Of a DNA stretch of 64,000 nt, positions 1-64,000 are shown in pieces. The notes under the pieces were generated by a model. It was given only the letters and a program-made list of their open reading frames with translations. It ran no database searches and was not told the DNA's origin. The stretch spans positions 806,001 through 870,000 of the forward strand of contig NZ_CP053833.1 of assembly GCF_013201935.1 (NCBI RefSeq), in the 5' to 3' direction. How positions within the stretch are numbered: the stretch's first letter is position 1; every line of letters starts with the position of its first letter. The position numbers and the translations under genes are program-made. This DNA comes from Arcobacter cloacae (GTDB taxonomy: Bacteria > Campylobacterota > Campylobacteria > Campylobacterales > Arcobacteraceae).

Positions 1-584
1 GAATCTACGTTATTTTCTTTTAAATCATCGGCTATTGAATTAAAATGGGTAATGATTTCTAGTGCTCCTAAAAAGTTGTTTTCTTCGTCATAAATAGGTG
101 TTCTAGCTTTTAATGTTAAGCTAAATAAGGCAACACTAATTGAAGTGGAAATGTTTTGATTTGTTAATGTACTTTTTAAATCATTCCTAAAAAGTAGATT
201 ATCACCTTTTTTATCTGTCCAAGACCTATAGATACTTTTCCCTGATTTATCTACAACTTGAATCCAAACATTTTTATATTTTGAATTTTCTTTTATTTCA
301 TTTATTATTTTCGTATAGTCCAATTTAGAATAGTCTTCTTCTTTTATAATTTTATGTAAATTATTATTTTTTGATAAGGCTAAAGATATAGTTAATGTTG
401 CGTTTAATTTGTCTTTTATTAAATTTTCAGTTGTATTGACTATATTTAAATGGCTTGATTTATAGATTGAATCTAATAAATTTTCTTGTTTTTTTGAGAT
501 ATAAAAATATGTTCCCGATACAATTAATAATGTTAAAATTAGAAATGATGATACTATTATAAACGTGTTTCTTTTTGATGACAT
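1..584 (-). CDS. Membrane sensor protein with periplasmic Cache-like domain (N-terminal part, truncated by window edge)
   Basis: This frame is open from an ATG at 584 down to the window edge, giving about 194 residues with no stop. The first 35 residues hold one hydrophobic transmembrane segment (FIIVSSFLILTLLIVSGTYF). A polar region of about 150 residues follows, with the look of a periplasmic Cache sensor domain (VWIQVVDKSGKSIYRSW, then LTLKARTPIYDEENNFLGALE). Such domains sit at the front of histidine kinases, diguanylate cyclases and chemoreceptors. The output domain lies outside the window, so the class cannot be decided. The gene diverges from ispG, with 115 bases of AT-rich sequence between them. 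Confidence 0.75.
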   Translation of the reverse strand, partial: MSSKRNTFIIVSSFLILTLLIVSGTYFYISKKQENLLDSIYKSSHLNIVNTTENLIKDKLNATLTISLALSKNNNLHKIIKEEDYSKLDYTKIINEIKENSKYKNVWIQVVDKSGKSIYRSWTDKKGDNLLFRNDLKSTLTNQNISTSISVALFSLTLKARTPIYDEENNFLGALEIITHFNSIADDLKENNVD

Positions 585-699
585 ATGAATTAGTAACTTT
601 TATGTGGATTTATTAGAAAATATTATATTAAATAAGTTCTTTTTTTTTTATTAAAAACTTTTCATTTTAAATTAATATTTATGGTGATAGAATCACGAC

Positions 700-1761
700 A
701 TGATAAAAAGATACCCAACAAAACAGATATTCGTCGGAAACGTACCAATTGGTGGTGATGCACCAATTCCAGTTCAATCAATGACTTTTTCTAAAACATC
801 AGATGTAAAAGCAACGGTTGAACAAATAACAAAATTACATTTCGCTGGTGCAGATATTGTAAGAGTTGCTGTTCCTGATATGGATGCAGCTAATGCTTTA
901 AAAGAGATAAAATCTCAAATTGATTTACCACTTGTAGCAGATATTCATTTTAAATATAAACTAGCATTAATTGCTGCTGAAGTTGTTGATTGTATTAGAA
1001 TTAACCCTGGAAATATAGGAGATAAAAGTAGGGTAAAAGAGATTGTAAAAGCTTGTGAGCAAAGAAATATTCCAATTAGAATTGGAGTAAACTCTGGAAG
1101 CTTAGAAAAGCAATTTGAAGATAAATATGGTCAAACACCTCAAGGTATGGTTGCAAGTGCTGAGTATAACATTAAGTATTTAGAAGATTTAGGATTTACA
1201 AATTTAAAAGTTTCTTTAAAAGCTAGTGATGTTCAAAGAACAGTTGAAGCTTATAGAATGTTAAGACCTAAAAACAACTATGCCTTTCATTTAGGAGTAA
1301 CAGAAGCTGGAACACAATTTCATTCAACTATTAAATCTTCAATTGCTTTAGGAGCTTTGTTGCTTGATGGTATTGGTGATACTTTAAGAGTTTCAATGAC
1401 TGGAGAACTTGAAGAAGAGATAAAGGTTGGAAAAGCAATTTTAAAAGATGTTGGAATTGCAAAAGAGGGCTTAAATATTGTTTCTTGTCCAACTTGTGGA
1501 AGAATTGAAGCTGATTTAGTAAGTGCTGTTTCTGAAATAGAAAAAAGAACAGCACATATTAAAACACCAATGGATGTTTCAGTTATGGGATGTGTTGTAA
1601 ATGCAATCGGAGAGGCAAAAAGTGCTGATGTTGCTATTGCTTTTGGAAAAGGAAGTGGACTTATAATGAAAAAAGGTGAGATTATAGAAAAACTTTCAGG
1701 TGATGCATTAATAAATAGATTTATAGAAGAAGTTGAAATAGAAGCTCAAAAGAGAAAATAA
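700..1761 (+). CDS. ispG: 4-hydroxy-3-methylbut-2-en-1-yl diphosphate synthase (IspG/GcpE)
   Basis: IspG converts the cyclic diphosphate MEcPP to HMBPP, the penultimate step of the MEP isoprenoid pathway, using a 4Fe-4S cluster in the cytoplasm. The 353-residue product has the bacterial length. It starts with the family sequence around [21 protein letters not shown], and a TIM-barrel region follows. The cluster ligands are visible near the C-terminus as SCPTCGR, VMGCVVN and the nearby GEAKSAD glutamate. The ATG at 700 has no convincing Shine-Dalgarno sequence and lies seven bases after a TAGAAT -10-like box, so a leaderless mRNA is possible. The stop overlaps the start of the next gene by one base. 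Confidence 0.96.
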
Positions 1762-3056
1762 TGAAAATAGATATATCAAATTTTCAAAAATATCTTGATG
1801 GTGAAGCTGAGGAAATAACCTCAGAGTTTTTTCAAAAATATATAATAAATATGAGAAGAATAGATAATGAAGAAATAGAGGAGATAAAAAACTTTTTTTC
1901 TTCAATCATTAAATATATTTGCGAAAGTGATATGAAAAATGCTTCTTTAGTTTGTGAAGATTTGATAAATTATAATATAGAATTGTCAGTTCCATATGTT
2001 ATGTTAACTCATGAATTGATAAATTTAAAAAGATTAATAATGGAAAAGTTACTTTATAAAAATGCAAAAGAAGAGCTTTATACATTATATCAAGTACATC
2101 TATTTTTTGAAGATATAATCGCAAAGAAATATTTGGATAAATATGTAATTGATTTACAAAATAGAAATACCCTTAGAATTTCAAGTCTTAGTGATATTTA
2201 TGAACAAAACGTTATTTTATATTATAAAGCACATTTAGAATGGTTAAATTATTTATCAAAATCAATTGCTTTAAGAGATAATAAGTTTTTTCCTGAAACA
2301 AATCATAATTTATGTACTTTTGGAAAATGGTTATTAAGTTCTGGCAAAATAATAATACAAAATAATTCTAAATATAAAAATATTTCAAAACTTCATGAAA
2401 ATTTACACTATATAGCAAAACAAATAGAAAATTATTTATTACAAAAAGGGACAAATAATCATCTTTTATTAACTTATTTAGAAAAGTGTGAGATGTTATC
2501 TTTATCTTTAGGAACAGAATTAGCCTTGATAGATAATACTTTAATAAACTCTGAAGCTTCAAAAGATCCATTAACAGGTGCTTTAAATAGACAAAAACTT
2601 AATCAATTATACAACAATCAATTAGAAATATCTTTTGCAACTTCAGAATCTTTTGTTCTTTGTATGTGTGATTTTGATTATTTTAAAAATATAAATGATA
2701 CTTATGGTCATTTAGCGGGGGATAAAATGCTTGAAAGCTTTGTTCCTCTTGCAAAAAAGAGCCTTAGAAATTCTGATATGATAATCAGATATGGTGGAGA
2801 AGAGTTTATTTTAATACTTCCAGCTATTAAAGAGAAAAAAGCAAGAGAAATTTTAAATAAAATAAGAGAAGATTTTTCCAATTTTATTTTAGATTTTGAA
2901 AATCATAAAATATCAACAACTCTTAGTATGGGAATGTTTGAGATTAATCCCGAAATTTGTGATAAGAGTTATTTAAAAGATTTTGAAAATGCAATCTCTA
3001 TTGTAGATAAAAGATTATATGAAGCAAAAAATAGTGGAAGAAATAGGGTATTTTAG
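1761..3056 (+). CDS. Diguanylate cyclase with CZB zinc-binding sensor domain
   Basis: This protein of 431 residues is predicted to make cyclic di-GMP from two GTP. An N-terminal helical region (residues 1-150, possibly protoglobin-like) precedes a CZB-type domain. Its zinc ligands are likely H158 (in HLEWLNYL), C185 (in LCTFGKW), H212 and H216 (in KLHENLHYIAKQI). This arrangement matches the zinc-inhibited cyclase DgcZ of E. coli. The catalytic GGEEF lies at 345-349. An inhibitory-site RxxD motif (RNSD, 336-339) sits just upstream, so product inhibition is plausible. No membrane segment is seen. It overlaps the ispG stop by one base, so the two are probably co-transcribed and translationally coupled. 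Confidence 0.9.
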   Translation: MKIDISNFQKYLDGEAEEITSEFFQKYIINMRRIDNEEIEEIKNFFSSIIKYICESDMKNASLVCEDLINYNIELSVPYVMLTHELINLKRLIMEKLLYKNAKEELYTLYQVHLFFEDIIAKKYLDKYVIDLQNRNTLRISSLSDIYEQNVILYYKAHLEWLNYLSKSIALRDNKFFPETNHNLCTFGKWLLSSGKIIIQNNSKYKNISKLHENLHYIAKQIENYLLQKGTNNHLLLTYLEKCEMLSLSLGTELALIDNTLINSEASKDPLTGALNRQKLNQLYNNQLEISFATSESFVLCMCDFDYFKNINDTYGHLAGDKMLESFVPLAKKSLRNSDMIIRYGGEEFILILPAIKEKKAREILNKIREDFSNFILDFENHKISTTLSMGMFEINPEICDKSYLKDFENAISIVDKRLYEAKNSGRNRVF

Positions 3057-3118
3057 TATTTATAAAGCACTAATTAACTTTTGGATACAATCATTTTCTT
3101 AAAAAAATTGGAGAATGA

Positions 3119-4561
3119 ATGGATAGTGTTTATAGTATAAATATTGAGAGAGCTGTTTTAAGTTCTATTTTATTTAACCCTGAAGAGTTAGAAGATGTTT
3201 TGGGGGTATTAAAACCTAAAGATTTTTATCTTCCTGCCCATAAAAAAATATTTGAAGTGATGGTTAAACTTCACAATGATGATATGCCAATTGATGAAGA
3301 GTTTATAAGAAAAAGACTTGATTCAAAAGATGTAGATGACTCTATTTTACTTGAAATTCTTTCTGCAAATCCAATTACAAATACTTTAGCTTATGTAAGA
3401 GAGATAAAAGATGGTGCTGTAAAAAGAGAGTTAGCAACATTAGCAACAACCATAAAAAAAGTTGCAATTGAAGAAGAGGTTAGTGCAAATGAAGCCCTTG
3501 ATACAATTCAAGGGGAACTATATAAAATCTCAACAGATAGTGCAACTTCTGAATTAAAAGATATGCATACAATTACCCATGATACCCTTTCATATATTGA
3601 AAGAATGAAGAAACTTGGGAATAAACATTTAATTGGCGAAACTACAGGTTTTGAAGCACTTGATAGAAGAACTACAGGTTTTAATGAAGGTGATTTGATT
3701 ATTATAGCAGCACGTCCAGCGATGGGAAAAACAGCACTTGTTTTAAATATGGCTCTTAAAAATGTAGAAAGAGGAAAAGGTGTAATATTTTTCTCTTTAG
3801 AGATGCCAGCTGAACAATTAATGCTAAGAATGCTTTCTGCAAAAACTTCTATTCCATTACAAAATCTTAGAAAAGGTGATATGGATGATTCTCAATGGTC
3901 AAATTTAACTAAAGCATTTGATGATTTAAATTCAAAAAAACTTTTTGTTGATGATGGTGGAAGTATTAATATTAATCAATTAAGAGCAAGAGTACGAAAA
4001 CTTGCCCAAAATGAAGCAAATAATATAAAACTTGTAATTATTGACTACTTACAATTAATGCAAGGTACAGGAAATAAAGATAGACACCAAGAAGTTTCTG
4101 ATATTAGTAGGGGGCTTAAAATGTTAGCAAGGGAGATGAAAATTCCAATCATTGCCCTTTCTCAGTTAAATAGAGGACTTGAAAATCGACCTGATAAACG
4201 ACCAATGTTAAGTGATTTAAGGGAATCTGGAGCAATTGAGCAAGATGCTGATATTATCATGTTTGTTTATAGAGATGATGTTTATAAAGAAAGAGAAGAG
4301 GCTAAAAAAGAGAAAGAAGCTAAAGATAAGGGTGAAGATTACAAATCAAAATTTATAAATAAACCTGTAGAAGAAGCAGAAGTTATTATAGGAAAACAAA
4401 GAAATGGACCTATAGGAACTGTAAAATTAGATTTCCAAAAAGCTCTTACAAGATTCGTTGATAAAGAAAATGACAATAGTGCAGCACCAATAGAAGTAAT
4501 TTTTGAAAATGTTGCAGATATTGAAAAAGAGACAAATATAGATATCCCTGATATATTATAA
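3119..4561 (+). CDS. dnaB: Replicative DNA helicase DnaB
   Basis: DnaB is the hexameric helicase that unwinds DNA at the replication fork. The 480-residue protein has the DnaB N-terminal helical domain (from about residue 5, with IERAVLSSILFNPEEL) and a RecA-like C-terminal domain. Walker A is IIAARPAMGKT near residue 200. Walker B-type sequence is KLVIIDYLQLM, and the DnaB motif SDLRESGAIEQDADIIMF is present. A charged insertion rich in Lys and Glu (about residues 395-420) precedes the last conserved block (VIIGKQRNGPIG). The start is supported by TTGGAGAATGA just upstream. No loader gene is adjacent. Confidence 0.97.
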   Translation: MDSVYSINIERAVLSSILFNPEELEDVLGVLKPKDFYLPAHKKIFEVMVKLHNDDMPIDEEFIRKRLDSKDVDDSILLEILSANPITNTLAYVREIKDGAVKRELATLATTIKKVAIEEEVSANEALDTIQGELYKISTDSATSELKDMHTITHDTLSYIERMKKLGNKHLIGETTGFEALDRRTTGFNEGDLIIIAARPAMGKTALVLNMALKNVERGKGVIFFSLEMPAEQLMLRMLSAKTSIPLQNLRKGDMDDSQWSNLTKAFDDLNSKKLFVDDGGSININQLRARVRKLAQNEANNIKLVIIDYLQLMQGTGNKDRHQEVSDISRGLKMLAREMKIPIIALSQLNRGLENRPDKRPMLSDLRESGAIEQDADIIMFVYRDDVYKEREEAKKEKEAKDKGEDYKSKFINKPVEEAEVIIGKQRNGPIGTVKLDFQKALTRFVDKENDNSAAPIEVIFENVADIEKETNIDIPDIL

Positions 4562-4632
4562 ATAATAAATTATATTATTTTAAGAATTAACAAAATATAA
4601 TTTTCCATATTATTATAAATGGAGGATTATTT

Positions 4633-5028
4633 ATGAAAAATGGATTTTCGTTGTTAGAGTTGATTTTTGCAATAGTTATATTAGGTATTATTGCTTCTTT
4701 TGCTGTTCCTAAATATCTTGAAACAAAAGATAGTGCTTTGGTTTCAACTATAAAAAGAGATGTGAATACGGCAATAAATTCAATTCAGAGTTATTATTTA
4801 CTTAACCAAAAAATTGACAAATTAAGTGATTCTATGAATTTAAATGATGTAAATTGGACCATAGAAGATTTAAAAATGAGTGATAAAAACTCTTGTTTAT
4901 CTTTAGAAGTAAAAACTACAGATGGAATTAAAACCATTGAATTAGCAGTTGATACAACAAAAGATACAACTATTTGTAAAAAGATAAGAGATGCAGGATT
5001 AATTACAAAAAGCTATGAACTTTATTAG
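4633..5028 (+). CDS. Type IV pilin-like / type II secretion pseudopilin
   Basis: The 131-residue product begins with a very short leader (MKNG). The prepilin peptidase consensus follows, with cleavage between Gly and Phe in NGFSLLELIFAIVILG and Glu at position +5 of the mature protein. One hydrophobic helix continues to about residue 25, and the rest is a small polar globular domain with two cysteines (C-terminal half), as in major or minor pseudopilins. It stands alone here with no secretion or pilus genes beside it. The start is supported by TGGAGGATTTATT upstream. The exact machine it serves cannot be told from this window. Confidence 0.87.
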   Translation: MKNGFSLLELIFAIVILGIIASFAVPKYLETKDSALVSTIKRDVNTAINSIQSYYLLNQKIDKLSDSMNLNDVNWTIEDLKMSDKNSCLSLEVKTTDGIKTIELAVDTTKDTTICKKIRDAGLITKSYELY

Positions 5029-5032
5029 AAAA

Positions 5033-5836
5033 CTATTCATTTTCTCTTATTCTTAAAAAAGAGGCAAATTTAGGTTTGCCATTTTTAGTAAAGCCATAAT
5101 ATTTAAAAGAGACTGTTTCACCAATTTTTGGTGGATTTTCTCTTTGTTTATTTGAAAATCCTCCCCCTAAATTAAAAATAACTCCATTTTTTTGTTTTAC
5201 AATTAGACTTTTAAACTTTTTTTCTTTATTAAAATTGTGTCCTATTACAATAGCTTCATCATCAAAAAAAGTTTTTACTTTTAATAAATTATTACTTCTT
5301 CCTTTTTCATACTCTAAATATGGATTTTTTAAGATTATTCCTTCAGCTTTTTTTTCTAATAGTTCATTTAAATATTTATTTAAATGAGTTTCATTTTTAC
5401 AGATAATTTGTGGAATAATTTTTATATATTTGTTTGGATGTTTTTTTAAATAAGAATCAATTTTTTCTAATCTTTTTGAAAATACTCCTTTTGCATTTGG
5501 TACTTCAAAAATATTATAAGTTATTTTTTCCCACTCTTTAGAAGGTGTTTTATCTAAAACTATATTTTGAATAGTCTCAAAATCATCTCTTTTTGTCCAT
5601 AACTCTCCATCAAGTTCAAAAGAAGGAAAATCTTTGATAAACCAAAGAGGAGCATAGATTTTATTTCCATTTTTGCTCAAAAGCTCTTTTCCATTCCAAT
5701 AAGCTCTAATTCCATCAAGTTTTTCACTCATATGCCAGTTCTGTATATTTTGTTTATTTTTTTCATAAATTTTTGGTTTTTGTATATCTAGTGCATTTGA
5801 ATAAAGAGTAATAAAAAATAGTAAAAAAAGTCTCAT
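5033..5836 (-). CDS. Exported ATP-dependent DNA ligase (LigE-like)
   Basis: The 267-residue protein carries the nucleotidyltransferase motif I with the adenylated lysine in SEKLDGIRAYW, motif III-like FELDGELW, motif IV-like EGIILKNP and motif V LLKVKTF, followed by a small OB-like domain. It is the compact ATP-dependent ligase form found in several proteobacteria. The first 15-16 residues (MRLFLLFFITLYSNAL) look like a signal peptide, so ligation is predicted to occur in the periplasm, perhaps on incoming DNA. That role is inferred from the family and has not been shown here. It converges on the pseudopilin gene with only four bases between them. No DNA-binding or uptake gene is adjacent. 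Confidence 0.85.
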   Translation of the reverse strand: MRLFLLFFITLYSNALDIQKPKIYEKNKQNIQNWHMSEKLDGIRAYWNGKELLSKNGNKIYAPLWFIKDFPSFELDGELWTKRDDFETIQNIVLDKTPSKEWEKITYNIFEVPNAKGVFSKRLEKIDSYLKKHPNKYIKIIPQIICKNETHLNKYLNELLEKKAEGIILKNPYLEYEKGRSNNLLKVKTFFDDEAIVIGHNFNKEKKFKSLIVKQKNGVIFNLGGGFSNKQRENPPKIGETVSFKYYGFTKNGKPKFASFLRIRENE

Positions 5837-5967
5837 GAATACTCCATAAATAATATAATTTATTATATTTATAATATTCTTAAATAATTGAAACTTATCA
5901 TAAAACCATAATAATTATTTGGCTAAAATATTTAACTTTTCACAAGAAAAAGATAAAAGGATTTAGT

Positions 5968-6525
5968 TTGGGTGAAAATAAAATATTAGATGAAAATAGT
6001 AAAAAAATATTATTTGATGCAATTAGAAGTATAAATGATTTTCCAAAACCTGGAATTGTATTTAAAGATATTACAACTTTATTAAATAATAAAGAGGCAT
6101 TTGAACTTTTAATGCAACATTTAGAAGATAGATACAACTCTTATAATTTAGATTATATAGCAGGGATTGACTCTCGTGGATTCATATTTGGAGCTGCACT
6201 TGCTAGTAGATTAGGAGTAGGATTTGTTCCTGTACGAAAAAAAGGAAAACTTCCTAGTACAACTGTATGTGAAAAATATGAATTAGAATATGGGTTTGAT
6301 GAAGTTGAGCTTCATTTAGATGCTTTTAATAATCAAAAAAATGTGAATGTACTTTTAATAGATGATATTATAGTAAGTGGTGGAACAGCATATGCAGCTG
6401 CTAATTTAATCAAAAAACTGGATGTAAATTTAGTAGAAATGTGTTTTTTAATGAACATTCAAATTTTAGAGGGTGCAAAAAAACTAAGTAAAGTTTCACC
6501 TGTTTATTCTGTATTAGAAATTTAA
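5968..6525 (+). CDS. apt: Adenine phosphoribosyltransferase
   Basis: Apt salvages adenine to AMP using PRPP. The 185-residue product has the family start ([20 protein letters not shown]), the [15 protein letters not shown] block and the PRPP-binding loop [14 protein letters not shown]. The best start is TTG at 5968, preceded by AAAAGG about seven bases upstream. No ATG fits before the conserved N-terminus. A TAAAAT-type -10 lies in the intergenic region. It is followed 18 bases later by trpB, and the next genes are closely spaced, so it probably opens an apt-trpB-dedA-pepA transcription unit. Confidence 0.95.
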
Positions 6526-6543
6526 TAAAAAAAGAGAAAATAA

Positions 6544-7752
6544 ATGAGTAATTATATCCCAAAACCAAGTATTTTTGATCCAGATGAAAAGGGTCAATTT
6601 GGTATTTTTGGAGGTCAATATGTACCTGAAACATTAATGCCAATTTTAAAAGAATTAGAAATAGAATATAAAAAATATAGATTTGATAAAGAGTTCTGGG
6701 CTGAGGTTAATGCTTTATTAAAAGATTATGTGGGAAGAGAGAATCCACTATATCATGCCAAAAACATAAGTGAAGAAATAGGTGCAAAAGTATATTTAAA
6801 AAGAGAAGATTTAAATCATACAGGAGCTCATAAAGTAAATAATGTTATAGCTCAAGGATTGTTAGCAAAAAAACTAGGAAAAACAAAAGTTATTGCTGAA
6901 ACTGGTGCTGGACAACATGGAGTTGCTACTGCTACAATTGCTGCACTTATGGGACTTGAATGTACTATTTTTATGGGTGCAAAAGATGTTGAAAGACAAG
7001 AGTTAAATGTATTTAGAATGAAGCTAATGGGCGCAAAAGTAGTAGCTGTTCAAAGTGGAAGTAAAACTTTAAAAGATGCTATGAATGACGCAATTAGATA
7101 TTGGGTTACAAATGCACGTGATACATTTTACATAATTGGAACAGTTGCTGGTCCTCATCCATATCCTATGATGGTGCGAGATTTTCAAGCTGTTATTGGA
7201 TATGAAGCAAGAAAGCAAATTTTAGAAAAAGAGGGAAGGCTTCCTGATTATGTTGTTGCTTGTATTGGTGGTGGATCAAATGCAATTGGTATGTTTTCAC
7301 ACTTTTTAGAAGATTCTAGTGTTACTTGTGTTGGGATTGAAGCAGGTGGTTTAGGTCTTGATACTGATAAACATGGATGCTCACTAGAAAAAGGAAGTCC
7401 AGGGGTTTTACATGGACAATGTTCATATTTACTTCAAGATGAAGATGGACAAGTAATTGAAGCTCACTCATTTAGTGCAGGACTTGATTATCCAGGCATT
7501 GGACCTGAACACTCTTTTCATAAAGATAATAAAACAGTTTCTTATGATTCAATCACAGATAAAGAGGCTTTAGATGCCTTTGTATGGCTAAGTCGAAAAG
7601 AAGGAATTATTCCAGCTTTTGAATCAGCACATGCAATTGCATATTTGAAAAAAGCAAAAGAGAAATTAAAAGGAAAATTAGTTATCGTAAATTTATCAGG
7701 TCGTGGAGATAAAGATATGGTACAAGCAAAGAGTTTATTAAATTTTGAATAG
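6544..7752 (+). CDS. trpB: Tryptophan synthase beta chain
   Basis: TrpB condenses indole with serine to tryptophan using PLP. The 402-residue protein shows [12 protein letters not shown] at the N-terminus, the PLP lysine K97 in HTGAHKVNN, the [11 protein letters not shown] substrate loop and the phosphate-binding GGGSNAIG. No trpA or other trp gene flanks it, so it is either a stand-alone copy salvaging indole or a dispersed pathway gene. The window cannot distinguish these. A GAGAAAATAA sequence precedes the ATG. It sits between apt and a DedA gene in the same direction. Confidence 0.96.
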
Positions 7753-7763
7753 TAAGGAAAAAA

Positions 7764-8465
7764 GTGAAAGAACTTTTTAGAAAAATACAGCCTTATTCAG
7801 GGAAGATTTTTGCTGTAAGTGTTATTTTATTTTTTTCATTTTTAGCATACAATTTATATATGGCTCCTGTTGAGGGCTTTGATGAAAAGTTTGTATATTT
7901 ACTTAAAAAATATGGTTATATAATACTTTTTGCATGGGGAATGCTTGAGGGTGAAGCAGGTCTTGTAATGGCTGGATTACTATCTCATACAGGGGATATG
8001 AATCTATATTTAGCTATTTTTGTAGCTGGTCTTGGAGGATTTGCTGGGGATCAAGTATATTTTTATATAGGAAGATTTAATAAAGCTTCTGTTCATAGAA
8101 AGTTTAAAGGGCAAAGAAGAAAGTTTGCTTTAGCACATATTTTATTAAAAAAACATGGTTGGCCTATTATTTTTGTTCAAAGATATATGTATGGAATGAG
8201 AACGATAATTCCTATTTCAATAGGTCTTACTAGATATGATGCAAGAATGTTTGCATTTATAAATTTAATAAGTGCTTGGTGTTGGGCTGCTATTACTATT
8301 GTTCCTGTTTGGTATTTTGGGAATGAGATTTTAGCACTTTTACATTGGGCAAAAGAACATTGGTATTTAGCTATTCCTATAGCTCTTACATTAGGTGGAA
8401 CGATAATATATTATTTTAATAAAGCTACAAAAAAAGTTGAAAAAAGGATAAAAGATGAAAATTAA
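7764..8465 (+). CDS. DedA/SNARE-associated family membrane protein
   Basis: The 233-residue polytopic inner-membrane protein starts with GTG at 7764, preceded by TAAGGAAAA. It has an early hydrophobic segment, then the DedA signature region (EGEAGLVMAGLLSH, GGFAGDQVYFYIGR) and the conserved basic block FVQRYMYGMRTIIPISIGL, ending with further hydrophobic helices. DedA proteins are linked to phospholipid (undecaprenyl phosphate or phosphatidylethanolamine) translocation and proton-motive-force homeostasis. The substrate of this member is unknown. Its 3' end overlaps pepA by 11 bases, which indicates co-translation. Confidence 0.88.
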   Translation: MKELFRKIQPYSGKIFAVSVILFFSFLAYNLYMAPVEGFDEKFVYLLKKYGYIILFAWGMLEGEAGLVMAGLLSHTGDMNLYLAIFVAGLGGFAGDQVYFYIGRFNKASVHRKFKGQRRKFALAHILLKKHGWPIIFVQRYMYGMRTIIPISIGLTRYDARMFAFINLISAWCWAAITIVPVWYFGNEILALLHWAKEHWYLAIPIALTLGGTIIYYFNKATKKVEKRIKDEN

Positions 8466-9873
8466 TATTTTAGAAAAAAACGATAAATTAAAATCAGAAG
8501 TTGAAATTATATTTGTTAAAGAACTTGATTCTTTAACTCAAGATAAAGAATTATTAGAAATTCTTGATTTTAAAGCAAAAGATGAAGCTTGTGTTTTATT
8601 AGCTGAGTCTAAAAAGATTTATGTTGGATACGAAAATGATAATTATGATTGTATTGCAATTGCAATAGCAACAGCAATTAAAAAACTTCAAACAACTAAG
8701 TTCAAAAGTGCAAATATTGTTTTAAATCAAGAGTTAAAAGATAATTTTAAAGCTTTAGTTGAAGGTGCTATTTTAGGTGAGTATAAATTTACTGATTATA
8801 AATCAGAAAAAGAGAAAAGAAAAATTGAATTAGACCTAATAGTTGAACAAAAAGATGCTACTTTAGAAAAGATTTTAAATGATTCAAAAATTATTGCTAA
8901 AGCTGTAAATAAAGCAAGAAATATGGTAAATACTGCACCTGCTGATTTTTATCCAGAAGTTATGGCTAATATTGCTCAAGATTTAGCAAAAGATGTAGAA
9001 ATTTCTTGTGAGGTTTATGGTGAGAAATATTTAGAAAAAAATAATATGATGGCTATGCACAGTGTTGGAAGAGCTTCAATTCATGAATCAAAACTTATTC
9101 ATTTAACTTACAAACCAAAAAATGCTAAAGCTAAAATTGTATTAGTTGGAAAAGGATTAACTTATGATTCAGGAGGTTTATCATTAAAACCTGCTGATTT
9201 TATGGTTACAATGAAAGCAGATAAATCAGGTGGTTGTGCTGTTCTTTCTACAATGTGGGCAATTGCTAAACTTGAACTTCCATTTGAAGTTCATGGAATT
9301 GTTGGAGCTGTTGAAAATATGATAGGTGGAAATGCTTATAAACCTGATGATATTTTAAAAGCAAAAAATGGTAAAACAATTGAAGTAAGAAATACTGATG
9401 CTGAAGGAAGATTGGTTTTAGCTGATTGTTTATGTTATGCTCAAGATGAAATAAAAGATATTGATTATATTTTTGATTATGCAACTCTTACCGGTGCTTG
9501 TGTAGTTGGTGTTGGTGAATATACAACAGGTGTTATGGGAAATAATGAAAGTTTAAAAAAAGAAGCAGTAGCAAGTGCTTTAAATTCAGGTGAGTATGCA
9601 ACAGCTTTGGATTTCAATAGATTTTTAAGAAAAGCTATAAAATCAGAAATTGCAGATGTTTGCAATATTGCAAATACAAGATATGGTGGAGCAATCACAG
9701 CTGGAATGTTTTTAGATAATTTTATTTATGAAGAGAATAAAAATAAATGGATTCATTTTGATATAGCAGGACCTGCATTTGTTGAAAAAGCTTGGGGTTA
9801 TAATCCTCATGGAGCAAGTGGAACAGGTGTTAGATTTACAATTGAATTTTTAAAAGGTTTAATAAAAGATTAA
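8455..9873 (+). CDS. pepA: Leucyl aminopeptidase (M17 family, PepA)
   Basis: This 472-residue cytosolic metallo-aminopeptidase removes N-terminal residues from peptides. The C-terminal catalytic half has the M17 metal-binding signatures VGKGLTYDSGGLSLKP and NTDAEGRLVLAD, plus the ADKSGG block between them. The N-terminal half is the less conserved regulatory domain. It overlaps the DedA gene by 11 bases. The stop codon lies in the first bases of a hairpin that also closes the convergent tonB gene. Confidence 0.95.
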   Translation: MKINILEKNDKLKSEVEIIFVKELDSLTQDKELLEILDFKAKDEACVLLAESKKIYVGYENDNYDCIAIAIATAIKKLQTTKFKSANIVLNQELKDNFKALVEGAILGEYKFTDYKSEKEKRKIELDLIVEQKDATLEKILNDSKIIAKAVNKARNMVNTAPADFYPEVMANIAQDLAKDVEISCEVYGEKYLEKNNMMAMHSVGRASIHESKLIHLTYKPKNAKAKIVLVGKGLTYDSGGLSLKPADFMVTMKADKSGGCAVLSTMWAIAKLELPFEVHGIVGAVENMIGGNAYKPDDILKAKNGKTIEVRNTDAEGRLVLADCLCYAQDEIKDIDYIFDYATLTGACVVGVGEYTTGVMGNNESLKKEAVASALNSGEYATALDFNRFLRKAIKSEIADVCNIANTRYGGAITAGMFLDNFIYEENKNKWIHFDIAGPAFVEKAWGYNPHGASGTGVRFTIEFLKGLIKD

Positions 9874-9899
9874 AATAATGGGAACTTATCCCATTATTT
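9873..9899. terminator. Bidirectional terminator between pepA and tonB
   Basis: A perfect 10-bp inverted repeat (AAATAATGGG and CCCATTATTT) with a 7-base loop sits between the convergent pepA and tonB genes and overlaps the tail of both stop codons. The AT-rich flanks supply T-runs on either strand, so it can serve both transcripts. Confidence 0.75.
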
Positions 9900-10650
9900 A
9901 ATTTCTAGCTATTTGATAAACAATAGGTACTGTAATTTCCCAAGAATCTTTATCTAATTTTTCAGGAATTGGTTCAAACTTAGCAATTTTTTCTAAAATT
10001 TCTAAAGCTGCTTTATCAAGATTTTCAAAAGGTGAATTTTTATGAATTTTACAATGTTTAATTTCACCATTTCTTGAAATAACAAATTTTACATGAACCT
10101 TTCCAGTTTGGTTTAATCTTTTTGCAACTTTTGGATAAACCTTATTTTTTTCTATATGAAACCTTATTTTTGATAGGTATTCTGACTCTAAATTCTCTTT
10201 TTCATTTGCACTTAAAGTTGGTTTTGAAACAGGAAGAGTTTCTACTTTTTCAACTACTTTTGACTCCTGAACAGGAGCTGTTATTTCTTGAGTTTTTTGT
10301 TCTACAACTTTTTGAATTGGTTTCTCAACTGTTTTTTTCTCTTTTTTATGATGTTCTTTTGGTTTTTCAACTTTTTTCTTAATAGGTTTAGGTGTTTCAA
10401 CCACAGGTTCAACAATTGGTTCAGGTTTAACTTCTTGTTCTACAACTGGCTCGATTACTTCTTGTACAGGAGTTGGTTTTTCCATTAATGCCACATGTTG
10501 TAAAGAGATAGTTTTAACTTCTTCTTGTTTTTTTTCTTCTATTATTAAAGTATCAGCAAAAACATAGAACAAGAAAAAAGATGCGATTAAATATAATGTT
10601 GTCGTTATAAAGAACGAATTAAAATATCTGTTTTTTGCTTGTTTACTCAT
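9898..10650 (-). CDS. tonB: TonB energy-transducing protein
   Basis: TonB couples the inner-membrane proton gradient to outer-membrane receptors. The 250-residue protein has a short cytoplasmic N-terminus and one transmembrane anchor (FFITTTLYLIASFFLFYVFA). A long Pro/Lys/Glu/Val-rich periplasmic spacer (about residues 45-145) follows. The C-terminal TonB domain contains YPKVAKRLNQTGKVHVKFVI. It overlaps exbD by four bases and ends the exbB-exbD-tonB operon. Its clients are very likely the two TonB-dependent receptors at 36-43 kb. The set lies behind a Fur-like palindrome at 11487-11499. Confidence 0.94.
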   Translation of the reverse strand: MSKQAKNRYFNSFFITTTLYLIASFFLFYVFADTLIIEEKKQEEVKTISLQHVALMEKPTPVQEVIEPVVEQEVKPEPIVEPVVETPKPIKKKVEKPKEHHKKEKKTVEKPIQKVVEQKTQEITAPVQESKVVEKVETLPVSKPTLSANEKENLESEYLSKIRFHIEKNKVYPKVAKRLNQTGKVHVKFVISRNGEIKHCKIHKNSPFENLDKAALEILEKIAKFEPIPEKLDKDSWEITVPIVYQIARN

Positions 10651-11024
10651 TTTTTCGTCACTATTGATACATTAGTGTAATGATTCTTTTTTAACATATC
10701 AAGAACCTCTACAAAAGATTCAAACTTTGTATTTTTATCTGTATTTATATGAATTGGTGTCTCTTTAGATGACTCTAATACCAGTTTCTCTATATTTTCC
10801 AAAGTTTCAACTCTATCTTCAAATAGTAATTCACCATTTTCTTGTATTACTAAAATTATCTCTTTATCAGGTTTCAACTGATCAGCGTTTGAAGCATTAG
10901 GTAAAGAAATAGGAATAATGCCTCTTGTAATAAAAGTAGAAGTTAATAAAACTATTGCTAAAAGTACAAGTAATACATCAATAAATGGTATTACATTTAT
11001 TGAATCATACTTCTTCAGTTTCAT
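10647..11024 (-). CDS. exbD: Biopolymer transport protein ExbD
   Basis: ExbD is the TonB-complex component carrying the membrane aspartate that takes part in proton flow. The chosen start is the ATG at 11024, giving 125 residues beginning MKLKKYDSINVIPFID, because GGAGAG lies five bases upstream. A start eight codons earlier in the same frame lacks a good ribosome site. The single membrane helix with the key Asp is in NVIPFIDVLLVLLAIVLL, and the rest is the periplasmic domain. It overlaps exbB by 20 bases and tonB by four. Confidence 0.93.
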   Translation of the reverse strand: MKLKKYDSINVIPFIDVLLVLLAIVLLTSTFITRGIIPISLPNASNADQLKPDKEIILVIQENGELLFEDRVETLENIEKLVLESSKETPIHINTDKNTKFESFVEVLDMLKKNHYTNVSIVTKK

Positions 11025-11439
11025 ATAAACTCTCCAATACTTCTGCATATCTTCCTAAAATATTATAAAATACCATTGATATAATTGCTACTACTAAACC
11101 TACTGCTGTTGCTTTTAATGCTAGTGCTAATGAACTCATTATATTTGCTGCATCTATATCTCCACTTCCCATTGTCATAAAAGTTAGCATAATAGCTAAT
11201 ACGGTTCCTAGTAATCCAATATATGGTGAATTTGAAGCTATTGTTCCTATTATTGTTAAATGTTTTGTTAATGCTACATCTAGTTGTTTTTTATTTTTAT
11301 AATTTCTTATATTAATTTTTCTATAAAAAATTACCCTTTCTATAAAAAACCAAACAGCTATAAAACTCATAAATACTAGAAGTCCTATTACTCCATAATC
11401 TACCATATGTTTTAGTGTCTCTATATCCATATTATTCAT
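11005..11439 (-). CDS. exbB: Biopolymer transport protein ExbB
   Basis: This 144-residue inner-membrane protein of the MotA/TolQ/ExbB family forms the pentameric channel around ExbD. Three hydrophobic helices are visible: VIGLLVFMSFIAVWFFIERV, then the LTIIGTIASNSPYIGLLGTVLAIMLTF region with the conserved family glycines, and ALKATAVGLVVAIISMVFYN. AAAGGA precedes the ATG at 11439. It is the first gene of exbB-exbD-tonB and is transcribed away from the efflux operon, with a Fur-like palindrome about 50 bases upstream. Confidence 0.93.
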   Translation of the reverse strand: MNNMDIETLKHMVDYGVIGLLVFMSFIAVWFFIERVIFYRKINIRNYKNKKQLDVALTKHLTIIGTIASNSPYIGLLGTVLAIMLTFMTMGSGDIDAANIMSSLALALKATAVGLVVAIISMVFYNILGRYAEVLESLYETEEV

Positions 11440-11486
11440 AATTAGTTCCTTTTTACATTTGTTAAGTGGGATTTTAATACAATATT

Positions 11487-11499
11487 GATAATAATTATC
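11487..11499. promoter_or_regulatory. Fur-like operator between exbB and the TolC-like gene
   Basis: The sequence GATAATAATTATC is a perfect palindrome matching the core of the Fur box (GATAATNATTATC). It lies between the divergent exbB and outer-membrane efflux genes, so a single iron-responsive repressor could control both. Binding has not been shown and is inferred from the match. Confidence 0.65.
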
Positions 11500-11586
11500 T
11501 TAATTGAAATATAAAATTAACATTTTGTTAAAAAATCATTAAAAATAATCATATAGAATTCGCACAATTGAAAAAAAGGAGTTTTT

Positions 11587-12768
11587 TTGAGAAGAGTTGT
11601 TATTTTGCCCTTTCTTTGTTCTTTGATGTTCGCAAATGAGTTAGACCTTTTGCAAGAAGATAAAAAAGAGTTAAGAAAAATTGATAAAGAAATAATAGAA
11701 AAAAAGTATGAATCATCAAAAGATGAATGGATTGGAAAAATAAATCTAAATTCCTCTTTAGGGAAAGACCATGATTTTACACATGATAAAACAGGAGATA
11801 TGTCAAGAAGTTTAGGACTTAGTTTTTCTCAAAGTATATTTGAATCAGGAGGAATTGAATATAGTATAGAATATGCAAGAAAACAACTAAAATCAGATTT
11901 AATAGCTTGGGAAAATCAAAATATTGCACTAATTCAAGCTATATATGAAACTTTGTTAGCAATCAAAAAACTAAAACTTCAAATAGAACAAAGTGATTAT
12001 TCATTAAAAAATAAAGATATAGAACTTATTTTAAAAAGAATTCAATATGAAGCAGGAAGAGTTGATATTACAGAACTTAACAATGCAATTATGTCAAAAA
12101 ATAATCAACAAAAAGAGAATATCTCTTTGAAAAACTCGTTGAAAGAAAAAGAGTATGAGTTATCAAAATATACAAGTTTAAAATCAAATCAAATAGAAAT
12201 AATTGATTTTGAAGTTGTTGATAAAGAGAAATTTTTAAAAGATAATTTAAATATTAGATATGAAAACTCTAGAGTTGAATTACTTGATACAAGTTATAAA
12301 CAATTAAAAAGTACATATTTACCAAAAGTTACTTTAAATACAAATGCTAATTATAGAAATAACCAAAATGAAGATGACAGACAAACAGGTGCTGTTACTT
12401 TAAATATGTCAATGCCTATTTTTGATATTACAAAAGATTCAAAAATTGAAAAATCAAAACTTGAAGTTTTAAAGCAAAAAGTAAATGTTAAAGATATGCA
12501 AAATGAATTGGAGTATGAATATGAACAGATTTTAACTCAAATAAATAGTTATGATGAGTATGAAAAAACTATATCTGAAAATTTGAAATTATATGAAGAT
12601 TTAATTACTGCAAATCAAAGCTCAAATGCTGCTGGTATGAGTGCTGATTATGACTTGGAAATTTTGCAGAATACTCAAAAAATAAATCAATATGATTTAC
12701 AAATAAATGACATAAACAGAAAACTTCAATACACAAAACTATATTTTAAAACAAAGGCAAATATTTAA
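11587..12768 (+). CDS. TolC-family outer-membrane efflux protein
   Basis: The 393-residue product begins at TTG 11587, six bases after AAAGGAG, and has a short signal peptide (MRRVVILPFLCSLMFA). Long heptad-rich helices (ESGGIEYSIEYARKQLKSDL, then LEILQNTQKINQYDLQIND) are typical of the TolC alpha-barrel, and a beta-rich block (PKVTLNTNANY) is present. It would form the outer-membrane exit duct for the adaptor and ABC transporter encoded next. The stop overlaps the adaptor start by one base (TAATG), so the four genes 11587-15938 are one operon. It is shorter than E. coli TolC but in the family range. Confidence 0.87.
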   Translation: MRRVVILPFLCSLMFANELDLLQEDKKELRKIDKEIIEKKYESSKDEWIGKINLNSSLGKDHDFTHDKTGDMSRSLGLSFSQSIFESGGIEYSIEYARKQLKSDLIAWENQNIALIQAIYETLLAIKKLKLQIEQSDYSLKNKDIELILKRIQYEAGRVDITELNNAIMSKNNQQKENISLKNSLKEKEYELSKYTSLKSNQIEIIDFEVVDKEKFLKDNLNIRYENSRVELLDTSYKQLKSTYLPKVTLNTNANYRNNQNEDDRQTGAVTLNMSMPIFDITKDSKIEKSKLEVLKQKVNVKDMQNELEYEYEQILTQINSYDEYEKTISENLKLYEDLITANQSSNAAGMSADYDLEILQNTQKINQYDLQINDINRKLQYTKLYFKTKANI

Positions 12769-14033
12769 TGGATACAAATTTAAAGAATGAATTAGAAAAT
12801 TATTCAAATAAAACTTCAAAGAAAAAATATTTTTTTATAGTTCTTATTCTACTACTTTTAATAGGTGCAGGATATTACTATTTTGTAAATAATCAATCAA
12901 AAAAAGAGCAAGTAGTATCATTTAATACAAAAAAAGTAACACGTGGTGATTTATCAGTGCTTGTTAGTGCAACAGGAACAATAAATCCTACAAATAGCGT
13001 TGAAATTGGGGTTGAGGTATCAGGAACTATAAAAGAGATTTTTGTAGATTTTAATGATGAAGTAAAAGTAGGACAACTTTTAGCCACATTAGATACAAGA
13101 AAATTACAATCAGAAGTTGATGGACAAACAGCAGCATTGGCAATTGCAAATGCTAATTTAAAAGAGAGTGAAGTAAATCTTAGAAATAAAAAATCAGTTT
13201 ACGATAGAACTTTAAAAATGTACAATAGTTCAGGTGGGAAATATCCATCTATAAATGAACTTGATTCTACAAGATTTGCATATGAAGCTGCTCTTTCATC
13301 ACTAGAAGCGGCAAGAGCAAAGGTAGAGCAATCCTCTTTTAATTTAAATACAGCAAAACAAAATCTTGATAAAGCATATGTTAGATCATCAATAAATGGG
13401 ATAGTTTTAAATAGAGCTGTTGAAGTTGGGCAAACACTTGCAGCATCTATGAATGCACCAAAGCTTTTTACCTTAGCAAAAGATTTAACACAAATGGACT
13501 TAATAGTTAGTATTGATGAATCTGATGTAGCTGATATTAAAAAAGATTTAGATGTTACTTTTAGTGTTGATGCTTATCCTAATAGAACATTTAAAGGAAA
13601 AATCAAACAAGTAAGACTTAATCCAATAACCGTAAATGGAGTGGTAACTTATGAAACAGTAGTTGGATTTTCTAATGAAGAGTTACTTTTAAGACCAGGA
13701 ATGACAGCAACAGCACAAATAATAACTAAACAAAGTATTGATAAATTGATTATTCCAAATAGTGCATTAAGATTTAAACCTAAAGTTCAAGTTGAACAAA
13801 AAGCAAATACTATGAACTTAGTACAAGGTCCAAGACGACCAATGGGAGAGTCTCAAGCAAGAGATAATTCTAAAAGAGAGTTTTCACCTATATTTATATT
13901 AGAAAATAATCAACCAAAAAGAGTAATGGTAAAAGTATTAGAAACAGATGGAAAATCAACAACAGTTGAATCAAAAGATTTAAAAGTTGATGATGAGGTA
14001 ATAATGTCACAAAAGAGCGATAATGCAAAATAG
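12768..14033 (+). CDS. macA: MacA-like periplasmic adaptor (membrane fusion) protein
   Basis: The 421-residue protein has one N-terminal membrane anchor (YFFIVLILLLLIGAGYYYFV). A biotinyl-lipoyl half motif (VEVSGTIKEIFVDFNDEVKVGQLLATLD), a coiled-coil hairpin (about residues 115-205), the second half motif (INGIVLNRAVEVGQTLAAS) and beta-barrel/membrane-proximal domains follow. It bridges the MacB-type ABC transporter to the TolC-like duct. A Pro/Arg/Ser-rich stretch near residues 340-370 (VQGPRRPMGESQARDNSKRE) interrupts the C-terminal domain. It overlaps its neighbours by 1 and 11 bases. The substrate is unknown; a siderophore or peptide is suggested only by the adjacent iron genes. Confidence 0.9.
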   Translation: MDTNLKNELENYSNKTSKKKYFFIVLILLLLIGAGYYYFVNNQSKKEQVVSFNTKKVTRGDLSVLVSATGTINPTNSVEIGVEVSGTIKEIFVDFNDEVKVGQLLATLDTRKLQSEVDGQTAALAIANANLKESEVNLRNKKSVYDRTLKMYNSSGGKYPSINELDSTRFAYEAALSSLEAARAKVEQSSFNLNTAKQNLDKAYVRSSINGIVLNRAVEVGQTLAASMNAPKLFTLAKDLTQMDLIVSIDESDVADIKKDLDVTFSVDAYPNRTFKGKIKQVRLNPITVNGVVTYETVVGFSNEELLLRPGMTATAQIITKQSIDKLIIPNSALRFKPKVQVEQKANTMNLVQGPRRPMGESQARDNSKREFSPIFILENNQPKRVMVKVLETDGKSTTVESKDLKVDDEVIMSQKSDNAK

Positions 14034-14727
14034 CAAAACTATTATTGAATTTAAAAATATAGTTAAAACTTATGGTGTAGGTGATGCAAAAACCCATGCG
14101 TTAAATGGTGTAAATTTATCCATAAAAGAGGGTGAATTTGTAGCTATTATGGGTGCTAGTGGAAGTGGTAAATCAACTGCTATGAATATGATTGGATGCT
14201 TGGATAAACCAAGTAGCGGTGAATATTTATTTAATGGAATTAATGTTGAAAATCTAAATAGAAATCAAATGGCACTTTTACGAAGAAATTTTTTAGGATT
14301 TGTTTTTCAAAGTTTTAATCTATTAGGTAGAACATCAGCTTTAGAAAATGTAGAATTGCCACTTGTTTATAGAAAAATTCCCTCAAAACAAAGAAAAGAG
14401 ATGGCAATTGAAGCTCTTAGCAAAGTAGGGCTTCAAAGTGTGATTTATAACACACCAGCACAACTTTCAGGTGGACAGCAACAAAGAGTTGCAATTGCAA
14501 GGGCAATTGTTTCAAATCCTTTGGTATTACTAGCAGATGAGCCAACGGGAAATCTTGATAGTATTAAAAGTATGGAGATTATGAATTTACTTAAAAAATT
14601 AAATGAAGATGAAAATATAACTATTATTATGGTGACCCATGAAGAAGAGATGGCAGCTTTTGCTTCAAGGGTTATATATTTTAGAGATGGACATATAGAA
14701 GATAGTTTGAAAAAAGGATATAAATAA
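14023..14727 (+). CDS. MacB-type ABC transporter ATP-binding protein
   Basis: The 234-residue ATPase shows Walker A GASGSGKST, the Q-loop (VFQSFNLL), the signature LSGGQQQRVAIARA, Walker B LLADEPTGNLD and the switch histidine in VTHEEE. The pattern belongs to the LolD/MacB branch that powers type VII mechanotransmission transporters. The ATPase and permease are separate genes here, whereas E. coli MacB is a fusion. It overlaps the adaptor gene by 11 bases and its stop overlaps the permease start by one. Confidence 0.95.
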   Translation: MQNSKTIIEFKNIVKTYGVGDAKTHALNGVNLSIKEGEFVAIMGASGSGKSTAMNMIGCLDKPSSGEYLFNGINVENLNRNQMALLRRNFLGFVFQSFNLLGRTSALENVELPLVYRKIPSKQRKEMAIEALSKVGLQSVIYNTPAQLSGGQQQRVAIARAIVSNPLVLLADEPTGNLDSIKSMEIMNLLKKLNEDENITIIMVTHEEEMAAFASRVIYFRDGHIEDSLKKGYK

Positions 14728-15938
14728 TGTTAAGTAATGCCTTTTTAATTGCTATAAAAGAGATAAAAAGAAATTTGTTGAGGTCTTTTCTTACAATTCT
14801 TGGAATTGTAATAGGAGTGGCATCAGTTATTGCTATGGTTATGATAGGTGATGGAACAACTGCAAATGTACAACAAAGTATCACAAAACTTGGAACAAAT
14901 ATGCTAACACTTAGAGTTGGACAAGAAAGACGAGGACCACCTAGAGAAGATAATAGTGCAAAACCTTTTACAGAGGGTGATATAAATGCTATAAAAAATG
15001 AACTTCAAAACATAAGAGCAGTTGCTGCTGAAAATTCAAGTAGAATGAATGTCGTTTATGGAAATAAAAGTAATAGTGCATCTGTTATTGGAACTAGTAA
15101 TGATTATTTTATAATTAAAGATTGGGAAATAACTCAAGGAAGAGTTTTTGAGGAACATGAAGAAAACAGTGGAAAATCATCTTGTATTATTGGAACAACT
15201 ATTGTAAAACAACTTTTTGGTGATGAAAATCCAATTGGAGTAAATATAAGACTTAAAAATATAAGTTGTAATGTAATTGGTGTTTTAAAATCAAAAGGAG
15301 CAGCAGCTTTTGGAAATGACCAAGATGAAATAGTAATAGTTCCACTTAAAATGTTTCAACAAAAAATAAAAGGGGATAAAGATATCTCTTCAATTTTAAT
15401 CTCTATTACAGATGGAAAATATATCGAAAATGCAAAGCTTGAAATAACTTCTTTAATGCAAGAAAGAAGAGCTATAAAATTAGAAGACCCTGATAATTTT
15501 CACATAAGAGATATGCAAGATTTATTATCTACTATGACTTCTACTACTAAAATGCTAACTTATCTTTTAGGTTCAATTGCTGGAATTTCTTTACTTGTTG
15601 GAGGAATTGGAATAATGAATATTATGCTTGTTTCAGTGACTGAGAGAACTAGAGAAATAGGAACAAGATTAGCTATTGGAGCTATGGAAAATGAAGTGTT
15701 ATTACAGTTTTTAGTGGAAGCTATAGTTTTAGCTACGCTTGGAGGAATAATAGGAATATTTTTAGGTTTAGGAATAGGGTATATAACTGTAAATATAATG
15801 GATTTACCATTTATTTTAAATAGTCAAATTATCTTAATCTCATTTGTTTTTTCTACTTTAATTGGTGTCTTTTTTGGATATTTTCCAGCACGAAAAGCTG
15901 CAAGATTAAATCCTATTGATGCTTTAAGATATGAATAA
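14727..15938 (+). CDS. MacB-type ABC transporter permease
   Basis: This 403-residue protein has the FtsX/MacB topology: one N-terminal helix (RSFLTILGIVIGVASVIAMV), a periplasmic domain of about 220 residues, and three C-terminal helices starting with MLTYLLGSIAGISLLVGGIG. The conserved IGIMNIMLVSVTERTREIGT block is the coupling region. With the separate ATPase, the adaptor and the TolC-like protein it forms a complete tripartite exporter. The operon ends here at a hairpin shared with the convergent regulator gene. Confidence 0.93.
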   Translation: MLSNAFLIAIKEIKRNLLRSFLTILGIVIGVASVIAMVMIGDGTTANVQQSITKLGTNMLTLRVGQERRGPPREDNSAKPFTEGDINAIKNELQNIRAVAAENSSRMNVVYGNKSNSASVIGTSNDYFIIKDWEITQGRVFEEHEENSGKSSCIIGTTIVKQLFGDENPIGVNIRLKNISCNVIGVLKSKGAAAFGNDQDEIVIVPLKMFQQKIKGDKDISSILISITDGKYIENAKLEITSLMQERRAIKLEDPDNFHIRDMQDLLSTMTSTTKMLTYLLGSIAGISLLVGGIGIMNIMLVSVTERTREIGTRLAIGAMENEVLLQFLVEAIVLATLGGIIGIFLGLGIGYITVNIMDLPFILNSQIILISFVFSTLIGVFFGYFPARKAARLNPIDALRYE

Positions 15939-15940
15939 TT

Positions 15941-15970
15941 CTTAAAAAAGAGAGAAATCTATTTTTTAAG
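15941..15970. terminator. Terminator between MacB permease and HTH regulator genes
   Basis: CTTAAAAAA pairs perfectly with TTTTTTAAG across a 12-base loop in the 27-base gap between convergent genes. The A- and T-rich arms can provide U-tracts on both strands. It is a weak AT-rich stem, so the call is tentative. Confidence 0.5.
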
Positions 15971-16466
15971 ATTTTATCTCTTCCTCTGCCCTTATTGTAG
16001 AATCTTTGAAACTTTCAAGAACATCAATAAGGGTATATAAAAATTTCTCTGAAGCAAAAGGTAATATTTCAAATATGTATTTATATAAATTATAGTTTGC
16101 TTCGTTTTGAAGTTTATAATTATTTATTTTTTCTTCAAATTTAAAATAGTTTTCTAACAGTTTTTTTTCTTCTAAAGTTGGAGATTTTAAAATATTTTGT
16201 AAAATTTTTATTCTATTTTTTTCAGTTTCATCAAAAAGGTCTGCAATACTAACATTTAAAACTTTTGCTATATATGGTAAAAGTTCAATTTTTACTTCTC
16301 TATTGCCATTTAAATAACCATAAATTGTCGAACTACTAGGAGTTTCTCCTGTACTTTTTAGAATGGGATTTAATAAAATTAATTGATTTACAAAATACTT
16401 TCTTGTTAAACCTTTTTTATCTATTATGTTATTTATTTTCTCAGTTATATTCAAAATGAACTCCAA
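15966..16466 (-). CDS. XRE-like helix-turn-helix transcriptional regulator
   Basis: The 166-residue protein has an N-terminal DNA-binding domain of the lambda-repressor type (residues about 5-75: GLTRKYFVNQL, then SSSTIYGYLNGNREVKIELL and IAKVLNVSIADLF). A helical C-terminal region that may serve for dimerisation or sensing follows. It diverges from the glycan cluster. Two copies of the inverted repeat ATTATTC-N5-GAATAAT lie between the two starts, one directly beside its own start codon, so it probably represses itself and the cluster. The ligand is unknown. Confidence 0.8.
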   Translation of the reverse strand: MEFILNITEKINNIIDKKGLTRKYFVNQLILLNPILKSTGETPSSSTIYGYLNGNREVKIELLPYIAKVLNVSIADLFDETEKNRIKILQNILKSPTLEEKKLLENYFKFEEKINNYKLQNEANYNLYKYIFEILPFASEKFLYTLIDVLESFKDSTIRAEEEIKS

Positions 16467-16467
16467 T

Positions 16468-16486
16468 ATTATTCAATAAGAATAAT
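16468..16486. promoter_or_regulatory. Putative operator 1 of the divergent regulator
   Basis: ATTATTC and GAATAAT form perfect 7-bp arms around the 5-base spacer AATAA. The site abuts the start codon of the XRE-like regulator (16466), where binding would block its own transcription or translation. The arms are identical to those of the site at 16522. Confidence 0.6.
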
Positions 16487-16521
16487 TCTAAAGATTTTTT
16501 AATCACATAGTGGATATAATA

Positions 16522-16540
16522 ATTATTCGATTTGAATAAT
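16522..16540. promoter_or_regulatory. Putative operator 2 at the glycan-cluster promoter
   Basis: A second copy of ATTATTC-N5-GAATAAT (spacer GATTT) lies 54 bases from the first and 16 bases before the TTG start of the first glycan-cluster gene. It overlaps the TATAAT-like -10 region around 16515-16520 and the likely transcription start. The duplication with identical arms and spacing argues for a real protein-binding site. Confidence 0.6.
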
Positions 16541-16555
16541 ATATAAGGTAATTCA

Positions 16556-17518
16556 TTGCTTCACTCTACAAATGGAAAAAAAGATAATTTTGTATCTATT
16601 GGGTTATTATTAAATAATGAAACTACAATAGAAATAATAAAACAGTTACATAACTTATTAAATAATAAATACAACTATTTTGAGATAATTTTATTAAACT
16701 ACGAAATAGACACAAAAGATTATTCAAAGTTATTAAAAGAACTTAGTAATATAAGAATAATTGAACTCTCTTCTTATGTTGATATTGAAGTTGCCCATTC
16801 AACGCTTATAGAAAATTGTATAGGTGATTATTGTGCAATTATAGATTTATCACATGATAGTTTAGATGATTTAGAAAAAATGCTCGAATATGCTGAAGAT
16901 TATGATGTAGTTGTTGGAAAAAGAGAAAAGAAGGTTCAATCTTTTTTGGAATCAATATCATCAAAAATATTTTATAAAACAATTTCCCTATTTACTGGAA
17001 TAAAAATTGATAGTATGTATAGTGATTTTTTTGTAATTAATAGAAAAGTTATAAATTTTATTACAAAAAATGAAGATAGAGTAAAATTCTTAAAACTTCT
17101 AAAATTTAATAATGGTTTCTCTAAATATGAATATTCTTATATGCCACTTGGTAAAAAATCAAATAAAAGAACTTTTTTAGAAAATGTAAACTTTACAATT
17201 GATGTTCTTGTGAATTACTCTCATAGATTGATTAGAATGGCTACTATTTTATCTTTAAGTACAGCAATGATAAATCTATTTTATATAGTTTACATATTTG
17301 GAATTTATCTTTTTAAAGATAATGTAGCTCAAGGTTGGACTTCATCAAATATCTACAACTCTACAATTTATTTTGTACTATTTTTAGTATTAGCCGTAAT
17401 TGGAGAATATGTAAGAATGATTATGCAAAATCAAAAAAATACACCATTTTATGAAATTACAGATGAGAAAAGTAGTGTTGCACTATTTTCAGATAAAAAA
17501 AATATAGATAAGGAATAA
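16556..17518 (+). CDS. Family 2 glycosyltransferase-like membrane protein (GtrB/DPM1-like, degenerate)
   Basis: The 320-residue product has a GT-A-like N-terminal domain and two C-terminal transmembrane helices (about residues 230-255 and 273-295), the architecture of GtrB/ArnC polyprenyl-phosphate glycosyltransferases. The motifs are weak. The usual first strand (VVIPVYNE) is VSIGLLLNNE, and the DxD region reads IIDLSHDSLDD. It may use an unusual donor or have lost activity. The start is TTG 16556 with AAGG upstream. It is the first gene of a cluster running to 24029 and lies just downstream of a putative operator. Confidence 0.72.
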   Translation: MLHSTNGKKDNFVSIGLLLNNETTIEIIKQLHNLLNNKYNYFEIILLNYEIDTKDYSKLLKELSNIRIIELSSYVDIEVAHSTLIENCIGDYCAIIDLSHDSLDDLEKMLEYAEDYDVVVGKREKKVQSFLESISSKIFYKTISLFTGIKIDSMYSDFFVINRKVINFITKNEDRVKFLKLLKFNNGFSKYEYSYMPLGKKSNKRTFLENVNFTIDVLVNYSHRLIRMATILSLSTAMINLFYIVYIFGIYLFKDNVAQGWTSSNIYNSTIYFVLFLVLAVIGEYVRMIMQNQKNTPFYEITDEKSSVALFSDKKNIDKE

Positions 17519-17523
17519 ACATA

Positions 17524-18288
17524 ATGAAAAAAGCACTTATAGGTTATACAGGATTTGTAGGTTCAAACTTAAAAGCTCAAATAAAATTTGATGATTTTTA
17601 TAATTCTAAAAATATTCAAGATATAAAAAATAAAGAGTATGATGTAGTTTATTGTGCAGGAGCACCAGCTGCAAAGTGGATAGCAAATCAAAAACCAACT
17701 GAAGATTTACAAAGTGTTTGTTCCCTTTTAGATGCTATTAGAGAAGTAAAAACAAAAAGATTTGTATTAATTTCAACGGTTGATGTTTATAAAGCTATTA
17801 TTGATGTTGATGAAGATAGTTTTATAGATTTATCAAACCATCATGCTTATGGAACACATAGAAGAATAATAGAAACATTTGTAAGTGAAAGATTTGAAAA
17901 TTACAATATCATAAGACTTCCTGGACTTTTTGGAGATGGATTAAAGAAAAATATTATCTATGATTTTTTACATGATAATGAAACTAATAAAATTCATAGT
18001 GAAGCTGTATTTCAATTTTATTCTTTAGATACTTTAGCAAATGATATTCAAAAAGTTGTAGATGCAAATATCAATCTTATCAATTTTGCGACAGAACCAA
18101 CAAGCGTAAAAGAGGTAATAAAAGCTGGATTTGATATAGACTTTGATAATAAACCAACTCCAAATGCACCTTTTTACGATATGCGCACAAAATATGCTGA
18201 AATTTTTGGAGAATATGGAACTTATATCCAATCTAAAAAAGAGGTTTTACAAAAAGTAAAAGAGTTTGTTCAAAGAACAAAGGCTTAA
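17524..18288 (+). CDS. NAD(P)-dependent sugar epimerase/dehydratase-like protein (SDR)
   Basis: The 254-residue protein begins with the Rossmann nucleotide-binding motif GYTGFVGSN and has the SDR-type strand FVLISTVDVYKA. The YxxxK catalytic pair appears as YGTHR in HHAYGTHRRIIE, so the usual Lys is Arg. At 254 residues it is shorter than typical extended SDRs. It probably acts on a nucleotide sugar or sugar acid made for the cluster's glycan, but the reaction cannot be named. It starts five bases after the upstream gene and ends three bases before the next. Confidence 0.75.
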   Translation: MKKALIGYTGFVGSNLKAQIKFDDFYNSKNIQDIKNKEYDVVYCAGAPAAKWIANQKPTEDLQSVCSLLDAIREVKTKRFVLISTVDVYKAIIDVDEDSFIDLSNHHAYGTHRRIIETFVSERFENYNIIRLPGLFGDGLKKNIIYDFLHDNETNKIHSEAVFQFYSLDTLANDIQKVVDANINLINFATEPTSVKEVIKAGFDIDFDNKPTPNAPFYDMRTKYAEIFGEYGTYIQSKKEVLQKVKEFVQRTKA

Positions 18289-18290
18289 CT

Positions 18291-19109
18291 ATGAAACTAT
18301 CTATTTCAAACATTGCTTGGGAGCCAAGTGAAGACAAAGAAGTATTTGAACTAATTCAAAAATATGGATTTGAAGGTATCGAGTTAGCTCCTCCAAAGCT
18401 TTTTAAAGATTTATCAAATGTAACAGATAGTGAAATAAATGATTATTTAGAGTATATGAAACCTTATAACTTTAAATTCCCTGCTATGCAATCACTTTTA
18501 TTTGGAAAAGCTGAACTTAAAATATTTGATGATAGTAGAAACTATACTTTAATATATTTAAAAAAGATTATTGATTTAGCCCAACAACTTGATGTAAAAG
18601 TTTTGGTATTTGGTTCACCTAAAAATAGATTTATTGGTGATATGAATAAAGATGAAGCTAAAAGAATAGCTATAGAATTTTTTAAAGAACTTGGAGATTA
18701 TGCATATTCAAAAGATAGATACTTTTGTATAGAACCAAATGCAAAAGAGTATGGATGTGATTTTATTACAAATATAGATCAAGCTATAGAGCTTGTAAAA
18801 GATGTAAATTCAAAAGGATTTAGACTTCATATAGATTCTGCTGTTATGGCTATGAATAGTGAAAATATAGAAGAAAATCTAAAAAAAGCTTTACCATACA
18901 CTGAACACTTTCATATTTCAGAACCATTCTTAGAACTAATTACAAATAATAAAACAAATCATGAACAATTTGCAAAAACTTTAAAAAGTTTAAATTATGA
19001 TAAATGGGTTTCAATAGAGATGAAAAATAGTGTAATGGATTCAAATATTGAAACTGTTAAAAATAGTTTAGAGTATATATCTAATATTTATAAATTGGAA
19101 AATAAATGA
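18291..19109 (+). CDS. Sugar phosphate isomerase/epimerase-like TIM-barrel protein
   Basis: The 272-residue protein has the xylose-isomerase-like (AP endonuclease 2) TIM-barrel pattern: SISNIAWEPSEDKEVFELIQ at the start, GFEGIELAPP, VLVFGSPKNR, then the metal-site segments FCIEPN, FRLHIDSAVM, HFHISEP and WVSIEMK. The last four contain Glu, Asp/His, His and Glu expected to bind a divalent metal. It likely interconverts keto and aldo sugars or epimerises a carbohydrate used by neighbouring enzymes. It overlaps the next gene by four bases. Confidence 0.78.
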   Translation: MKLSISNIAWEPSEDKEVFELIQKYGFEGIELAPPKLFKDLSNVTDSEINDYLEYMKPYNFKFPAMQSLLFGKAELKIFDDSRNYTLIYLKKIIDLAQQLDVKVLVFGSPKNRFIGDMNKDEAKRIAIEFFKELGDYAYSKDRYFCIEPNAKEYGCDFITNIDQAIELVKDVNSKGFRLHIDSAVMAMNSENIEENLKKALPYTEHFHISEPFLELITNNKTNHEQFAKTLKSLNYDKWVSIEMKNSVMDSNIETVKNSLEYISNIYKLENK

Positions 19110-19885
19110 AGTTTAATGAAATACCAAATCATAAAAAAGAGATTTTAAAAGAAAAATCTACAAAATATTGCGTTGTAGTTCCTGTAATAAATGAAGGAGA
19201 GAGAATACAAACTCAACTTCAAAAGATGAAAGAACTTTCAAAAGATATTGATATTATTATCTCTGATGGTGGTAGCTCTGATGGTTCATTGGAATTAGAT
19301 TTTTTAAGAAGTTGTAATATAAGAGCAATTCTAATAAAACAAGATAAAGGTAAATTATCAGCACAACTAAGAATGGCTTATAAATTTGCACTTGATGAAG
19401 GATATGATGGAATAGTTACAGTTGATGGAAATGGAAAAGATAGCGTAGAGAGTATCTATGAGTTTATCAAAAAGTTAGATGATGGTTATGACATGATTCA
19501 AGGAAGTAGATTTGTACCAGGTGGTGCTGCAATTAATACTCCAAAAATAAGACATTTTGCTGTAAAACTTATTCATATACCAGTAATTTCAATGATTGCT
19601 GGATTTAAATACACAGATACTACAAATGGTTATAGAGGATATAGTAAAAAATATTTAGAACATCCAGATGTTGAACCTTTTAGAGATATATTTGATACTT
19701 ATGAACTTTTAGCTTACCTTTCTGTAAAAGCTCCAAGATTAGGGCTAAAAACTTGTGAAGTGCCGGTAACTAGAACATACCCAAGTGATGGGAAAGTGCC
19801 AACAAAAATAAGTTCTTTTAGAGGGAACTTTTTACTTATAGAAATACTTTGGGATTTGGCAATGGGTAAATATAATGTCAAATAA
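19106..19885 (+). CDS. Family 2 glycosyltransferase
   Basis: The 259-residue enzyme has a clear GT-A fold signature: CVVVPVINEGERI at the N-terminus, IIISDGGSSDGS, and the metal-binding region IVTVDGNGKD in place of a classic DxD. GSRFVPGG and DTTNGYRGYSK follow, as in dolichol-phosphate-mannose-synthase-like proteins. No C-terminal membrane helices are apparent. It would transfer a sugar from a nucleotide donor to a lipid carrier for the cluster. It overlaps both neighbours, by 4 and 11 bases. Confidence 0.85.
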   Translation: MKFNEIPNHKKEILKEKSTKYCVVVPVINEGERIQTQLQKMKELSKDIDIIISDGGSSDGSLELDFLRSCNIRAILIKQDKGKLSAQLRMAYKFALDEGYDGIVTVDGNGKDSVESIYEFIKKLDDGYDMIQGSRFVPGGAAINTPKIRHFAVKLIHIPVISMIAGFKYTDTTNGYRGYSKKYLEHPDVEPFRDIFDTYELLAYLSVKAPRLGLKTCEVPVTRTYPSDGKVPTKISSFRGNFLLIEILWDLAMGKYNVK

Positions 19886-21017
19886 ATATGATTGTGTTGT
19901 AATTGGAGGAGGATTCTTTGGTTCAACTCTTGGACTTTTTCTAAAAGAATATTTTGATAATGTAGTGGTGTGTGAGCAAGAAAGTGATATTTTACAACGA
20001 GCAAGTTATGTAAATCAAGCAAGAGTTCATATGGGATATCACTATCCTAGAAGTTTAGTAACAGCTTTTAGATCATTAGCAAATTTTCCAAAGTTTATAA
20101 AAGATTTTGAAAAAGCTATAAAAAATGATTTTGATAAATATTATGCTATTGCAAAAGTTGGTTCAAAAGTAAATGCAAACCAGTTTTATGAAATATATAA
20201 AAAAATGGGAGCACCTATTAGTAAAGCACAATCTCATACAAAAGCACTATTTAACGATAAACTAATAGATGAAGTATTTAAAGTAAAAGAGTTTGCTTTT
20301 GATTCAAAAATACTAAAAGAGATAGTTTTAGAAAAATATGATGAAAGTAAATGTGAATTAAGACTTAATACAAAAGTAAAAAGTATTGAAAAAAATCTTG
20401 ATGAAACAATAAATGTATATTTAGAAAATGGTGAGCCTTTAAATGCAAAATTTGTATTTAACTGTACATATTCAGGTTTAAATACAGTTCTTAAGAATTC
20501 AAATATGCCATTGTTAAATTTAAAACATGAAATAACAGAGATGTCACTTATTGAATTGCCTGAAGAGTTAAAAAACTTTTCTATTACTATTATGGATGGA
20601 CCATTTTTTTCTATTATGCCTTTTCCTTCAAGAGGTTTAAATACATTTAGTCATGTAAGATACACACCTCATGGAAGTTGGATAGATAGAGAAAATTATC
20701 ATAATGGTTATGAAATATTAAAAGATTATGAAAAAAAATCAAACTTTAGATACATGATAAATGATGCAAAAAGATATATCCCACTTCTTGAAGATGCAGT
20801 TTATAAAGATAGTATTTATGAAGTAAAAACTGTACAAGTAAAAAATGAAATAGATGATGGAAGACCAATACTTTTTACAAAAGATTATGAAATAAAAAAC
20901 TTCTCAAATATCATGGGTGGAAAAATAGATAATATCTATGAAATACTTGATACTATAAAAGAAACAAAAGAATTTTTAGGTGTTAAAAAAAGACATTTTT
21001 GGAATATTTTCTCATGA
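19875..21017 (+). CDS. FAD-dependent oxidoreductase (DAO-like) of a glycan cluster
   Basis: The 380-residue protein starts with the FAD-binding dinucleotide motif VVIGGGFFGSTLG and has the DAO-fold arrangement with the conserved block NQARVHMGYHYPRS. The second FAD-contact region is KFVFNCTYSGLN. Similar stand-alone FAD oxidoreductases occur in bacterial surface-glycan loci, but their reactions are mostly uncharacterised, and I do not assign one. It overlaps the upstream GT2 gene by 11 bases and the GtrA gene by four. Confidence 0.75.
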   Translation: MSNKYDCVVIGGGFFGSTLGLFLKEYFDNVVVCEQESDILQRASYVNQARVHMGYHYPRSLVTAFRSLANFPKFIKDFEKAIKNDFDKYYAIAKVGSKVNANQFYEIYKKMGAPISKAQSHTKALFNDKLIDEVFKVKEFAFDSKILKEIVLEKYDESKCELRLNTKVKSIEKNLDETINVYLENGEPLNAKFVFNCTYSGLNTVLKNSNMPLLNLKHEITEMSLIELPEELKNFSITIMDGPFFSIMPFPSRGLNTFSHVRYTPHGSWIDRENYHNGYEILKDYEKKSNFRYMINDAKRYIPLLEDAVYKDSIYEVKTVQVKNEIDDGRPILFTKDYEIKNFSNIMGGKIDNIYEILDTIKETKEFLGVKKRHFWNIFS

Positions 21018-21403
21018 TTTTAAAACTATTAAAAAGTCAATTTGTAATTTATGGTATGGTCGGTGTTGGAGTAACTCTTTTAAAGCTTTTATCTCTTTAT
21101 ATTTTAAGAGATATATTTGATATTGTTACATATTTGAGTGTAACGATATCTTATATAATAGCAGTAGTTACACATTTTTTTATAAATAAACACTACACAT
21201 TTAAAGTTGATGAGAAAAAGATAATGAATATGATGACAGTTCGATATTTTATAGCATTAGCTGTTGCATTTGTATTTTATTCAGGAAATATTTGGATATT
21301 AAATCAATTAGTTGAGTTTCCTTTTTATGTTGCTGTTTTTATAGCTCTGTTTTTGAGTTTTATTTTTAATTATTTTTTGTATAAAAAATATGTTTTTATT
21401 TAA
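21014..21403 (+). CDS. GtrA-family membrane protein
   Basis: The 129-residue protein has four hydrophobic helices and the GtrA pattern FVIYGMVGVGVTLLKLLSLY, then VTHFFINKHYTFK and the closing FNYFLYKKYVF. GtrA proteins are proposed to flip polyprenyl-linked sugars such as undecaprenyl-phosphate-glucose across the inner membrane. The ATG at 21014, which overlaps the upstream stop as ATGA, is chosen over a TTG five codons earlier. Its pairing with GT2 proteins and a large polytopic protein mirrors gtrA-gtrB-gtrX glucosylation modules. Confidence 0.85.
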   Translation: MILKLLKSQFVIYGMVGVGVTLLKLLSLYILRDIFDIVTYLSVTISYIIAVVTHFFINKHYTFKVDEKKIMNMMTVRYFIALAVAFVFYSGNIWILNQLVEFPFYVAVFIALFLSFIFNYFLYKKYVFI

Positions 21404-21419
21404 ATATTAAGGAAGAAGT

Positions 21420-24029
21420 TTGAAGAATAGTATAATTATAAGTGTGAATTTTTTATTCGCTTTTTTAGTATCAGTAATGGTAACTTACATATACTGGAAA
21501 ATGAATTATCAAGTTTTAGATACTTATAACAGTTTCATATATGGTGATACAATCAATGGACTTAATAATAAAAAGATAGATATACAGTTATTACCTATTT
21601 TTGCTATTTTGTTTATAGTGGTATTTGCTATTTTAGAAAAAATTAATATATTTAGTAAAATATTTAATTTACTAAGCTCTATCAAAGAACAAAATAGCGA
21701 TTTTTCATATATAAGTTTATTTCTAAAAGTTATTTTAGCGGTGATTTTCTCTTATATTTCTGTTAAATTACTTATATCTATCGAGATATTAGACATAACT
21801 AGAAGAAGATATATTTATCTTGCATCTTTAATAATATTTTTAGTTTCTATTGCATTTAAAAAACGATTTTTGTTGGTTTCTCAGCTATTATTTTCTTTAT
21901 CTCCCTTATTATTTTTAACAGAATCTTACATTTACAATAATGAAAAATTGTCATTTGAATTTAACAATAGTTATATTTACTTTATTTATTCCTTAGTAAT
22001 AATATTATTTTTTTCTTCAATAAAAGAGATTATAAAAAATAAGGGATATATATTATCATCAACTACAGTTCTTGTAATTACATTATCATTAGGTGCTATC
22101 AATAGAATATATGCATTGGATGAATACCATATAGGAGAACTTTTTACTCCATTTCATCAGTTATTTATACTAGGTCAATCTGCTTATTCAGAATTTATAC
22201 CTACAAAAGGATTTATGCATGTAGCAATTGGTTTTTTAAATAATCTTTTCTTTGATGGTGGATATATTACGATTAACTCTGCTAATAAAATATTTGCATT
22301 AATGCTAGGAATATTTTTAATACTATTTTTAAAATATTTTTACTCTAAAGAAAAAATATTATTATTCTTTTTATTGTTAATGCCTACTTCAGGACATTAT
22401 TATCCTATACTTATAGGTTTAGTTCTATTATCAAATGAAAAAATTATTAAAAATCCTATTAATTTTATAATAGCATATTCATTTTTCTCATTGGTATATT
22501 TTTTCTATTATAATGCTTTTGCAATTGCATTTGCGATATCTGTTTTACCATTATTTTTATATTATAGTTATTATGCAATAAAACACAAACTTAAAATAAA
22601 TGTATTGCAATATAGCTTAATTCTTATATTTCTAGCTCTGCTAATATATTTTAATGAGCTGATATATTACTCTATAAAATATTCACTTGATAATAGCTCT
22701 AGTAATCTATTCTATTGGGGTAACTATGGCTCTTATGAAAAATTTTTAACTAGTAATTTATGGATTTTTTCTTGGATAGTTCTAACTGCATATCTTTATA
22801 AAAATTTTAAGAAAATAACAAATGATAAATTATTATGGATTCTATTTTTAATTATATTTCCATTTGTTATACTATCTTATCTTGAAGGTAGAGCTGATGG
22901 TTCTTTTGCAAGAGCTTTAGGATTTTCTTACTATTATTCATTTTTATTGTTTGTATATGTAGTTACATTTTATAAACAAGAAAATAAGATATTTATATTG
23001 TTACTTTTTGCTACATTAATACTACCATTTATATTTAACTCAAAAACACCTTACTTAAATATGAAAAATATTATAAATTTTGATAGATTTAATGCAATAA
23101 CAGTTAATTCTACTGCAAATGAATTTATTGAAAATAGTAATCTACCAAATTTAGGACAGGGATTTATAGACAAGTTAAGATTATTAGATTTACAAAAAGA
23201 ATACCAATTAATAAATATTTTAAATACTAATGAGAATTTTTTAATAATAGATCCATATGTATCACAGTCTGCTAGATATAGTATTTTTGATAAAAAAGTA
23301 CCTACAAAATCACACTCTGTATTAAATATTTCAAGTCTAAATTCTCAATCAGATGAGTTAAAAAAGCTTAAAGAATCAAATGTAAAAATTATACGAATTA
23401 CTCACGGTATCAATAGGTATCATATTTTTCATAAATATATATTTTCTTTAGATTTTATACCGATAACTTACAATAATAAAGATTTTTTAATTTCTAAAGA
23501 TGTTATAGATAGAATCCCTGAAAATTTAGAGTTTTCTATAAATGAAAATATTCTTGAACAGTTTAGTGTAAAAAAATTCGATTTACTACCAATAAAATGG
23601 GGAAGTGCATTTACTAAAGAATCTAAATATTTAGAAATTTTAAATACTAAACTTGATGTAATTTCTACAAATAATATTGAACCAATAGATACAAATAGTT
23701 ATAAGTTAGGTTCTAAAGACCCTTTTGTAGTATATGAATTTAAAGAAAATTATTCTTTACCTACTAGTGATATGATTACAATAGAATTAGAAGGTATTAA
23801 AAAAGATAAATGTTTAGCTCAATTATTTTGGCGTTCAAATGAAAATTTTTCAGAGAAAAATAGTATTAAATTTCAAATTGCAAATGGCTATAATGTAGTT
23901 CCATTAGGAATGAATTTAGACTGGAAAAAAACTAGTAATTTAAAAAATATAAGATTGGATATTGATAATTGTAGTGATGAAATAATAGATATAAAGAAGT
24001 TATTGTTCGTTAATTATTTATATAATTGA
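21420..24029 (+). CDS. Large polytopic membrane protein, possible periplasmic glycosyltransferase (GT-C-like)
   Basis: The 869-residue protein starts at TTG 21420 after AAGGAAGAAG. Roughly a dozen or more hydrophobic segments cover residues 5-545. A polar domain of about 320 residues, likely periplasmic, follows. An acidic loop after the central helices (RIYALDEYHIGELFTPFHQL) may hold a GT-C-type catalytic Asp/Glu. In Gtr-type systems the third partner is such a protein, transferring sugar from the lipid carrier to the acceptor. That role here is inferred from position only. It is the last gene of the cluster and ends 57 bases before a hairpin terminator. Confidence 0.65.
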   Translation: MKNSIIISVNFLFAFLVSVMVTYIYWKMNYQVLDTYNSFIYGDTINGLNNKKIDIQLLPIFAILFIVVFAILEKINIFSKIFNLLSSIKEQNSDFSYISLFLKVILAVIFSYISVKLLISIEILDITRRRYIYLASLIIFLVSIAFKKRFLLVSQLLFSLSPLLFLTESYIYNNEKLSFEFNNSYIYFIYSLVIILFFSSIKEIIKNKGYILSSTTVLVITLSLGAINRIYALDEYHIGELFTPFHQLFILGQSAYSEFIPTKGFMHVAIGFLNNLFFDGGYITINSANKIFALMLGIFLILFLKYFYSKEKILLFFLLLMPTSGHYYPILIGLVLLSNEKIIKNPINFIIAYSFFSLVYFFYYNAFAIAFAISVLPLFLYYSYYAIKHKLKINVLQYSLILIFLALLIYFNELIYYSIKYSLDNSSSNLFYWGNYGSYEKFLTSNLWIFSWIVLTAYLYKNFKKITNDKLLWILFLIIFPFVILSYLEGRADGSFARALGFSYYYSFLLFVYVVTFYKQENKIFILLLFATLILPFIFNSKTPYLNMKNIINFDRFNAITVNSTANEFIENSNLPNLGQGFIDKLRLLDLQKEYQLINILNTNENFLIIDPYVSQSARYSIFDKKVPTKSHSVLNISSLNSQSDELKKLKESNVKIIRITHGINRYHIFHKYIFSLDFIPITYNNKDFLISKDVIDRIPENLEFSINENILEQFSVKKFDLLPIKWGSAFTKESKYLEILNTKLDVISTNNIEPIDTNSYKLGSKDPFVVYEFKENYSLPTSDMITIELEGIKKDKCLAQLFWRSNENFSEKNSIKFQIANGYNVVPLGMNLDWKKTSNLKNIRLDIDNCSDEIIDIKKLLFVNYLYN

Positions 24030-24086
24030 AATTTGATTTTTTATAAATGTAATTATATTATGACTATTGGATTTTCAATAGCAAAA

Positions 24087-24113
24087 AAATTCCAGTAAAT
24101 TTACTGGAATTTT
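24087..24113. terminator. Bidirectional terminator between the glycan cluster and the ankyrin gene
   Basis: AAAATTCCAGTAAA pairs with TTTACTGGAATTTT, a long near-perfect stem followed by a T-run on the plus strand and an A/T-rich flank on the minus strand. It separates the 869-residue protein gene from the convergent ankyrin gene and overlaps the latter's stop region. Confidence 0.8.
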
Positions 24114-24605
24114 TTTATTAAATAATCATTTTTTAAAAAAAGAGCTAAGTTCTTAGCACTATTCCCTAAAAAATCTTCATGTTCTAAATCAGCACCATTT
24201 TCAATAAGATATTTTATACTATTTTGTTTGTTATATAGTAAGGCATAAATTAGTGGAGTAGAGTTAATATCATCAATTTCATTTATGTTTAAACCACAAT
24301 TTTTTAGACATTTTAATATTTTTGTATTATCTAAATAAACAGCATAATTCATAGCAGAAAAATTAGGAGAAACTTCAGTTTTAATTCCTAATGCTATTAA
24401 CTCTTTTATAATTTCAAACTTATTTTTTGTAATTGCCCAATATAAGGCATTTTTACCATTGAAGTCTTTTGCATTTATATCTAAGATTTTTAATCTAAAC
24501 ATCTCTAATAACATATTCCATTTTTCACCATTTACTAGTGATGAAAAAATATTTGTAACTATTTGCTGATTTAAGTTTTTTATCTAAAAGATGGTTATTA
24601 GACAT
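24101..24605 (-). pseudogene. Ankyrin-repeat protein gene with a single-base frameshift near its 5' end
   Basis: The intact downstream frame (24101-24514) encodes 137 residues of ankyrin repeats, for example INAKDFNGKNALYWAITKNK and DINSTPLIYALLYNKQNS. A better start lies upstream at ATG 24605, six bases after AAAGGA. From there translation reads MSNNHLLDKK and then leaves the repeat frame at a run of six A (plus-strand T at 24576-24581), stopping at 24525. With one A fewer the frame continues as DKNLNQQIVTNIFSSLVNG straight into the repeats without a stop. The gene is therefore frameshifted, phase-variable, or carries a sequencing error. A Fur-like palindrome lies 19 bases upstream. It follows the small proteins of the metal cluster. 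Confidence 0.75.
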
Positions 24606-24623
24606 CTTAAGTCCTTTGTATTA

Positions 24624-24640
24624 ATGATAATCGTTATCAT
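24624..24640. promoter_or_regulatory. Fur-like operator upstream of the ankyrin gene
   Basis: ATGATAA-TCG-TTATCAT has perfect 7-bp arms around a 3-base centre and matches the Fur box core. It lies between the end of the 67-residue protein gene (24658) and the upstream ATG of the ankyrin gene (24605), so the ankyrin gene probably has its own iron-responsive promoter. Confidence 0.7.
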
Positions 24641-24657
24641 AATATAAAGAATCTTAA

Positions 24658-24861
24658 CTATTGTTTAAGTTGTTTTGATTTTTTTGGTTGATAAAGCATG
24701 TGATGCCAAAGTGCAAAACCACAAAAGGCAACACCTGCAACCACGTGAACTTTTTTTGCAACAGAATTTTTCATAAACATAGAGGTAACAACAGTTGCAC
24801 CAAGAGTTGCAGTCATTCCTATTTTTGCAGCTTCTTTTTGAAGCTCTAAATCAAATTTCAT
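24658..24861 (-). CDS. Small membrane protein of the P1B-ATPase cluster
   Basis: This 67-residue protein has a short charged N-terminus (MKFDLELQKEAAKIG) and two hydrophobic segments (MTATLGATVVTSMFM and VHVVAGVAFCGFALWHHMLY) that can form a helical hairpin. A basic tail (QPKKSKQLKQ) follows. No family is recognised with confidence. Its start overlaps the end of the 39-residue gene upstream, and GGAAACAAAGGG provides the ribosome site. It probably works at the membrane with the P-type ATPase encoded upstream. Confidence 0.7.
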   Translation of the reverse strand: MKFDLELQKEAAKIGMTATLGATVVTSMFMKNSVAKKVHVVAGVAFCGFALWHHMLYQPKKSKQLKQ

Positions 24862-24970
24862 CCCTTTGTTTCCTTTTTTTTCTTCTTTCCATTGTTTTTA
24901 CTGTTTTATTTACAGTTTTAACTGTTAAAATTGCTGTTAAAGCAGTAGCTAATGGTAATAAAATTGGCAT
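24851..24970 (-). CDS. Microprotein with one hydrophobic helix and a basic tail (39 residues)
   Basis: An ATG at 24970 with AAAGGATTTCTT directly upstream opens a 39-codon frame. It encodes a hydrophobic helix (MPILLPLATALTAILTV) and a strongly basic tail (METRRKK-like, ERRKKRKQRDE). The stop overlaps the start of the 67-residue gene by 11 bases, which suggests translational coupling. A Fur-like palindrome lies about 60 bases upstream (25028-25042). The good ribosome site, overlap and conserved-looking topology support a real gene. The function is unknown, possibly membrane organisation or membrane-surface binding. Confidence 0.65.
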   Translation of the reverse strand: MPILLPLATALTAILTVKTVNKTVKTMERRKKRKQRDEI

Positions 24971-25027
24971 AAGAAATCCTTTTAATAATAATTATCAGAA
25001 TTTTATCCATTTAATCTTAAATAAAAC

Positions 25028-25042
25028 TGATAACTATTATCA
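25028..25042. promoter_or_regulatory. Fur-like operator upstream of the microprotein genes
   Basis: TGATAA-CTA-TTATCA is a perfect inverted repeat at the 3' end of the P-type ATPase gene. A weaker second copy (AATAATAATTATCAG) lies about 40 bases closer to the microprotein start (24984-24998). Together they suggest an internal iron-responsive promoter for the 39-residue, 67-residue and ankyrin genes. Confidence 0.6.
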
Positions 25043-25045
25043 TAG

Positions 25046-27160
25046 TTATTTCTTAAGCTTTACACCCTTTATAGAATTTAATAATAAACCAATAGTTGTT
25101 CCATTATGTAAGACAGCAGTTGTTATTGGTGAAAATAGACCAAATGTAGCACCTGCCAAAATACAAGAGTTTATACCAACGGTTGCATTAAAGTTATTAT
25201 TTATTAAATTCATTGTTTTTAAAGCATACTCTTTTGCTTCAACAACAGCCATAATATCATCTTTTAAAAGACTTATATCAGCAGTTGCTTTTGCTATATC
25301 AGCACCTCTACTCATAGAGATTCCAACATGTGCAGAGATTAATGCAGGAGCATCATTTATTCCATCTCCTACAAAAGCCACTTTTTTACCTTCTTTCATA
25401 AGCTCTTTTACAATTTTTGCTTTATCTTGAGGTAAAAGTTCTGCTCTTACATCTGTTATTCCTAATTCAGAAGCTATCATTTGTGCTTTTTGTTTTGTAT
25501 CACCTGTTAACATAATGATGTTTTTAACACCTAATTTTTTTAGTTTTAAAATAGCCTCTTTTGAGTTATGTCTTAATTCATCGGCTAACTCAATTGTTCC
25601 TAAAAGTTTTTTATCATATCCCACATAAAGTAGAGTTTTGCCTTTTTTTATAGCATCATCAATTTTATCTTTAAAAGGAGTAAAATCTATTTTTTCATCA
25701 TCTTCTAAAAAGTGTCTGCTTCCTATAACTACACTTTTACCTTCAACTTCAGTTTTTACTCCATGGGCAACAATAAATTCAACTTCTTCATGGTGCATAT
25801 GAACAAAACCTCTTTGAACAGCAGCTTTTACAACAGCTTCTGCAACGGGATGAAAATAGTGTTCCTCTGTTGAAGCAGTAAGATTTAAAAGTTCATCTTC
25901 ACTCCAGTTATCATCATAAGACTCCACATTTACAACTTCCAGTTCACCAGCTGTTAAAGTTCCTGTTTTATCAAATACAAAAGTATCAGCATTGTTTAAA
26001 GCTTCGATAGATTTTGCACCTTTTATCATAATTCCATTATGACCAGCTTTTGAAATAGTTGATTTAAAAGCAACTGGAGTTGCAAGTTTTAAAGCACATG
26101 AGTAATCAGCTTGTAATATTGAAGCAACCCTTTCAAAATCTTTTGCAAATATATATGAAACACCTGCTAGTCCTAAAGTTACAGGAACTAATTTGTTTGC
26201 TAATTTATTTGCTTTTAATTGAACAGATGATTTTTCATTTAAAGAGTTTTCTATGTAGTGTTTTATTCTTTGCGTTGCTGTATTTGCTCCCACATGTTCA
26301 GCCCAAATTCTAAATCTTCCCTCTTCAACAATTGTTCCTGAAATAACCCTATCACCTCTATATTTGATTACTGGTTGTGCTTCTCCTGTCATTGAAACTT
26401 GATTTACACTTCCACTTCCATCTATAATATGCCCATCAATAGGAATAGTATTTCCAGCTCCAACAATTACAATATCTCCAACTTGTATATCCTCACTTTT
26501 TACCAAAACTTCAGTTATTTTGTTATCAACTTTTACTTCAATCCATGCTTCTTCAACATTTGGTTTTGCTAACTCTTTTAGTAAATCATCACTTTTATGA
26601 ACAGTTGTCTCTTCTATATATTCCCCAAGTTCAAGCATTGCATTTGTTGAGTTTGCAGCTAAATAATCTTTTCTATAAATAGAAATAGCAACAGCAGCAC
26701 TCTCTAAAACTTTAGAAGTAAGACCTTCTTTAAAAAGTTCTTTAGTTCCTTCTATTAAAAGTGGAGTTGAAGCAGCAGTTGTGATTCCAGCTTTTAATAA
26801 ATCATTTTGAACAAATCTTTCAGCAATTAATCCACTACTAGCTCTTATCATTCCACTAATTGAAGGCTCTTCATTTCCTACACATGATACACAAACAGCA
26901 GCTTCCTCTTCTTGACAAGATTTTAATAACTCTTCTATTGTAAGATTTGATAAAATCTCTTCAATTTCATGGCTAATATCATTTGTTATTTCAAAAACAA
27001 TACTATAAGCTTTTTTATTTATTCGTACACTTCTAACATCTTTTATTTTTTCAAGATAGTTTTGTAAAATATTTTCATCTATGAATTTCTCTTTCAATAA
27101 AAAATATTTATACCTTAATCGTAAAGGAGTTTCATGTACTTTTATAAATCTATTTTTCAT
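25046..27160 (-). CDS. P1B-type metal-transporting ATPase, FezB-like (P1B-6 candidate)
   Basis: This 704-residue ion pump has the P-type motifs TGE (258-260), DKTGT (D397 phosphorylated), HP (437-438), TGDT (552-555) and GDGIND (598-603). The membrane metal site normally reading CPC or SPC is Ser-Cys-Ala (DYSCALKLATP, about 352-362). The N-terminus has an HMA2-like domain opening with HETPLRLRYKY, which echoes HTPGRLRVRV of the neighbouring 104-residue protein, and a CVSC pair (90-93). The first membrane helices are only weakly hydrophobic. These traits suggest the P1B-6/FezB group of ferrosome loci, with iron as likely cargo; this is inference. The gene ends a packed minus-strand operon. Confidence 0.82.
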   Translation of the reverse strand: MKNRFIKVHETPLRLRYKYFLLKEKFIDENILQNYLEKIKDVRSVRINKKAYSIVFEITNDISHEIEEILSNLTIEELLKSCQEEEAAVCVSCVGNEEPSISGMIRASSGLIAERFVQNDLLKAGITTAASTPLLIEGTKELFKEGLTSKVLESAAVAISIYRKDYLAANSTNAMLELGEYIEETTVHKSDDLLKELAKPNVEEAWIEVKVDNKITEVLVKSEDIQVGDIVIVGAGNTIPIDGHIIDGSGSVNQVSMTGEAQPVIKYRGDRVISGTIVEEGRFRIWAEHVGANTATQRIKHYIENSLNEKSSVQLKANKLANKLVPVTLGLAGVSYIFAKDFERVASILQADYSCALKLATPVAFKSTISKAGHNGIMIKGAKSIEALNNADTFVFDKTGTLTAGELEVVNVESYDDNWSEDELLNLTASTEEHYFHPVAEAVVKAAVQRGFVHMHHEEVEFIVAHGVKTEVEGKSVVIGSRHFLEDDEKIDFTPFKDKIDDAIKKGKTLLYVGYDKKLLGTIELADELRHNSKEAILKLKKLGVKNIIMLTGDTKQKAQMIASELGITDVRAELLPQDKAKIVKELMKEGKKVAFVGDGINDAPALISAHVGISMSRGADIAKATADISLLKDDIMAVVEAKEYALKTMNLINNNFNATVGINSCILAGATFGLFSPITTAVLHNGTTIGLLLNSIKGVKLKK

Positions 27161-27163
27161 TTT

Positions 27164-27523
27164 TTATTCTTGATGATGGCTTTGCATTTGAGCTTTTGCA
27201 TCTTCATATCTCTCTTTTAATTCTTCAATACCAGCACTAAAAAGTTCACTTCCTTTTCCAAAAGCTTTAAAAATACCTTCTTGAGCATTTTTATTTGTTA
27301 AAAGATAAGTTACAGCTGCACCAATTAATGCACCTTTTACAAAATCTCCATTAAAAAAACCATTTTGAACAGGAGCATTTGTTTGCATAGGAGTTTGTAA
27401 AGGATTTATATATGGATTTTGATTGATATTAGCACCTGTTTGAAGAGTTTTTGCTCTGCTATTTTCAATATTCATATCATATTGATTTGTTTGCATATTT
27501 TGTTGCGGATTTTGATTATTCAT
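27164..27523 (-). CDS. Small Asn/Gln-rich membrane-associated protein
   Basis: The 119-residue protein has a low-complexity N-terminal half rich in Asn, Gln and Thr (MNNQNPQQNMQTNQYDMN and similar), one short Gly/Ala-rich hydrophobic helix (GDFVKGALIGAAVTYLL) and a helical charged tail ending in AQMQSHHQE. The helix-plus-charged-tail part recalls YtxH-like proteins. No enzyme motif is seen. Its start overlaps the preceding gene by eight bases and it ends three bases before the ATPase gene, so it is in the same operon. Confidence 0.75.
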   Translation of the reverse strand: MNNQNPQQNMQTNQYDMNIENSRAKTLQTGANINQNPYINPLQTPMQTNAPVQNGFFNGDFVKGALIGAAVTYLLTNKNAQEGIFKAFGKGSELFSAGIEELKERYEDAKAQMQSHHQE

Positions 27524-27878
27524 CTATATTCTCCTCTAAATGACAATTTTCATTTGTTAAATATTTTTGATCAAGTTTTTCTTCAATTACTTCAATCGCA
27601 TATATTCCCATCATTCCAATACTTGCAGCTGTTAGAGCTTTAAATAATCCACCTTTTTGACCTAAATAATTAGCTGTAGCAATAGCACTTCCTGTTGCAA
27701 TTGCACCTTGTGAAGTTCTTTTTATTGTATCTTTAATGGCATCTTTTTTTGTGATTTGTCTACTTTGAGCTTTTTTGTAATTAATCGCTCCACTTATTAC
27801 AGCACTTGCAATTGCACCACTTATAACGTGACCCAAAACATTTCTTGGTGCTCCTGTATCAATAACTATTTCTTTCAT
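27516..27878 (-). CDS. Small hydrophobic protein of the metal cluster
   Basis: The 120-residue protein contains Gly/Ala/Ser-rich hydrophobic stretches (GHVISGAIASAVISGAIN and GAIATGSAIATANYLG, then FKALTAASIGMMGIYAIEV) separated by a basic segment (KKAQSRQITKKDAIKDTIKR). The glycine-rich helices could pack closely in a membrane. I do not recognise a named family. It overlaps the upstream and downstream genes by four and eight bases, which supports co-translation with the other small membrane proteins and the ATPase. Confidence 0.75.
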   Translation of the reverse strand: MKEIVIDTGAPRNVLGHVISGAIASAVISGAINYKKAQSRQITKKDAIKDTIKRTSQGAIATGSAIATANYLGQKGGLFKALTAASIGMMGIYAIEVIEEKLDQKYLTNENCHLEENIDE

Positions 27879-28108
27879 TCATTTTCCTTTTTTTCTACTT
27901 CGCATTTTTCTTCTAAATTCTCTTTTTTACAACAGATATTTTCTTTTAGGTGTGAAACATTTTCTTTTGTTTTTTCTATAGTTTGATTTGCAAAATCTTT
28001 TGACTTATCAAATAGTTTTGAACTCTTTTGTTTTAGTAACTCTTTGTTTTTATATGCTATTACAGCACCTGCACCAACTGCTACTCCTAAAATAAATGGT
28101 AAAGCCAT
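27875..28108 (-). CDS. YtxH-like small membrane protein
   Basis: The 77-residue protein has an N-terminal Gly/Ala-rich helix (LPFILGVAVGAGAVIAYKNK) followed by a long charged, probably coiled-coil tail. The tail has a Cys pair (ENICCKKENLEEKCEVEKK). This is the general architecture of YtxH-type proteins, whose function is unknown. The cysteines might bind metal. It starts three bases after the ferritin-like gene and overlaps the next gene by four bases. Confidence 0.7.
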   Translation of the reverse strand: MALPFILGVAVGAGAVIAYKNKELLKQKSSKLFDKSKDFANQTIEKTKENVSHLKENICCKKENLEEKCEVEKKENE

Positions 28109-28111
28109 TTT

Positions 28112-28795
28112 CTACTCCTTTGATTCATTCTCTTGTTTTGCATTATAAGTGTTCAATAAAGCAATTATTGCACCACCTAAAACAGCACCGCTAACCATCG
28201 AAAGATTTAGTTTTGAAAAGATTTTTGATATAGAGTTTTCATCTATATTTCCACTCATAATATCATCTAAAATAACTTGATATTCACCTAGTTTTTCCAT
28301 GATATTTTCTTGAGTTATGTTATTTGTTGCACCATTATTATAATGAGCTATTACACAATTTCTAAAAGCAGGAAGGTGATTATTAAAAGATGCTGCTTGA
28401 AGTTTAAATAAAACATCTTTTACATCAGGTTCATTAGCATAACTTAATAAATTGTTATACATAGCAATATTATTAATCTCTCCTGCAACTCCCATTTCAC
28501 AACACTCAATAAGTGTGTTTGGTACTTCTATTTTAGAAGCCCAGTTATTTATAGGAACTTCCACATTATATTTTTGCATTAGTTGAATAAGTGCAGCATA
28601 ATGAACAGCTTCAGCCTCTTTTATATTTACAAAAGGTTGAACTAATCCAAATTTTTCAATTATTTTTGTGTAGGTTTCATAGGCTTTAAACTCATCATAA
28701 ACAGCAATTCTTAAAATCTGTGAGATTATAGGAATTTGGCTATTTTCATCTACTCTTGCACTTATTAATAGTGCTTCATCTATATTTATTTCCAA
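28112..28795 (-). CDS. Ferritin-like four-helix protein with C-terminal membrane helix
   Basis: The 227-residue protein has ferritin-like (DUF2202-type) helices with paired carboxylate/His motifs: YDEFKAYETY (about 34-43), KEAEAVHYAAL (59-69), GVAGEINNIAMY (about 103-114) and NNHLPAFRNCVIAH. These could form a di-iron site for iron binding or oxidation. A C-terminal segment (SMVSGAVLGGAIIALLN) is hydrophobic enough to anchor it to a membrane, which is not usual for ferritins. It is placed between the HMA2-like and small hydrophobic genes of the same operon, so a role in handling iron at a membrane compartment is inferred. Confidence 0.78.
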   Translation of the reverse strand: MEINIDEALLISARVDENSQIPIISQILRIAVYDEFKAYETYTKIIEKFGLVQPFVNIKEAEAVHYAALIQLMQKYNVEVPINNWASKIEVPNTLIECCEMGVAGEINNIAMYNNLLSYANEPDVKDVLFKLQAASFNNHLPAFRNCVIAHYNNGATNNITQENIMEKLGEYQVILDDIMSGNIDENSISKIFSKLNLSMVSGAVLGGAIIALLNTYNAKQENESKE

Positions 28796-29110
28796 CTAAA
28801 TAACCTCCTTTGCAAGTCTATTTATTAGTTGTGTTAACTCTTCAATATTTTGATTTTTTATTAAATCTTCCCAAAGTTTTGGACTAAATATTTTAGGGTC
28901 ATACATAATTGTAACAGAGGCAATAACTTTATTAATTTTAATACTAATTATTCCCTCTATTTTATTTGGTAAATTCTCTATATCTGCTATTGTTATATTT
29001 CCACCTGAATCTTTGATTTTAGGATTTACTCTAACTCTTAATCTTCCAGGTGTATGAGCAATAATAGAAAAAAAACTAGCAATTTTTATAATATCTTCTG
29101 TACTTATCAA
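28796..29110 (-). CDS. HMA2-like small protein
   Basis: The 104-residue protein resembles the HMA2 (heavy-metal-associated type 2) domain: an early hydrophobic stretch and AHTPGRLRVRVNPKI, then a ferredoxin-like beta-alpha-beta pattern (IEGIISIKINKVIASVTIMYDP). It lacks the CxxC of classical HMA domains. The HTPGRLR motif is echoed at the N-terminus of the P-type ATPase in the same operon (HETPLRLR), which suggests that both proteins bind the same partner or surface. It directly abuts the ferritin-like gene. Confidence 0.78.
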   Translation of the reverse strand: MISTEDIIKIASFFSIIAHTPGRLRVRVNPKIKDSGGNITIADIENLPNKIEGIISIKINKVIASVTIMYDPKIFSPKLWEDLIKNQNIEELTQLINRLAKEVI

Positions 29111-29173
29111 AATCTATCCTTTCAATATAAGCATTTTTTCCAATTGAAAATTAATTTAAACTTATTATAAACT

Positions 29174-29188
29174 AATAATTATTATCAG
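29174..29188. promoter_or_regulatory. Imperfect Fur-like site upstream of the HMA2-like gene
   Basis: TAATAATTATTATCAG contains the ATTATCA half of the Fur box and a degenerate left half. It lies in the gap between the Fur-family regulator gene and the HMA2-like gene and could give the metal cluster a second promoter. The match is weaker than those elsewhere in the window. Confidence 0.4.
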
Positions 29189-29192
29189 AAGA

Positions 29193-29642
29193 TTATTGAC
29201 ATTTTTCACAAAGTCCATAAATAGTCATAACATGTTCTTTAAGAATGAAATTGTGCTTTTTAGCCACTTTTTCTTGTTGTTCTTCTATTATTTCATCTGT
29301 AAATTCAAAAATAGCTCCACAGTTATTACAAATTAGATGGTCATGATGTTCTGCCAAACTTAATTCATATCGAATAGAACTTCCCCCAACATCCAACATA
29401 TTTACAAGTTTCATATCATGTAAAAATTTCATAGCTCTATAAACTGTGGCAATTCCTATTGATACATTATAAATTTCTCTTATCTTGTTTGATATCTCTT
29501 CAGCTGTTAAATGCTCTTTTGAAAAATATAATACTTTTAAAATATAATCTTTTTGTATAGAGTTTTTTAAACCAATTTTTGAAACATTTTTTTTAAAATT
29601 TTTTAAAAAAATATTAAATGCAATTTCTTGATTATTTTCCAT
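29193..29642 (-). CDS. Fur-family metalloregulator
   Basis: The 149-residue protein has the Fur-type winged helix (HLTAEEISNKIREIYNVSIG, then IATVYRAMKFL) and the dimer/metal domain with AEHHDHLICNNCG and the closing CEKC. The two CxxC pairs form the structural zinc site, and the His-rich segment is the regulatory metal site. The PerR-specific aspartate could not be judged. It is encoded directly ahead of the metal cluster and is the natural candidate for its repressor. It may instead be the global Fur that acts on the palindromes at the TonB, Feo and receptor genes. Confidence 0.9.
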   Translation of the reverse strand: MENNQEIAFNIFLKNFKKNVSKIGLKNSIQKDYILKVLYFSKEHLTAEEISNKIREIYNVSIGIATVYRAMKFLHDMKLVNMLDVGGSSIRYELSLAEHHDHLICNNCGAIFEFTDEIIEEQQEKVAKKHNFILKEHVMTIYGLCEKCQ

Positions 29643-29758
29643 TAGTTAAAACCTTTTATTGAAATGAAAATTATACAAATAGTTATTAATATAAGATAGA
29701 CTTTCCATAAATTTTTATGTATTTTTATATTTTTTTCATGTAAAGATGAGTTTTTCAT
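29642..29758 (-). CDS. Single-pass microprotein coupled to the Fur-family gene (38 residues)
   Basis: The ATG at 29758 follows AAAGGAAATTT and opens 38 codons: a basic N-terminus (MKNSSLHEKNIKIHKNLWK) and one hydrophobic helix (VYLILITICIIFISI). The stop TAA shares its last base with the regulator's ATG (TAATG). The good ribosome site and the one-base overlap argue for a translated leader gene of the operon. The function is unknown; it might be a membrane-associated partner, or its translation may simply couple to the regulator. Confidence 0.6.
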   Translation of the reverse strand: MKNSSLHEKNIKIHKNLWKVYLILITICIIFISIKGFN

Positions 29759-29885
29759 AAATTTCCTTTTATTAAAAAAGAAATACTATCATTAATACTC
29801 TTAAAGAATATTGATTTTAATTATCAGTTTAAATCTAAATTAAGTATTTTCTACATATAATTTAAAAAAATAAATAAGGATTTTT

Positions 29886-30278
29886 ATGCTAAATGTAACA
29901 CTTTTAAGTTCAGTTGCAAAAAGTGCATTTGTTGGAGCGGTTGCTACAAAGTTGGTTGATACTTTTGTTTCAACAAAAATAAATACAAAAATCGAACAAA
30001 ATAAATGGGCAAGAACAACAAAACTAGAGTTATTCTCAAAATTAATAGAAGATATATTATTACTTGATAGTGAAGATTTTAACACTCAAATAAAAGAGAT
30101 AAAAAGAAGTTGTGCAAAAATTATTTTACTTGTAAATGATAAGAAATTAGAGTTGAAAATCGAAGATTACTTAAATAGATTAAATAGATTTGTGCAAAAC
30201 GATAGGGTTGAAAGAAATGGTTTATCTTTACTGAATAAAGATATGATTTCTTATTTAAAAATGAATATAAGACTTTAA
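29886..30278 (+). CDS. Hypothetical protein with N-terminal hydrophobic segment
   Basis: The 130-residue product starts at ATG 29886 after ATAAGGATTTTT. The first 30 residues are Ala/Val-rich and mildly hydrophobic (LLSSVAKSAFVGAVATKLVDTFV). The rest is helical and charged (KLELFSKLIEDILLL, IEDYLNRLNRF). No family or catalytic motif is recognised. It is a plus-strand gene between the two minus-strand iron operons and ends at a strong hairpin that also serves the convergent gene. Confidence 0.6.
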   Translation: MLNVTLLSSVAKSAFVGAVATKLVDTFVSTKINTKIEQNKWARTTKLELFSKLIEDILLLDSEDFNTQIKEIKRSCAKIILLVNDKKLELKIEDYLNRLNRFVQNDRVERNGLSLLNKDMISYLKMNIRL

Positions 30279-30284
30279 AATCTT

Positions 30285-30310
30285 AGGAGTTGAAATTTTC
30301 AACTCCTTTT
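30285..30310. terminator. Terminator between the hypothetical gene and the Feo operon
   Basis: AGGAGTTGAA pairs with TTCAACTCCT across a 3-base loop, followed by a run of seven T on the plus strand. It is a classic intrinsic terminator for the hypothetical gene. The convergent Feo operon ends within ten bases of it, so it may act both ways. Confidence 0.85.
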
Positions 30311-30316
30311 TTTATC

Positions 30317-30619
30317 TTATTGAGTTATATCTTTACTTTTTATATAAACCTCGTGTCCTTCTCCCGCATCTAAAATAACAACAAAATCTTCACTTGGTTT
30401 TTTAAATGTTACTTCACCATTATCATCCATTTTTGTTTCAATTACAGCTTTTTTATTTTGTTCAACTATAAAAGCAACTCCACTTGAACTACTTCCATCA
30501 CTAAAACCACCTTCACAAGTGATTGTTCCATCTCCATTGTCAAAACAACTCATTATTGCTGAGTGTGCAAAAGCACTACTTGCTAAAAAAGCAAGTGAAA
30601 ATATAGTTTTTTTAATCAT
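30317..30619 (-). CDS. Small exported protein at the end of the Feo operon
   Basis: The 100-residue protein has a signal peptide (MIKKTIFSLAFLASSAFA, with cleavage after AFA likely). A mature domain with two cysteines in SCFDNGDGTITCEGG follows, and the C-terminal block is VVILDAGEGHEVYI. The latter recalls the DAGPGH-type motif of periplasmic metal-related proteins, and the cysteines may form a disulfide or bind metal. It lies 47 bases downstream of feoB, so a periplasmic role in ferrous iron delivery is plausible but unproven. Confidence 0.65.
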   Translation of the reverse strand: MIKKTIFSLAFLASSAFAHSAIMSCFDNGDGTITCEGGFSDGSSSSGVAFIVEQNKKAVIETKMDDNGEVTFKKPSEDFVVILDAGEGHEVYIKSKDITQ

Positions 30620-30666
30620 TCTTTTCCTTTTTATTAAATTTAAATTTTTCTATAATTTTTAGAGGT

Positions 30667-33129
30667 TTAATTTTTAAAATTTTTTGCTCCTCCTTTCCAA
30701 TTAATAGATTTATTTGGATAAAAAGCTAAAATCAAAGTTATAGCTAAAACTGTAAAATAGAAATAACTCATAGCTTCTAATCCACTCCATGAATAGATAT
30801 TTCCAACTGTAAATACAAAAGAAGCGATAAAAACACCCAAACTTACTGGGAAAAATATTGCAAATAACATCCATTTAAAGCTATTTGTTTGCATTTTTAC
30901 AACAATCATAGTTGCAATACAAGGAGGTGTTAAAAGCATAAAAATAATAATCGCAGTTGCATGAAGTGGAGTATAACCACTATTTTGTGCCATTGCTTCT
31001 TCAGCTCTTAAATTATCTGCTTTGTTGTTTTCATATAAACTTCCCAAAGTAGCAACAGCACTCTCTCGTGCAGCAAATGAACTTAAAAATGCCACATTTA
31101 TTTTCCAATCAAACCCTGCATATTTTGTAATAGGTTCAATTGATTTTCCCATCATTCCAAGAAGAGAATTTTCTATTTTTTCATTTTTCATCTCTCTTAA
31201 AATATTTTTTCTATCTGTTGATAGTTTTCTAAGGGCAACATTTATTTTTTTTGCATCATTATCACTCAAAGGTCTTATAAATTTATAAAGAGTTTGATTC
31301 TCTTTTTCATATTTTTCATCTACACTTGATGATGAATTTACCATTTTAGCAGCTCTGTAATCATCATAAAAATTTAAAGCCAAAGAGATTTTTTCTTTAT
31401 CATTTAAATATTCATAATAAGTTGTATTTTTTACTTTTTCATCAAATTCTACTAAAGCTTTTTGGGCTAAAAAATCATATTTTATTTTTGATTCATCACT
31501 TAATCCTGGAAATTGAAGCATCGCAAAAAGTACAATAGCAACAGCAAGTACTATAGTTACAACTTTTTTGATATAAACCCAAACCCTTTGAGATGCTCTT
31601 ATTATTACACCTTTAAAAGTTGGTAAATGATAAGGTGGAAGTTCCATTAAAAAAGGAGCAGTTTCTCTATTTTTTAAAATAGTGCTTGTTAAAATTTTTG
31701 CAACAATTAAAGCACAAAAAACTGTAACTGTTGAGATAAAAAACATCATTATTGCCATATCTGGTTTAAAAAAAGCACCTAAAAGTAGGGTATAAAAAGG
31801 AACTTTTGCCAAACAATTCATATAAGGAACAGTTAAAACTGTAGCCATTCTAGCTCTATCATCTGCTATTCCTTTTGTAGCCATAACTCCTGGAACTGCA
31901 CAACCTCCAACCATAGCGCCACCTAAAACTAAAGGAAGAGTAGATTGTCCATGAAGTCCAAATTTTCTAAAAACCCTATCTAAAATAAATGCCATTCTTG
32001 GCATATATCCAACATCTTCCATAATAGCAATCAAAGCAAATAGAATAAAAAAGATAGGAATATAATTAAGTAAGGCATTTGCACTATTTACCATCCAAAT
32101 AGTAAAATCAGTTATCATAGGAACATCTGTAAAATTTGCTTTTGGCATCACATCAATAACAAAATTTTTAAAACTAGCAAGTATTGGCCAAGTATAATCT
32201 GTAAGTTTGTATCCATAAACAATAGAAATCTGATAAACTAAAAACATAATTGCAAATAAAATAGGTAAGGCTAAAAATCTATTTAAGATTATTTTATCAG
32301 CTTTATCTGTTAGAGTTTTTTTATTTGGATTTTTATGAACAACGGTTTTTTCTTGTATAAGTTCAGCACTATCATATCTAAAAGTTGCAAGAAAAGTGAT
32401 GATATTTTTATTATAAGTTGTTTGAAAAAGTTCATTTTGTTTTTGTAAAATCTCTTTTATATCAGAAATCTCTTTTGATAAAAAATCTATTATTGTTTCA
32501 TCACCCTCTAGTGCTTTTATTGCTAACCATCTTTTTGATAGATTACTTGTTGAAGTTTTGATTTCATTTTCAACATAAGAGATATAAGATTCTAACTCTT
32601 CATAATTTATTTGAAACTCTTCAATACTATTTTCATTTTCATAAAGAGTTGTGATTGCTTTCATAATCTCTTCTTTCCCAAGCCCTTTTGCTCCACTTGC
32701 TTCTATAACAGGGCATCCAAGCATTGATGAGATTTTTTTACTATCTATATTTATATCTCTTCTTTTAGCCACATCCATCATATTTAAAACTAAAACAACA
32801 GGAATTCCTATTTCTAAAAGTTGAAAAGTTAAATATAAATTTCTTTTTAGATTTGAAGCATCAACTACATTTATTATTACATCAGGTTTTTCATTTAAGA
32901 TATACTCTTTTGCAACCCTTTCTTCAAGGGAATATGAACTAAAAGAGTAAGTTCCAGGTAAATCTACCATCTCTATTTTATAATCATCAAATTTGAAAAA
33001 ACCAGTTTTTTTATCGACTGTTACTCCTGGATAATTTGCTATATGTTGCTCAATTCCACTAACCAAATTAAAAATTGTTGATTTACCACAGTTTGGCTGT
33101 CCTGCTAATACTGCTTTTATTTTTCTCAT
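30667..33129 (-). CDS. feoB: Ferrous iron transporter FeoB
   Basis: FeoB is the large inner-membrane GTPase that imports Fe2+. The 820-residue protein has the N-terminal G-domain motifs GQPNCGKST (G1), DLPGTYS (G3) and NMMD (G4). The helical guanine-dissociation region, and then two Gate repeats with the conserved membrane cysteines in VGGCAVPGV and PPCIATM, follow. A charged insertion of about 120 residues (roughly 575-690) lies between the membrane halves, which is common in campylobacterotal FeoB. It overlaps feoA by four bases. Co-transcription with an upstream ABC transporter is unusual. Confidence 0.96.
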   Translation of the reverse strand: MRKIKAVLAGQPNCGKSTIFNLVSGIEQHIANYPGVTVDKKTGFFKFDDYKIEMVDLPGTYSFSSYSLEERVAKEYILNEKPDVIINVVDASNLKRNLYLTFQLLEIGIPVVLVLNMMDVAKRRDINIDSKKISSMLGCPVIEASGAKGLGKEEIMKAITTLYENENSIEEFQINYEELESYISYVENEIKTSTSNLSKRWLAIKALEGDETIIDFLSKEISDIKEILQKQNELFQTTYNKNIITFLATFRYDSAELIQEKTVVHKNPNKKTLTDKADKIILNRFLALPILFAIMFLVYQISIVYGYKLTDYTWPILASFKNFVIDVMPKANFTDVPMITDFTIWMVNSANALLNYIPIFFILFALIAIMEDVGYMPRMAFILDRVFRKFGLHGQSTLPLVLGGAMVGGCAVPGVMATKGIADDRARMATVLTVPYMNCLAKVPFYTLLLGAFFKPDMAIMMFFISTVTVFCALIVAKILTSTILKNRETAPFLMELPPYHLPTFKGVIIRASQRVWVYIKKVVTIVLAVAIVLFAMLQFPGLSDESKIKYDFLAQKALVEFDEKVKNTTYYEYLNDKEKISLALNFYDDYRAAKMVNSSSSVDEKYEKENQTLYKFIRPLSDNDAKKINVALRKLSTDRKNILREMKNEKIENSLLGMMGKSIEPITKYAGFDWKINVAFLSSFAARESAVATLGSLYENNKADNLRAEEAMAQNSGYTPLHATAIIIFMLLTPPCIATMIVVKMQTNSFKWMLFAIFFPVSLGVFIASFVFTVGNIYSWSGLEAMSYFYFTVLAITLILAFYPNKSINWKGGAKNFKN

Positions 33130-33350
33130 ATCATCTCTACTTCTATTAATTTTGCTTCACTTTTTCTAAGTGTTATATGATAGTTTTGGATTTTTAACTC
33201 CATTGGGTCATAAAGTGGTGCTTCTCTTATGATTTCAATAGAAGCTCCATTTACAAATCCCATATCCAAAAGTTTATAAAGTAATCTTCCTTGGGCATTT
33301 AGCTTTAGAATTTTTACAATATTTCCTTTTTTTATCTCATCTAATCCCAT
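33126..33350 (-). CDS. feoA: FeoA-type SH3-like protein
   Basis: The 74-residue protein matches FeoA: an SH3-like beta barrel with KLNAQGRLLYKLLDMGFVNG and the closing ITLRKSEAKLIEVE. FeoA binds the FeoB G-domain and modulates it. It overlaps feoB by four bases and the ABC permease gene by ten, so all are translated from one mRNA. Confidence 0.93.
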   Translation of the reverse strand: MGLDEIKKGNIVKILKLNAQGRLLYKLLDMGFVNGASIEIIREAPLYDPMELKIQNYHITLRKSEAKLIEVEMI

Positions 33351-34780
33351 TTTTCTTCCTTGATTTTTTTGTAATTTTCTTTTGAAAAAATAGCTGCAAA
33401 ATAAGAGTTCCCATCATCATAACGAATTAGATAATGAAGTGGGTCAGCTATTAGTTTTAATCTCATATTTTTATAATCAAACTCTTTTAAATCAAGTTTG
33501 ATAAACTCAAAATCCCAAGTTAATAGATAAAAGTTACTATTTTTATCTATTGCATAAGCACTTAGTTTTTGTTGTCTGTTTTCAGAAATATTTATATGCA
33601 CTATCTCTTCATCTTTTGGATAATTTATCTCTTTTATGGTGATTTTGTCATTCTCTTTTTTTAGATTAAAAAGTCTATTTTTATTATCTAGTATTAAATA
33701 TCCTAAATCAAATGGCTTGATATTTGTAGTTTTCCCCCAGATATTTTTCGCTGGATATGAAAAATTTAACTCTTTTAGTTTTTCATTTAACTCTTTACTT
33801 TTAGTTTTTAAAAGGTCATTATCAAAGTCATAAACTTTTGCGCCATCTTTAAAAATTCCAAAAACTTCTTCTGGAAATTTAATCATTCCTATATTACTGT
33901 GGGGATTAAAAAGTGGATAGAGTTCTACTTCTTTTTTCTTTAACATTTTATAGTTGTACTCAAAACCTAATTTTGAATTTTTTATCTCATTTGCATCATA
34001 AGAGATATTTTTTATTTGAATAGGAAGTTTTTTTTGAATCTCTAAATCTCTGTAATAAACAAAAGGCAAATAAGACTCATACTCTTTTTGAGAGAAAGTT
34101 TTTTTATCTTTTATTCCATACTCAAATCTATGCTCTCCAAAGTTTTTTTGATATACAAATTCATCTAAAATATCAGAATAAAAAATATAATATTTATGAA
34201 ACTCTTTTTCAAAACTTCCTTGAAAGCCAAAATAAAATAGGACTAATAAAGTAAAAACGGTTTTTAAAAGTTGTTTTATTCTATTTTGTTCCATAATTAT
34301 TAAAGAAATAAGAATATATGTAAGCAAAGATATTAGACTAAAAAATAGACTATCTTCAAATACAACTTGCACTATCTCTTTGGGATAATAATCACTAATT
34401 ATTCTAAGTAAAGATATTGAAAAAAGAGTTATAATCGAACATATAAAAATGATTCCAATTAAAAGATGTAAAAATATATTTTGAAAAATATTTAGTGGTA
34501 AATGAAGGGTTACTTTTACTCTTTTTTGAATAATCTCAGGTAAAAACTGAGATGTAGCCACAATAATTCCCACAAATAAATAAAAATAATATAGTATAAA
34601 GTGTGGTTTATGTTCTAAATGAATAAATCTATACCACATCATAGATTCAGGTTCTATTGTTGAAAATTGAAAATTTAAATCAAAGGCAAAGTAACTTAAG
34701 ATAATAATTGAAAAAATAAGTAAGAAAAATAATGGATATTTTATTTTTAACCACTCTTTTAAAAATATAGATTTAAACAT
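33341..34780 (-). CDS. ABC-type permease-like membrane protein embedded in the Feo operon
   Basis: The 479-residue protein has about six hydrophobic helices in the first 210 residues (KYPLFFLLIFSIIILSYFAF, LYYFYLFVGIIVATS, IFLHLLIGIIFICSIITLF, and others). A polar domain of about 260 residues rich in Lys, Glu and aromatic residues follows. The N-terminal half looks like an ABC-2 exporter subunit partnering the ATPase encoded directly upstream (the genes share one base). The C-terminal domain has repeated short beta strands and may be a sensor or propeller-like domain. The substrate is unknown. Its placement between a Cys-rich FeoB-associated gene and feoA is noteworthy. Confidence 0.65.
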   Translation of the reverse strand: MFKSIFLKEWLKIKYPLFFLLIFSIIILSYFAFDLNFQFSTIEPESMMWYRFIHLEHKPHFILYYFYLFVGIIVATSQFLPEIIQKRVKVTLHLPLNIFQNIFLHLLIGIIFICSIITLFSISLLRIISDYYPKEIVQVVFEDSLFFSLISLLTYILISLIIMEQNRIKQLLKTVFTLLVLFYFGFQGSFEKEFHKYYIFYSDILDEFVYQKNFGEHRFEYGIKDKKTFSQKEYESYLPFVYYRDLEIQKKLPIQIKNISYDANEIKNSKLGFEYNYKMLKKKEVELYPLFNPHSNIGMIKFPEEVFGIFKDGAKVYDFDNDLLKTKSKELNEKLKELNFSYPAKNIWGKTTNIKPFDLGYLILDNKNRLFNLKKENDKITIKEINYPKDEEIVHINISENRQQKLSAYAIDKNSNFYLLTWDFEFIKLDLKEFDYKNMRLKLIADPLHYLIRYDDGNSYFAAIFSKENYKKIKEEKWD

Positions 34781-35622
34781 TAATATTTCCCCACAAAACC
34801 TAAAAATCTATCTTCGAAATCCACATTTAACTCTTTTAAATTCTCAAGTTTTTCAAAGGTATAGATTTTTTTATAATCTTTATGAATTTCAACTCTATGA
34901 ATATCTTTTTCTTCAAACATCTCATTTAAAGCCACTTTATAACATCTGAACTTTTCTATAAAATTTTTCATACTATCTTGATAAACATCGCCACCTTTTT
35001 GAATAATTGCAATATCATCAATCAAATCAACCAAATCACTCATAATATGAGAAGTTATCAAAACAGTTTTATCACTATTTTTTACATAATCTTTTAAATA
35101 ATCAATAAAAAGTCTTCTATATCCCGCATCTAAACCCATAGAGTAATCATCAAGTATTAAAAGTTCTGCATCTTGGGCAAAAATCAAACCTAAGACTACT
35201 TGAGATTTTTGACCAAAAGATAAAGTAGAAATTTTTTGATTGTGATTTAACGCCATTAAATCAACTAAATCATAAAAAACTTTACTTTTCCATTTTGGAT
35301 AAAATGGTTTGAAAAATTGTTCTATTTGTTTTATATTCATAAAATCATAAGTTGTAAATCCCTCATGTAAAAGAGCAATTTTTTCTTTTGCTTGAATACT
35401 AAGATTAAAAGAAGATTCTTTGAAAATCAAACATTCACCATTTTTAGGTTTTATATATCCCATTAATATATTTATTAAAGTTGATTTACCAACTCCATTT
35501 TTCCCCAAAAAGGCAAATACTGAACCCTTTTTTATATTTAGATTTAGATTTTCGTAGATTTTTTTTTCACCAAAAAAGTGTGAAAGATTTTTTATCTCTA
35601 TTGTAAACTCGTTATTTTTCAT
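34780..35622 (-). CDS. ABC transporter ATP-binding protein in the Feo operon
   Basis: The 280-residue ATPase has Walker A GKNGVGKSTL, the signature LSFGQKSQVVLGL and Walker B LLILDDYSMGLD. The catalytic Glu of the usual LDEP is Asp here and the following Pro is Tyr. The switch His is in ITSHIMSDL. The sequence resembles the ATPases of ABC-2 exporters. It overlaps the upstream Cys-rich microprotein by 11 bases and the permease by one. The altered Walker B might slow hydrolysis; this is an inference. Confidence 0.87.
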   Translation of the reverse strand: MKNNEFTIEIKNLSHFFGEKKIYENLNLNIKKGSVFAFLGKNGVGKSTLINILMGYIKPKNGECLIFKESSFNLSIQAKEKIALLHEGFTTYDFMNIKQIEQFFKPFYPKWKSKVFYDLVDLMALNHNQKISTLSFGQKSQVVLGLIFAQDAELLILDDYSMGLDAGYRRLFIDYLKDYVKNSDKTVLITSHIMSDLVDLIDDIAIIQKGGDVYQDSMKNFIEKFRCYKVALNEMFEEKDIHRVEIHKDYKKIYTFEKLENLKELNVDFEDRFLGFVGKY

Positions 35623-35734
35623 CTACTTTACAACTTCCTTCTTTCCCACACCCACAACCTTTATTTTTAAATAGTTTTGTATAAAGATAAAAAAGTGCTG
35701 CAACAGTGATAATACTTAAAAATATATTTTCCAT
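35612..35734 (-). CDS. FeoB-associated Cys-rich membrane microprotein
   Basis: ATG 35734 opens a 40-codon frame with one membrane helix (IFLSIITVAALFYLYTKLF) and a cysteine-rich tail (KGCGCGKEGSCK), the pattern of FeoB-associated Cys-rich proteins (FeoC-like in position). The stop overlaps the ABC ATPase start by 11 bases. It is the first gene of the Feo operon, about 55 bases after a strong Fur-like palindrome. A likely role is ferrous iron handling at the membrane through the cysteines. Confidence 0.8.
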   Translation of the reverse strand: MENIFLSIITVAALFYLYTKLFKNKGCGCGKEGSCKVDEK

Positions 35735-35788
35735 TTTATGACCTTTTTTTTAGTAAAAGAATAATATCAATTTTAAGCTTAAAGTAGT

Positions 35789-35807
35789 ATTGATAACAAT
35801 TATCAAT
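35789..35807. promoter_or_regulatory. Fur-like operator between the Feo operon and hemP
   Basis: ATTGATAA-CAA-TTATCAAT has perfect 8-bp arms, the best Fur-box match in the window. It lies between the divergent Feo operon (start 35734) and hemP/receptor genes, so it probably represses both when iron is plentiful. Confidence 0.8.
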
Positions 35808-35870
35808 TTTATAAAAAATTAAGTTTCACTTGGTTAATATCCCGTTTACATTTTGTTAATAATTAGTTAA
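35795..35870 (+). repeat. Duplicated promoter/leader segment, copy A (receptor 1)
   Basis: This 76-base segment, from AACAATTATCAATTTTA to ATTAGTTAA, is highly similar to 40328-40403 upstream of the second TonB receptor. Both share the Fur half-site, then CTTGGTTA-TAT-CCGTT-ACATTTTGTTAAT. The similarity continues functionally with a GTAGCCAGC motif further down (36074). Confidence 0.75.
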
Positions 35871-35890
35871 ACAACTTATATGGGAAAATA

Positions 35891-36025
35891 ATGGAAAATA
35901 AAAAAGATAAAAAAATTGAAAGTAAAGTGATTTTTCAAAACGCGAATATCATAACAATAGTTCATGATGGACAAGAATACCAATTAAGAATAACAAAAGC
36001 GAACAAACTGATTTTAACAAAATAA
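35891..36025 (+). CDS. hemP: Hemin uptake protein HemP family
   Basis: ATG 35891 opens a 44-residue protein with the HemP pattern at its C-terminus (VHDGQEYQLRITKANKLILTK in pieces: HDGQEYQLRIT and KLILTK). HemP/HmuP proteins are small, basic and usually precede haem or siderophore receptor genes, in some species as regulators of them. It lies downstream of the Fur palindrome and 132 bases before the first TonB-dependent receptor. Confidence 0.85.
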   Translation: MENKKDKKIESKVIFQNANIITIVHDGQEYQLRITKANKLILTK

Positions 36026-36157
36026 ATATATAAAAATAGCTAGCAAATAATCTAAAAAAGTTCTCCTAAAAAAGTAGCCAGCCAAAAAATTAAAAATCTA
36101 CTGTTGTCAAATATAAATTATTTGAGAATTATTAATTTTCTTGGAGGAAAATATTAA

Positions 36158-38476
36158 GTGAAAAAATATATCGTAAGTAAAAAACATAAATCGACAAACT
36201 CTTTTAGTGCATCTGTTGTAACAGCAACACTGTTAATCTCTACACCAATGGTGTTAAGCGCTGACTCTACAGTTTTAAAAGATGTGGATGTTGTTGAAAA
36301 AAAAGAGATAGATTATACTTCAAATTATAAAGTAGATAAATCTTCATCATCAAAAGTTGTTCAAGATTTACTTGATACTCCTCAAACAATCTCTGTTGTT
36401 ACAAATAAAGTAATGAAAGAACAACAAGCTACAACTTTAGTTGATGCTTTAAAAAATACTCCTGGTGTTACTATGTTTTTGGGTGAAGGAGGAAATTCTA
36501 ATCAAAAAGGAAATCTTTCTTTAAGAGGATTTGACGTTTCAAGTAGTATTTACAAAGATGGAGTAAGAGAACTAAGTGGAGCAACAAGAGATACTTTTAA
36601 TACTGAAGCTATTGAAGTTACAAAAGGAACAGTTGGTGCTGACAATGGAAGAAGTGTGGCTTCTGGATATATAAATCAAGTTAGTAAAACTGCAAAAAAT
36701 AAAGATAACACAGAATTAGGAGTTTCTTATAATACAGCAAATAATACAAGATTAACAGCTGATTTAAATAAGGCTTTATCTGAATCTTCAGGTGTTAGAT
36801 TAAATGTTATGAAACAAGATGGAGATGTACCAGGAAGAGATGGTGTTGAAGTAGATAGATTAGGAATAGCAGCATCTCTTGCTTTTGGAATTGGAAAAGA
36901 TACGAGAACTACGATTAATTACGAAAGATATGAACAAGATGATGTTCCAGATGGAGGAGTTTCTACTGTTGGATTAAATGGATATTACAATCAAACATTA
37001 GCAAATGCTGGTGTGAATGTAAAAAAAGTTGATCCAAAAAACTTCTATGGAAGCAATCAAGATTTTGAAAAAGTTACATCTGATATTTTCACAGCTAAAT
37101 TTGAACATGATTTTTCAGATAAACTAACTTTAACTAATACTACAAGATATGGAAAATCAAATCAAGAGATGTTAATAACAGCGCCAGGGGCATTGGTTAC
37201 AGCTACAACTGGAAACAATAGTAATCCAAATTTTAATGTAAATAATCCAGCAACATGGACAGTTACAAGAAGTGGACAAACTAAATGGCAAGAAAATGAA
37301 ATTTTAACAAATCATATAAATATAAGTACAGTTGCTCATACAGGTTCAATCTCTCATAATATCAGTACAGGTGCTGATGTTTCAATAGAAAATCAAACTA
37401 CTAAAACAATAACAAGAGGTGGGACTGCAAATCAAGCAAATCTTTATAATCCAAACTCTAGTAATGCTTTAAGTAATTTAACACTAAGTGAAAATGGAGC
37501 ACAAACTTTTGGAGAGACTAAAACAGTTGGAGTTTATGCTTTTGATTCTATTAATTTAACTGATAAATTTATAGTAACAGGAGGAGCAAGACTTGATAAA
37601 TATAATACTCAAACAGATATTACATCTATTGCAACGGCAACAAATCCAGGTGGGGGAGTTCCTGTTGGAACTAAAATTGCAACTAATTTAGAAGATTCAG
37701 GAACTTTAAAAAGTTATAAAGTAGGGGCTGTTTATAAACCTCTTGAAAATGGAAGTATTTATATCTCTTATGCGGATTCTCAATTACCTCCAGGTGGTGC
37801 TAATTTTGCTTTAAGTTCAAGTGAGACAAGTGCTTCTAATTCAGCAATGGAGCCTCAAAAATCTGTAACTACTGAATTTGGGACAAAATGGGATTTATTA
37901 GATAATAGATTAAGTTTATCAACAGCTATTTATAAAACAGAAGTTACAAATGAAGTTATGACTGAATCAGATGGTTCAACTTCTCAAAATGGTGAAAAAG
38001 AAGTTAAAGGAATAGAGTTAGGTTTAGTTGGTGAAATAACTGATAAATGGAATATTAGTACAGGAATTGCAAAAAGTAAAACAGAAGTTTTACGTGCAAC
38101 AAATACAAATCCTGCAAATACTCAAGAAGGTGCAGCTTTAAGATTCTCTCCTGAATTAACAGCAACTTTATGGACAACATATAAAGTAGTTCCAAGTGTT
38201 ACTTTAGGTGCTGGTGCTAGATATGTAGGAAAACAATACAGATCAACAAGTTCTTCTCAACAAAATGATGGTTCAACTACAAATATGCCAGAGATTGAAT
38301 CTTACGTGGTTTATGATGCAATGGCATCATATCAACAAAACAAGAATCTTTCTTATCAGCTGAATTTATATAATTTAACAGATGAAGAGTATGTTGCAAG
38401 TATGAATAATAATGGACATAGATACACTCCAGGTGCATCAAGAAGTGCTTTATTATCTTTAGCATATAAATTTTAA
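36158..38476 (+). CDS. TonB-dependent siderophore receptor (Fiu/PiuA-like)
   Basis: The 772-residue outer-membrane receptor starts at GTG 36158, with TTGGAGGAAAATATTAA upstream. A long signal peptide ends near VLSADS. A TonB-box-like stretch (TVLKDVDVV) precedes the plug domain (TPQTISVVTNKVMKEQQATT, NLSLRGFDVSSSIYKDGVRE) and the 22-strand barrel ends in YKF, with the terminal Phe needed for assembly. Together with the PiuC-like gene that follows it recalls monomeric-catecholate receptors. TonB at 10 kb would energise it. It is presumably iron-repressed through the palindrome at 35789. Confidence 0.9.
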   Translation: MKKYIVSKKHKSTNSFSASVVTATLLISTPMVLSADSTVLKDVDVVEKKEIDYTSNYKVDKSSSSKVVQDLLDTPQTISVVTNKVMKEQQATTLVDALKNTPGVTMFLGEGGNSNQKGNLSLRGFDVSSSIYKDGVRELSGATRDTFNTEAIEVTKGTVGADNGRSVASGYINQVSKTAKNKDNTELGVSYNTANNTRLTADLNKALSESSGVRLNVMKQDGDVPGRDGVEVDRLGIAASLAFGIGKDTRTTINYERYEQDDVPDGGVSTVGLNGYYNQTLANAGVNVKKVDPKNFYGSNQDFEKVTSDIFTAKFEHDFSDKLTLTNTTRYGKSNQEMLITAPGALVTATTGNNSNPNFNVNNPATWTVTRSGQTKWQENEILTNHINISTVAHTGSISHNISTGADVSIENQTTKTITRGGTANQANLYNPNSSNALSNLTLSENGAQTFGETKTVGVYAFDSINLTDKFIVTGGARLDKYNTQTDITSIATATNPGGGVPVGTKIATNLEDSGTLKSYKVGAVYKPLENGSIYISYADSQLPPGGANFALSSSETSASNSAMEPQKSVTTEFGTKWDLLDNRLSLSTAIYKTEVTNEVMTESDGSTSQNGEKEVKGIELGLVGEITDKWNISTGIAKSKTEVLRATNTNPANTQEGAALRFSPELTATLWTTYKVVPSVTLGAGARYVGKQYRSTSSSQQNDGSTTNMPEIESYVVYDAMASYQQNKNLSYQLNLYNLTDEEYVASMNNNGHRYTPGASRSALLSLAYKF

Positions 38477-38479
38477 TTA

Positions 38480-38510
38480 AATTCAATCCCTTTTTGGGAT
38501 TGAATTATTA
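38480..38510 (+). terminator. Terminator after the first receptor gene
   Basis: AATTCAATCCC and GGGATTGAATT form an 11-bp perfect stem with a T5 loop, starting four bases after the receptor stop and followed by ATTATTTTAT. It may only partly stop transcription, since the next gene is 54 bases away in the same direction. Confidence 0.8.
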
Positions 38511-38563
38511 TTTTATAGATTAAATATTTTTTTGATTTATAAAGTAATAAAAGGAAAAAATAG

Positions 38564-39244
38564 ATGATATTACATATTCCAAATGTTCTTTCAAAAGAAC
38601 AACTAATAGAGTGTAGAAAATTACTTGATAATGCACAATGGATTGATGGAAAATTAACAGCAGGAAGTCAAGCTGTTAATGTAAAAAGTAATTTACAACT
38701 TGCTGAGAATAGTGAAACTTTAAGATATTTAAGAACTATAATAATCAATTCTTTAAATACAAACCCTTTGTTTATAAGTTCAGCAATACCTAATCATATT
38801 ATTTCACCTTTTGTAAATAGATATGAAAATGGTGGAGCTTATGGCAATCATGTGGATAACTCTATTTTATATGATGCTACAGTTAAGAAAAATTTTAGAA
38901 CAGATATTTCATGTTCTTTATTTTTTACAAATCCTGAAGAGTATGAAGGTGGTGAGATGGTTATTGAAGATACTTTTGGAACTCATGAAGTAAAACTTCC
39001 AGCAGGGGATATGATACTTTATCCTTCAACTAGTTTACATAGGGTTGAGCCTGTTACTAAAGGTGTTAGAATGGTCAGTTTTATGTGGATTCAAAGTATG
39101 ATTAGAAGTGCATGGAAAAGAAGTATGCTTTTTGAACTTGATAATACAATTCAAACTATAAGAGGTAAATATGGGGAGACACAAGAGGCTGTAAACTTAT
39201 CAATTCATTATCATAAACTTATTCAAGAGTGGGCAGAACTTTAA
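38564..39244 (+). CDS. piuC: PKHD-type Fe(II)/2-oxoglutarate dioxygenase (PiuC/YbiX-like)
   Basis: The 226-residue cytoplasmic oxygenase begins MILHIPNVLSKEQL. It has the iron-binding HxD motif in GNHVDNS (about residues 97-99), the ETYEGGE-like NPEEYEGGEMV block and the distal His and 2-oxoglutarate Arg in SLHRVEPVTKGVRM. PiuC genes habitually accompany siderophore receptors and are iron-repressed; the substrate is unknown. It follows the receptor gene and its stop overlaps the next start by one base. Confidence 0.88.
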   Translation: MILHIPNVLSKEQLIECRKLLDNAQWIDGKLTAGSQAVNVKSNLQLAENSETLRYLRTIIINSLNTNPLFISSAIPNHIISPFVNRYENGGAYGNHVDNSILYDATVKKNFRTDISCSLFFTNPEEYEGGEMVIEDTFGTHEVKLPAGDMILYPSTSLHRVEPVTKGVRMVSFMWIQSMIRSAWKRSMLFELDNTIQTIRGKYGETQEAVNLSIHYHKLIQEWAEL

Positions 39245-40326
39245 TGGAAAAATTAGATTTTATTCCAAATGATTTAGTATCTTTAAAAGATTATGAACGA
39301 TATGCTAAACAAATTATGGATTTAAATTCCCTAGCATATATAAATAGTGGAGCAGCTGATGAGGTAACTTTTAGAAAAAATGAAGAGGCATTTCAAGAGA
39401 TATATTTAGAAACAAATAGTTTAGAAGAAGTAAAAAATCTTGATATAAAGATAGAATTATTTAAAGAGATATATGATAATCCAATATTTTTAGCACCAGT
39501 TGCATATCAAAAATTAGTTGATATAAATGGTGAAATATCAACAGTTCAAGCTAGTAATGTTATGAATTGTTGTATGTGTGTTAGCTCCTTTTCTAGTTGT
39601 AGTTTAGAAGAGATTTCAAAAAATGCAACTTCACCTTTATGGTTTCAGTTATATATACAGCCTGATATGAATATAAACTTAGAACTAATAAAAAAAGCTG
39701 AAAAATTAGGTTTTAAAGCTTTAGTTATAACTATTGATGCACCAATAAATGGTATTAGAAATGTGGAACAAAGATATGGTTTTTCCCTACCTAAAGAAAT
39801 AAGTGCTGTTAATATAAAAAATCCTTTTCAACTTTTAAATGACTATGAAAATATATCTGATATAGCAAAAAAACTTCCTACTTGGAAAGAGATAGAATTT
39901 ATTAAAAATAATAGTTCTTTACCAGTTGTTTTAAAAGGAATTAATTCAGTAGCTTATGCTAAAAAAGCTCTTGAATTGGGAATTGATGGAATAATTGTTT
40001 CAAATCATGGGGGAAGAACACTTGATTCTTTAGCTCCTTCAATCAAAGTTTTACCTAAAATTGCAAAAGAGATAAATAAAAAAATTCCTATAATTTTTGA
40101 TGGAGGAATAAAAAGAGGAACAGATATTATAAAAGCAATAGCTTTAGGTGCAGATGCTGTTATGATAGGTCGTCCTATTATGTATGGTTTAGCAACAGCT
40201 GGTGCTTTGGGCGTTGCACATACCCTTAAAATATTAAAAGAGGAGTTACAAATCTCTATGATATTTACAGGATGTGAAAATATAGAAAAGATAAAGGAAA
40301 TTAAACTCTCTAATTTACAATACTAA
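39244..40326 (+). CDS. FMN-dependent alpha-hydroxy acid oxidase/dehydrogenase
   Basis: The 360-residue enzyme (ATG 39244, chosen over an upstream GTG because it overlaps the dioxygenase stop as TAATG) is a TIM-barrel flavoprotein of the lactate/glycolate oxidase family. Motifs: AYINSGAADEVTFRKNEEAF, the substrate/FMN segment LVITIDAP, and the catalytic His-Gly-Gly-Arg in VSNHGGRTLD, followed by FDGGIKRGTDIIKA and GADAVMIGRP. It would oxidise a 2-hydroxy acid such as lactate. Its linkage to a PiuC-like gene and two receptors is unusual; oxidation of a hydroxy-carboxylate siderophore part is a speculative alternative. Confidence 0.88.
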   Translation: MEKLDFIPNDLVSLKDYERYAKQIMDLNSLAYINSGAADEVTFRKNEEAFQEIYLETNSLEEVKNLDIKIELFKEIYDNPIFLAPVAYQKLVDINGEISTVQASNVMNCCMCVSSFSSCSLEEISKNATSPLWFQLYIQPDMNINLELIKKAEKLGFKALVITIDAPINGIRNVEQRYGFSLPKEISAVNIKNPFQLLNDYENISDIAKKLPTWKEIEFIKNNSSLPVVLKGINSVAYAKKALELGIDGIIVSNHGGRTLDSLAPSIKVLPKIAKEINKKIPIIFDGGIKRGTDIIKAIALGADAVMIGRPIMYGLATAGALGVAHTLKILKEELQISMIFTGCENIEKIKEIKLSNLQY

Positions 40327-40340
40327 TAACAATTATCAAT
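40322..40340. promoter_or_regulatory. Fur-like operator upstream of the second receptor
   Basis: ACTAATAA-CAA-TTATCAAT shares the right arm and centre with the perfect site at 35789 but has two changes in the left arm. It lies directly after the hydroxyacid oxidase stop. A further TGATAA half-site is present at 40421. Confidence 0.55.
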
Positions 40341-40403
40341 TTTATTTAAAATTAAGAAAGCCTTGGTTAGTATTCCGTTCACATTTTGTTAATTATCAAT
40401 TAA
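40328..40403 (+). repeat. Duplicated promoter/leader segment, copy B (receptor 2)
   Basis: This segment is the second copy of the 76-base element at 35795-35870, with the shared CTTGGTTA-TAT-CCGTT-ACATTTTGTTAAT core. A GTAGCCAGC motif at 40451 repeats the one at 36074. Both copies precede large TonB receptors. Confidence 0.75.
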
Positions 40404-40523
40404 TGTTTTGCGATTTTATAATGATAATTAATTTAAATAATATGTACGATGTAGCCAGCTAAGACACTTTTTCTCAAGCCAGCAAAAGTATAAAATCAAA
40501 AATTTTTATATTTAAGGAATAAA

Positions 40524-42758
40524 ATGAAATTAAGAATTGCAAGTTCTGTTGCAGCACTATTAGTTGCGCAAGCATCAGTTTTAGCTGATGATACTACAAA
40601 ATTAGAAGAGATTACAGTTACAACTGCTGCTGGTTATGAGCAAAAATTAGTTGACGCACCTGCATCTATCTCTGTTATAACTCAAGAAGATTTACAAAAA
40701 AAACCATATGCAAATTTACTAGATGCTGTTAAAGACATAGAAGGTGTTGATATTGGTGAAAGTACTGATAAATCAGGACAAGGAACAGTTAGTATGAGAG
40801 GTATGGGTGCTGATTATACACTTGTTTTAATTGATGGTAAAAGACAAAATAATAATGGTGATATCTATCCAAATGATTTTGGTGGATTACAATTTGCAAA
40901 TATTCCACCTATTTCTATGATAGAAAGAATAGAAGTTGTAAGAGGACCTATGTCTACACTTTATGGTGCTGATGCTATGGGTGGAGTTATAAATATTATC
41001 ACTAAAAAAATATCAAAAGAGTGGACAGGTTCAATTAGTCATAGTAGAACTTTTCAAACGGATAGTTCATGGGGAGATAAAGATACTACAGATATTTCTA
41101 TCATGGGACCACTTATTGAAAACAAGCTAGGTCTTAGTTTAAGAGGAAGTTTTTATGATAATGAAAAATCGAATCCTGAATGGGCGAAAGCAACTTATAA
41201 TGGAGTAGATGTTAGTAAAAATAATAATAGTTTTGGTGCAAATGGTAAAACTATGGATAATCAGAACTGGACTTTTGGTACAGGATTGACATTTACTCCA
41301 AACGATGCTCATACTATAAAAGCTGATTTTGATATAGCAAAACAAAGATATGATAATACAGCAGGTAGTGTAGGAACAGTTGATAGTTATCAAACTATTT
41401 ACACAAATCAAAGAGTTGGATATGCTCCTATTCAAAGAATGCAAAGAGAGCAATACTCTTTATCTTGGGAAGCTGCTTGGGATGTTGGGAAAAGTACAGT
41501 TGGAGTTCATCATATTGAATCAGAAAATCTAGGAAGAAGTTTACCTTTAAGTGCAGAAGAGAGATTGTATATTAAAAACAATAAACCAGGATGGGGAAAT
41601 TTAGCAGGTGCAATGAATGATCCATATTTTGCAGCTTTAATGCCAAGACCAAAAAGAACTTTAGAATCAACAAATACGACTTATAGTGCAAAATATGAAG
41701 TACCTTTAAATACTCATTTTTTAGTTGTTGGTACTGAATATTTAGATGCTCAGATGAAAGATGGTGTTTTTGGTATGAGTGAGGGGAAATCTAATGGTAA
41801 AAAAGAGTATGGTCAATATTCTGTTTTTGCAGAAGATAGTTGGAATATTATAGACCCATTAACTCTTACTTTTGGTGGAAGATATGACAAACATGAAGAT
41901 TTTGGTAGTCATGTAAGTCCTAGAGTATATGCAACTTATACAATAAATGATAACTGGACGGTAAAAGGTGGAGTTGCAACAGGATATAAGACTCCTAAAA
42001 CATCTGATTTACAAGAAGGGATTATGGGGTTTGGTGCTCAAGGAACATCTCCATTTATTGGAAATCCTGATTTAAAACCTGAAGAGAGTTTAAGTAAAGA
42101 AATTGCAGTTTATTATGAGCACCCAAATAAACATAATTTTAATGTAACTTTATTCCAAAATGATTTTAAAGATAAGATTGAAAGTGCAGACGTTACAGCA
42201 TCAGCTGGTTCACAATGGGAAGATGTAAGTTCAAGTTACGGAACTCTTAGACAAAAACAAAATGTAGGAAAAGCAGAGATTTTAGGGTTAGAAGTTGCTG
42301 GGAAATATTTCATTTTAGACAATTTATCATTTAAAGCAAATTGGACATATATGGATTCTGAAATTGAATCAGATAATCCATCAACAAATGGGAAACCTTT
42401 AAGAAGTAGTCCAAAACATATGTATAATGCTACTTTAGATTATCAAGCAACAGCAAAGCTTAATACATATTTACAATATTCAGGAGAAGTTGATAGATTT
42501 AAAGAAAGATATCAAACATCATCAAATAGTGGAATTTACAAAGATTTATATTATAAAGACTACTCAATTTGGAATTTAGGAACTTCTTATAAAGTTGATA
42601 AAAACTTAACATTCAATGGAAGAGTTAATAATTTATTTGATAAAGATTTTATGGAATATAGTGCTGTTGATAGGGTTGGAACTACAACATACTATGAAGA
42701 TTATAGTAATATTAGTGCAGGTAGAAACTTCTGGTTAAGTGCTAACTATACTTTCTAA
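40524..42758 (+). CDS. TonB-dependent receptor (CfrA/FepA/CirA-like)
   Basis: The 744-residue outer-membrane receptor has a signal peptide (MKLRIASSVAALLVAQASVLA), a TonB box-like LEEITVTTA, the plug domain (APASISVITQEDLQ, VSMRGMGADYTLVLIDGKRQ, ERIEVVRGPMSTLYGADAMG) and the barrel with the conserved NPDLKPEESLSKE and a terminal Phe (ANYTF). The plug is close to colicin/ferric-enterobactin-type receptors such as Campylobacter CfrA, so a catechol siderophore is the best guess. It ends at a strong hairpin and has its own leader region. Confidence 0.9.
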   Translation: MKLRIASSVAALLVAQASVLADDTTKLEEITVTTAAGYEQKLVDAPASISVITQEDLQKKPYANLLDAVKDIEGVDIGESTDKSGQGTVSMRGMGADYTLVLIDGKRQNNNGDIYPNDFGGLQFANIPPISMIERIEVVRGPMSTLYGADAMGGVINIITKKISKEWTGSISHSRTFQTDSSWGDKDTTDISIMGPLIENKLGLSLRGSFYDNEKSNPEWAKATYNGVDVSKNNNSFGANGKTMDNQNWTFGTGLTFTPNDAHTIKADFDIAKQRYDNTAGSVGTVDSYQTIYTNQRVGYAPIQRMQREQYSLSWEAAWDVGKSTVGVHHIESENLGRSLPLSAEERLYIKNNKPGWGNLAGAMNDPYFAALMPRPKRTLESTNTTYSAKYEVPLNTHFLVVGTEYLDAQMKDGVFGMSEGKSNGKKEYGQYSVFAEDSWNIIDPLTLTFGGRYDKHEDFGSHVSPRVYATYTINDNWTVKGGVATGYKTPKTSDLQEGIMGFGAQGTSPFIGNPDLKPEESLSKEIAVYYEHPNKHNFNVTLFQNDFKDKIESADVTASAGSQWEDVSSSYGTLRQKQNVGKAEILGLEVAGKYFILDNLSFKANWTYMDSEIESDNPSTNGKPLRSSPKHMYNATLDYQATAKLNTYLQYSGEVDRFKERYQTSSNSGIYKDLYYKDYSIWNLGTSYKVDKNLTFNGRVNNLFDKDFMEYSAVDRVGTTTYYEDYSNISAGRNFWLSANYTF

Positions 42759-42780
42759 AAAATAAAACAAACAATCAATA

Positions 42781-42810
42781 AAAAGAGTAGTTTTAAACTA
42801 CTCTTTTTTT
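42781..42810 (+). terminator. Terminator after the second receptor gene
   Basis: AAAAGAGTAG and CTACTCTTTT form a perfect 10-bp stem with a TTTTAAA loop, followed by more T residues. It lies 23 bases after the receptor stop and isolates the following promoter. Confidence 0.85.
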
Positions 42811-42823
42811 ATTTGTATTTAAA

Positions 42824-42840
42824 TAATAACAATTATCAAT
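42824..42840. promoter_or_regulatory. Fur-like operator upstream of the DUF4198-like gene
   Basis: TAATAA-CAA-TTATCA is a near-perfect inverted repeat with one mismatch. The downstream sequence (TTAAAAAATCGTTAAAATTAATAATATAAAATTCGCA in outline) closely matches the promoter of the efflux operon at 11525-11565, which also follows a Fur-like palindrome. Confidence 0.6.
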
Positions 42841-42904
42841 TTCGTTAAAAAATCGTTAAAATTAATAATATAAAATTCGCAACAAAAATAAAAGGAGTTT
42901 GAAA

Positions 42905-43570
42905 ATGAAAAAATTAGTATATTCAATGCTTTTATCATCAATAGCAGTAGTTTCAGTAAATGCACATGAAATTTGGTTGGAGTTAGATGAGAAAAAAAAT
43001 GAAGCAAAGTTGTTTTTTGGTCACTTTGATGGAAAACAAACTGAAAGCGGAGAAAAATTCGCAAGAATAAAAGAGGGTGTTTCTTATCCTACTGAGTTAG
43101 TGAAAGATGTAAAAAGAGACGATAATAGTATTACTTATACTTTAAGTAAAAAAAGTGATATTGCTGTTGTAAGAGCATCAGAACCTAGAAAAGCAAGAAA
43201 TTCAGAAATTGTAGAGTATAGAATCGCTTACAATAAAGCAGGTAGAACATCAACTGAAGCAATAGTTGATTTTGATATTGTACCTATTGCAAAAGATAGT
43301 AATAGTTTTAAACTACTTTTCAAAAATGAACCAGTAAAAAAATCAAAAGTTACAGTTATTTCTCCAACAGGTTGGGAAAAAACATTTGAGTTAGATGATA
43401 AGGGTGAGTTTACAATTCATACTCCATGGATTGGAAAGTATTTAATTCAAGCCTCTTTTGAAGATGAAACAAAAGGTGAAGTTGATGGAAAAACTTTTGA
43501 TAAAACTATTCATTCAATCTCACACACAATAGATGTAAATCAAGGTTTACCTTGGAATACAAAAAAATAA
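42905..43570 (+). CDS. Periplasmic DUF4198-like protein
   Basis: The 221-residue product has a signal peptide (MKKLVYSMLLSSIAVVSVNA) and a mature start HEIWLELD, the histidine-leading beta-domain start typical of DUF4198-type metal-related periplasmic proteins. A C-terminal carboxypeptidase-regulatory-like block (VTVISPTGWEKTFELDDKGEFTIHTP) is present. ATG 42905 is chosen because AAAGGAG lies seven bases upstream; a TTG two codons earlier would be too close to it. It is followed 10 bases later by the PepSY protein gene and both sit behind a Fur-like site, so they probably aid periplasmic metal release. Confidence 0.8.
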   Translation: MKKLVYSMLLSSIAVVSVNAHEIWLELDEKKNEAKLFFGHFDGKQTESGEKFARIKEGVSYPTELVKDVKRDDNSITYTLSKKSDIAVVRASEPRKARNSEIVEYRIAYNKAGRTSTEAIVDFDIVPIAKDSNSFKLLFKNEPVKKSKVTVISPTGWEKTFELDDKGEFTIHTPWIGKYLIQASFEDETKGEVDGKTFDKTIHSISHTIDVNQGLPWNTKK

Positions 43571-43580
43571 GTAGTAAATA

Positions 43581-44864
43581 ATGCATAAAACAATATGGTT
43601 TAAAATACACTGGTTTTTAGGAATTACAGCTGGAATAATCCTTTTAATAGTTGGAGCTACTGGAGCTATTTTATCTTTTGAAAAAGAGATAATGAAAGCT
43701 ATAAATAGTGATACTTATTATGTAAAAGTTATAGAGGGACAAGATAAATTAACTACAAAAGAGTTATTAGAAAAATTTCAAGCTTCAAGTCCTAAAGCAA
43801 AAATAAATAGCATATCTTTCTCTTTAGACGCCACTTCATCAACAGTTATAAATATAGCAGGTGAAGGAGAAAATGCAAGAAGAGGAATAAGTAAATATGT
43901 AAATCCATATACAGCTGAAGTTTTACCAGATTTAGTTGGAAAAGATTTTTTTGGATTTATTTTAAGACTTCATAGATGGTTGGCGTTTCCTCAAGAAATA
44001 AGAGAAGTTGGAAAACAAACAGTTGCAATAAGTACAATTTCTTTAATAGTTTTAATAATTAGTGCACTTGTGATTTATTGGGGAAGAATAAAACATGCCT
44101 TTTTCAAAAGTTTTACTTTTAAATTTAAACATCATGGAAGAGCATTTTTATCAACAATGCATAGTGCAGTTGGTATGTGGGTGATTCCACTTTATTTATT
44201 AGCTTCATTAACTGGACTTTTTTGGTCTTATGAGTGGTACAACAATGCACTTTATAAAATAGCAGGAGTTGAAAAACCTCAAAGAATGCAACAACCCCAA
44301 CAGCCACAAGCTCAAAAAGAACCTAAATCTGAACAACAAAAAGCACCAGAACAAAGAGAAAGAAAACCAGAAGGTGAAAAAGCTGAAGGACAAAGAGAAA
44401 GAAAACCAGAAGGACAAAGGGGTGAAAGAGGACAAGGTCAAAGACCTCAAGGTGAATCTTCATCATCTAAATTTGCAGATATTCAAAAAGCTGTAGAGAT
44501 GTTTAATATTTTTGTTCAAAGAGATTATTCAAATGTAACTCTTCGATTCCCACAAAAAGGAACAGTTTATAGCTTTAGTTATTTAGATACAGATCCTGCT
44601 CATTATAGAGCTAGAAATACTCTTGAAGTGGATATTAATTCATGGCAATTATTAAAACATGAAAGATATAATGATTTACCATTAAATGAAAGATTGATGA
44701 AAAGTATTTTACCTTTACACACAGGTGAATATTTTGGACTTATTGGTCAGACTTTAATGTTTATTGCATCTGCTTTAATGGCATTGTTTACAATAACAGG
44801 TTTTATGCTTTATATAAATAGACATAAAAAGAAAAAATCAAAAATAGAACAACAAAAAGTATAA
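43581..44864 (+). CDS. PepSY-associated membrane protein (PiuB-like, iron-regulated)
   Basis: The 427-residue protein has the PepSY-TM architecture: a first helix (FLGITAGIILLIVGATGAIL), the periplasmic PepSY domain, the membrane motif GFILRLHRWLAFP and two further helix pairs ending in LMALFTITGFMLYI. Histidines in the HRW and LHTGEYFG blocks suggest haem b binding, as in ferric-siderophore reductases. A repetitive low-complexity insert of about 55 residues, rich in Gln, Glu, Arg, Pro and Lys (repeated QRERKPEG), lies in the second periplasmic loop. It probably reduces ferric chelates for the receptors. Confidence 0.87.
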   Translation: MHKTIWFKIHWFLGITAGIILLIVGATGAILSFEKEIMKAINSDTYYVKVIEGQDKLTTKELLEKFQASSPKAKINSISFSLDATSSTVINIAGEGENARRGISKYVNPYTAEVLPDLVGKDFFGFILRLHRWLAFPQEIREVGKQTVAISTISLIVLIISALVIYWGRIKHAFFKSFTFKFKHHGRAFLSTMHSAVGMWVIPLYLLASLTGLFWSYEWYNNALYKIAGVEKPQRMQQPQQPQAQKEPKSEQQKAPEQRERKPEGEKAEGQRERKPEGQRGERGQGQRPQGESSSSKFADIQKAVEMFNIFVQRDYSNVTLRFPQKGTVYSFSYLDTDPAHYRARNTLEVDINSWQLLKHERYNDLPLNERLMKSILPLHTGEYFGLIGQTLMFIASALMALFTITGFMLYINRHKKKKSKIEQQKV

Positions 44865-44885
44865 GAAACATTTGTTTCTTATACT
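44858..44885. terminator. Bidirectional terminator between the PepSY gene and the LOV kinase gene
   Basis: AGTATAAGAAACA pairs perfectly with TGTTTCTTATACT across a two-base gap, giving a 13-bp cruciform-like stem between two convergent genes. It overlaps the stop codon of the PepSY gene. Confidence 0.75.
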
Positions 44886-46540
44886 TAAAGAATTATTGAG
44901 AAATTAGCTCCTAAGTTTTTAGAATCATCAAAAGTTTCATTATTAGCTTTAATAATTCCACCCATTTTTTCTACGATTTTTTTAGACATATAAAGACCAA
45001 TCCCTGTACCACTTTTTTTCCCAGAGATATGATTTTCAAATATATTTTCTATGATATCTTCAGGAATACCACCTGCATTATCTTTTATATTTATAAAAAC
45101 TTTGCCATTTTTTAAAAATGTTTCTATTAATATTTTTTTATTTTCTATTTCTCTTTCTATAAATATATCTTTTGCATTTGAAAGAATATTTAATATTACG
45201 TGTTTAAATTCATTTTTTATACCACTTATTTTTATTTCATCTTTAAAATTTGTTGAAATTTCAATATTGTATTGCATCATTTCATCTTTTACCAAAATTA
45301 ATGTACTTGAAATAGTTTCTTGTAAATCAAACTCTTCAAGTAGATTATTAGGTCTTAAAAAATCTCTAAAATGTTCTAAAGTTGAAACTAAATGATTAAT
45401 TTGAGACATTACAGCATCTTTACACTCTAAAACATCTTTTAAATCAACAGTTTGTTTATCTTCAGACAATTGATGTAAAAAAATTGTTCTTAAAGATATG
45501 ATTCCTAATGGTTGTTTCCATTGGTGTGCAATAGCATCAATCATTTCACCCATTGAAACAAGTCTCGAATTTTTTTGAATTATCTCATCTTTTTCAATTG
45601 CTAAATGATTTTGAACTTCGATTAATTCTCTCATTTCTTGTTTTATAATATAATCCATTTGAATATCTACAAGACTTACTATTAAAAGATTATTATCAAG
45701 TGCATAAGGTTTTGCTTTTATTTTAAACATATTTAATTTTGAATTTTCGCAAATCATTGCTAAATCCAAATTTTCTTTTAAATAATGTTTGTTTGTAATC
45801 CAACTTACTAAGTTAGAAATAGAACTTTTATCTACAAACTGAAACATAGACTTTACTAAAAGTTTTGATTTAGAAAAACAGAATATCTTATCTGATTCAT
45901 CATTATATTTGAGTATTTGTAAATTTTTATCAACTAATAAAAAAGGAACAGGAGCATCTTTAAAAAGAGATACAAACTCTTGATGAAGAGAAGATAAAGT
46001 GTGTTCTTTTTCTAATAATTCATCATTTTGTGCTAATAATTCAGCTTGATAAATACTTAGTTCATTTAATAAAATTTTAATTTCATCTAAAGTGTAAGTA
46101 TCTTTTATATGTTTTTCTTCAAATATATGACTTATATTTTTGAAATTATTGAAGGCCATTAAATCACTAATGTCTTTTTGAATACCAAGATAATATTTTA
46201 AAGTCCCATCTTTATCGAAAATTGGACTAATTTTGATTTCATTATAAATCAGTTTTCCATTTTTTGTATAGTTTCTTAGTACAGTTGTTGTAGAAGTTTT
46301 ATCTTTTATTGCTTTTCTAATTTTTTCTAAATTAATTTGTTCTCTTTCATTATTTTGTAAAAATCTACAATTTTTACCTAATACCTCTTCTTTTGTATAT
46401 CCGAAGATTTTACAAAAAGTTTCATTTACAAAAATTAGAGGATTATCTTCTTTATTTGGATCGCAAATAGTAATGCCGTATTGAGCTTGATTTATAATTT
46501 CGAATAAATACTCATTCAGTAATGGATCAGTAGAATACAT
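44885..46540 (-). CDS. LOV-domain (blue-light) sensor histidine kinase
   Basis: The 551-residue soluble kinase has an N-terminal LOV domain (about 20-127) with the full flavin signature: NPLIFVNETF, GKNCRFLQ (photoactive Cys at 58), NYTKNG (N90), YNEIKISP (N100) and GIQKDI (Q121). A coiled coil and a second PAS (about 190-295) follow. The transmitter has the H-box GEMIDAIAHQWKQPLG (His 339), N-box NILSNAKD, G1 DNAGGIPED and G2 GTGIGLYMSK. It should form a flavin-cysteinyl adduct in blue light and alter kinase activity. No response regulator is adjacent. It has no membrane segment. Confidence 0.92.
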   Translation of the reverse strand: MYSTDPLLNEYLFEIINQAQYGITICDPNKEDNPLIFVNETFCKIFGYTKEEVLGKNCRFLQNNEREQINLEKIRKAIKDKTSTTTVLRNYTKNGKLIYNEIKISPIFDKDGTLKYYLGIQKDISDLMAFNNFKNISHIFEEKHIKDTYTLDEIKILLNELSIYQAELLAQNDELLEKEHTLSSLHQEFVSLFKDAPVPFLLVDKNLQILKYNDESDKIFCFSKSKLLVKSMFQFVDKSSISNLVSWITNKHYLKENLDLAMICENSKLNMFKIKAKPYALDNNLLIVSLVDIQMDYIIKQEMRELIEVQNHLAIEKDEIIQKNSRLVSMGEMIDAIAHQWKQPLGIISLRTIFLHQLSEDKQTVDLKDVLECKDAVMSQINHLVSTLEHFRDFLRPNNLLEEFDLQETISSTLILVKDEMMQYNIEISTNFKDEIKISGIKNEFKHVILNILSNAKDIFIEREIENKKILIETFLKNGKVFINIKDNAGGIPEDIIENIFENHISGKKSGTGIGLYMSKKIVEKMGGIIKANNETFDDSKNLGANFSIIL

Positions 46541-46691
46541 TAAATTCCTTTTTATATTAGAAAAATTTTAACATAAAATTTAAATAAAAGTTGTTTAGAT
46601 TGGAATAATTATTAGTGTTTATTTTATGATATTTAAATTAATAATTTTTTAATGGTGATATGATTATAGAATTTTTCAAGTTAGTATAAAA

Positions 46692-46721
46692 AAAGGTAAA
46701 AGCTAAAAAGCTCTTACCTTT
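46692..46721 (-). terminator. Terminator of the superoxide reductase gene
   Basis: AAAGGTAAAAGCT and AGCTCTTACCTTT form a 13-bp stem with one mismatch and an AAAA loop. On the minus strand it is followed by seven T. It lies 22 bases beyond the superoxide reductase stop. Confidence 0.85.
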
Positions 46722-46742
46722 ACAATAGAATAGGGTTTCTAA

Positions 46743-47129
46743 TTATTCTGTAACTTCAACAGTTACAGGTGTACCTTCCCAAATTCCGTGCTTAGTACAG
46801 TAACCATGAGCAACTAAGTTTAATTTTGAACCAGTTGGGATGATTGTAAATGTAGTAGTGTTATGAGCTTTTACATTTCCTAAAGTTCCTGGAACATATG
46901 TAGCTTTTGCTAATAATGTTTCACCGTTAAATAATGAAACAGACTCAATATAATGATCAAAATCATCTGGATGAGTATATTCGTTACCCATTTTAACAGT
47001 AACCTCAAACGGCTCACCTTTTTTTGCAGTTGATGCACAGTGAATAAATGGACTGTGTCTATCAATTAAATCTTTTTTTGCTTCTCTTTCAACAGTATCA
47101 ATATCAACATATTTGTTAATTTTTGGCAT
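46743..47129 (-). CDS. Superoxide reductase (neelaredoxin type, 1Fe-SOR)
   Basis: The 128-residue protein reduces superoxide to peroxide with a single non-haem iron. Expected ligands are His in DRHSPFIH, H53 and H59 in EYTHPDDFDHYIE, and C111 and H114 in GYCTKHGIW. It lacks the extra Cys4 desulforedoxin domain, so it is the neelaredoxin type. The usual Glu-Lys-His before the site is Asp-Arg-His here, so the catalytic Lys is replaced by Arg. It protects a microaerophile from oxygen stress and stands alone with its own terminator. Confidence 0.93.
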   Translation of the reverse strand: MPKINKYVDIDTVEREAKKDLIDRHSPFIHCASTAKKGEPFEVTVKMGNEYTHPDDFDHYIESVSLFNGETLLAKATYVPGTLGNVKAHNTTTFTIIPTGSKLNLVAHGYCTKHGIWEGTPVTVEVTE

Positions 47130-47260
47130 GGTAATCTCCTAATTAAATTTTTAAAAGCTGATTATACAATAATTTTTTTAAAATAATTAAGATATTTTTT
47201 ATCCTCTTTATTTAAATTGGAAAATTCTTCTGTTTTCGTGTATATTTTGCTCATCTTTGA

Positions 47261-47266
47261 TATAAT
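47261..47266 (+). promoter_or_regulatory. Promoter -10 box of thiL, possibly leaderless
   Basis: TATAAT, preceded by TTTGA, lies with its last base seven bases before the thiL ATG, and no Shine-Dalgarno sequence is present. Transcription would begin at or very near the A of the start codon. No clear -35 is seen, as is usual in this phylum. Confidence 0.5.
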
Positions 47267-47272
47267 AAAAAC

Positions 47273-48094
47273 ATGAATAAAGAAGAATATTTTATAAAAC
47301 AATTTTCAAATAATAAAATTATTGGTGATGATGGTGCTTTTATTGATGGATTTGTTTACTCAATGGATGCTTTTTTTGAAAATGTACATTTCAAAAAAGA
47401 GTGGATGAGTTTAAAACAAATTGCCTATAAATCAATGATTGTAAATATTTCAGATGCGATTGTTATGAATGCAAAGCCTTTATATGCACTTTTAAGTGTA
47501 GCTATTCCAAAAACTTATTCAAATGAAGATTTAAAAGAGTTAGCAAAAGGTTTTAAAAAGGCTGCTCAAGAGTTTGAAATAGAGATTATTGGTGGGGATA
47601 CAATCTCAAATGAAAAATTAGATATTTCTGTTACTATTATCTCAAAATCATCAAATCCAATTTTTAGAACTGGAGTAAAAAAAGATGATTTTTTATGTTA
47701 TACGGGAACTTTAGGTAGTTCAAAAAAAGATTTAGAAGCTTTATTTAAAAATGAGAAAATTTCTAAAAAATCAAAATTTATAAAACCAGTTTTAAATCCT
47801 AAATTTTTTTATGAAATAGCTCCTTTTGTTACAGCATCTATGGATGTCTCAGATGGATTATTTTTTGAATTAGAAAGATTATCAAAGGCAAGTAAAATAG
47901 GATTTGAATTTTTTGAAGAAATTGATGAAAATATTGGAACATCAGGAGAAGAGTATGAAATACTTTTTTCATTTAATCAAAAAAATTTAAAAAAGATAGA
48001 AAAAATTGCAAAAAAATATAAAATAAAATTAAATATTTTTGCAAAAGCTATAAAAGGTAGTTATAAAACAGATGCTAAAAATCATCATTTTTAG
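47273..48094 (+). CDS. thiL: Thiamine-monophosphate kinase
   Basis: ThiL phosphorylates thiamine monophosphate to the active diphosphate cofactor. The 273-residue protein has the AIR-synthase-like fold: GDDGAFIDG near the start, NISDAIVMNAKP, the IIGGDTIS metal-site loop, and MDVSDGLFFELERL in the second half. It is shorter than the E. coli enzyme (about 325), mainly in the C-terminal domain. The region ahead has a -10 box immediately before the ATG. truD follows 40 bases later. Confidence 0.93.
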   Translation: MNKEEYFIKQFSNNKIIGDDGAFIDGFVYSMDAFFENVHFKKEWMSLKQIAYKSMIVNISDAIVMNAKPLYALLSVAIPKTYSNEDLKELAKGFKKAAQEFEIEIIGGDTISNEKLDISVTIISKSSNPIFRTGVKKDDFLCYTGTLGSSKKDLEALFKNEKISKKSKFIKPVLNPKFFYEIAPFVTASMDVSDGLFFELERLSKASKIGFEFFEEIDENIGTSGEEYEILFSFNQKNLKKIEKIAKKYKIKLNIFAKAIKGSYKTDAKNHHF

Positions 48095-48134
48095 CAAAAA
48101 AATATTAGGAACTTAATTTAAAGGAAATAAAATA

Positions 48135-49199
48135 TTGGAACAATTACAAAGATATTTAAATCACTCAAAAATTGATGTGGTTTTTAAACAAAACAAAGAT
48201 GATTTTGTTGTTACTGAAATTCCACTTTATGAATTTTCAGGTGATGGTGAGCATTTGGTTTTAAAGATTAGAAAAAAAGATTTAGCAACTTGGGATGCTA
48301 TAGAAATTTTAGCAAGATATTTAAATTGTAGTTCAAGAGAGTTTGGGTATGCAGGGTTAAAAGATAAAAATGCTTTAACTGTTCAATCAATTTCAATTCA
48401 TAGAAAATATGAAGAGCAATTAAAATCTTTTCAACATGAAAATATAAAAATTCTTGAAACAACTTATCATAATAATAAAATTAAAGTAGGGCATTTAAAA
48501 GGAAATAAATTTTTTATTAGACTTAAAAGAGTTGGAGCAATTGAAAAAAGAAAAATAGAAGAGGCTTTAGGACAAATCGTAACTTATGGTATTCCAAACT
48601 ATTTTGGTTTTCAAAGATTTGGAGTAGAAGGGGATAACTATAAAAAAGGTAAAGATATTATTGATGGAAAATTAAAAGAGAAAAGAAGAAATTTGAAGCA
48701 AATGTATATCAATGCTTATCAAAGTTATCTTTTTAACTCTTGGCTTTCAAAAAGAATCGAAATATCAAAACTTATTGATGCTTTTGAGCCAAAAGAAATT
48801 TATGAAAAATTAAATCTTCCTTTAGATGTTGTAAAAAGAATGAAAAAACAAAAACATCCTTTTAAACTTTTAACAGGTGATTTGTTATCTCATTATCCTT
48901 TTGGAAAAATTTTTACAATTGAAGATTTAGAAGAAGAAGCTTTGAAATTTTATGAAAGAGATAGAGTTCCCACAGGACTTTTAAGTGGAAATAGGGTTAA
49001 AACTTCAATTGATTTAGCTTATGAAATAGAAAAAGAGTTTGAAGAAAAAACAGGAGAAGATGGCGCAAGAAGATTTGCATGGGTTTTTCCTGAAGATGTT
49101 TCAAGTAACTATAAAGAAGAAAAAAACTGGATGGAAATACAATTTTATCTTCCAAAAGGTTCATACGCTACAGAAGTAATAGCTGAAATAATTCATTAA
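48135..49199 (+). CDS. truD: tRNA pseudouridine synthase TruD
   Basis: TruD makes pseudouridine 13 in tRNA-Glu. The 354-residue protein has the TruD catalytic block GYAGLKDKNALTVQ with the nucleophilic Asp, the N-terminal RNA-binding start (DDFVVTEIPLYEFSGDGEHL) and the conserved NYFGFQRFG and NAYQSYLFN segments. The start is TTG 48135, with TTAAAGGAAATAAAATA upstream; the following codons match the family N-terminus. It lies downstream of thiL in the same direction. Confidence 0.95.
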   Translation: MEQLQRYLNHSKIDVVFKQNKDDFVVTEIPLYEFSGDGEHLVLKIRKKDLATWDAIEILARYLNCSSREFGYAGLKDKNALTVQSISIHRKYEEQLKSFQHENIKILETTYHNNKIKVGHLKGNKFFIRLKRVGAIEKRKIEEALGQIVTYGIPNYFGFQRFGVEGDNYKKGKDIIDGKLKEKRRNLKQMYINAYQSYLFNSWLSKRIEISKLIDAFEPKEIYEKLNLPLDVVKRMKKQKHPFKLLTGDLLSHYPFGKIFTIEDLEEEALKFYERDRVPTGLLSGNRVKTSIDLAYEIEKEFEEKTGEDGARRFAWVFPEDVSSNYKEEKNWMEIQFYLPKGSYATEVIAEIIH

Positions 49200-49275
49200 T
49201 AACTAAATAAATATAAAATGTATTAAGTAAAAATCAGTTAAACTCTTCATAGGAAATAGGATAAAAAGGATAAGT

Positions 49276-49629
49276 ATGAAATATGAAGAGTTGATAGCAC
49301 AGTTATGTGAAGTTATAAAAGAATCAGAAAATAATGCTCAATTGATTTATGAAAATGCAGAAAGTATTGATTTTATAGTTGATGATTTAAATATTCTTCT
49401 TCACAAAAAAAATAAGATTAAAAATATGATTTCTGAAATTTATGGTCTATTACAAAATCAAGATTTACATAGACAAAAGATAGAAAGAGTTGTTAATTTT
49501 GTTTGTGAAAAAAATGATATAGATAAAACTCAATATAATCTGGCTCCAAGTGCTAAAAATATTGACTCTTGTGAAGATACTTTATCCGCAGATGAGTTAG
49601 AGTTATTAATAAAACAAATGCAGTCTTAA
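49276..49629 (+). CDS. Small helical protein, possibly CheZ-related
   Basis: The 117-residue protein is helical and acidic. Its central block LLQNQDLHRQKIERVVNFV resembles the QD-x-x-RQ motif of CheZ-like CheY phosphatases. Its C-terminus (LSADELELLIKQMQ) looks like a short conserved CheY-binding-type tail. It could dephosphorylate a response regulator, which would fit its position convergent with a chemoreceptor gene, but the resemblance is only to short motifs. AAAGGATAAGT precedes the ATG. Confidence 0.6.
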   Translation: MKYEELIAQLCEVIKESENNAQLIYENAESIDFIVDDLNILLHKKNKIKNMISEIYGLLQNQDLHRQKIERVVNFVCEKNDIDKTQYNLAPSAKNIDSCEDTLSADELELLIKQMQS

Positions 49630-49657
49630 AATAAAAGAAGTTTCCTTCTTTTATTTT
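49628..49657. terminator. Bidirectional terminator before the chemoreceptor gene
   Basis: AAAATAAAAGAAG pairs with CTTCTTTTATTTT across a 4-base loop between the convergent small helical protein and chemoreceptor genes. T-runs are available on both strands. Confidence 0.8.
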
Positions 49658-51837
49658 TTACAAGCTACTTTTTTAACATCGTTTAAATATCCAAATATTT
49701 TTAATGTATTTGTTTCAACTTCTTTTGCTTTTTTATTTAACTCTTCATTACTCTTTTTATTCGCATTCGCTTCAACTAATTCTTGAAGATTTCTATAAAA
49801 ATTAACTGTTGATTCTTCTATTGTTTTCATAATCTCCAAATCCACTCTTTTCCCTGAGTTTATATGATTTGTAGACCATTGTTTTATACTATTTATCTCA
49901 TTTATTTTAAATGCTTTATAATCACCTAATTTCCCATATATATCATCTTTTGTATTTAACAAATCAACTTTTAATAAAGCTGTATCATAAACCAAATCAA
50001 CATCTCCAACTCTATGTATTGAATCCTCCAAGAAAGATGCTCTTGCTGCTGCTGTTACTAATGAATCTGACATTTGTGCAATATTTGAAGCCATTGTTGA
50101 AATTTGATCTGCTACTTGTGCATTTTTTTGAGTTGCTTGATCTAGCATATTAATTGCATCATTTATTTGTACTATTCCTCTTTCTTGCTCTTTTGAAGCA
50201 GTTGCTACTTTATCTATTGTTAAAATAGTATTTGAAATATTTTCATTTAACTCTTTATACCCTTCTATCATATTATCAGAAATATTTTTACCCTCTTTAG
50301 CTTTTTTACTTGCAAGTTCTACTATATTTTTTATTTCTCGTGCTGCTTCTGCACTTCTATTTGCCAAGTTTCTTACTTCAGCAGCAACAACTGCAAATCC
50401 TTTCCCTGCTTCTCCAGCAGTTGCTGCTTCTACTGCTGCATTTAATGATAAAATATTTGTTTGGAATGCTATTTGATCAATTACTTCAATAGCTTCATTA
50501 ATAGAACTTACTTCTTTATTTATTTCATCCATTGAATTAGCTGTTTGATTTGCTAACTCTTGACCATTTTTAGCAGAAACAGTTACATTATTAGCAAGTT
50601 GTGCCATTTTTGAAGTTGCTTGTGTATTTGCTTGTATTGTTGCTGTAATCTCTTCTAAAGCTGCTGCTGTTTCTTCTAGCGATGCTGCTTGTTGATTCGA
50701 AGAAACAGATAAATTATTTGAAGCACTAGAAAGGGTTTTTGTACTATCATTTAAAGAATTCCCTGTATTCATTACCATTGCTAAAATTTCAGATGTATTA
50801 TTTCCAACAAGTTTTATTCCTGAAGTTAAAGAACCTAAATTCCCATAAATCCCATCATCTTTTATTATAAAATCATATTTTGATTCTGCATAATATCTTA
50901 ATGTCTCATTTATTTTATCAACAGTTTGTTTTGTTCTTTCAATCATCGAATTTAATTTATTCTTTAAATCTTCAACATGTGGATTAGAAGCTGTTCCATT
51001 TACTTTATAAACAAAGAATCCATTTGCTGTTTTTTCTAAAACATCACTTGCTTCTTCTATTACTTTTTCATCTTGTTTTAATCCAACTCTTACTTTATCC
51101 ATATATGAGTTAAATAAATCTGCTACTTCTCCTATTTCATCCTTTGACTCAACTACCAATGTAATATTTGTATCATTTGAATGTAAAAGATTTTCAAATC
51201 CACTTTTTAATTTCCCTATTGGATTTGTAGCTTTTTTTACAATAAAGAAAATTAATCCTATAGTTAATACTGATAAAAGTATTGAAATAAATGATATCTC
51301 TGTAATTAAGCTATTGATTTTTTTATCTGATTCATCAAGTGAAAAAGTTAAATCCATTACTCCAATTACATCTCCTTCATTTTGATTAGCGTGACACATC
51401 ATACATTCAGCTGTTGCTATCATTGGCTTAATCATTCTTAAATTATGTCCATTTTCATCTTTTGTTTGTAACAACAAAGGCTCTTTTGTATCAAAAGTTT
51501 TTAAAATATTTTTATCTGTTGTATATTTATCATTTGATGGATAAAGTTCCATTAACGGTTGACTTTTTGCAACTGTTAAATTTTTTACACCTTTTATCTG
51601 TCTTGCATCATCTTCTGCTTTTGCTATTTGTTCAGGATCCCCTGTATTCATCGCATTTCTAAGACTTTGAAACATCGCAGCATTTAGCATCTCTAAATTT
51701 TCTTTTGTTTTAGCTATAGAATCTTCTGTTACTTTTGAAGTAGTTACAAAGATTACTGTTAAGCTACTAAATGACATCAAAATAAATAAAGCTATGATAA
51801 TTTTATTACTTATCTTTTTTGTTATTATTTCTAACAT
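49651..51837 (-). CDS. Methyl-accepting chemotaxis protein with periplasmic haem c motif
   Basis: The 728-residue chemoreceptor has an N-terminal helix ([19 protein letters not shown]). The periplasmic domain of about 150 residues ends with a CXXCH motif (CMMCH, 145-149) in a Tll0287-like (DUF3365) context ([23 protein letters not shown]). A second helix (about 178-200), HAMP ([16 protein letters not shown]) and a signalling domain with the hairpin tip [21 protein letters not shown]-like (in pieces, [20 protein letters not shown]) follow. The C-terminal 120 residues are extra helices. Covalent haem would allow redox or gas sensing, inferred from the motif. It stands next to a CheZ-like gene. 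Confidence 0.9.
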
Positions 51838-51943
51838 AATACCAGCCTTTTTGTTTAAGTGTATTTATTATATAATGAAATCCATTTATTAAATATTAAT
51901 TAAATATTAAATTGAACAATTTATTTAGCAAAGAGTAAAATAT

Positions 51944-52507
51944 ATGATTGTAGGGCTTGTAGGAAAAATAACAAAGAAAGAACCGACATTATTAAATATA
52001 AATGTTAATGGAATTATTTATGAAGTATTTGTGTCGATTAATTGTAGTTCAAAAATTATTTCTGATGAAGTTAAGCTAGAAATAACACATATTATAAGAG
52101 AAGATTCACAGTCTTTATATGGTTTTTTGGATTCAAATGAAAAAAAACTTTTTGATACAGTTATTAAAATAAATGGTGTTGGACCAAAAGTAGCACTTGC
52201 TATTTGTTCAACATTCACTCCAACTTCATTTGCACAAATTGTAAATGAAAACGATGTTTCAATGCTAAAAAGAGTTCCAGGAATTGGACCAAAAGGTGCA
52301 AGTAGGATTTTAGTTGAATTGTCTGGATTTATTGTTGATTCCCATGATAATTTGGAAGATTCAAGTCTATCTTCATCTTTTGAAGCAGCTTTAGCGTTAG
52401 AATCATTAGGCTTTAAAAAAGATGTTGTATCAAAAGTATTAAAAACTTGCGTTAGTGGAAACACAAGTGATTTAGTAAAAGAAGCATTAAGAAAATTACA
52501 AAAATAA
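51944..52507 (+). CDS. ruvA: Holliday junction DNA helicase subunit RuvA
   Basis: RuvA binds Holliday junctions and recruits the RuvB motor. The 187-residue protein has the N-terminal OB fold ([15 protein letters not shown]), two helix-hairpin-helix motifs ([12 protein letters not shown] and [12 protein letters not shown]) and a C-terminal three-helix domain ([16 protein letters not shown]). AAAGAG lies upstream of the ATG. ruvB is not in the window. ddl follows 24 bases later. Confidence 0.95.
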
Positions 52508-52531
52508 ATTTTAAATAAGGAATACAAAAAG

Positions 52532-53572
52532 ATGAAAGTTGCTATAGTTTTTGGTGGTGTTAGTTTTGAACATGAAATTTCAATAGTTAGTTCAATTGCA
52601 ATGAAAGATGTTTTAAAAGAGGAATTAGTATATCTTTTTTTAGATGCTTCAAGAGATATGTATCATATTCCAACAGATATTATAAAATCAAAACTATTTA
52701 GTTCAGGTGATTACAAAAAATTTGAAAAAGTTTATTTTCAAAAAGGTGGTTTTTATAAAAAAGGTGGACTTTTTGCAAAAGAAAAAAGTATAGATTTTGA
52801 TGTTGTTCTAAATCTTTCTCACGGTGGAGATGGAGAAGATGGTATTTTATCATCTGTTTTAGATTTTTATAGTATACCGTTTATAGCTCCTAGAACAGAA
52901 GCATGTGTAATTAGTTCAAATAAATTTTTAACAAAAGGTTATGCATCAAGTGTAAATGTAAACACTTTAGATTATAAATATTTTACAAAAGGTGATGAAG
53001 TTGTAATTGAAACTTTTCCAGTAATTTTAAAGCCTGTAAAACTTGGAAGTTCAATTGGAGTTTCAATAGTAAAATCTCAAGAAGAGCTAGAATATGCTTT
53101 AGATGTTGCTTATGAATTTGATGATGCAATAATAATTGAGCCATTTATTAGTGGAGTTAAAGAGTATAATTTAGCTGGAACAAAAGTAAATGGTGAGTTT
53201 AAATTCTCAATTATCGAAGAGCCACAAAAAGCAGAGTTTTTAGACTTTGATAAAAAATATTTAGATTTTTCAAGAACTTCAAAAGCAAAAGAGGTTGATT
53301 TAGGTGAAAAACTAAATAATGAAATAAAAGAGTCATTTAAAAGATTGTATAACAACCTGTTTGAAGGTTCTATCATAAGATGTGATTTTTTTGTTGTAAA
53401 TGATGAAGTTTATTTAAATGAGATAAATTCAATACCTGGTTCTATGGCTAACTATTTATTTGAAGACTTTTCTACATTATTTAAAGAAGTAGCAAATAAC
53501 TTACCAAGAAAAAAACATATTCCAATAAATTATGAATATGTAAATAAAATTCAAGCAAGTAAGGGAAAATAG
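52532..53572 (+). CDS. ddl: D-alanine--D-alanine ligase
   Basis: Ddl joins two D-Ala for peptidoglycan precursors using ATP. The 346-residue protein has the ATP-grasp fold with VAIVFGGVSFEHEISIVSS at the N-terminus, LSHGGDGEDG, KPVKLGSSIGVS and the metal-binding EINSIPGSMANY. It lies between ruvA and an alpha/beta hydrolase gene, with murF two genes on, forming a cell-wall group. Confidence 0.96.
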   Translation: MKVAIVFGGVSFEHEISIVSSIAMKDVLKEELVYLFLDASRDMYHIPTDIIKSKLFSSGDYKKFEKVYFQKGGFYKKGGLFAKEKSIDFDVVLNLSHGGDGEDGILSSVLDFYSIPFIAPRTEACVISSNKFLTKGYASSVNVNTLDYKYFTKGDEVVIETFPVILKPVKLGSSIGVSIVKSQEELEYALDVAYEFDDAIIIEPFISGVKEYNLAGTKVNGEFKFSIIEEPQKAEFLDFDKKYLDFSRTSKAKEVDLGEKLNNEIKESFKRLYNNLFEGSIIRCDFFVVNDEVYLNEINSIPGSMANYLFEDFSTLFKEVANNLPRKKHIPINYEYVNKIQASKGK

Positions 53573-53575
53573 ACT

Positions 53576-54295
53576 TTGGCAACAAAAAGTTTAACTATTA
53601 ATAATAAATTTTTTGATATTTCCTATGAGATTATAAATCCAACAGCAACAAAGGATATAATATTCTTGCATGGTTGGGGCTCAAACAAAGATATTATGAA
53701 AAATGTTTTTTCACCTTATCTTAAAAATTTTAGACATATTTATATAGACTTACCAGGATTTGGAAAAAGTGAAAATAAATATGTTTTAACAACAGATGAA
53801 TATGTAAAAATTATAGAAGAGTTCTTAAAACTTTTAAACTCTTCAAAGTATATAATTGTTGGTCACTCTTATGGTGGAAAAGTAGCAACTTTATTAAATC
53901 CTAAAAATCTTGTGCTTTTAAGTAGTGCAGGAATTTTAGAAGAAAAACCATTTGATGTTAAAATCAAAATATTTTTTGCTAAATTTTTGAATCTTTTTGG
54001 TTTAAAAAATATAACCAAAAGATTTAGAAGTAAAGATGTAAATAGTATGAGTGAAAATATGTATTTAACTTTTAAAAATGTAGTTAATGAAGATTTTTCA
54101 CAAAAATTTTCTGATTTTTCAAATAATGCTTTAATATTTTGGGGTAAAAATGACACAGCAACTTCATTAAAATCAGGTGAGAAAATCGCAAATTTAATAA
54201 AAAAATCAACATTTATATCATATGATGGCGATCATTACTTCTTTGCAAAAAATGCAAAAGATATTACAACGAGAATAGAAAATGGAATATGTTAA
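53576..54295 (+). CDS. Alpha/beta hydrolase
   Basis: The 239-residue protein has the oxyanion HGWGSNKD loop, the nucleophile elbow VGHSYGGK (Ser), an acid in FWGKNDTATS and the catalytic His in YDGDHYFF. The start is TTG 53576, four bases after the ddl stop. It overlaps murF by 14 bases. The substrate is unknown, although its conserved place between ddl and murF hints at cell-envelope work. Confidence 0.85.
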   Translation: MATKSLTINNKFFDISYEIINPTATKDIIFLHGWGSNKDIMKNVFSPYLKNFRHIYIDLPGFGKSENKYVLTTDEYVKIIEEFLKLLNSSKYIIVGHSYGGKVATLLNPKNLVLLSSAGILEEKPFDVKIKIFFAKFLNLFGLKNITKRFRSKDVNSMSENMYLTFKNVVNEDFSQKFSDFSNNALIFWGKNDTATSLKSGEKIANLIKKSTFISYDGDHYFFAKNAKDITTRIENGIC

Positions 54296-55718
54296 TATAA
54301 TTACACACATAATATTGATTATGAGTTTAGGTTGGTATTTAATTACTAATCTACAATGGTATAACTATAAGTTAGATAGGGTTGTTTTAAAACATCATAA
54401 ATGGCAATGGCACATTACTTATTTCCTATCACCTATTATACTTTTTTATATTATTCCCGAACCATATTTCCCGATCTATTTCTATATTGTTTATATGACA
54501 AGTTTTGTTTTATGGAATAGAAAATTAGACAAGCCATTGGTTTTAACAGCAAGAGTAAAAAGATTTTTAATAATCTTACTTTTTGTGACTTTTTCTATGA
54601 CAGCACTTTGTTTGTCAAATCCAAAATGTATAAATATGTTTATTTTTGCTCCTTTAGTTTTAACTTATGCTATTTCTACAATTTTAGAAAGAATATTTTT
54701 TATTTCATTTAAACATAAAGGTAAACAAAGACATCAGAGTATAGCAGGTTTACGTACTATTGCAATTACTGCATCTTTTGGTAAAACTTCAATCAAAAAC
54801 TATTTATACCATGTTTTAAAAAATAAATATAAAGTTTATAAAACTCCAAGAAGTGTAAATACAATAGGTGGAATAGTTTTAGATGTAAATAAAGATTTGC
54901 CTTTAGATACACAAATATATATTGCAGAAGCAGGAGCTAGATTAAAAGGGGATATCGAAGAAATAGCTTTGTTTTTAGAACCTCAAATATGTATAATTGG
55001 AAGTGTTGGAGAACAACATATTGAGTATTTTAAAACTTTAGACAATATCATTCATACAAAAATGGAACTTCTTAAATCTCCAAAAATGCAAATGGGATTT
55101 GTTCATGAATCAGTTCCTATAAAAAGTTATCCAACAATAACAAAGTTTCCTAATAATCTTAAAATTACGAAAAGTAATTTAGATGGAATTTGGTTTGATG
55201 TGGAAGTTGATGGAAAGATAGAAAATTTTCATGCTCCAATTTTGGGAAGTTTTAATGCAATAAATTTAACTGCGGTTATTTTAGTAGCTCATTATTTAGG
55301 TATGAGTATACCTGAAATAAAAGTTTCTTTAATGGGACTACCACAAGTAGAACACAGACTTCAAAAGATTGAAGCAGGTGGTAAATTAATTATTGATGAC
55401 TCTTACAATGGTAATTTAGAAGGTATGTTAGAAGCTATAAATATTTGTACAAACCATAAAGGAAGAAAAGTAATAATAACACCAGGATTAGTTGAATCAA
55501 CAGATGAAGCAAATATTCTTTTAGCAAAAGCAATAAATGAAAATTTTGATTTTGTGATATTAACAGGAAGTTTAAATACTCATTTATTTGTAGCAAATAT
55601 AGATAAACAAAAAGTTTATGTTTTAAAAGATAAATCTTTAATGGAAACAACATTAGCAAAAACAACAAAAGTTGGCGATTTAATCTTATTTGCAAATGAT
55701 GCTCCTAATTTTATTTAG
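54282..55718 (+). CDS. murF: UDP-N-acetylmuramoyl-tripeptide--D-alanyl-D-alanine ligase (MurF), membrane-extended
   Basis: MurF adds D-Ala-D-Ala to the UDP-MurNAc tripeptide. The 478-residue protein has about four hydrophobic helices in the first 150 residues. The Mur-ligase core follows with ATP loop ITASFGKTSIKN, AEAGARLKGDI, VGEQHIEYFKT and IDDSYNGNLEGMLEAI. The conserved domain order supports MurF. The membrane extension, common in this phylum but absent in E. coli MurF, would place precursor synthesis at the membrane. It overlaps the hydrolase gene by 14 bases. Confidence 0.9.
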   Translation: MEYVNIITHIILIMSLGWYLITNLQWYNYKLDRVVLKHHKWQWHITYFLSPIILFYIIPEPYFPIYFYIVYMTSFVLWNRKLDKPLVLTARVKRFLIILLFVTFSMTALCLSNPKCINMFIFAPLVLTYAISTILERIFFISFKHKGKQRHQSIAGLRTIAITASFGKTSIKNYLYHVLKNKYKVYKTPRSVNTIGGIVLDVNKDLPLDTQIYIAEAGARLKGDIEEIALFLEPQICIIGSVGEQHIEYFKTLDNIIHTKMELLKSPKMQMGFVHESVPIKSYPTITKFPNNLKITKSNLDGIWFDVEVDGKIENFHAPILGSFNAINLTAVILVAHYLGMSIPEIKVSLMGLPQVEHRLQKIEAGGKLIIDDSYNGNLEGMLEAINICTNHKGRKVIITPGLVESTDEANILLAKAINENFDFVILTGSLNTHLFVANIDKQKVYVLKDKSLMETTLAKTTKVGDLILFANDAPNFI

Positions 55719-55740
55719 TTAAAAGAAAGTAGGAAATCAT

Positions 55741-56229
55741 ATGGAACATTTATACGCACCATGGCGATACTCTTATGTTAGTGAAGAAAAAATAGAGGGT
55801 TGTATTTTTTGTCATATTGCCAATAATTTAGAAGATGAAAAACTTCAAGTTTTATTTTATGATGAATATTGCTATGTTGTTATGAATAAATTTCCATATA
55901 GTCCAGGTCATATAATGGTAATCCCATTCTTTCATACTTCAAATATAGAAGAGTTAGAAGAAAAAGTATGGCAAAGAGTAAGTAAAAGAGTTAGGCAAGC
56001 TGTAGCTCTTTTAAAGCAAGTTATGCCATGTGAAGGTGTAAACATTGGTATGAATCTTGGACGAGCTGCAGGTGCAGGAATAGAACAACATGTTCACTAT
56101 CATATTTTACCAAGATGGATAGGTGACACAAATTTTATAACAGCAATTGGACAAACAAGAGTTTATCCAGCTGATTTCCATGAAATTTTTTCTAAACTTA
56201 AAAACAACTCTTCAAAATATTTTATTTAA
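55741..56229 (+). CDS. HIT-family nucleotide hydrolase/transferase
   Basis: The 162-residue protein has the histidine triad in QHVHYHILPRW, the family start LYAPWRYSYVSEEKIEGCIFC, and IANNLEDEKL plus VVMNKFPYSPGHIMVIPFFH. The C-F-C-H pattern at the N-terminus suggests a zinc site. HIT proteins hydrolyse or transfer nucleoside phosphates (for example Ap4A or adenosine phosphoramidates); the substrate cannot be told. The ATG follows AAGTAGGAAATCAT. Confidence 0.93.
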   Translation: MEHLYAPWRYSYVSEEKIEGCIFCHIANNLEDEKLQVLFYDEYCYVVMNKFPYSPGHIMVIPFFHTSNIEELEEKVWQRVSKRVRQAVALLKQVMPCEGVNIGMNLGRAAGAGIEQHVHYHILPRWIGDTNFITAIGQTRVYPADFHEIFSKLKNNSSKYFI

Positions 56230-56285
56230 TTAGAAATTTTAAATAATAGAGTAAAATAACTTCTTATTTTATTTAGGAGTTATTA

Positions 56286-57527
56286 ATGAAAAATTATTTG
56301 AAAAATCTTTATCAAAATAATTTTACTTATAAAGGAAAAGAGAAATTATCTAAATTAACAATATTTTTTATAATTGTTTTAAATGTGATAATTTATCATG
56401 TCTTACATCTTGGAATAGATTTTCAAACTAAAGTATTAAATAGTCCAAGCGTTACTTTTCCATATAAATGTCGTGATATTATAAATAGCAAATATTTGGA
56501 TGATTTTAATCAATATTTTTATTCAAATGATGATTATAACTATTATGATGAAAACTCAAAATATCAAAATATTAAAAATGAACAAATAGATTTAAGATGT
56601 GAAGATATTTTTACTAAGTTAGAACTTATAAAAAATGAACATGATATTAAAAGATTAAAAAATGATTTAAAAATTGTTTTAAATAATGAGAGTAAAATAA
56701 ATAATGAGATTTATTACATAAAAGAGAATTATAATACTGTTTTATTTGAAAAAATGAGTTCTCAAAAAAGTGAACAATCTATAATAAAGGATAATTTAAA
56801 TAATCAAAATATAAAAGAGAAATATGATGCATATTTAGCTCAATTAGAAGAGATTAAAAGAAATAAAGATAATTTATATAAAGAGTTTAAAGAATCAAAA
56901 AGTGTAAAAGAGTTAGTAAATTATGTAAATATTGAAAAAGATGAGATAAATGATTCAATTAAAGAGTTTACAAAAGCTTATTATTTAAAAATCGAATTAA
57001 TAACTTTGGCATTTTTACTTCCTTTAGTAGTTTTATTCTTTTATTTAATGAAAAGATATTTAAAAAAAGAGAAGTATATACTTTATATAATATTTAAAAA
57101 TATTCTATTTGTAGCATTAATACCAACTATAATATCAGTTTTATCTTTAATCAATCAATATTTACCAAAAATTTTTATAGAAAAATTGTTGATGTTTTTT
57201 TATTCAATAGAGATTCCTTTTGTTGTTTATTATTTTGTTGTTATTATATTCATAATAATTTTTACAATTTTAATAATAAAAATACAAAAAAGATTTAAAG
57301 AAAATAGTGAAAAACTAAAAAATAATAAAATTACAATTGTAGATTCTTATAATAAGAGTTGTTGTAATAATTGTGGGAATAAAGTAGATTTTAATACAAT
57401 GAATTATTGTCCTTGTTGTAAAAATCAGCTAAAAATAGAGTGCAATAACTGTCATGAAATGACAATAAAAGAGTTGGATTATTGTTTTAAATGTGGCAGT
57501 GAAATAGAAAAATTAAATAAAATGTAG
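56286..57527 (+). CDS. Membrane protein with coiled coil and double zinc ribbon
   Basis: The 413-residue protein has an N-terminal hydrophobic helix (LTIFFIIVLNVIIYHVLHLG) and a long coiled-coil region (about 110-230). Three membrane helices follow (LITLAFLLPLVVLFFYLM, then two more up to residue 345). The C-terminus (about 360-408) holds four CxxC pairs (CCNNCG, YCPCCK, CNNCH and CFKCG), which should form two zinc ribbons. No family function is recognised. AGGAGTTATTA precedes the ATG. Confidence 0.7.
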   Translation: MKNYLKNLYQNNFTYKGKEKLSKLTIFFIIVLNVIIYHVLHLGIDFQTKVLNSPSVTFPYKCRDIINSKYLDDFNQYFYSNDDYNYYDENSKYQNIKNEQIDLRCEDIFTKLELIKNEHDIKRLKNDLKIVLNNESKINNEIYYIKENYNTVLFEKMSSQKSEQSIIKDNLNNQNIKEKYDAYLAQLEEIKRNKDNLYKEFKESKSVKELVNYVNIEKDEINDSIKEFTKAYYLKIELITLAFLLPLVVLFFYLMKRYLKKEKYILYIIFKNILFVALIPTIISVLSLINQYLPKIFIEKLLMFFYSIEIPFVVYYFVVIIFIIIFTILIIKIQKRFKENSEKLKNNKITIVDSYNKSCCNNCGNKVDFNTMNYCPCCKNQLKIECNNCHEMTIKELDYCFKCGSEIEKLNKM

Positions 57528-57543
57528 GTAATTCCTACATTTT
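57519..57543. terminator. Bidirectional terminator between the zinc-ribbon gene and the DadA-like gene
   Basis: AAAATGTAGG and CCTACATTTT form a perfect 10-bp stem with a 5-base TAATT loop, in the 14-base gap between the convergent genes. Confidence 0.8.
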
Positions 57544-58792
57544 AATATTTACCTTGATAAAATCCTGAAAATAGAAGAATATCATCACTATTTTTATTCT
57601 CTAAATCATTTACAATTAAATCTTTTAATATAGAAGCAAGAGCTGGTGCAAATGTCATACCAAGCCAACCCAGTCCCATTCCATAGATTAGATTTTTATA
57701 TTTCTCATCTCTTCCAATTAAAGGCATATCATTAGGTGTTAGAGGTCTAAATCCAGTCCATTCAGTAATATTTTGCATTTCAAATGGAACAGTGTATTTT
57801 TTGAAGTTTTCTTTTATACTTTTTATTTGTTTTTCTATTATGTCAAGATTAGTTGAGCCAATTTCAAGTTTTGATGTAATTCTTACATCATCACGTCTTG
57901 GTGTCATCACGATAAATAAGTCAGCAAATAGTGTTGATGTTATTGGCTCTAATTCTTTAGGCATAGTAAAGGTTAAGCTATAACCTTTAGCTGGAGTCAT
58001 CATTAATTTTTCGTTTAATTTATCGGCTAAAAGTGTTTGATAACCTGTTGACATAATATAAGTATTTGCTTCATAGGTATTTAAAGCTGAACTAATAGAT
58101 TCTATTTTTTTATCACTGTACTTAATATCTATAATTTTTTCATTTAATATAAATTCAGCACCATTTTCTTTCAAATATCTTTTTAGCTCAAGCATTACTT
58201 TTTTAGGATCAAAGTGAGTATTTCGTTTAAAATGAATAGCTCCTTTTACATCATTAGTAACACAAGGTATAAAATCTTTTATTTTGTTTTTTTCTATAAT
58301 TTCAAATATTTCATCATTTTTTATTGCATAATCAAGTAATTTTTTGTCGTAGCTACTTTGTTCTGTAAAAACAGATACCATTCCCTTTTTATGAAAATCT
58401 AAATCTAAACCATCAATATTTTGCATCTTTTCATAAGCATCATTTGATATATGACCATATTTTTCAAATAAAGCTAAAGTTCTTTTTAGTCTATCTTTAT
58501 TTGCACTATTGACAAATTTCCAAAGCCATTTGTATATTTTAGTATCTAAAGTAGGGTGTATATTTACAGGTGATTCACCTTTTAGCATTAGTTTTAAAGT
58601 ATTAAATACAATCCCTGGATTTGAAAGTGGTCCTTTGTCAAATGCAGATAATAAACCAGCATTTCCAAAAGAAGTAGAATTAGTAATATCACTTTCATCT
58701 ATAATAGTAACTTTTTTACCAGCTTTAAGAAGTTCGTATGCAGTAGTTAATCCCATAATTCCCGCACCAATAATTATAATATCTCGTTTCAA
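57542..58792 (-). CDS. FAD-dependent D-amino acid dehydrogenase-like oxidoreductase (DadA family)
   Basis: The 416-residue protein opens with the FAD-binding motif IIIGAGIMGLTTAYELL and has the DAO fold with the conserved C-terminal WTGFRPLTPNDMPLIGRDEK and YGMGLGWLGMTFAPALA. These match the small subunit of D-amino acid dehydrogenases (DadA-like), which oxidise D-amino acids and feed electrons to the respiratory chain. The substrate is unproven. No alanine racemase gene is adjacent. The start has GGAG four to five bases upstream on the minus strand. Confidence 0.87.
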   Translation of the reverse strand: MKRDIIIIGAGIMGLTTAYELLKAGKKVTIIDESDITNSTSFGNAGLLSAFDKGPLSNPGIVFNTLKLMLKGESPVNIHPTLDTKIYKWLWKFVNSANKDRLKRTLALFEKYGHISNDAYEKMQNIDGLDLDFHKKGMVSVFTEQSSYDKKLLDYAIKNDEIFEIIEKNKIKDFIPCVTNDVKGAIHFKRNTHFDPKKVMLELKRYLKENGAEFILNEKIIDIKYSDKKIESISSALNTYEANTYIMSTGYQTLLADKLNEKLMMTPAKGYSLTFTMPKELEPITSTLFADLFIVMTPRRDDVRITSKLEIGSTNLDIIEKQIKSIKENFKKYTVPFEMQNITEWTGFRPLTPNDMPLIGRDEKYKNLIYGMGLGWLGMTFAPALASILKDLIVNDLENKNSDDILLFSGFYQGKY

Positions 58793-58961
58793 AAATTAAC
58801 TCCTTTAGTGAAGATGGATTATAAAATAATAAAGAGTATTTATTCCTTAAATAAAAGTCTAAAATACTTAAATCAAACTTATTTATATATCTATATAGCT
58901 ATTTTATTCCTTTTAAAAAGGAAATAAAATTTCAAATTTATTTTAAGAAGTCCCATAAATA

Positions 58962-58990
58962 TTGACATTTAACTTCAATTAAGTTATAAT
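58962..58990 (+). promoter_or_regulatory. Sigma70-type promoter of the S10 operon
   Basis: TTGACA (58962-58967) and TATAAT (58985-58990) are both perfect matches to the -35 and -10 consensus with a 17-base spacer, unusual in this phylum, where -35 is normally weak. The following leader of about 65 bases leads to rpsJ. Confidence 0.85.
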
Positions 58991-59056
58991 CCGCGTCCAC
59001 TAAATGTGGTTAGTGTGCATTTTTGCATATCTAACGAGTTCTTTAAAGGAAAATTA

Positions 59057-59371
59057 ATGGAAAAAATCAGATTAAAGCTTAAAGCTTATGATCATAGAGT
59101 TTTAGACAGAAGTGTTGCTTCAATTGTTGAAGCTGTTAAAAGAACTGGTGCTGATTTGAGAGGTCCAATCCCTCTTCCTACAAAAATCAGAAGATATACA
59201 GTTATTAAAGGTCCTCACGTAAATAAGGATTCAAGAGAGCAGTTTGAAATCAGAGTTCATTCAAGAATTATTGATATTATTGCTGCTACTCCAGATACAG
59301 TAGATTCATTAATGAAACTTGACTTAGCTCCTGAAGTTGATGTTGAAGTAAGATCTATGGGTCAAGAATAA
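59057..59371 (+). CDS. rpsJ: Ribosomal protein S10
   Basis: The 104-residue protein (start ATG 59057, after AAAGGAAAATTA) shows [18 protein letters not shown] and [15 protein letters not shown], the full S10 pattern. An in-frame start 17 codons earlier is rejected because the extra residues do not match the family. It opens the S10-spc operon and also serves in NusB-dependent antitermination. Confidence 0.97.
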
Positions 59372-59390
59372 GAAGAAAGGGTAATACAAG

Positions 59391-59966
59391 ATGGAATTTA
59401 TAGTTCAAAAAATCGGTATGAGTAGAACAGTTTCTGTTCCAAGTACAGCTGTTACACTTTTAAAAGTTCTTGATACGAAAGTATGTGAAGTTAATAATGG
59501 TGTAGCACTAGTTTCTTATAGCAATGGTAAAAAATTTAACAAAGCTATCGAAGGTCAACAAAAAAAGTTTAACTTATCTAAAGAGTTTAACAGATTTGCA
59601 ACAATTACTGTAGCAAATAGTGAAGCTGGTGATTTAGAAGTTTCTGGATTAAGTGAAGCAAAAGTAGTAAAAACAACTTTTAAAACAAAAGGTAGAGGTT
59701 TCTCTGGTGTTGTAAAAAGATGGAATTTTGCTGGTGGTAGAGCATCACACGGTCACAGAATGGGTAAAAGAACTGGTTCAATCGGTAACTGCGAATGGCC
59801 AGGAAGAGTTCAGCCAGGTAAAAAAATGCCAGGGCAATACGGAAATACAAATGTATCTGTAAAAAATGAAATTATTTCATTTGATGCTGAGACAGGAATC
59901 TTAGTTCTTAAAGGTTCAGTATCTGGTGCAAATGGTTCATTAGGAAAAGTAAAGGTTGCTAAATGA
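59391..59966 (+). CDS. rplC: Ribosomal protein L3
   Basis: The 191-residue protein starts [12 protein letters not shown] and has [14 protein letters not shown], the [19 protein letters not shown] signature and [11 protein letters not shown], as expected for L3, which initiates 50S assembly. It starts 19 bases after rpsJ and overlaps rplD by four bases. Confidence 0.97.
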
Positions 59967-60574
59967 GCAAAGCTATAGTATTAAACGAAAAATTTGAAAA
60001 TAATGGTGAAGTAGTTTTACCAGCAAGTTATGATGAAATCAATTCTCACAACTTATATTTATATGTAAAATCATATTTAGCGTCATTAAGATCAAATACA
60101 GCAAGAGCTAAAACAAGAGCAGAAGTAAGCGGTGGTGGTAAAAAACCTAAAGCTCAAAAAGGTTCTGGTGCAGCTAGATGGGGTTCTAAAAGATCACCAT
60201 TATTCGTTGGTGGGGGACAAGCATTTGGACCTACTAAAAGAAACTATAACCAAAAAGTTAATAAAAAACAAAAAGCTTTAGCATTAAAGTATGCTATTAA
60301 TGCACAAGCTAATAATGGTTCGTTATTTGTTGTTGATTCAATCAAAATTGAATCAGGTAAAACAAAAGAGGCAGTTGCAGTTTTAAATAAACTAAATAAA
60401 AGAGATACATTAATAGTATGTGATGTTATTGATGAAAAAACTTATTTAGCATTCAGAAATATTAAAAACTGTTATGTGGTTGAAAAGCAAGAAGTTAACG
60501 CTTATTTAATTGCTGCATACCATTCAGTATTAATTGAAAAATCAGTGCTTGATGCATTAACAAAAGAGGCTTAA
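59963..60574 (+). CDS. rplD: Ribosomal protein L4
   Basis: The 203-residue L4 has the conserved extended loop ([39 protein letters not shown]), which lines the peptide exit tunnel. It overlaps rplC by four bases and rplW starts two bases after its stop. Confidence 0.97.
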
Positions 60575-60575
60575 G

Positions 60576-60857
60576 ATGGCAGATATTACAGATATTAAAG
60601 CAATATTATATACAGAAAAAACAATTGAGCTTCAAGAAAATGGTGTAATCGTTGTTCAAACTAGTCCAAGAATGACTAAAAACGGTTTAAAAGAAGTATT
60701 TAAAGAGTATTTTGGTGTAACTCCATCAAAAGTTAATTCTTTAAGACAAGATGGTAAAGTTAAAAGATTTAAAGGGAAAATAGGTAAAAGACCTGATTTC
60801 AAAAAATTCTATGTTACATTACCAGAGGGCGCAGCTATTGCGAACCTTTCAGCTTAA
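60576..60857 (+). CDS. rplW: Ribosomal protein L23
   Basis: The 93-residue L23 has the family core [17 protein letters not shown] and the extended loop [23 protein letters not shown] (shown here in part). It lies at the tunnel exit and binds trigger factor and SRP. Confidence 0.96.
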
Positions 60858-60868
60858 GGAGATTATAA

Positions 60869-61696
60869 ATGGCAATTAAAAAATTTAGACCAATAACTCC
60901 TGCAAGAAGATTCATGTCTGTTATGGACAGCTCTGATATTACTTCAAAACCAACAGTTAGATCTTTACTTGTAAGAGTAAAAGCAGCGGCTGGTAGAAAT
61001 AATAACGGTAGAATTACATCTAGACACAAAGAAGCAGGTGCTAAAAAATTATATAGAATCATTGATTTTAAAAGAAACAAATTCGGTGTAGAAGGTACTG
61101 TATCTACTGTTGAGTACGATCCATACAGAAATTGTAGAATTTGTTTAGTTACTTATTTAGATGGTGATAAAAGATATATTATTCAACCTTCTGGATTAAA
61201 AGTTGGTGATAAAGTTCAAGCTGCTGAATCAGGTCTTGATATTTTACCTGGTAATGCAATGAATTTGATGAACATTCCAGTTGGAACAATGGTACATAAT
61301 ATTGAAATGAAACCAGGAAAAGGTGGTCAAATCGCAAGATCTGCTGGTGGATATGCTCAAATCATGGGTAGAGAAGATAAATATGTAATCATGAGATTAC
61401 CTTCAGGTGAAATGAGAAAAATTTTAGGTGTTTGTATGGCTACTGTTGGTGTAGTTGGAAATGAAGATTTCACAAACATGGTTGTTGGTAAAGCTGGTAG
61501 AAGTAGACACCTTGGAATTAGACCTCAAACTAGAGGATCTGCAATGAACCCTATTGATCACCCACACGGTGGAGGGGAAGGTAAAACTAACTCTGGTAGA
61601 CATCCTGTTACTCCATGGGGTATGCCAACTAAAGGTTATAAAACTAGAAAGAAAAAAGCTAGTGACAAACTAATCATTTCAAAAAGAAAGAAGTAA
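60869..61696 (+). CDS. rplB: Ribosomal protein L2
   Basis: The 275-residue L2 has [16 protein letters not shown] at the N-terminus, [15 protein letters not shown] and the peptidyl-transferase-region signature [15 protein letters not shown] with the functional His. An AAGGAGATTATAA ribosome site precedes the ATG. Confidence 0.98.
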
Positions 61697-61705
61697 GGGT
61701 TTAAG

Positions 61706-61981
61706 ATGGCAAGATCGATAAAAAAAGGTCCATTTGTAGACGCACACCTGATGAAAAAAGTTATCAAAGCTAATGAAGCTAATGATAAAAAACCAATTAA
61801 AACTTGGTCAAGAAGATCAACTGTATTACCAGATATGATTGGATTAACTTTCAATGTGCACAATGGAAGAAACTTCGTTCCAGTAAATGTTACTGAGAAC
61901 CACGTTGGATATAAATTAGGTGAGTTTGCACCAACTAGAACATTTAAGGGCCATAAAGGTTCTGTTCAAAGAAAGGCATAA
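61706..61981 (+). CDS. rpsS: Ribosomal protein S19
   Basis: The 91-residue S19 has [16 protein letters not shown] and the [19 protein letters not shown] signature. It contacts A- and P-site tRNA in the small subunit head. It starts ten bases after rplB and is followed by rplV two bases later. Confidence 0.97.
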
Positions 61982-61983
61982 GA

Positions 61984-62316
61984 ATGGCTAAAGCAATATT
62001 AAAATTTATTAGACTTTCTCCAATTAAAGCTAGATTAATAGCAAGAGAAGTTCAAGGAATGAATGCAGAGTATGCAATTGCATCTTTACAATTTACTCCA
62101 AATAAAGCTGCTGGAATTATTTCTAAAGTTATAGCTTCAGCTGTAGCAAATGCAGGTTTAGATCCAGTTGATGCTGTTATCACATCAGCTAGAGTTGATA
62201 AAGGTCCAGTTCTTAAGAGATTTACTCCAAGAGCAAGAGGTTCAGCTTCACCAAAGCATAAACCAACTGCACATATTATGATTGAAGTAGCTGCTGCAAC
62301 TAAAGGAGATAAGTAA
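61984..62316 (+). CDS. rplV: Ribosomal protein L22
   Basis: The 110-residue L22 has [19 protein letters not shown] and the C-terminal beta hairpin ([17 protein letters not shown]) that reaches the tunnel constriction; changes there alter macrolide response. The stop overlaps the rpsC start by one base. Confidence 0.97.
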
Positions 62317-63020
62317 TGGGTCAAAAAGTTAATCCAATAGGTTTAAGATTAGGTATTAATAGAAACTGGGAATCAAGATGGTTTCCTAAATTCGAAACAA
62401 TGCCAGCAAATGTTGCAGAAGATGATAAAATCAGAAAGTATGTAAAAAAAGAGTTATACTATGCTGGTATTGCTCAAACTATGATTGAAAGAACTGCAAA
62501 AAAAGTTAGAGTTACAGTTGTAGCTGCAAGACCTGGTATCATTATTGGTAAAAAAGGTGCTGACGTTGAAAAACTTAAAGATGCACTTTCTAAATTAGTT
62601 GGTAAAGAAATAGCTGTAAACATTAAAGAAGAGAGAAAACCTCAAATTTCTGCACAGTTATCAGCTGAAAATGTTGCTCAACAATTAGAAAGAAGAGTTG
62701 CATTTAGAAGAGCTATGAAAAGAGTTATGCAAAATGCATTAAAAGGTGGAGCAAAAGGAATTAAAGTTTCTGTTTCTGGAAGACTTGGTGGAGCTGAAAT
62801 GGCTAGAACTGAGTGGTATTTAGAAGGAAGAGTTCCATTACATACTTTAAGAGCAAGAATCGATTATGGTTTTGCTGAAGCTCATACAACTTACGGTTGT
62901 ATCGGTATTAAAGTTTGGATTTTCAAAGGTGAAGTATTAGCAAAAGGTATTCCAACTGAAAAAGCTGAAGAGTCAACTTCTAAACCTAAAAGAAGACCAA
63001 CTAAGAAAAGAGGTAAATAA
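62316..63020 (+). CDS. rpsC: Ribosomal protein S3
   Basis: The 234-residue S3 has [15 protein letters not shown], the KH domain ([15 protein letters not shown]) and the C-terminal [14 protein letters not shown]. The tail is rich in Lys, Arg and Pro. It is at the mRNA entry site. Confidence 0.97.
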
Positions 63021-63022
63021 TT

Positions 63023-63448
63023 ATGTTAATGCCTAAAAGAACGAAGTTCAGAAAGATGATGAAAGGCCGAAATAGAGGTATGGCTCATAGAGGAAACTCT
63101 TTAGCATACGGAGATATCGGTATCAAAGCTGTTGAGCATGGAAGAATTGATTCAAGACAAATTGAAGCGTCAAGAATTGCAATGACAAGAAAAGTAAAAA
63201 GACAAGCAAAAGTTTGGATTATGGTATTCCCTGATAAGCCACTTACTGCAAAACCATTAGAAACAAGAATGGGTAAAGGTAAAGGTTCTGTTGATAAATG
63301 GGTTATGAACATTAAGCCTGGAAGAATTTGTTTTGAGATGGCTGGTGTAGGTGAAGAATTAGCTAGAGAAGCTTTAACTTTAGCAATGCACAAGCTACCA
63401 TTTAAAACTAAAATTGTAACAAGAGATAGCGAAAATGAACTATACTGA
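63023..63448 (+). CDS. rplP: Ribosomal protein L16
   Basis: The 141-residue L16 begins [19 protein letters not shown], matching the usual start in this phylum, so the first ATG is kept in preference to the one two codons later. The signature [18 protein letters not shown] is present. It overlaps rpmC by 14 bases. Confidence 0.97.
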
Positions 63449-63626
63449 TTTAAAAGACAAAAACTTGAATGAACTTCAAGTATTATTAAAAGAGAAAAAG
63501 GTGCTTCTTTTTGAATTAAAAGCTAAGCTAAAAACAATGCAGTTAACTAATACTTCTGAATTAAGAGCAACAAAAAAAGATATTGCAAGAATTCAAACAG
63601 CTATAACTGCTGCAAAAGCTAACTAA
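63435..63626 (+). CDS. rpmC: Ribosomal protein L29
   Basis: The 63-residue L29 is a two-helix protein with the pattern [17 protein letters not shown] and [13 protein letters not shown]. It overlaps rplP by 14 bases, a typical arrangement in this operon. Confidence 0.95.
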
Positions 63627-63636
63627 GGATCTAAGT

Positions 63637-63888
63637 ATGACACATAAAAGAGAGATTCAAGGTGTAGTGGTAAAAAGATCAGGTGATAAAACAGCTTCTG
63701 TATTAGTTACAAGATCAGTTTTACACCCAAAATATCACAAAACTGTAAAAAGATTTAAGAAATATTTAGTTCATGATGAAAAAAATGAGTTAAATGTTGG
63801 TGATAGTGTTATCGCTATAGAGTGTAGACCATTGTCAAAAACTAAATCTTTTAGATTAAAGACAATAGTTGCTACAGGAGTTAAATAA
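63637..63888 (+). CDS. rpsQ: Ribosomal protein S17
   Basis: The 83-residue S17 has the OB-fold start [18 protein letters not shown] and the signature segment [21 protein letters not shown]. Its stop overlaps the rplN start by one base (TAATG). Confidence 0.96.
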
Positions 63889-64000
63889 TGATTCAAAGTT
63901 TTACAAGATTAAATGTAGCTGACAATACAGGTGCAAAAGAGATTATGTGTATCAAAGTTTTAGGTGGTTCTAAAAGAAGATACGCAACTGTTGGTGATGT
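63888..64000 (+). CDS. rplN: Ribosomal protein L14 (5' part, cut by window edge)
   Basis: The frame from ATG 63888 reads [20 protein letters not shown], then [18 protein letters not shown], and is open at the window end. This is the conserved N-terminus of L14. Only about 37 residues are in the window. Confidence 0.95.

Follow-up and report, generated by a model that had tools for sequence, protein, structure and literature searches.

A probable ferrosome (fez) operon encoding a predicted tail-anchored ferritin-like protein in Arcobacter cloacae

Does a tight group of small genes around a P-type ATPase in Arcobacter cloacae build an iron-storing organelle, and what might a ferritin-like protein be doing among them? 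This is the question raised by the locus studied here, which lies in the window, a 64,000-nucleotide stretch of the A. cloacae chromosome. The first-pass annotation of the window proposed that the locus is a ferrosome-like cluster building or loading an iron compartment. All the genes listed at that time are present on the minus strand at 24101-29758, and the ferrosome-like reading is upheld at sequence level by two lines of evidence: the clade to which the ATPase belongs and the presence of counterparts of six reported ferrosome genes. We consider it very probable that the locus is a six-gene-type ferrosome (fez) operon, in a form with a tail-anchored ferritin-like protein, which works as proposed below.

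The first line of evidence is the ATPase (25046..27160, minus strand, as are all genes below; TIGR01525, 5e-148), a P1B ATPase that we classify as FezB-type from its SCA site and its clade. It falls, with 100/100 support, within an 18-row clade of fez-linked proteobacterial ATPases including that of Rhodopseudomonas, and the SCA site—DYSCALKLATP in the window protein—is found in 17 of these 18 rows. The three other pumps of the same genome carry CPC and fall outside this clade. Tested for grouping with copper, zinc or cobalt pumps, the ATPase instead sided with the fez-linked ones, and we rejected a Cu, Zn or Co pump on the SCA site together with the tree placement. An SCA motif, rather than CPC or SPC, marks the P1B-6 class to which FezB is assigned. 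Its N-terminus displays an Arg motif (H..P.R.R), also seen in two ATPases outside the fez clade. The ATPase itself shows just two strongly hydrophobic regions in our hydropathy scan, which used 19-residue stretches and a level of 1.2.

The second line of evidence is the likeness to the fez locus of six genes found in Rhodopseudomonas (RPA2333-2338 of CGA009), a comparison that we made with Rhodopseudomonas sp. BR0M22 rather than CGA009. Every gene in the BR0M22 locus has a counterpart in the window, with hma2, tm1, the MamC-like gene, ytxH and fezB in the same order. The counterparts of hma2, the MamC-like gene, ytxH and fezB were identified by HMM; tm1 and fezC of BR0M22 gave no HMM match and were paired by position only and by alignment, respectively. 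The expected match of the small proteins to fez parts is thus borne out for the entire six-gene type, with tm1 assigned by position only. There are two differences. First, FezC in the window is a stand-alone protein of 67 aa encoded downstream, while in Rhodopseudomonas it is an upstream HMA2-hairpin fusion. Second, the window has extra genes, which encode the tail-anchored ferritin-like protein, s39, a paralogue of Fur, a microprotein and an ankyrin-repeat protein. The fezABC set of Desulfovibrio magneticus and the fezXAB set of Clostridioides difficile, which we take to be smaller than that of the window, share with it a fez-type ATPase, these loci having been likened by gene set and not by sequence.

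The small proteins differ in how readily they can be recognized. The HMA2-like protein (28796..29110, TTG start) has no Cys and a HTPGRLRVRV motif; it was assigned by alignment and by a match to PF19991 (3.2e-6; 27.6 bits, where the cut-off is 30). It is followed, beyond the ferritin-like gene, by tm1 (27875..28108), a small ORF with one predicted N-terminal TM segment defined by hydropathy and locus comparison, for which an HMM built on Campylobacterota has matches in 24 of 80 named loci. The next gene (27516..27878) encodes a two-TM protein that matches NF038051, the model for the magnetosome protein MamC, at 2.2e-5. We rejected the name MamC for it, since its 24.7 bits are far under the curated cut-off of 100, and consider it at most a distant relative on the basis of sequence. 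MamC (Mms13) shares with it two TM helices and a charged loop between them. NF038051 matches 10 of the 25 members of the MamC-like family (best 8.8e-9) and none of 10 reversed members, which were not picked for having matched, while hhalign against one MamC gave an E of 1.8e-4 with a probability of 49%, compared to 0.3% for a control pair. A whole-genome search of 15 named genomes with this model picked up a single clear MamC, that of Magnetospirillum sp. SS-4, but missed all their fez MamC-like genes, so that recognition by one model is weak in Proteobacteria. The YtxH-like protein (27164..27523), with its N-rich N-terminus, matches PF12732 at 0.057 only, and our own HMM finds it in 80 of 80 named loci.

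FezC (24658..24861) was recognized by alignment, its DUF4405 match (0.0077) being below the cut-off, and an HMM built on Campylobacterota finds it in 4 of 80 named loci. His39 and His53 are invariant in 21 hand-picked FezC rows, 8 stand-alone and 13 fused to HMA2. One report describes D. magneticus FezC as DUF4405-like and states that haem b binding has been demonstrated for a FezC (PMC10979944). The fezC unit is opened by s39 (24851..24970), a 39-aa small membrane protein present in 16 of 22 Campylobacterota loci. The earlier description of the small proteins as membrane proteins holds for the most part: FezC has one stretch above 1.2, while the case is weak for the YtxH-like protein, which has none.

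These genes belong together. The order hma2, ferritin-like, tm1, MamC-like, ytxH, fezB is kept in 21 of the 22 Campylobacterota loci examined, the exception (L057) being interrupted by a contig end, and this grouping exceeds chance. The locus was initially described as a run with overlaps or tiny gaps. From the microprotein to the ankyrin gene, the gaps are -1, 82, 0, 3, -4, -8, 3, 75, -11 and 143 bp (negative values are overlaps), and because the gaps of 82, 75 and 143 bp hold Fur boxes, we prefer to see four putative units rather than a continuous run: micro-fur, hma2 to fezB, s39-fezC and ank.

The ferritin-like gene (28112..28795, TTG start; DUF2202, PF09968 2.1e-5, over the cut-off) is not peculiar to this locus. 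Among 298 sampled Campylobacterota genomes, 102 bear fezB, and in 95 of these a ferritin-like gene lies within 2.1 kb of it, leaving 7 with no linked copy. Of 70 named proteobacterial loci, 27 also have it at this position. The initial view that this protein sets the cluster apart therefore needs correction. Because it keeps near-constant company with the fez genes in Campylobacterota, it may be a functional component of the ferrosome that has gone unnoticed. No relatives were found among viral contigs, and an ordinary encapsulin-ferritin system was rejected because a scan of 10 operon products, from the Fur-family regulator to the ankyrin-repeat protein, gave no match to an encapsulin shell.

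An AF2 model (mean pLDDT 80) predicts helices at residues 23-49, 55-75, 95-117 and 123-153, and among the matches listed it resembles bacterioferritin, Dps and MJ0754 with Z scores of 16.8-17.9 over 127-142 residues; the modeled fold is a ferritin-type four-helix bundle. The closest sequence match among solved structures (1.7e-6) and the best Foldseek match (3.9e-5) are both MJ0754, a DUF2202 ferritin-like protein that is uncharacterised and for which we know of no organelle link. The matched MJ0754 chain is the bundle only, whereas the window protein has an extra hydrophobic C-terminal anchor, placed by hydropathy at residues 192-219, and a non-hydrophobic N-terminus. Set against a complete di-iron site, with Glu and ExxH in each half, the window protein has E35, E62, H65, E106 and H140, and Phe rather than Glu at position 137.

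Two alternatives to a role in iron loading deserve consideration for this bundle. It is possible, if rather doubtful, that the protein is a rubrerythrin-type peroxide scavenger shielding the ferrosome from oxygen: 8 of 23 aligned rows show weak rubrerythrin family matches at E 0.01, the fold matches include nigerythrin (Z 17.0), and Campylobacterota are mostly microaerophiles. Against this stand the uncharacterised MJ0754 as the closest match by both sequence and Foldseek and the lack of any rubredoxin domain match among the 10 operon proteins scanned. An unlikely option is that the protein plays a structural role as a scaffold, its metal site having decayed, as could be argued from the helix-D Glu of the classical di-iron site, which is absent in 23 of 23 rows, and from six rows that have lost at least one of the other five ligands (L059, L076, L081, L087, L120 and L130); yet 17 of 23 rows retain E35, E62, H65, E106 and H140 together.

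Of the remaining genes, the Fur paralogue, the microprotein and the ankyrin gene are lineage-limited across the loci compared. The Fur-family regulator (29193..29642; PF01475, 8.9e-34), one of four FUR-family genes in the genome, is likely a paralogue of the canonical Fur; in the tree it groups with operon-linked copies, apart from L141, with support of 90/89 only and long branches. A Fur-type regulator is present, as suggested initially, but it is confined to part of the group, lying directly upstream of hma2 in 11 of 22 Campylobacterota loci. The 38-aa microprotein with one predicted TM segment (29642..29758), an ORF overlapping fur by one base, occurs in 6 of 22, and the ankyrin-repeat gene (24101..24514; PF12796, 4.8e-15) in 8 of 22. 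As listed, the ankyrin ORF takes an internal ATG as its start, and in comparison with the near-identical relative L041 its 5' part is out of frame. A neighboring FeoB gene at 30667-33129 (FeoB_N, 8.7e-65) was considered as a member of the unit and rejected: a FeoB-like gene occurs in 1 of 25 relative loci (L055, 35% identity), many of which span few kb upstream.

Control by Fur is suggested by five predicted boxes: one with two mismatches upstream of micro-fur (29812..29826), and one-mismatch boxes upstream of hma2 (29173..29187), s39-fezC (25028..25042, with a second at 24983..24997) and ank (24625..24639). Four boxes with at most one mismatch were observed against 0.005 expected, and five with at most two against 0.175. 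In relatives, boxes precede the s39 unit in 14 of 16 cases and ank in 8 of 8; boxes with at most two mismatches precede hma2 in 7 of 20 relatives and in 1 of 60 Proteobacteria. These boxes suggest expression under iron scarcity. In C. difficile, Fur is reported to repress fezA and fezB (PMC12574912). It is quite improbable that FezB is instead a Fur-controlled ferrous-iron exporter in the plain cytoplasmic membrane, with the small proteins as its subunits and no organelle: although the organelle is here a prediction from genes, and the P1B-5 ATPase Nia has been associated with the transport of Ni and Fe and perhaps with iron detoxification (PMC4932525), the counterparts of six reported ferrosome genes include small proteins superfluous to a plain pump, and export makes little sense for genes that the boxes suggest are expressed when iron is scarce.

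Returning to the ferrosome, we infer a mechanism—organelle formation, iron as the cargo, topology, each step and the role of the ferritin-like protein included—that would run as follows. When iron is scarce, Fur would leave the boxes before each unit and the genes would be expressed. Tm1, the MamC-like protein and the YtxH-like protein would shape and coat a vesicle of the inner membrane, into which FezB, driven by ATP and helped by HMA2 and the Arg-rich domains, would move Fe(II) from the cytosol. FezC, as a haem-binding dimer, would carry electrons across the membrane and set the redox state of the iron. The four-helix bundle would sit on the organelle surface and should face the cytosol, because the ferritin-like protein has a C-terminal anchor and no hydrophobic N-terminus. 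Beside the pump, the bundle might trap or oxidise Fe(II), or else break down peroxide.

Titles retrieved for ferrosome with Campylobacter or Helicobacter included none on ferrosomes in this phylum. In the portion of the literature covered, which does not take in the founding ferrosome papers, we found no link between fez or ferrosomes and a ferritin-like protein, or between MamC and ferrosomes. No literature was found on DUF2202 as ferritin-like. These negative results do not show the links to be unreported.

Protein cages and membrane organelles are commonly treated as separate themes in accounts of bacterial iron storage. The linkage of the ferritin-like gene to fezB (95/102) suggests a meeting point of the two. 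Tentatively, and with some doubt, we propose a hybrid store in Campylobacterota and many Beta- and Gammaproteobacteria, in which tail-anchored ferritin-like subunits on the cytosolic face would acquire or oxidise Fe(II) and pass it to FezB, while the MamC-like protein would meet the mineral inside. If true, a single machine would combine the ferritin route of iron storage with the organelle route, and ferrosomes would be connected to magnetosomes via a shared mineral-contact protein. Having a distant relative of MamC in the operon offers a lead on whether ferrosomes and magnetosomes have parts in common, and ferrosomes are predicted in about one third of the sampled Campylobacterota genomes (102/298).

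The minus-strand gene run at 24101-29758 is very probably a ferrosome operon, a reading that draws on its composition, gene order, relatedness, predicted fold and Fur-box motifs and that is held slightly less firmly because one small protein, Tm1, is matched by position only. ORF calling recovered every gene where the first-pass annotation had placed it: from 29758 downwards, a 38-aa one-TM protein (micro), a Fur-family regulator, an HMA2-like protein, a ferritin-like protein with a C-terminal hydrophobic stretch, three small proteins (Tm1, MamC-like, YtxH), a P1B ATPase (FezB), two small proteins (the 39-aa S39 and the 67-aa FezC) and an ankyrin-repeat protein (Ank). The run had been described as joined by overlaps or tiny gaps, which holds for most junctions (-11 to 3 bp) but not for three, the gaps from micro to ank being -1, 82, 0, 3, -4, -8, 3, 75, -11 and 143 bp. 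Because the 82, 75 and 143 bp gaps each contain Fur boxes, the cluster is better read as a set of Fur-boxed units, namely micro-fur, hma2 to fezB, s39-fezC and ank. Between 24101 and 29900 there are five boxes with at most two mismatches (0.175 expected, 200 shuffles), four of which have at most one (0.005 expected, 200 shuffles), and all five precede genes; when three mismatches are allowed, the whole window holds only slightly more than expected (33 versus 24.5, with 33 reached in 8 of 100 shuffles). Boxes with at most two mismatches recur in relatives before s39 (14 of 16, 0.16 expected), ank (8 of 8, 0.05 expected) and hma2 (7 of 20, 0.25 expected), and in Proteobacteria in one of 60 loci scanned. 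The cluster is in an iron region, beside FeoB (30667-33129), TonB-dependent receptors (36158-38476 and 40524-42758), a PKHD-type hydroxylase (38564-39244) and a PepSY_TM protein (43581-44864); Fur-box-like sites lie within 30667-44864 at 35791, 40324 and 42824. The genome has four Fur-family genes and two ordinary ferritins. Two further observations concern the cluster's ends. At 24101-24660, the first part of ank is out of frame, around an A run, relative to a near-identical relative (L041), and the ORF in the window begins at an internal ATG. Upstream of micro, a plus-strand gene (29886-30278) encodes a 130-aa protein with no Pfam match; the relative loci that have it, 8 of 25, are also those with ank.

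The ATPase, which we take to be of the P1B-6 type with SCA as the P1B-6 motif, is matched by the general heavy-metal P1B model TIGR01525 at 5e-148 and combines an HMA2-like N terminus bearing an H..P.R.R motif with the intramembrane sequence DYSCALKLATP. Its proposed kinship with FezB is borne out by a 28-row tree, several rows of which were flagged for long branches or skewed composition: an 18-row clade (100/100) unites it with seven phylum rows and ten proteobacterial rows (Rhodopseudomonas, Azospirillum, Magnetospirillum, Aromatoleum, Azotobacter, Ectothiorhodospira, Aeromonas, Vibrio, Cereibacter and a Burkholderiales MAG). Of these 18 rows, 17 have SCA; Cereibacter has DYACP instead. Outside the clade fall the genome's own four other P-type pumps, three with CPC and one (L003) whose site is not of P1B type; pumps whose site is SPA or another sequence lie outside it too. 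By itself the Arg motif does not mark the clade, because the Gloeothece and Priestia rows, likewise outside, match the same pattern. Three Gloeothece, Deinococcus and Priestia plasmid ATPases (L146, L147 and L148) carry DFGTGI, DFASGI or DFICGI where the others have SCA, and two of the three adjoin annotated HMA2 genes; they are possibly separate, uncharacterised groups. A CVSC motif at residues 90-93 of the window ATPase (gene 25046-27160), in the linker that follows its HMA2-like domain, is shared with one relative (L055) and absent from more distant aligned rows.

The known system closest to hand is the six-gene Rhodopseudomonas cluster, for which the congener Rhodopseudomonas sp. BR0M22 served as comparison strain; it encodes an HMA2-hairpin fusion, an HMA2 protein, a one-TM protein, a MamC-like protein, a YtxH-like protein and FezB. 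HMMs made from sequences of the window's phylum found fezB (2e-238), hma2 (5e-8), the MamC-like gene (1e-4) and ytxH (2e-9) there; those for fezC and tm1 gave no match at E 0.01, and the Tm1 counterpart was assigned by position and an N-terminal TM. The second half of the fusion aligns with the window's 67-aa protein, so FezC in this phylum seems to have been cut down to that half and moved downstream, and in Arcobacter-type genomes the shortened protein seems to sit behind its own Fur boxes. Across 21 selected rows (8 stand-alone, 13 fused), K13, G15, H39, G43 and H53 are invariant. The DUF4405 match to the window protein is weak (0.0077, below cut-off), and 11 of the 21 rows reach E <=0.05; in Desulfurispirillum indicum, FezC is described as a DUF4405-like protein that binds haem b and is believed to act as a dimer (PMC10979944). 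MamC itself has two TM helices and a connecting loop predicted to touch the crystal (PMC3905215). The NCBIfam MamC model gives 2.2e-5 for the window's MamC-like protein and detects 10 of the family's 25 members (best 8.8e-9) and none of ten reversed members; hhalign against one MamC gave E 1.8e-4 and a probability of 49% (control pair, 0.3%). Run over 15 named genomes, the model picked up a single true MamC and missed every one of their fez MamC-like genes. Because all scores fall far below the family cut-off, the sequences suggest distant kinship only.

Gene order is strongly conserved in the 22 phylum loci with the ATPase (20 of 29 relative loci besides the window's own, and two near-identical named Arcobacter plasmids). 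The series hma2, ferritin-like, tm1, MamC-like, ytxH, fezB is held in 21, the exception (L057) having a contig end within the operon. Downstream, fezC is present in 20, s39 in 16 and ank in 8; micro is found in 6. A Fur-family gene lies directly upstream of hma2 in 11. In L055 it lies downstream of fezC and groups with the best-scoring Fur of the window genome (L141; 93/86), the operon copies forming a separate group (90/89), in a 22-row tree with long branches flagged. The best named matches to the window ATPase are Arcobacter plasmids (77-81%), and the host is accordingly taken as belonging to their family, in the phylum Campylobacterota. Two ~133 kb Arcobacter plasmids from chicken meat (CP129951.1 and CP134847.1) carry the same operon, ferritin-like gene included, with a tyrosine recombinase gene a few kb away, and the operon may therefore be mobile; in CP134847.1 the ATPase frame is broken into two ORFs.

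The ferritin-like protein is matched by DUF2202 at 2.1e-5, above the Pfam cut-off; 14 of 23 family members match at E <=0.01. The AlphaFold2 model of the window protein has four helices predicted with confidence (means of 91-98 per ten-residue block across positions 11-150, save 85 at 81-90) and a low-confidence C-terminal helix (198-225) overlapping the hydrophobic stretch at 192-219; a hydropathy scan found no hydrophobic N terminus. Foldseek returned two matches reaching E 0.001, the best being MJ0754 (3.9e-5), and VIA-align paired the model with bacterioferritins, Dps-like proteins, MJ0754 and nigerythrin with Z of 16.8-17.9 across 127-142 residues, exceeding the warning level of about 13 for helical bundles. 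E35, E62, H65, E106 and H140 are jointly conserved in 17 of 23 rows; the Glu that helix D should carry three positions ahead of H140 is missing (Phe in the window protein, Glu in 0 of 23). Metal binding is therefore plausible for most rows. Among 298 evenly drawn phylum genomes, 102 have the ATPase (threshold 1e-120) and 104 a ferritin-like match (1e-5), nine of the genomes combining a weak match (5.5e-6 to 1.1e-8) with no ATPase at threshold. The two genes lie within 2.1 kb on the same contig in 95 of the 102 ATPase genomes; no linked ferritin-like gene was found in the other seven (G286, G265, G197, G092, G276, G176 and G049). Among 80 named loci, which are the top matches out of 428 confirmed for an Azospirillum-led query and thus skewed to Proteobacteria, HMMs matched ytxH in all 80, fezB in 79 (a contig end cuts the remaining gene), hma2 in 70, MamC-like in 59, tm1 in 24 and fezC in 4. 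The ferritin-like gene occurs in 27 of the 70 loci with hma2 (26 at 1e-10, L088 weakly), always between hma2 and ytxH, in genera including Aromatoleum, Azoarcus, Thauera, Azotobacter and Rhodoferax; the loci inspected in Azospirillum, Magnetospirillum and Rhodopseudomonas did not show it.

In the literature searched, nothing links ferrosomes to ferritin-like or MamC-like parts, which the gene maps of the founding papers (Nature 2022 and 2023) may already show. We propose that scarce iron would release Fur from the cluster, that the small proteins would build a vesicle, which FezB would load with Fe(II), and that FezC would transfer electrons. The tail-anchored ferritin-like protein would face the cytosol, because its N terminus is not hydrophobic, and could buffer or oxidise Fe(II), or remove peroxide, at the pump. 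It may act as an iron loader, a protector or a scaffold, and the seven genomes with the ATPase and without a linked ferritin-like gene are natural comparisons for what this gene contributes.
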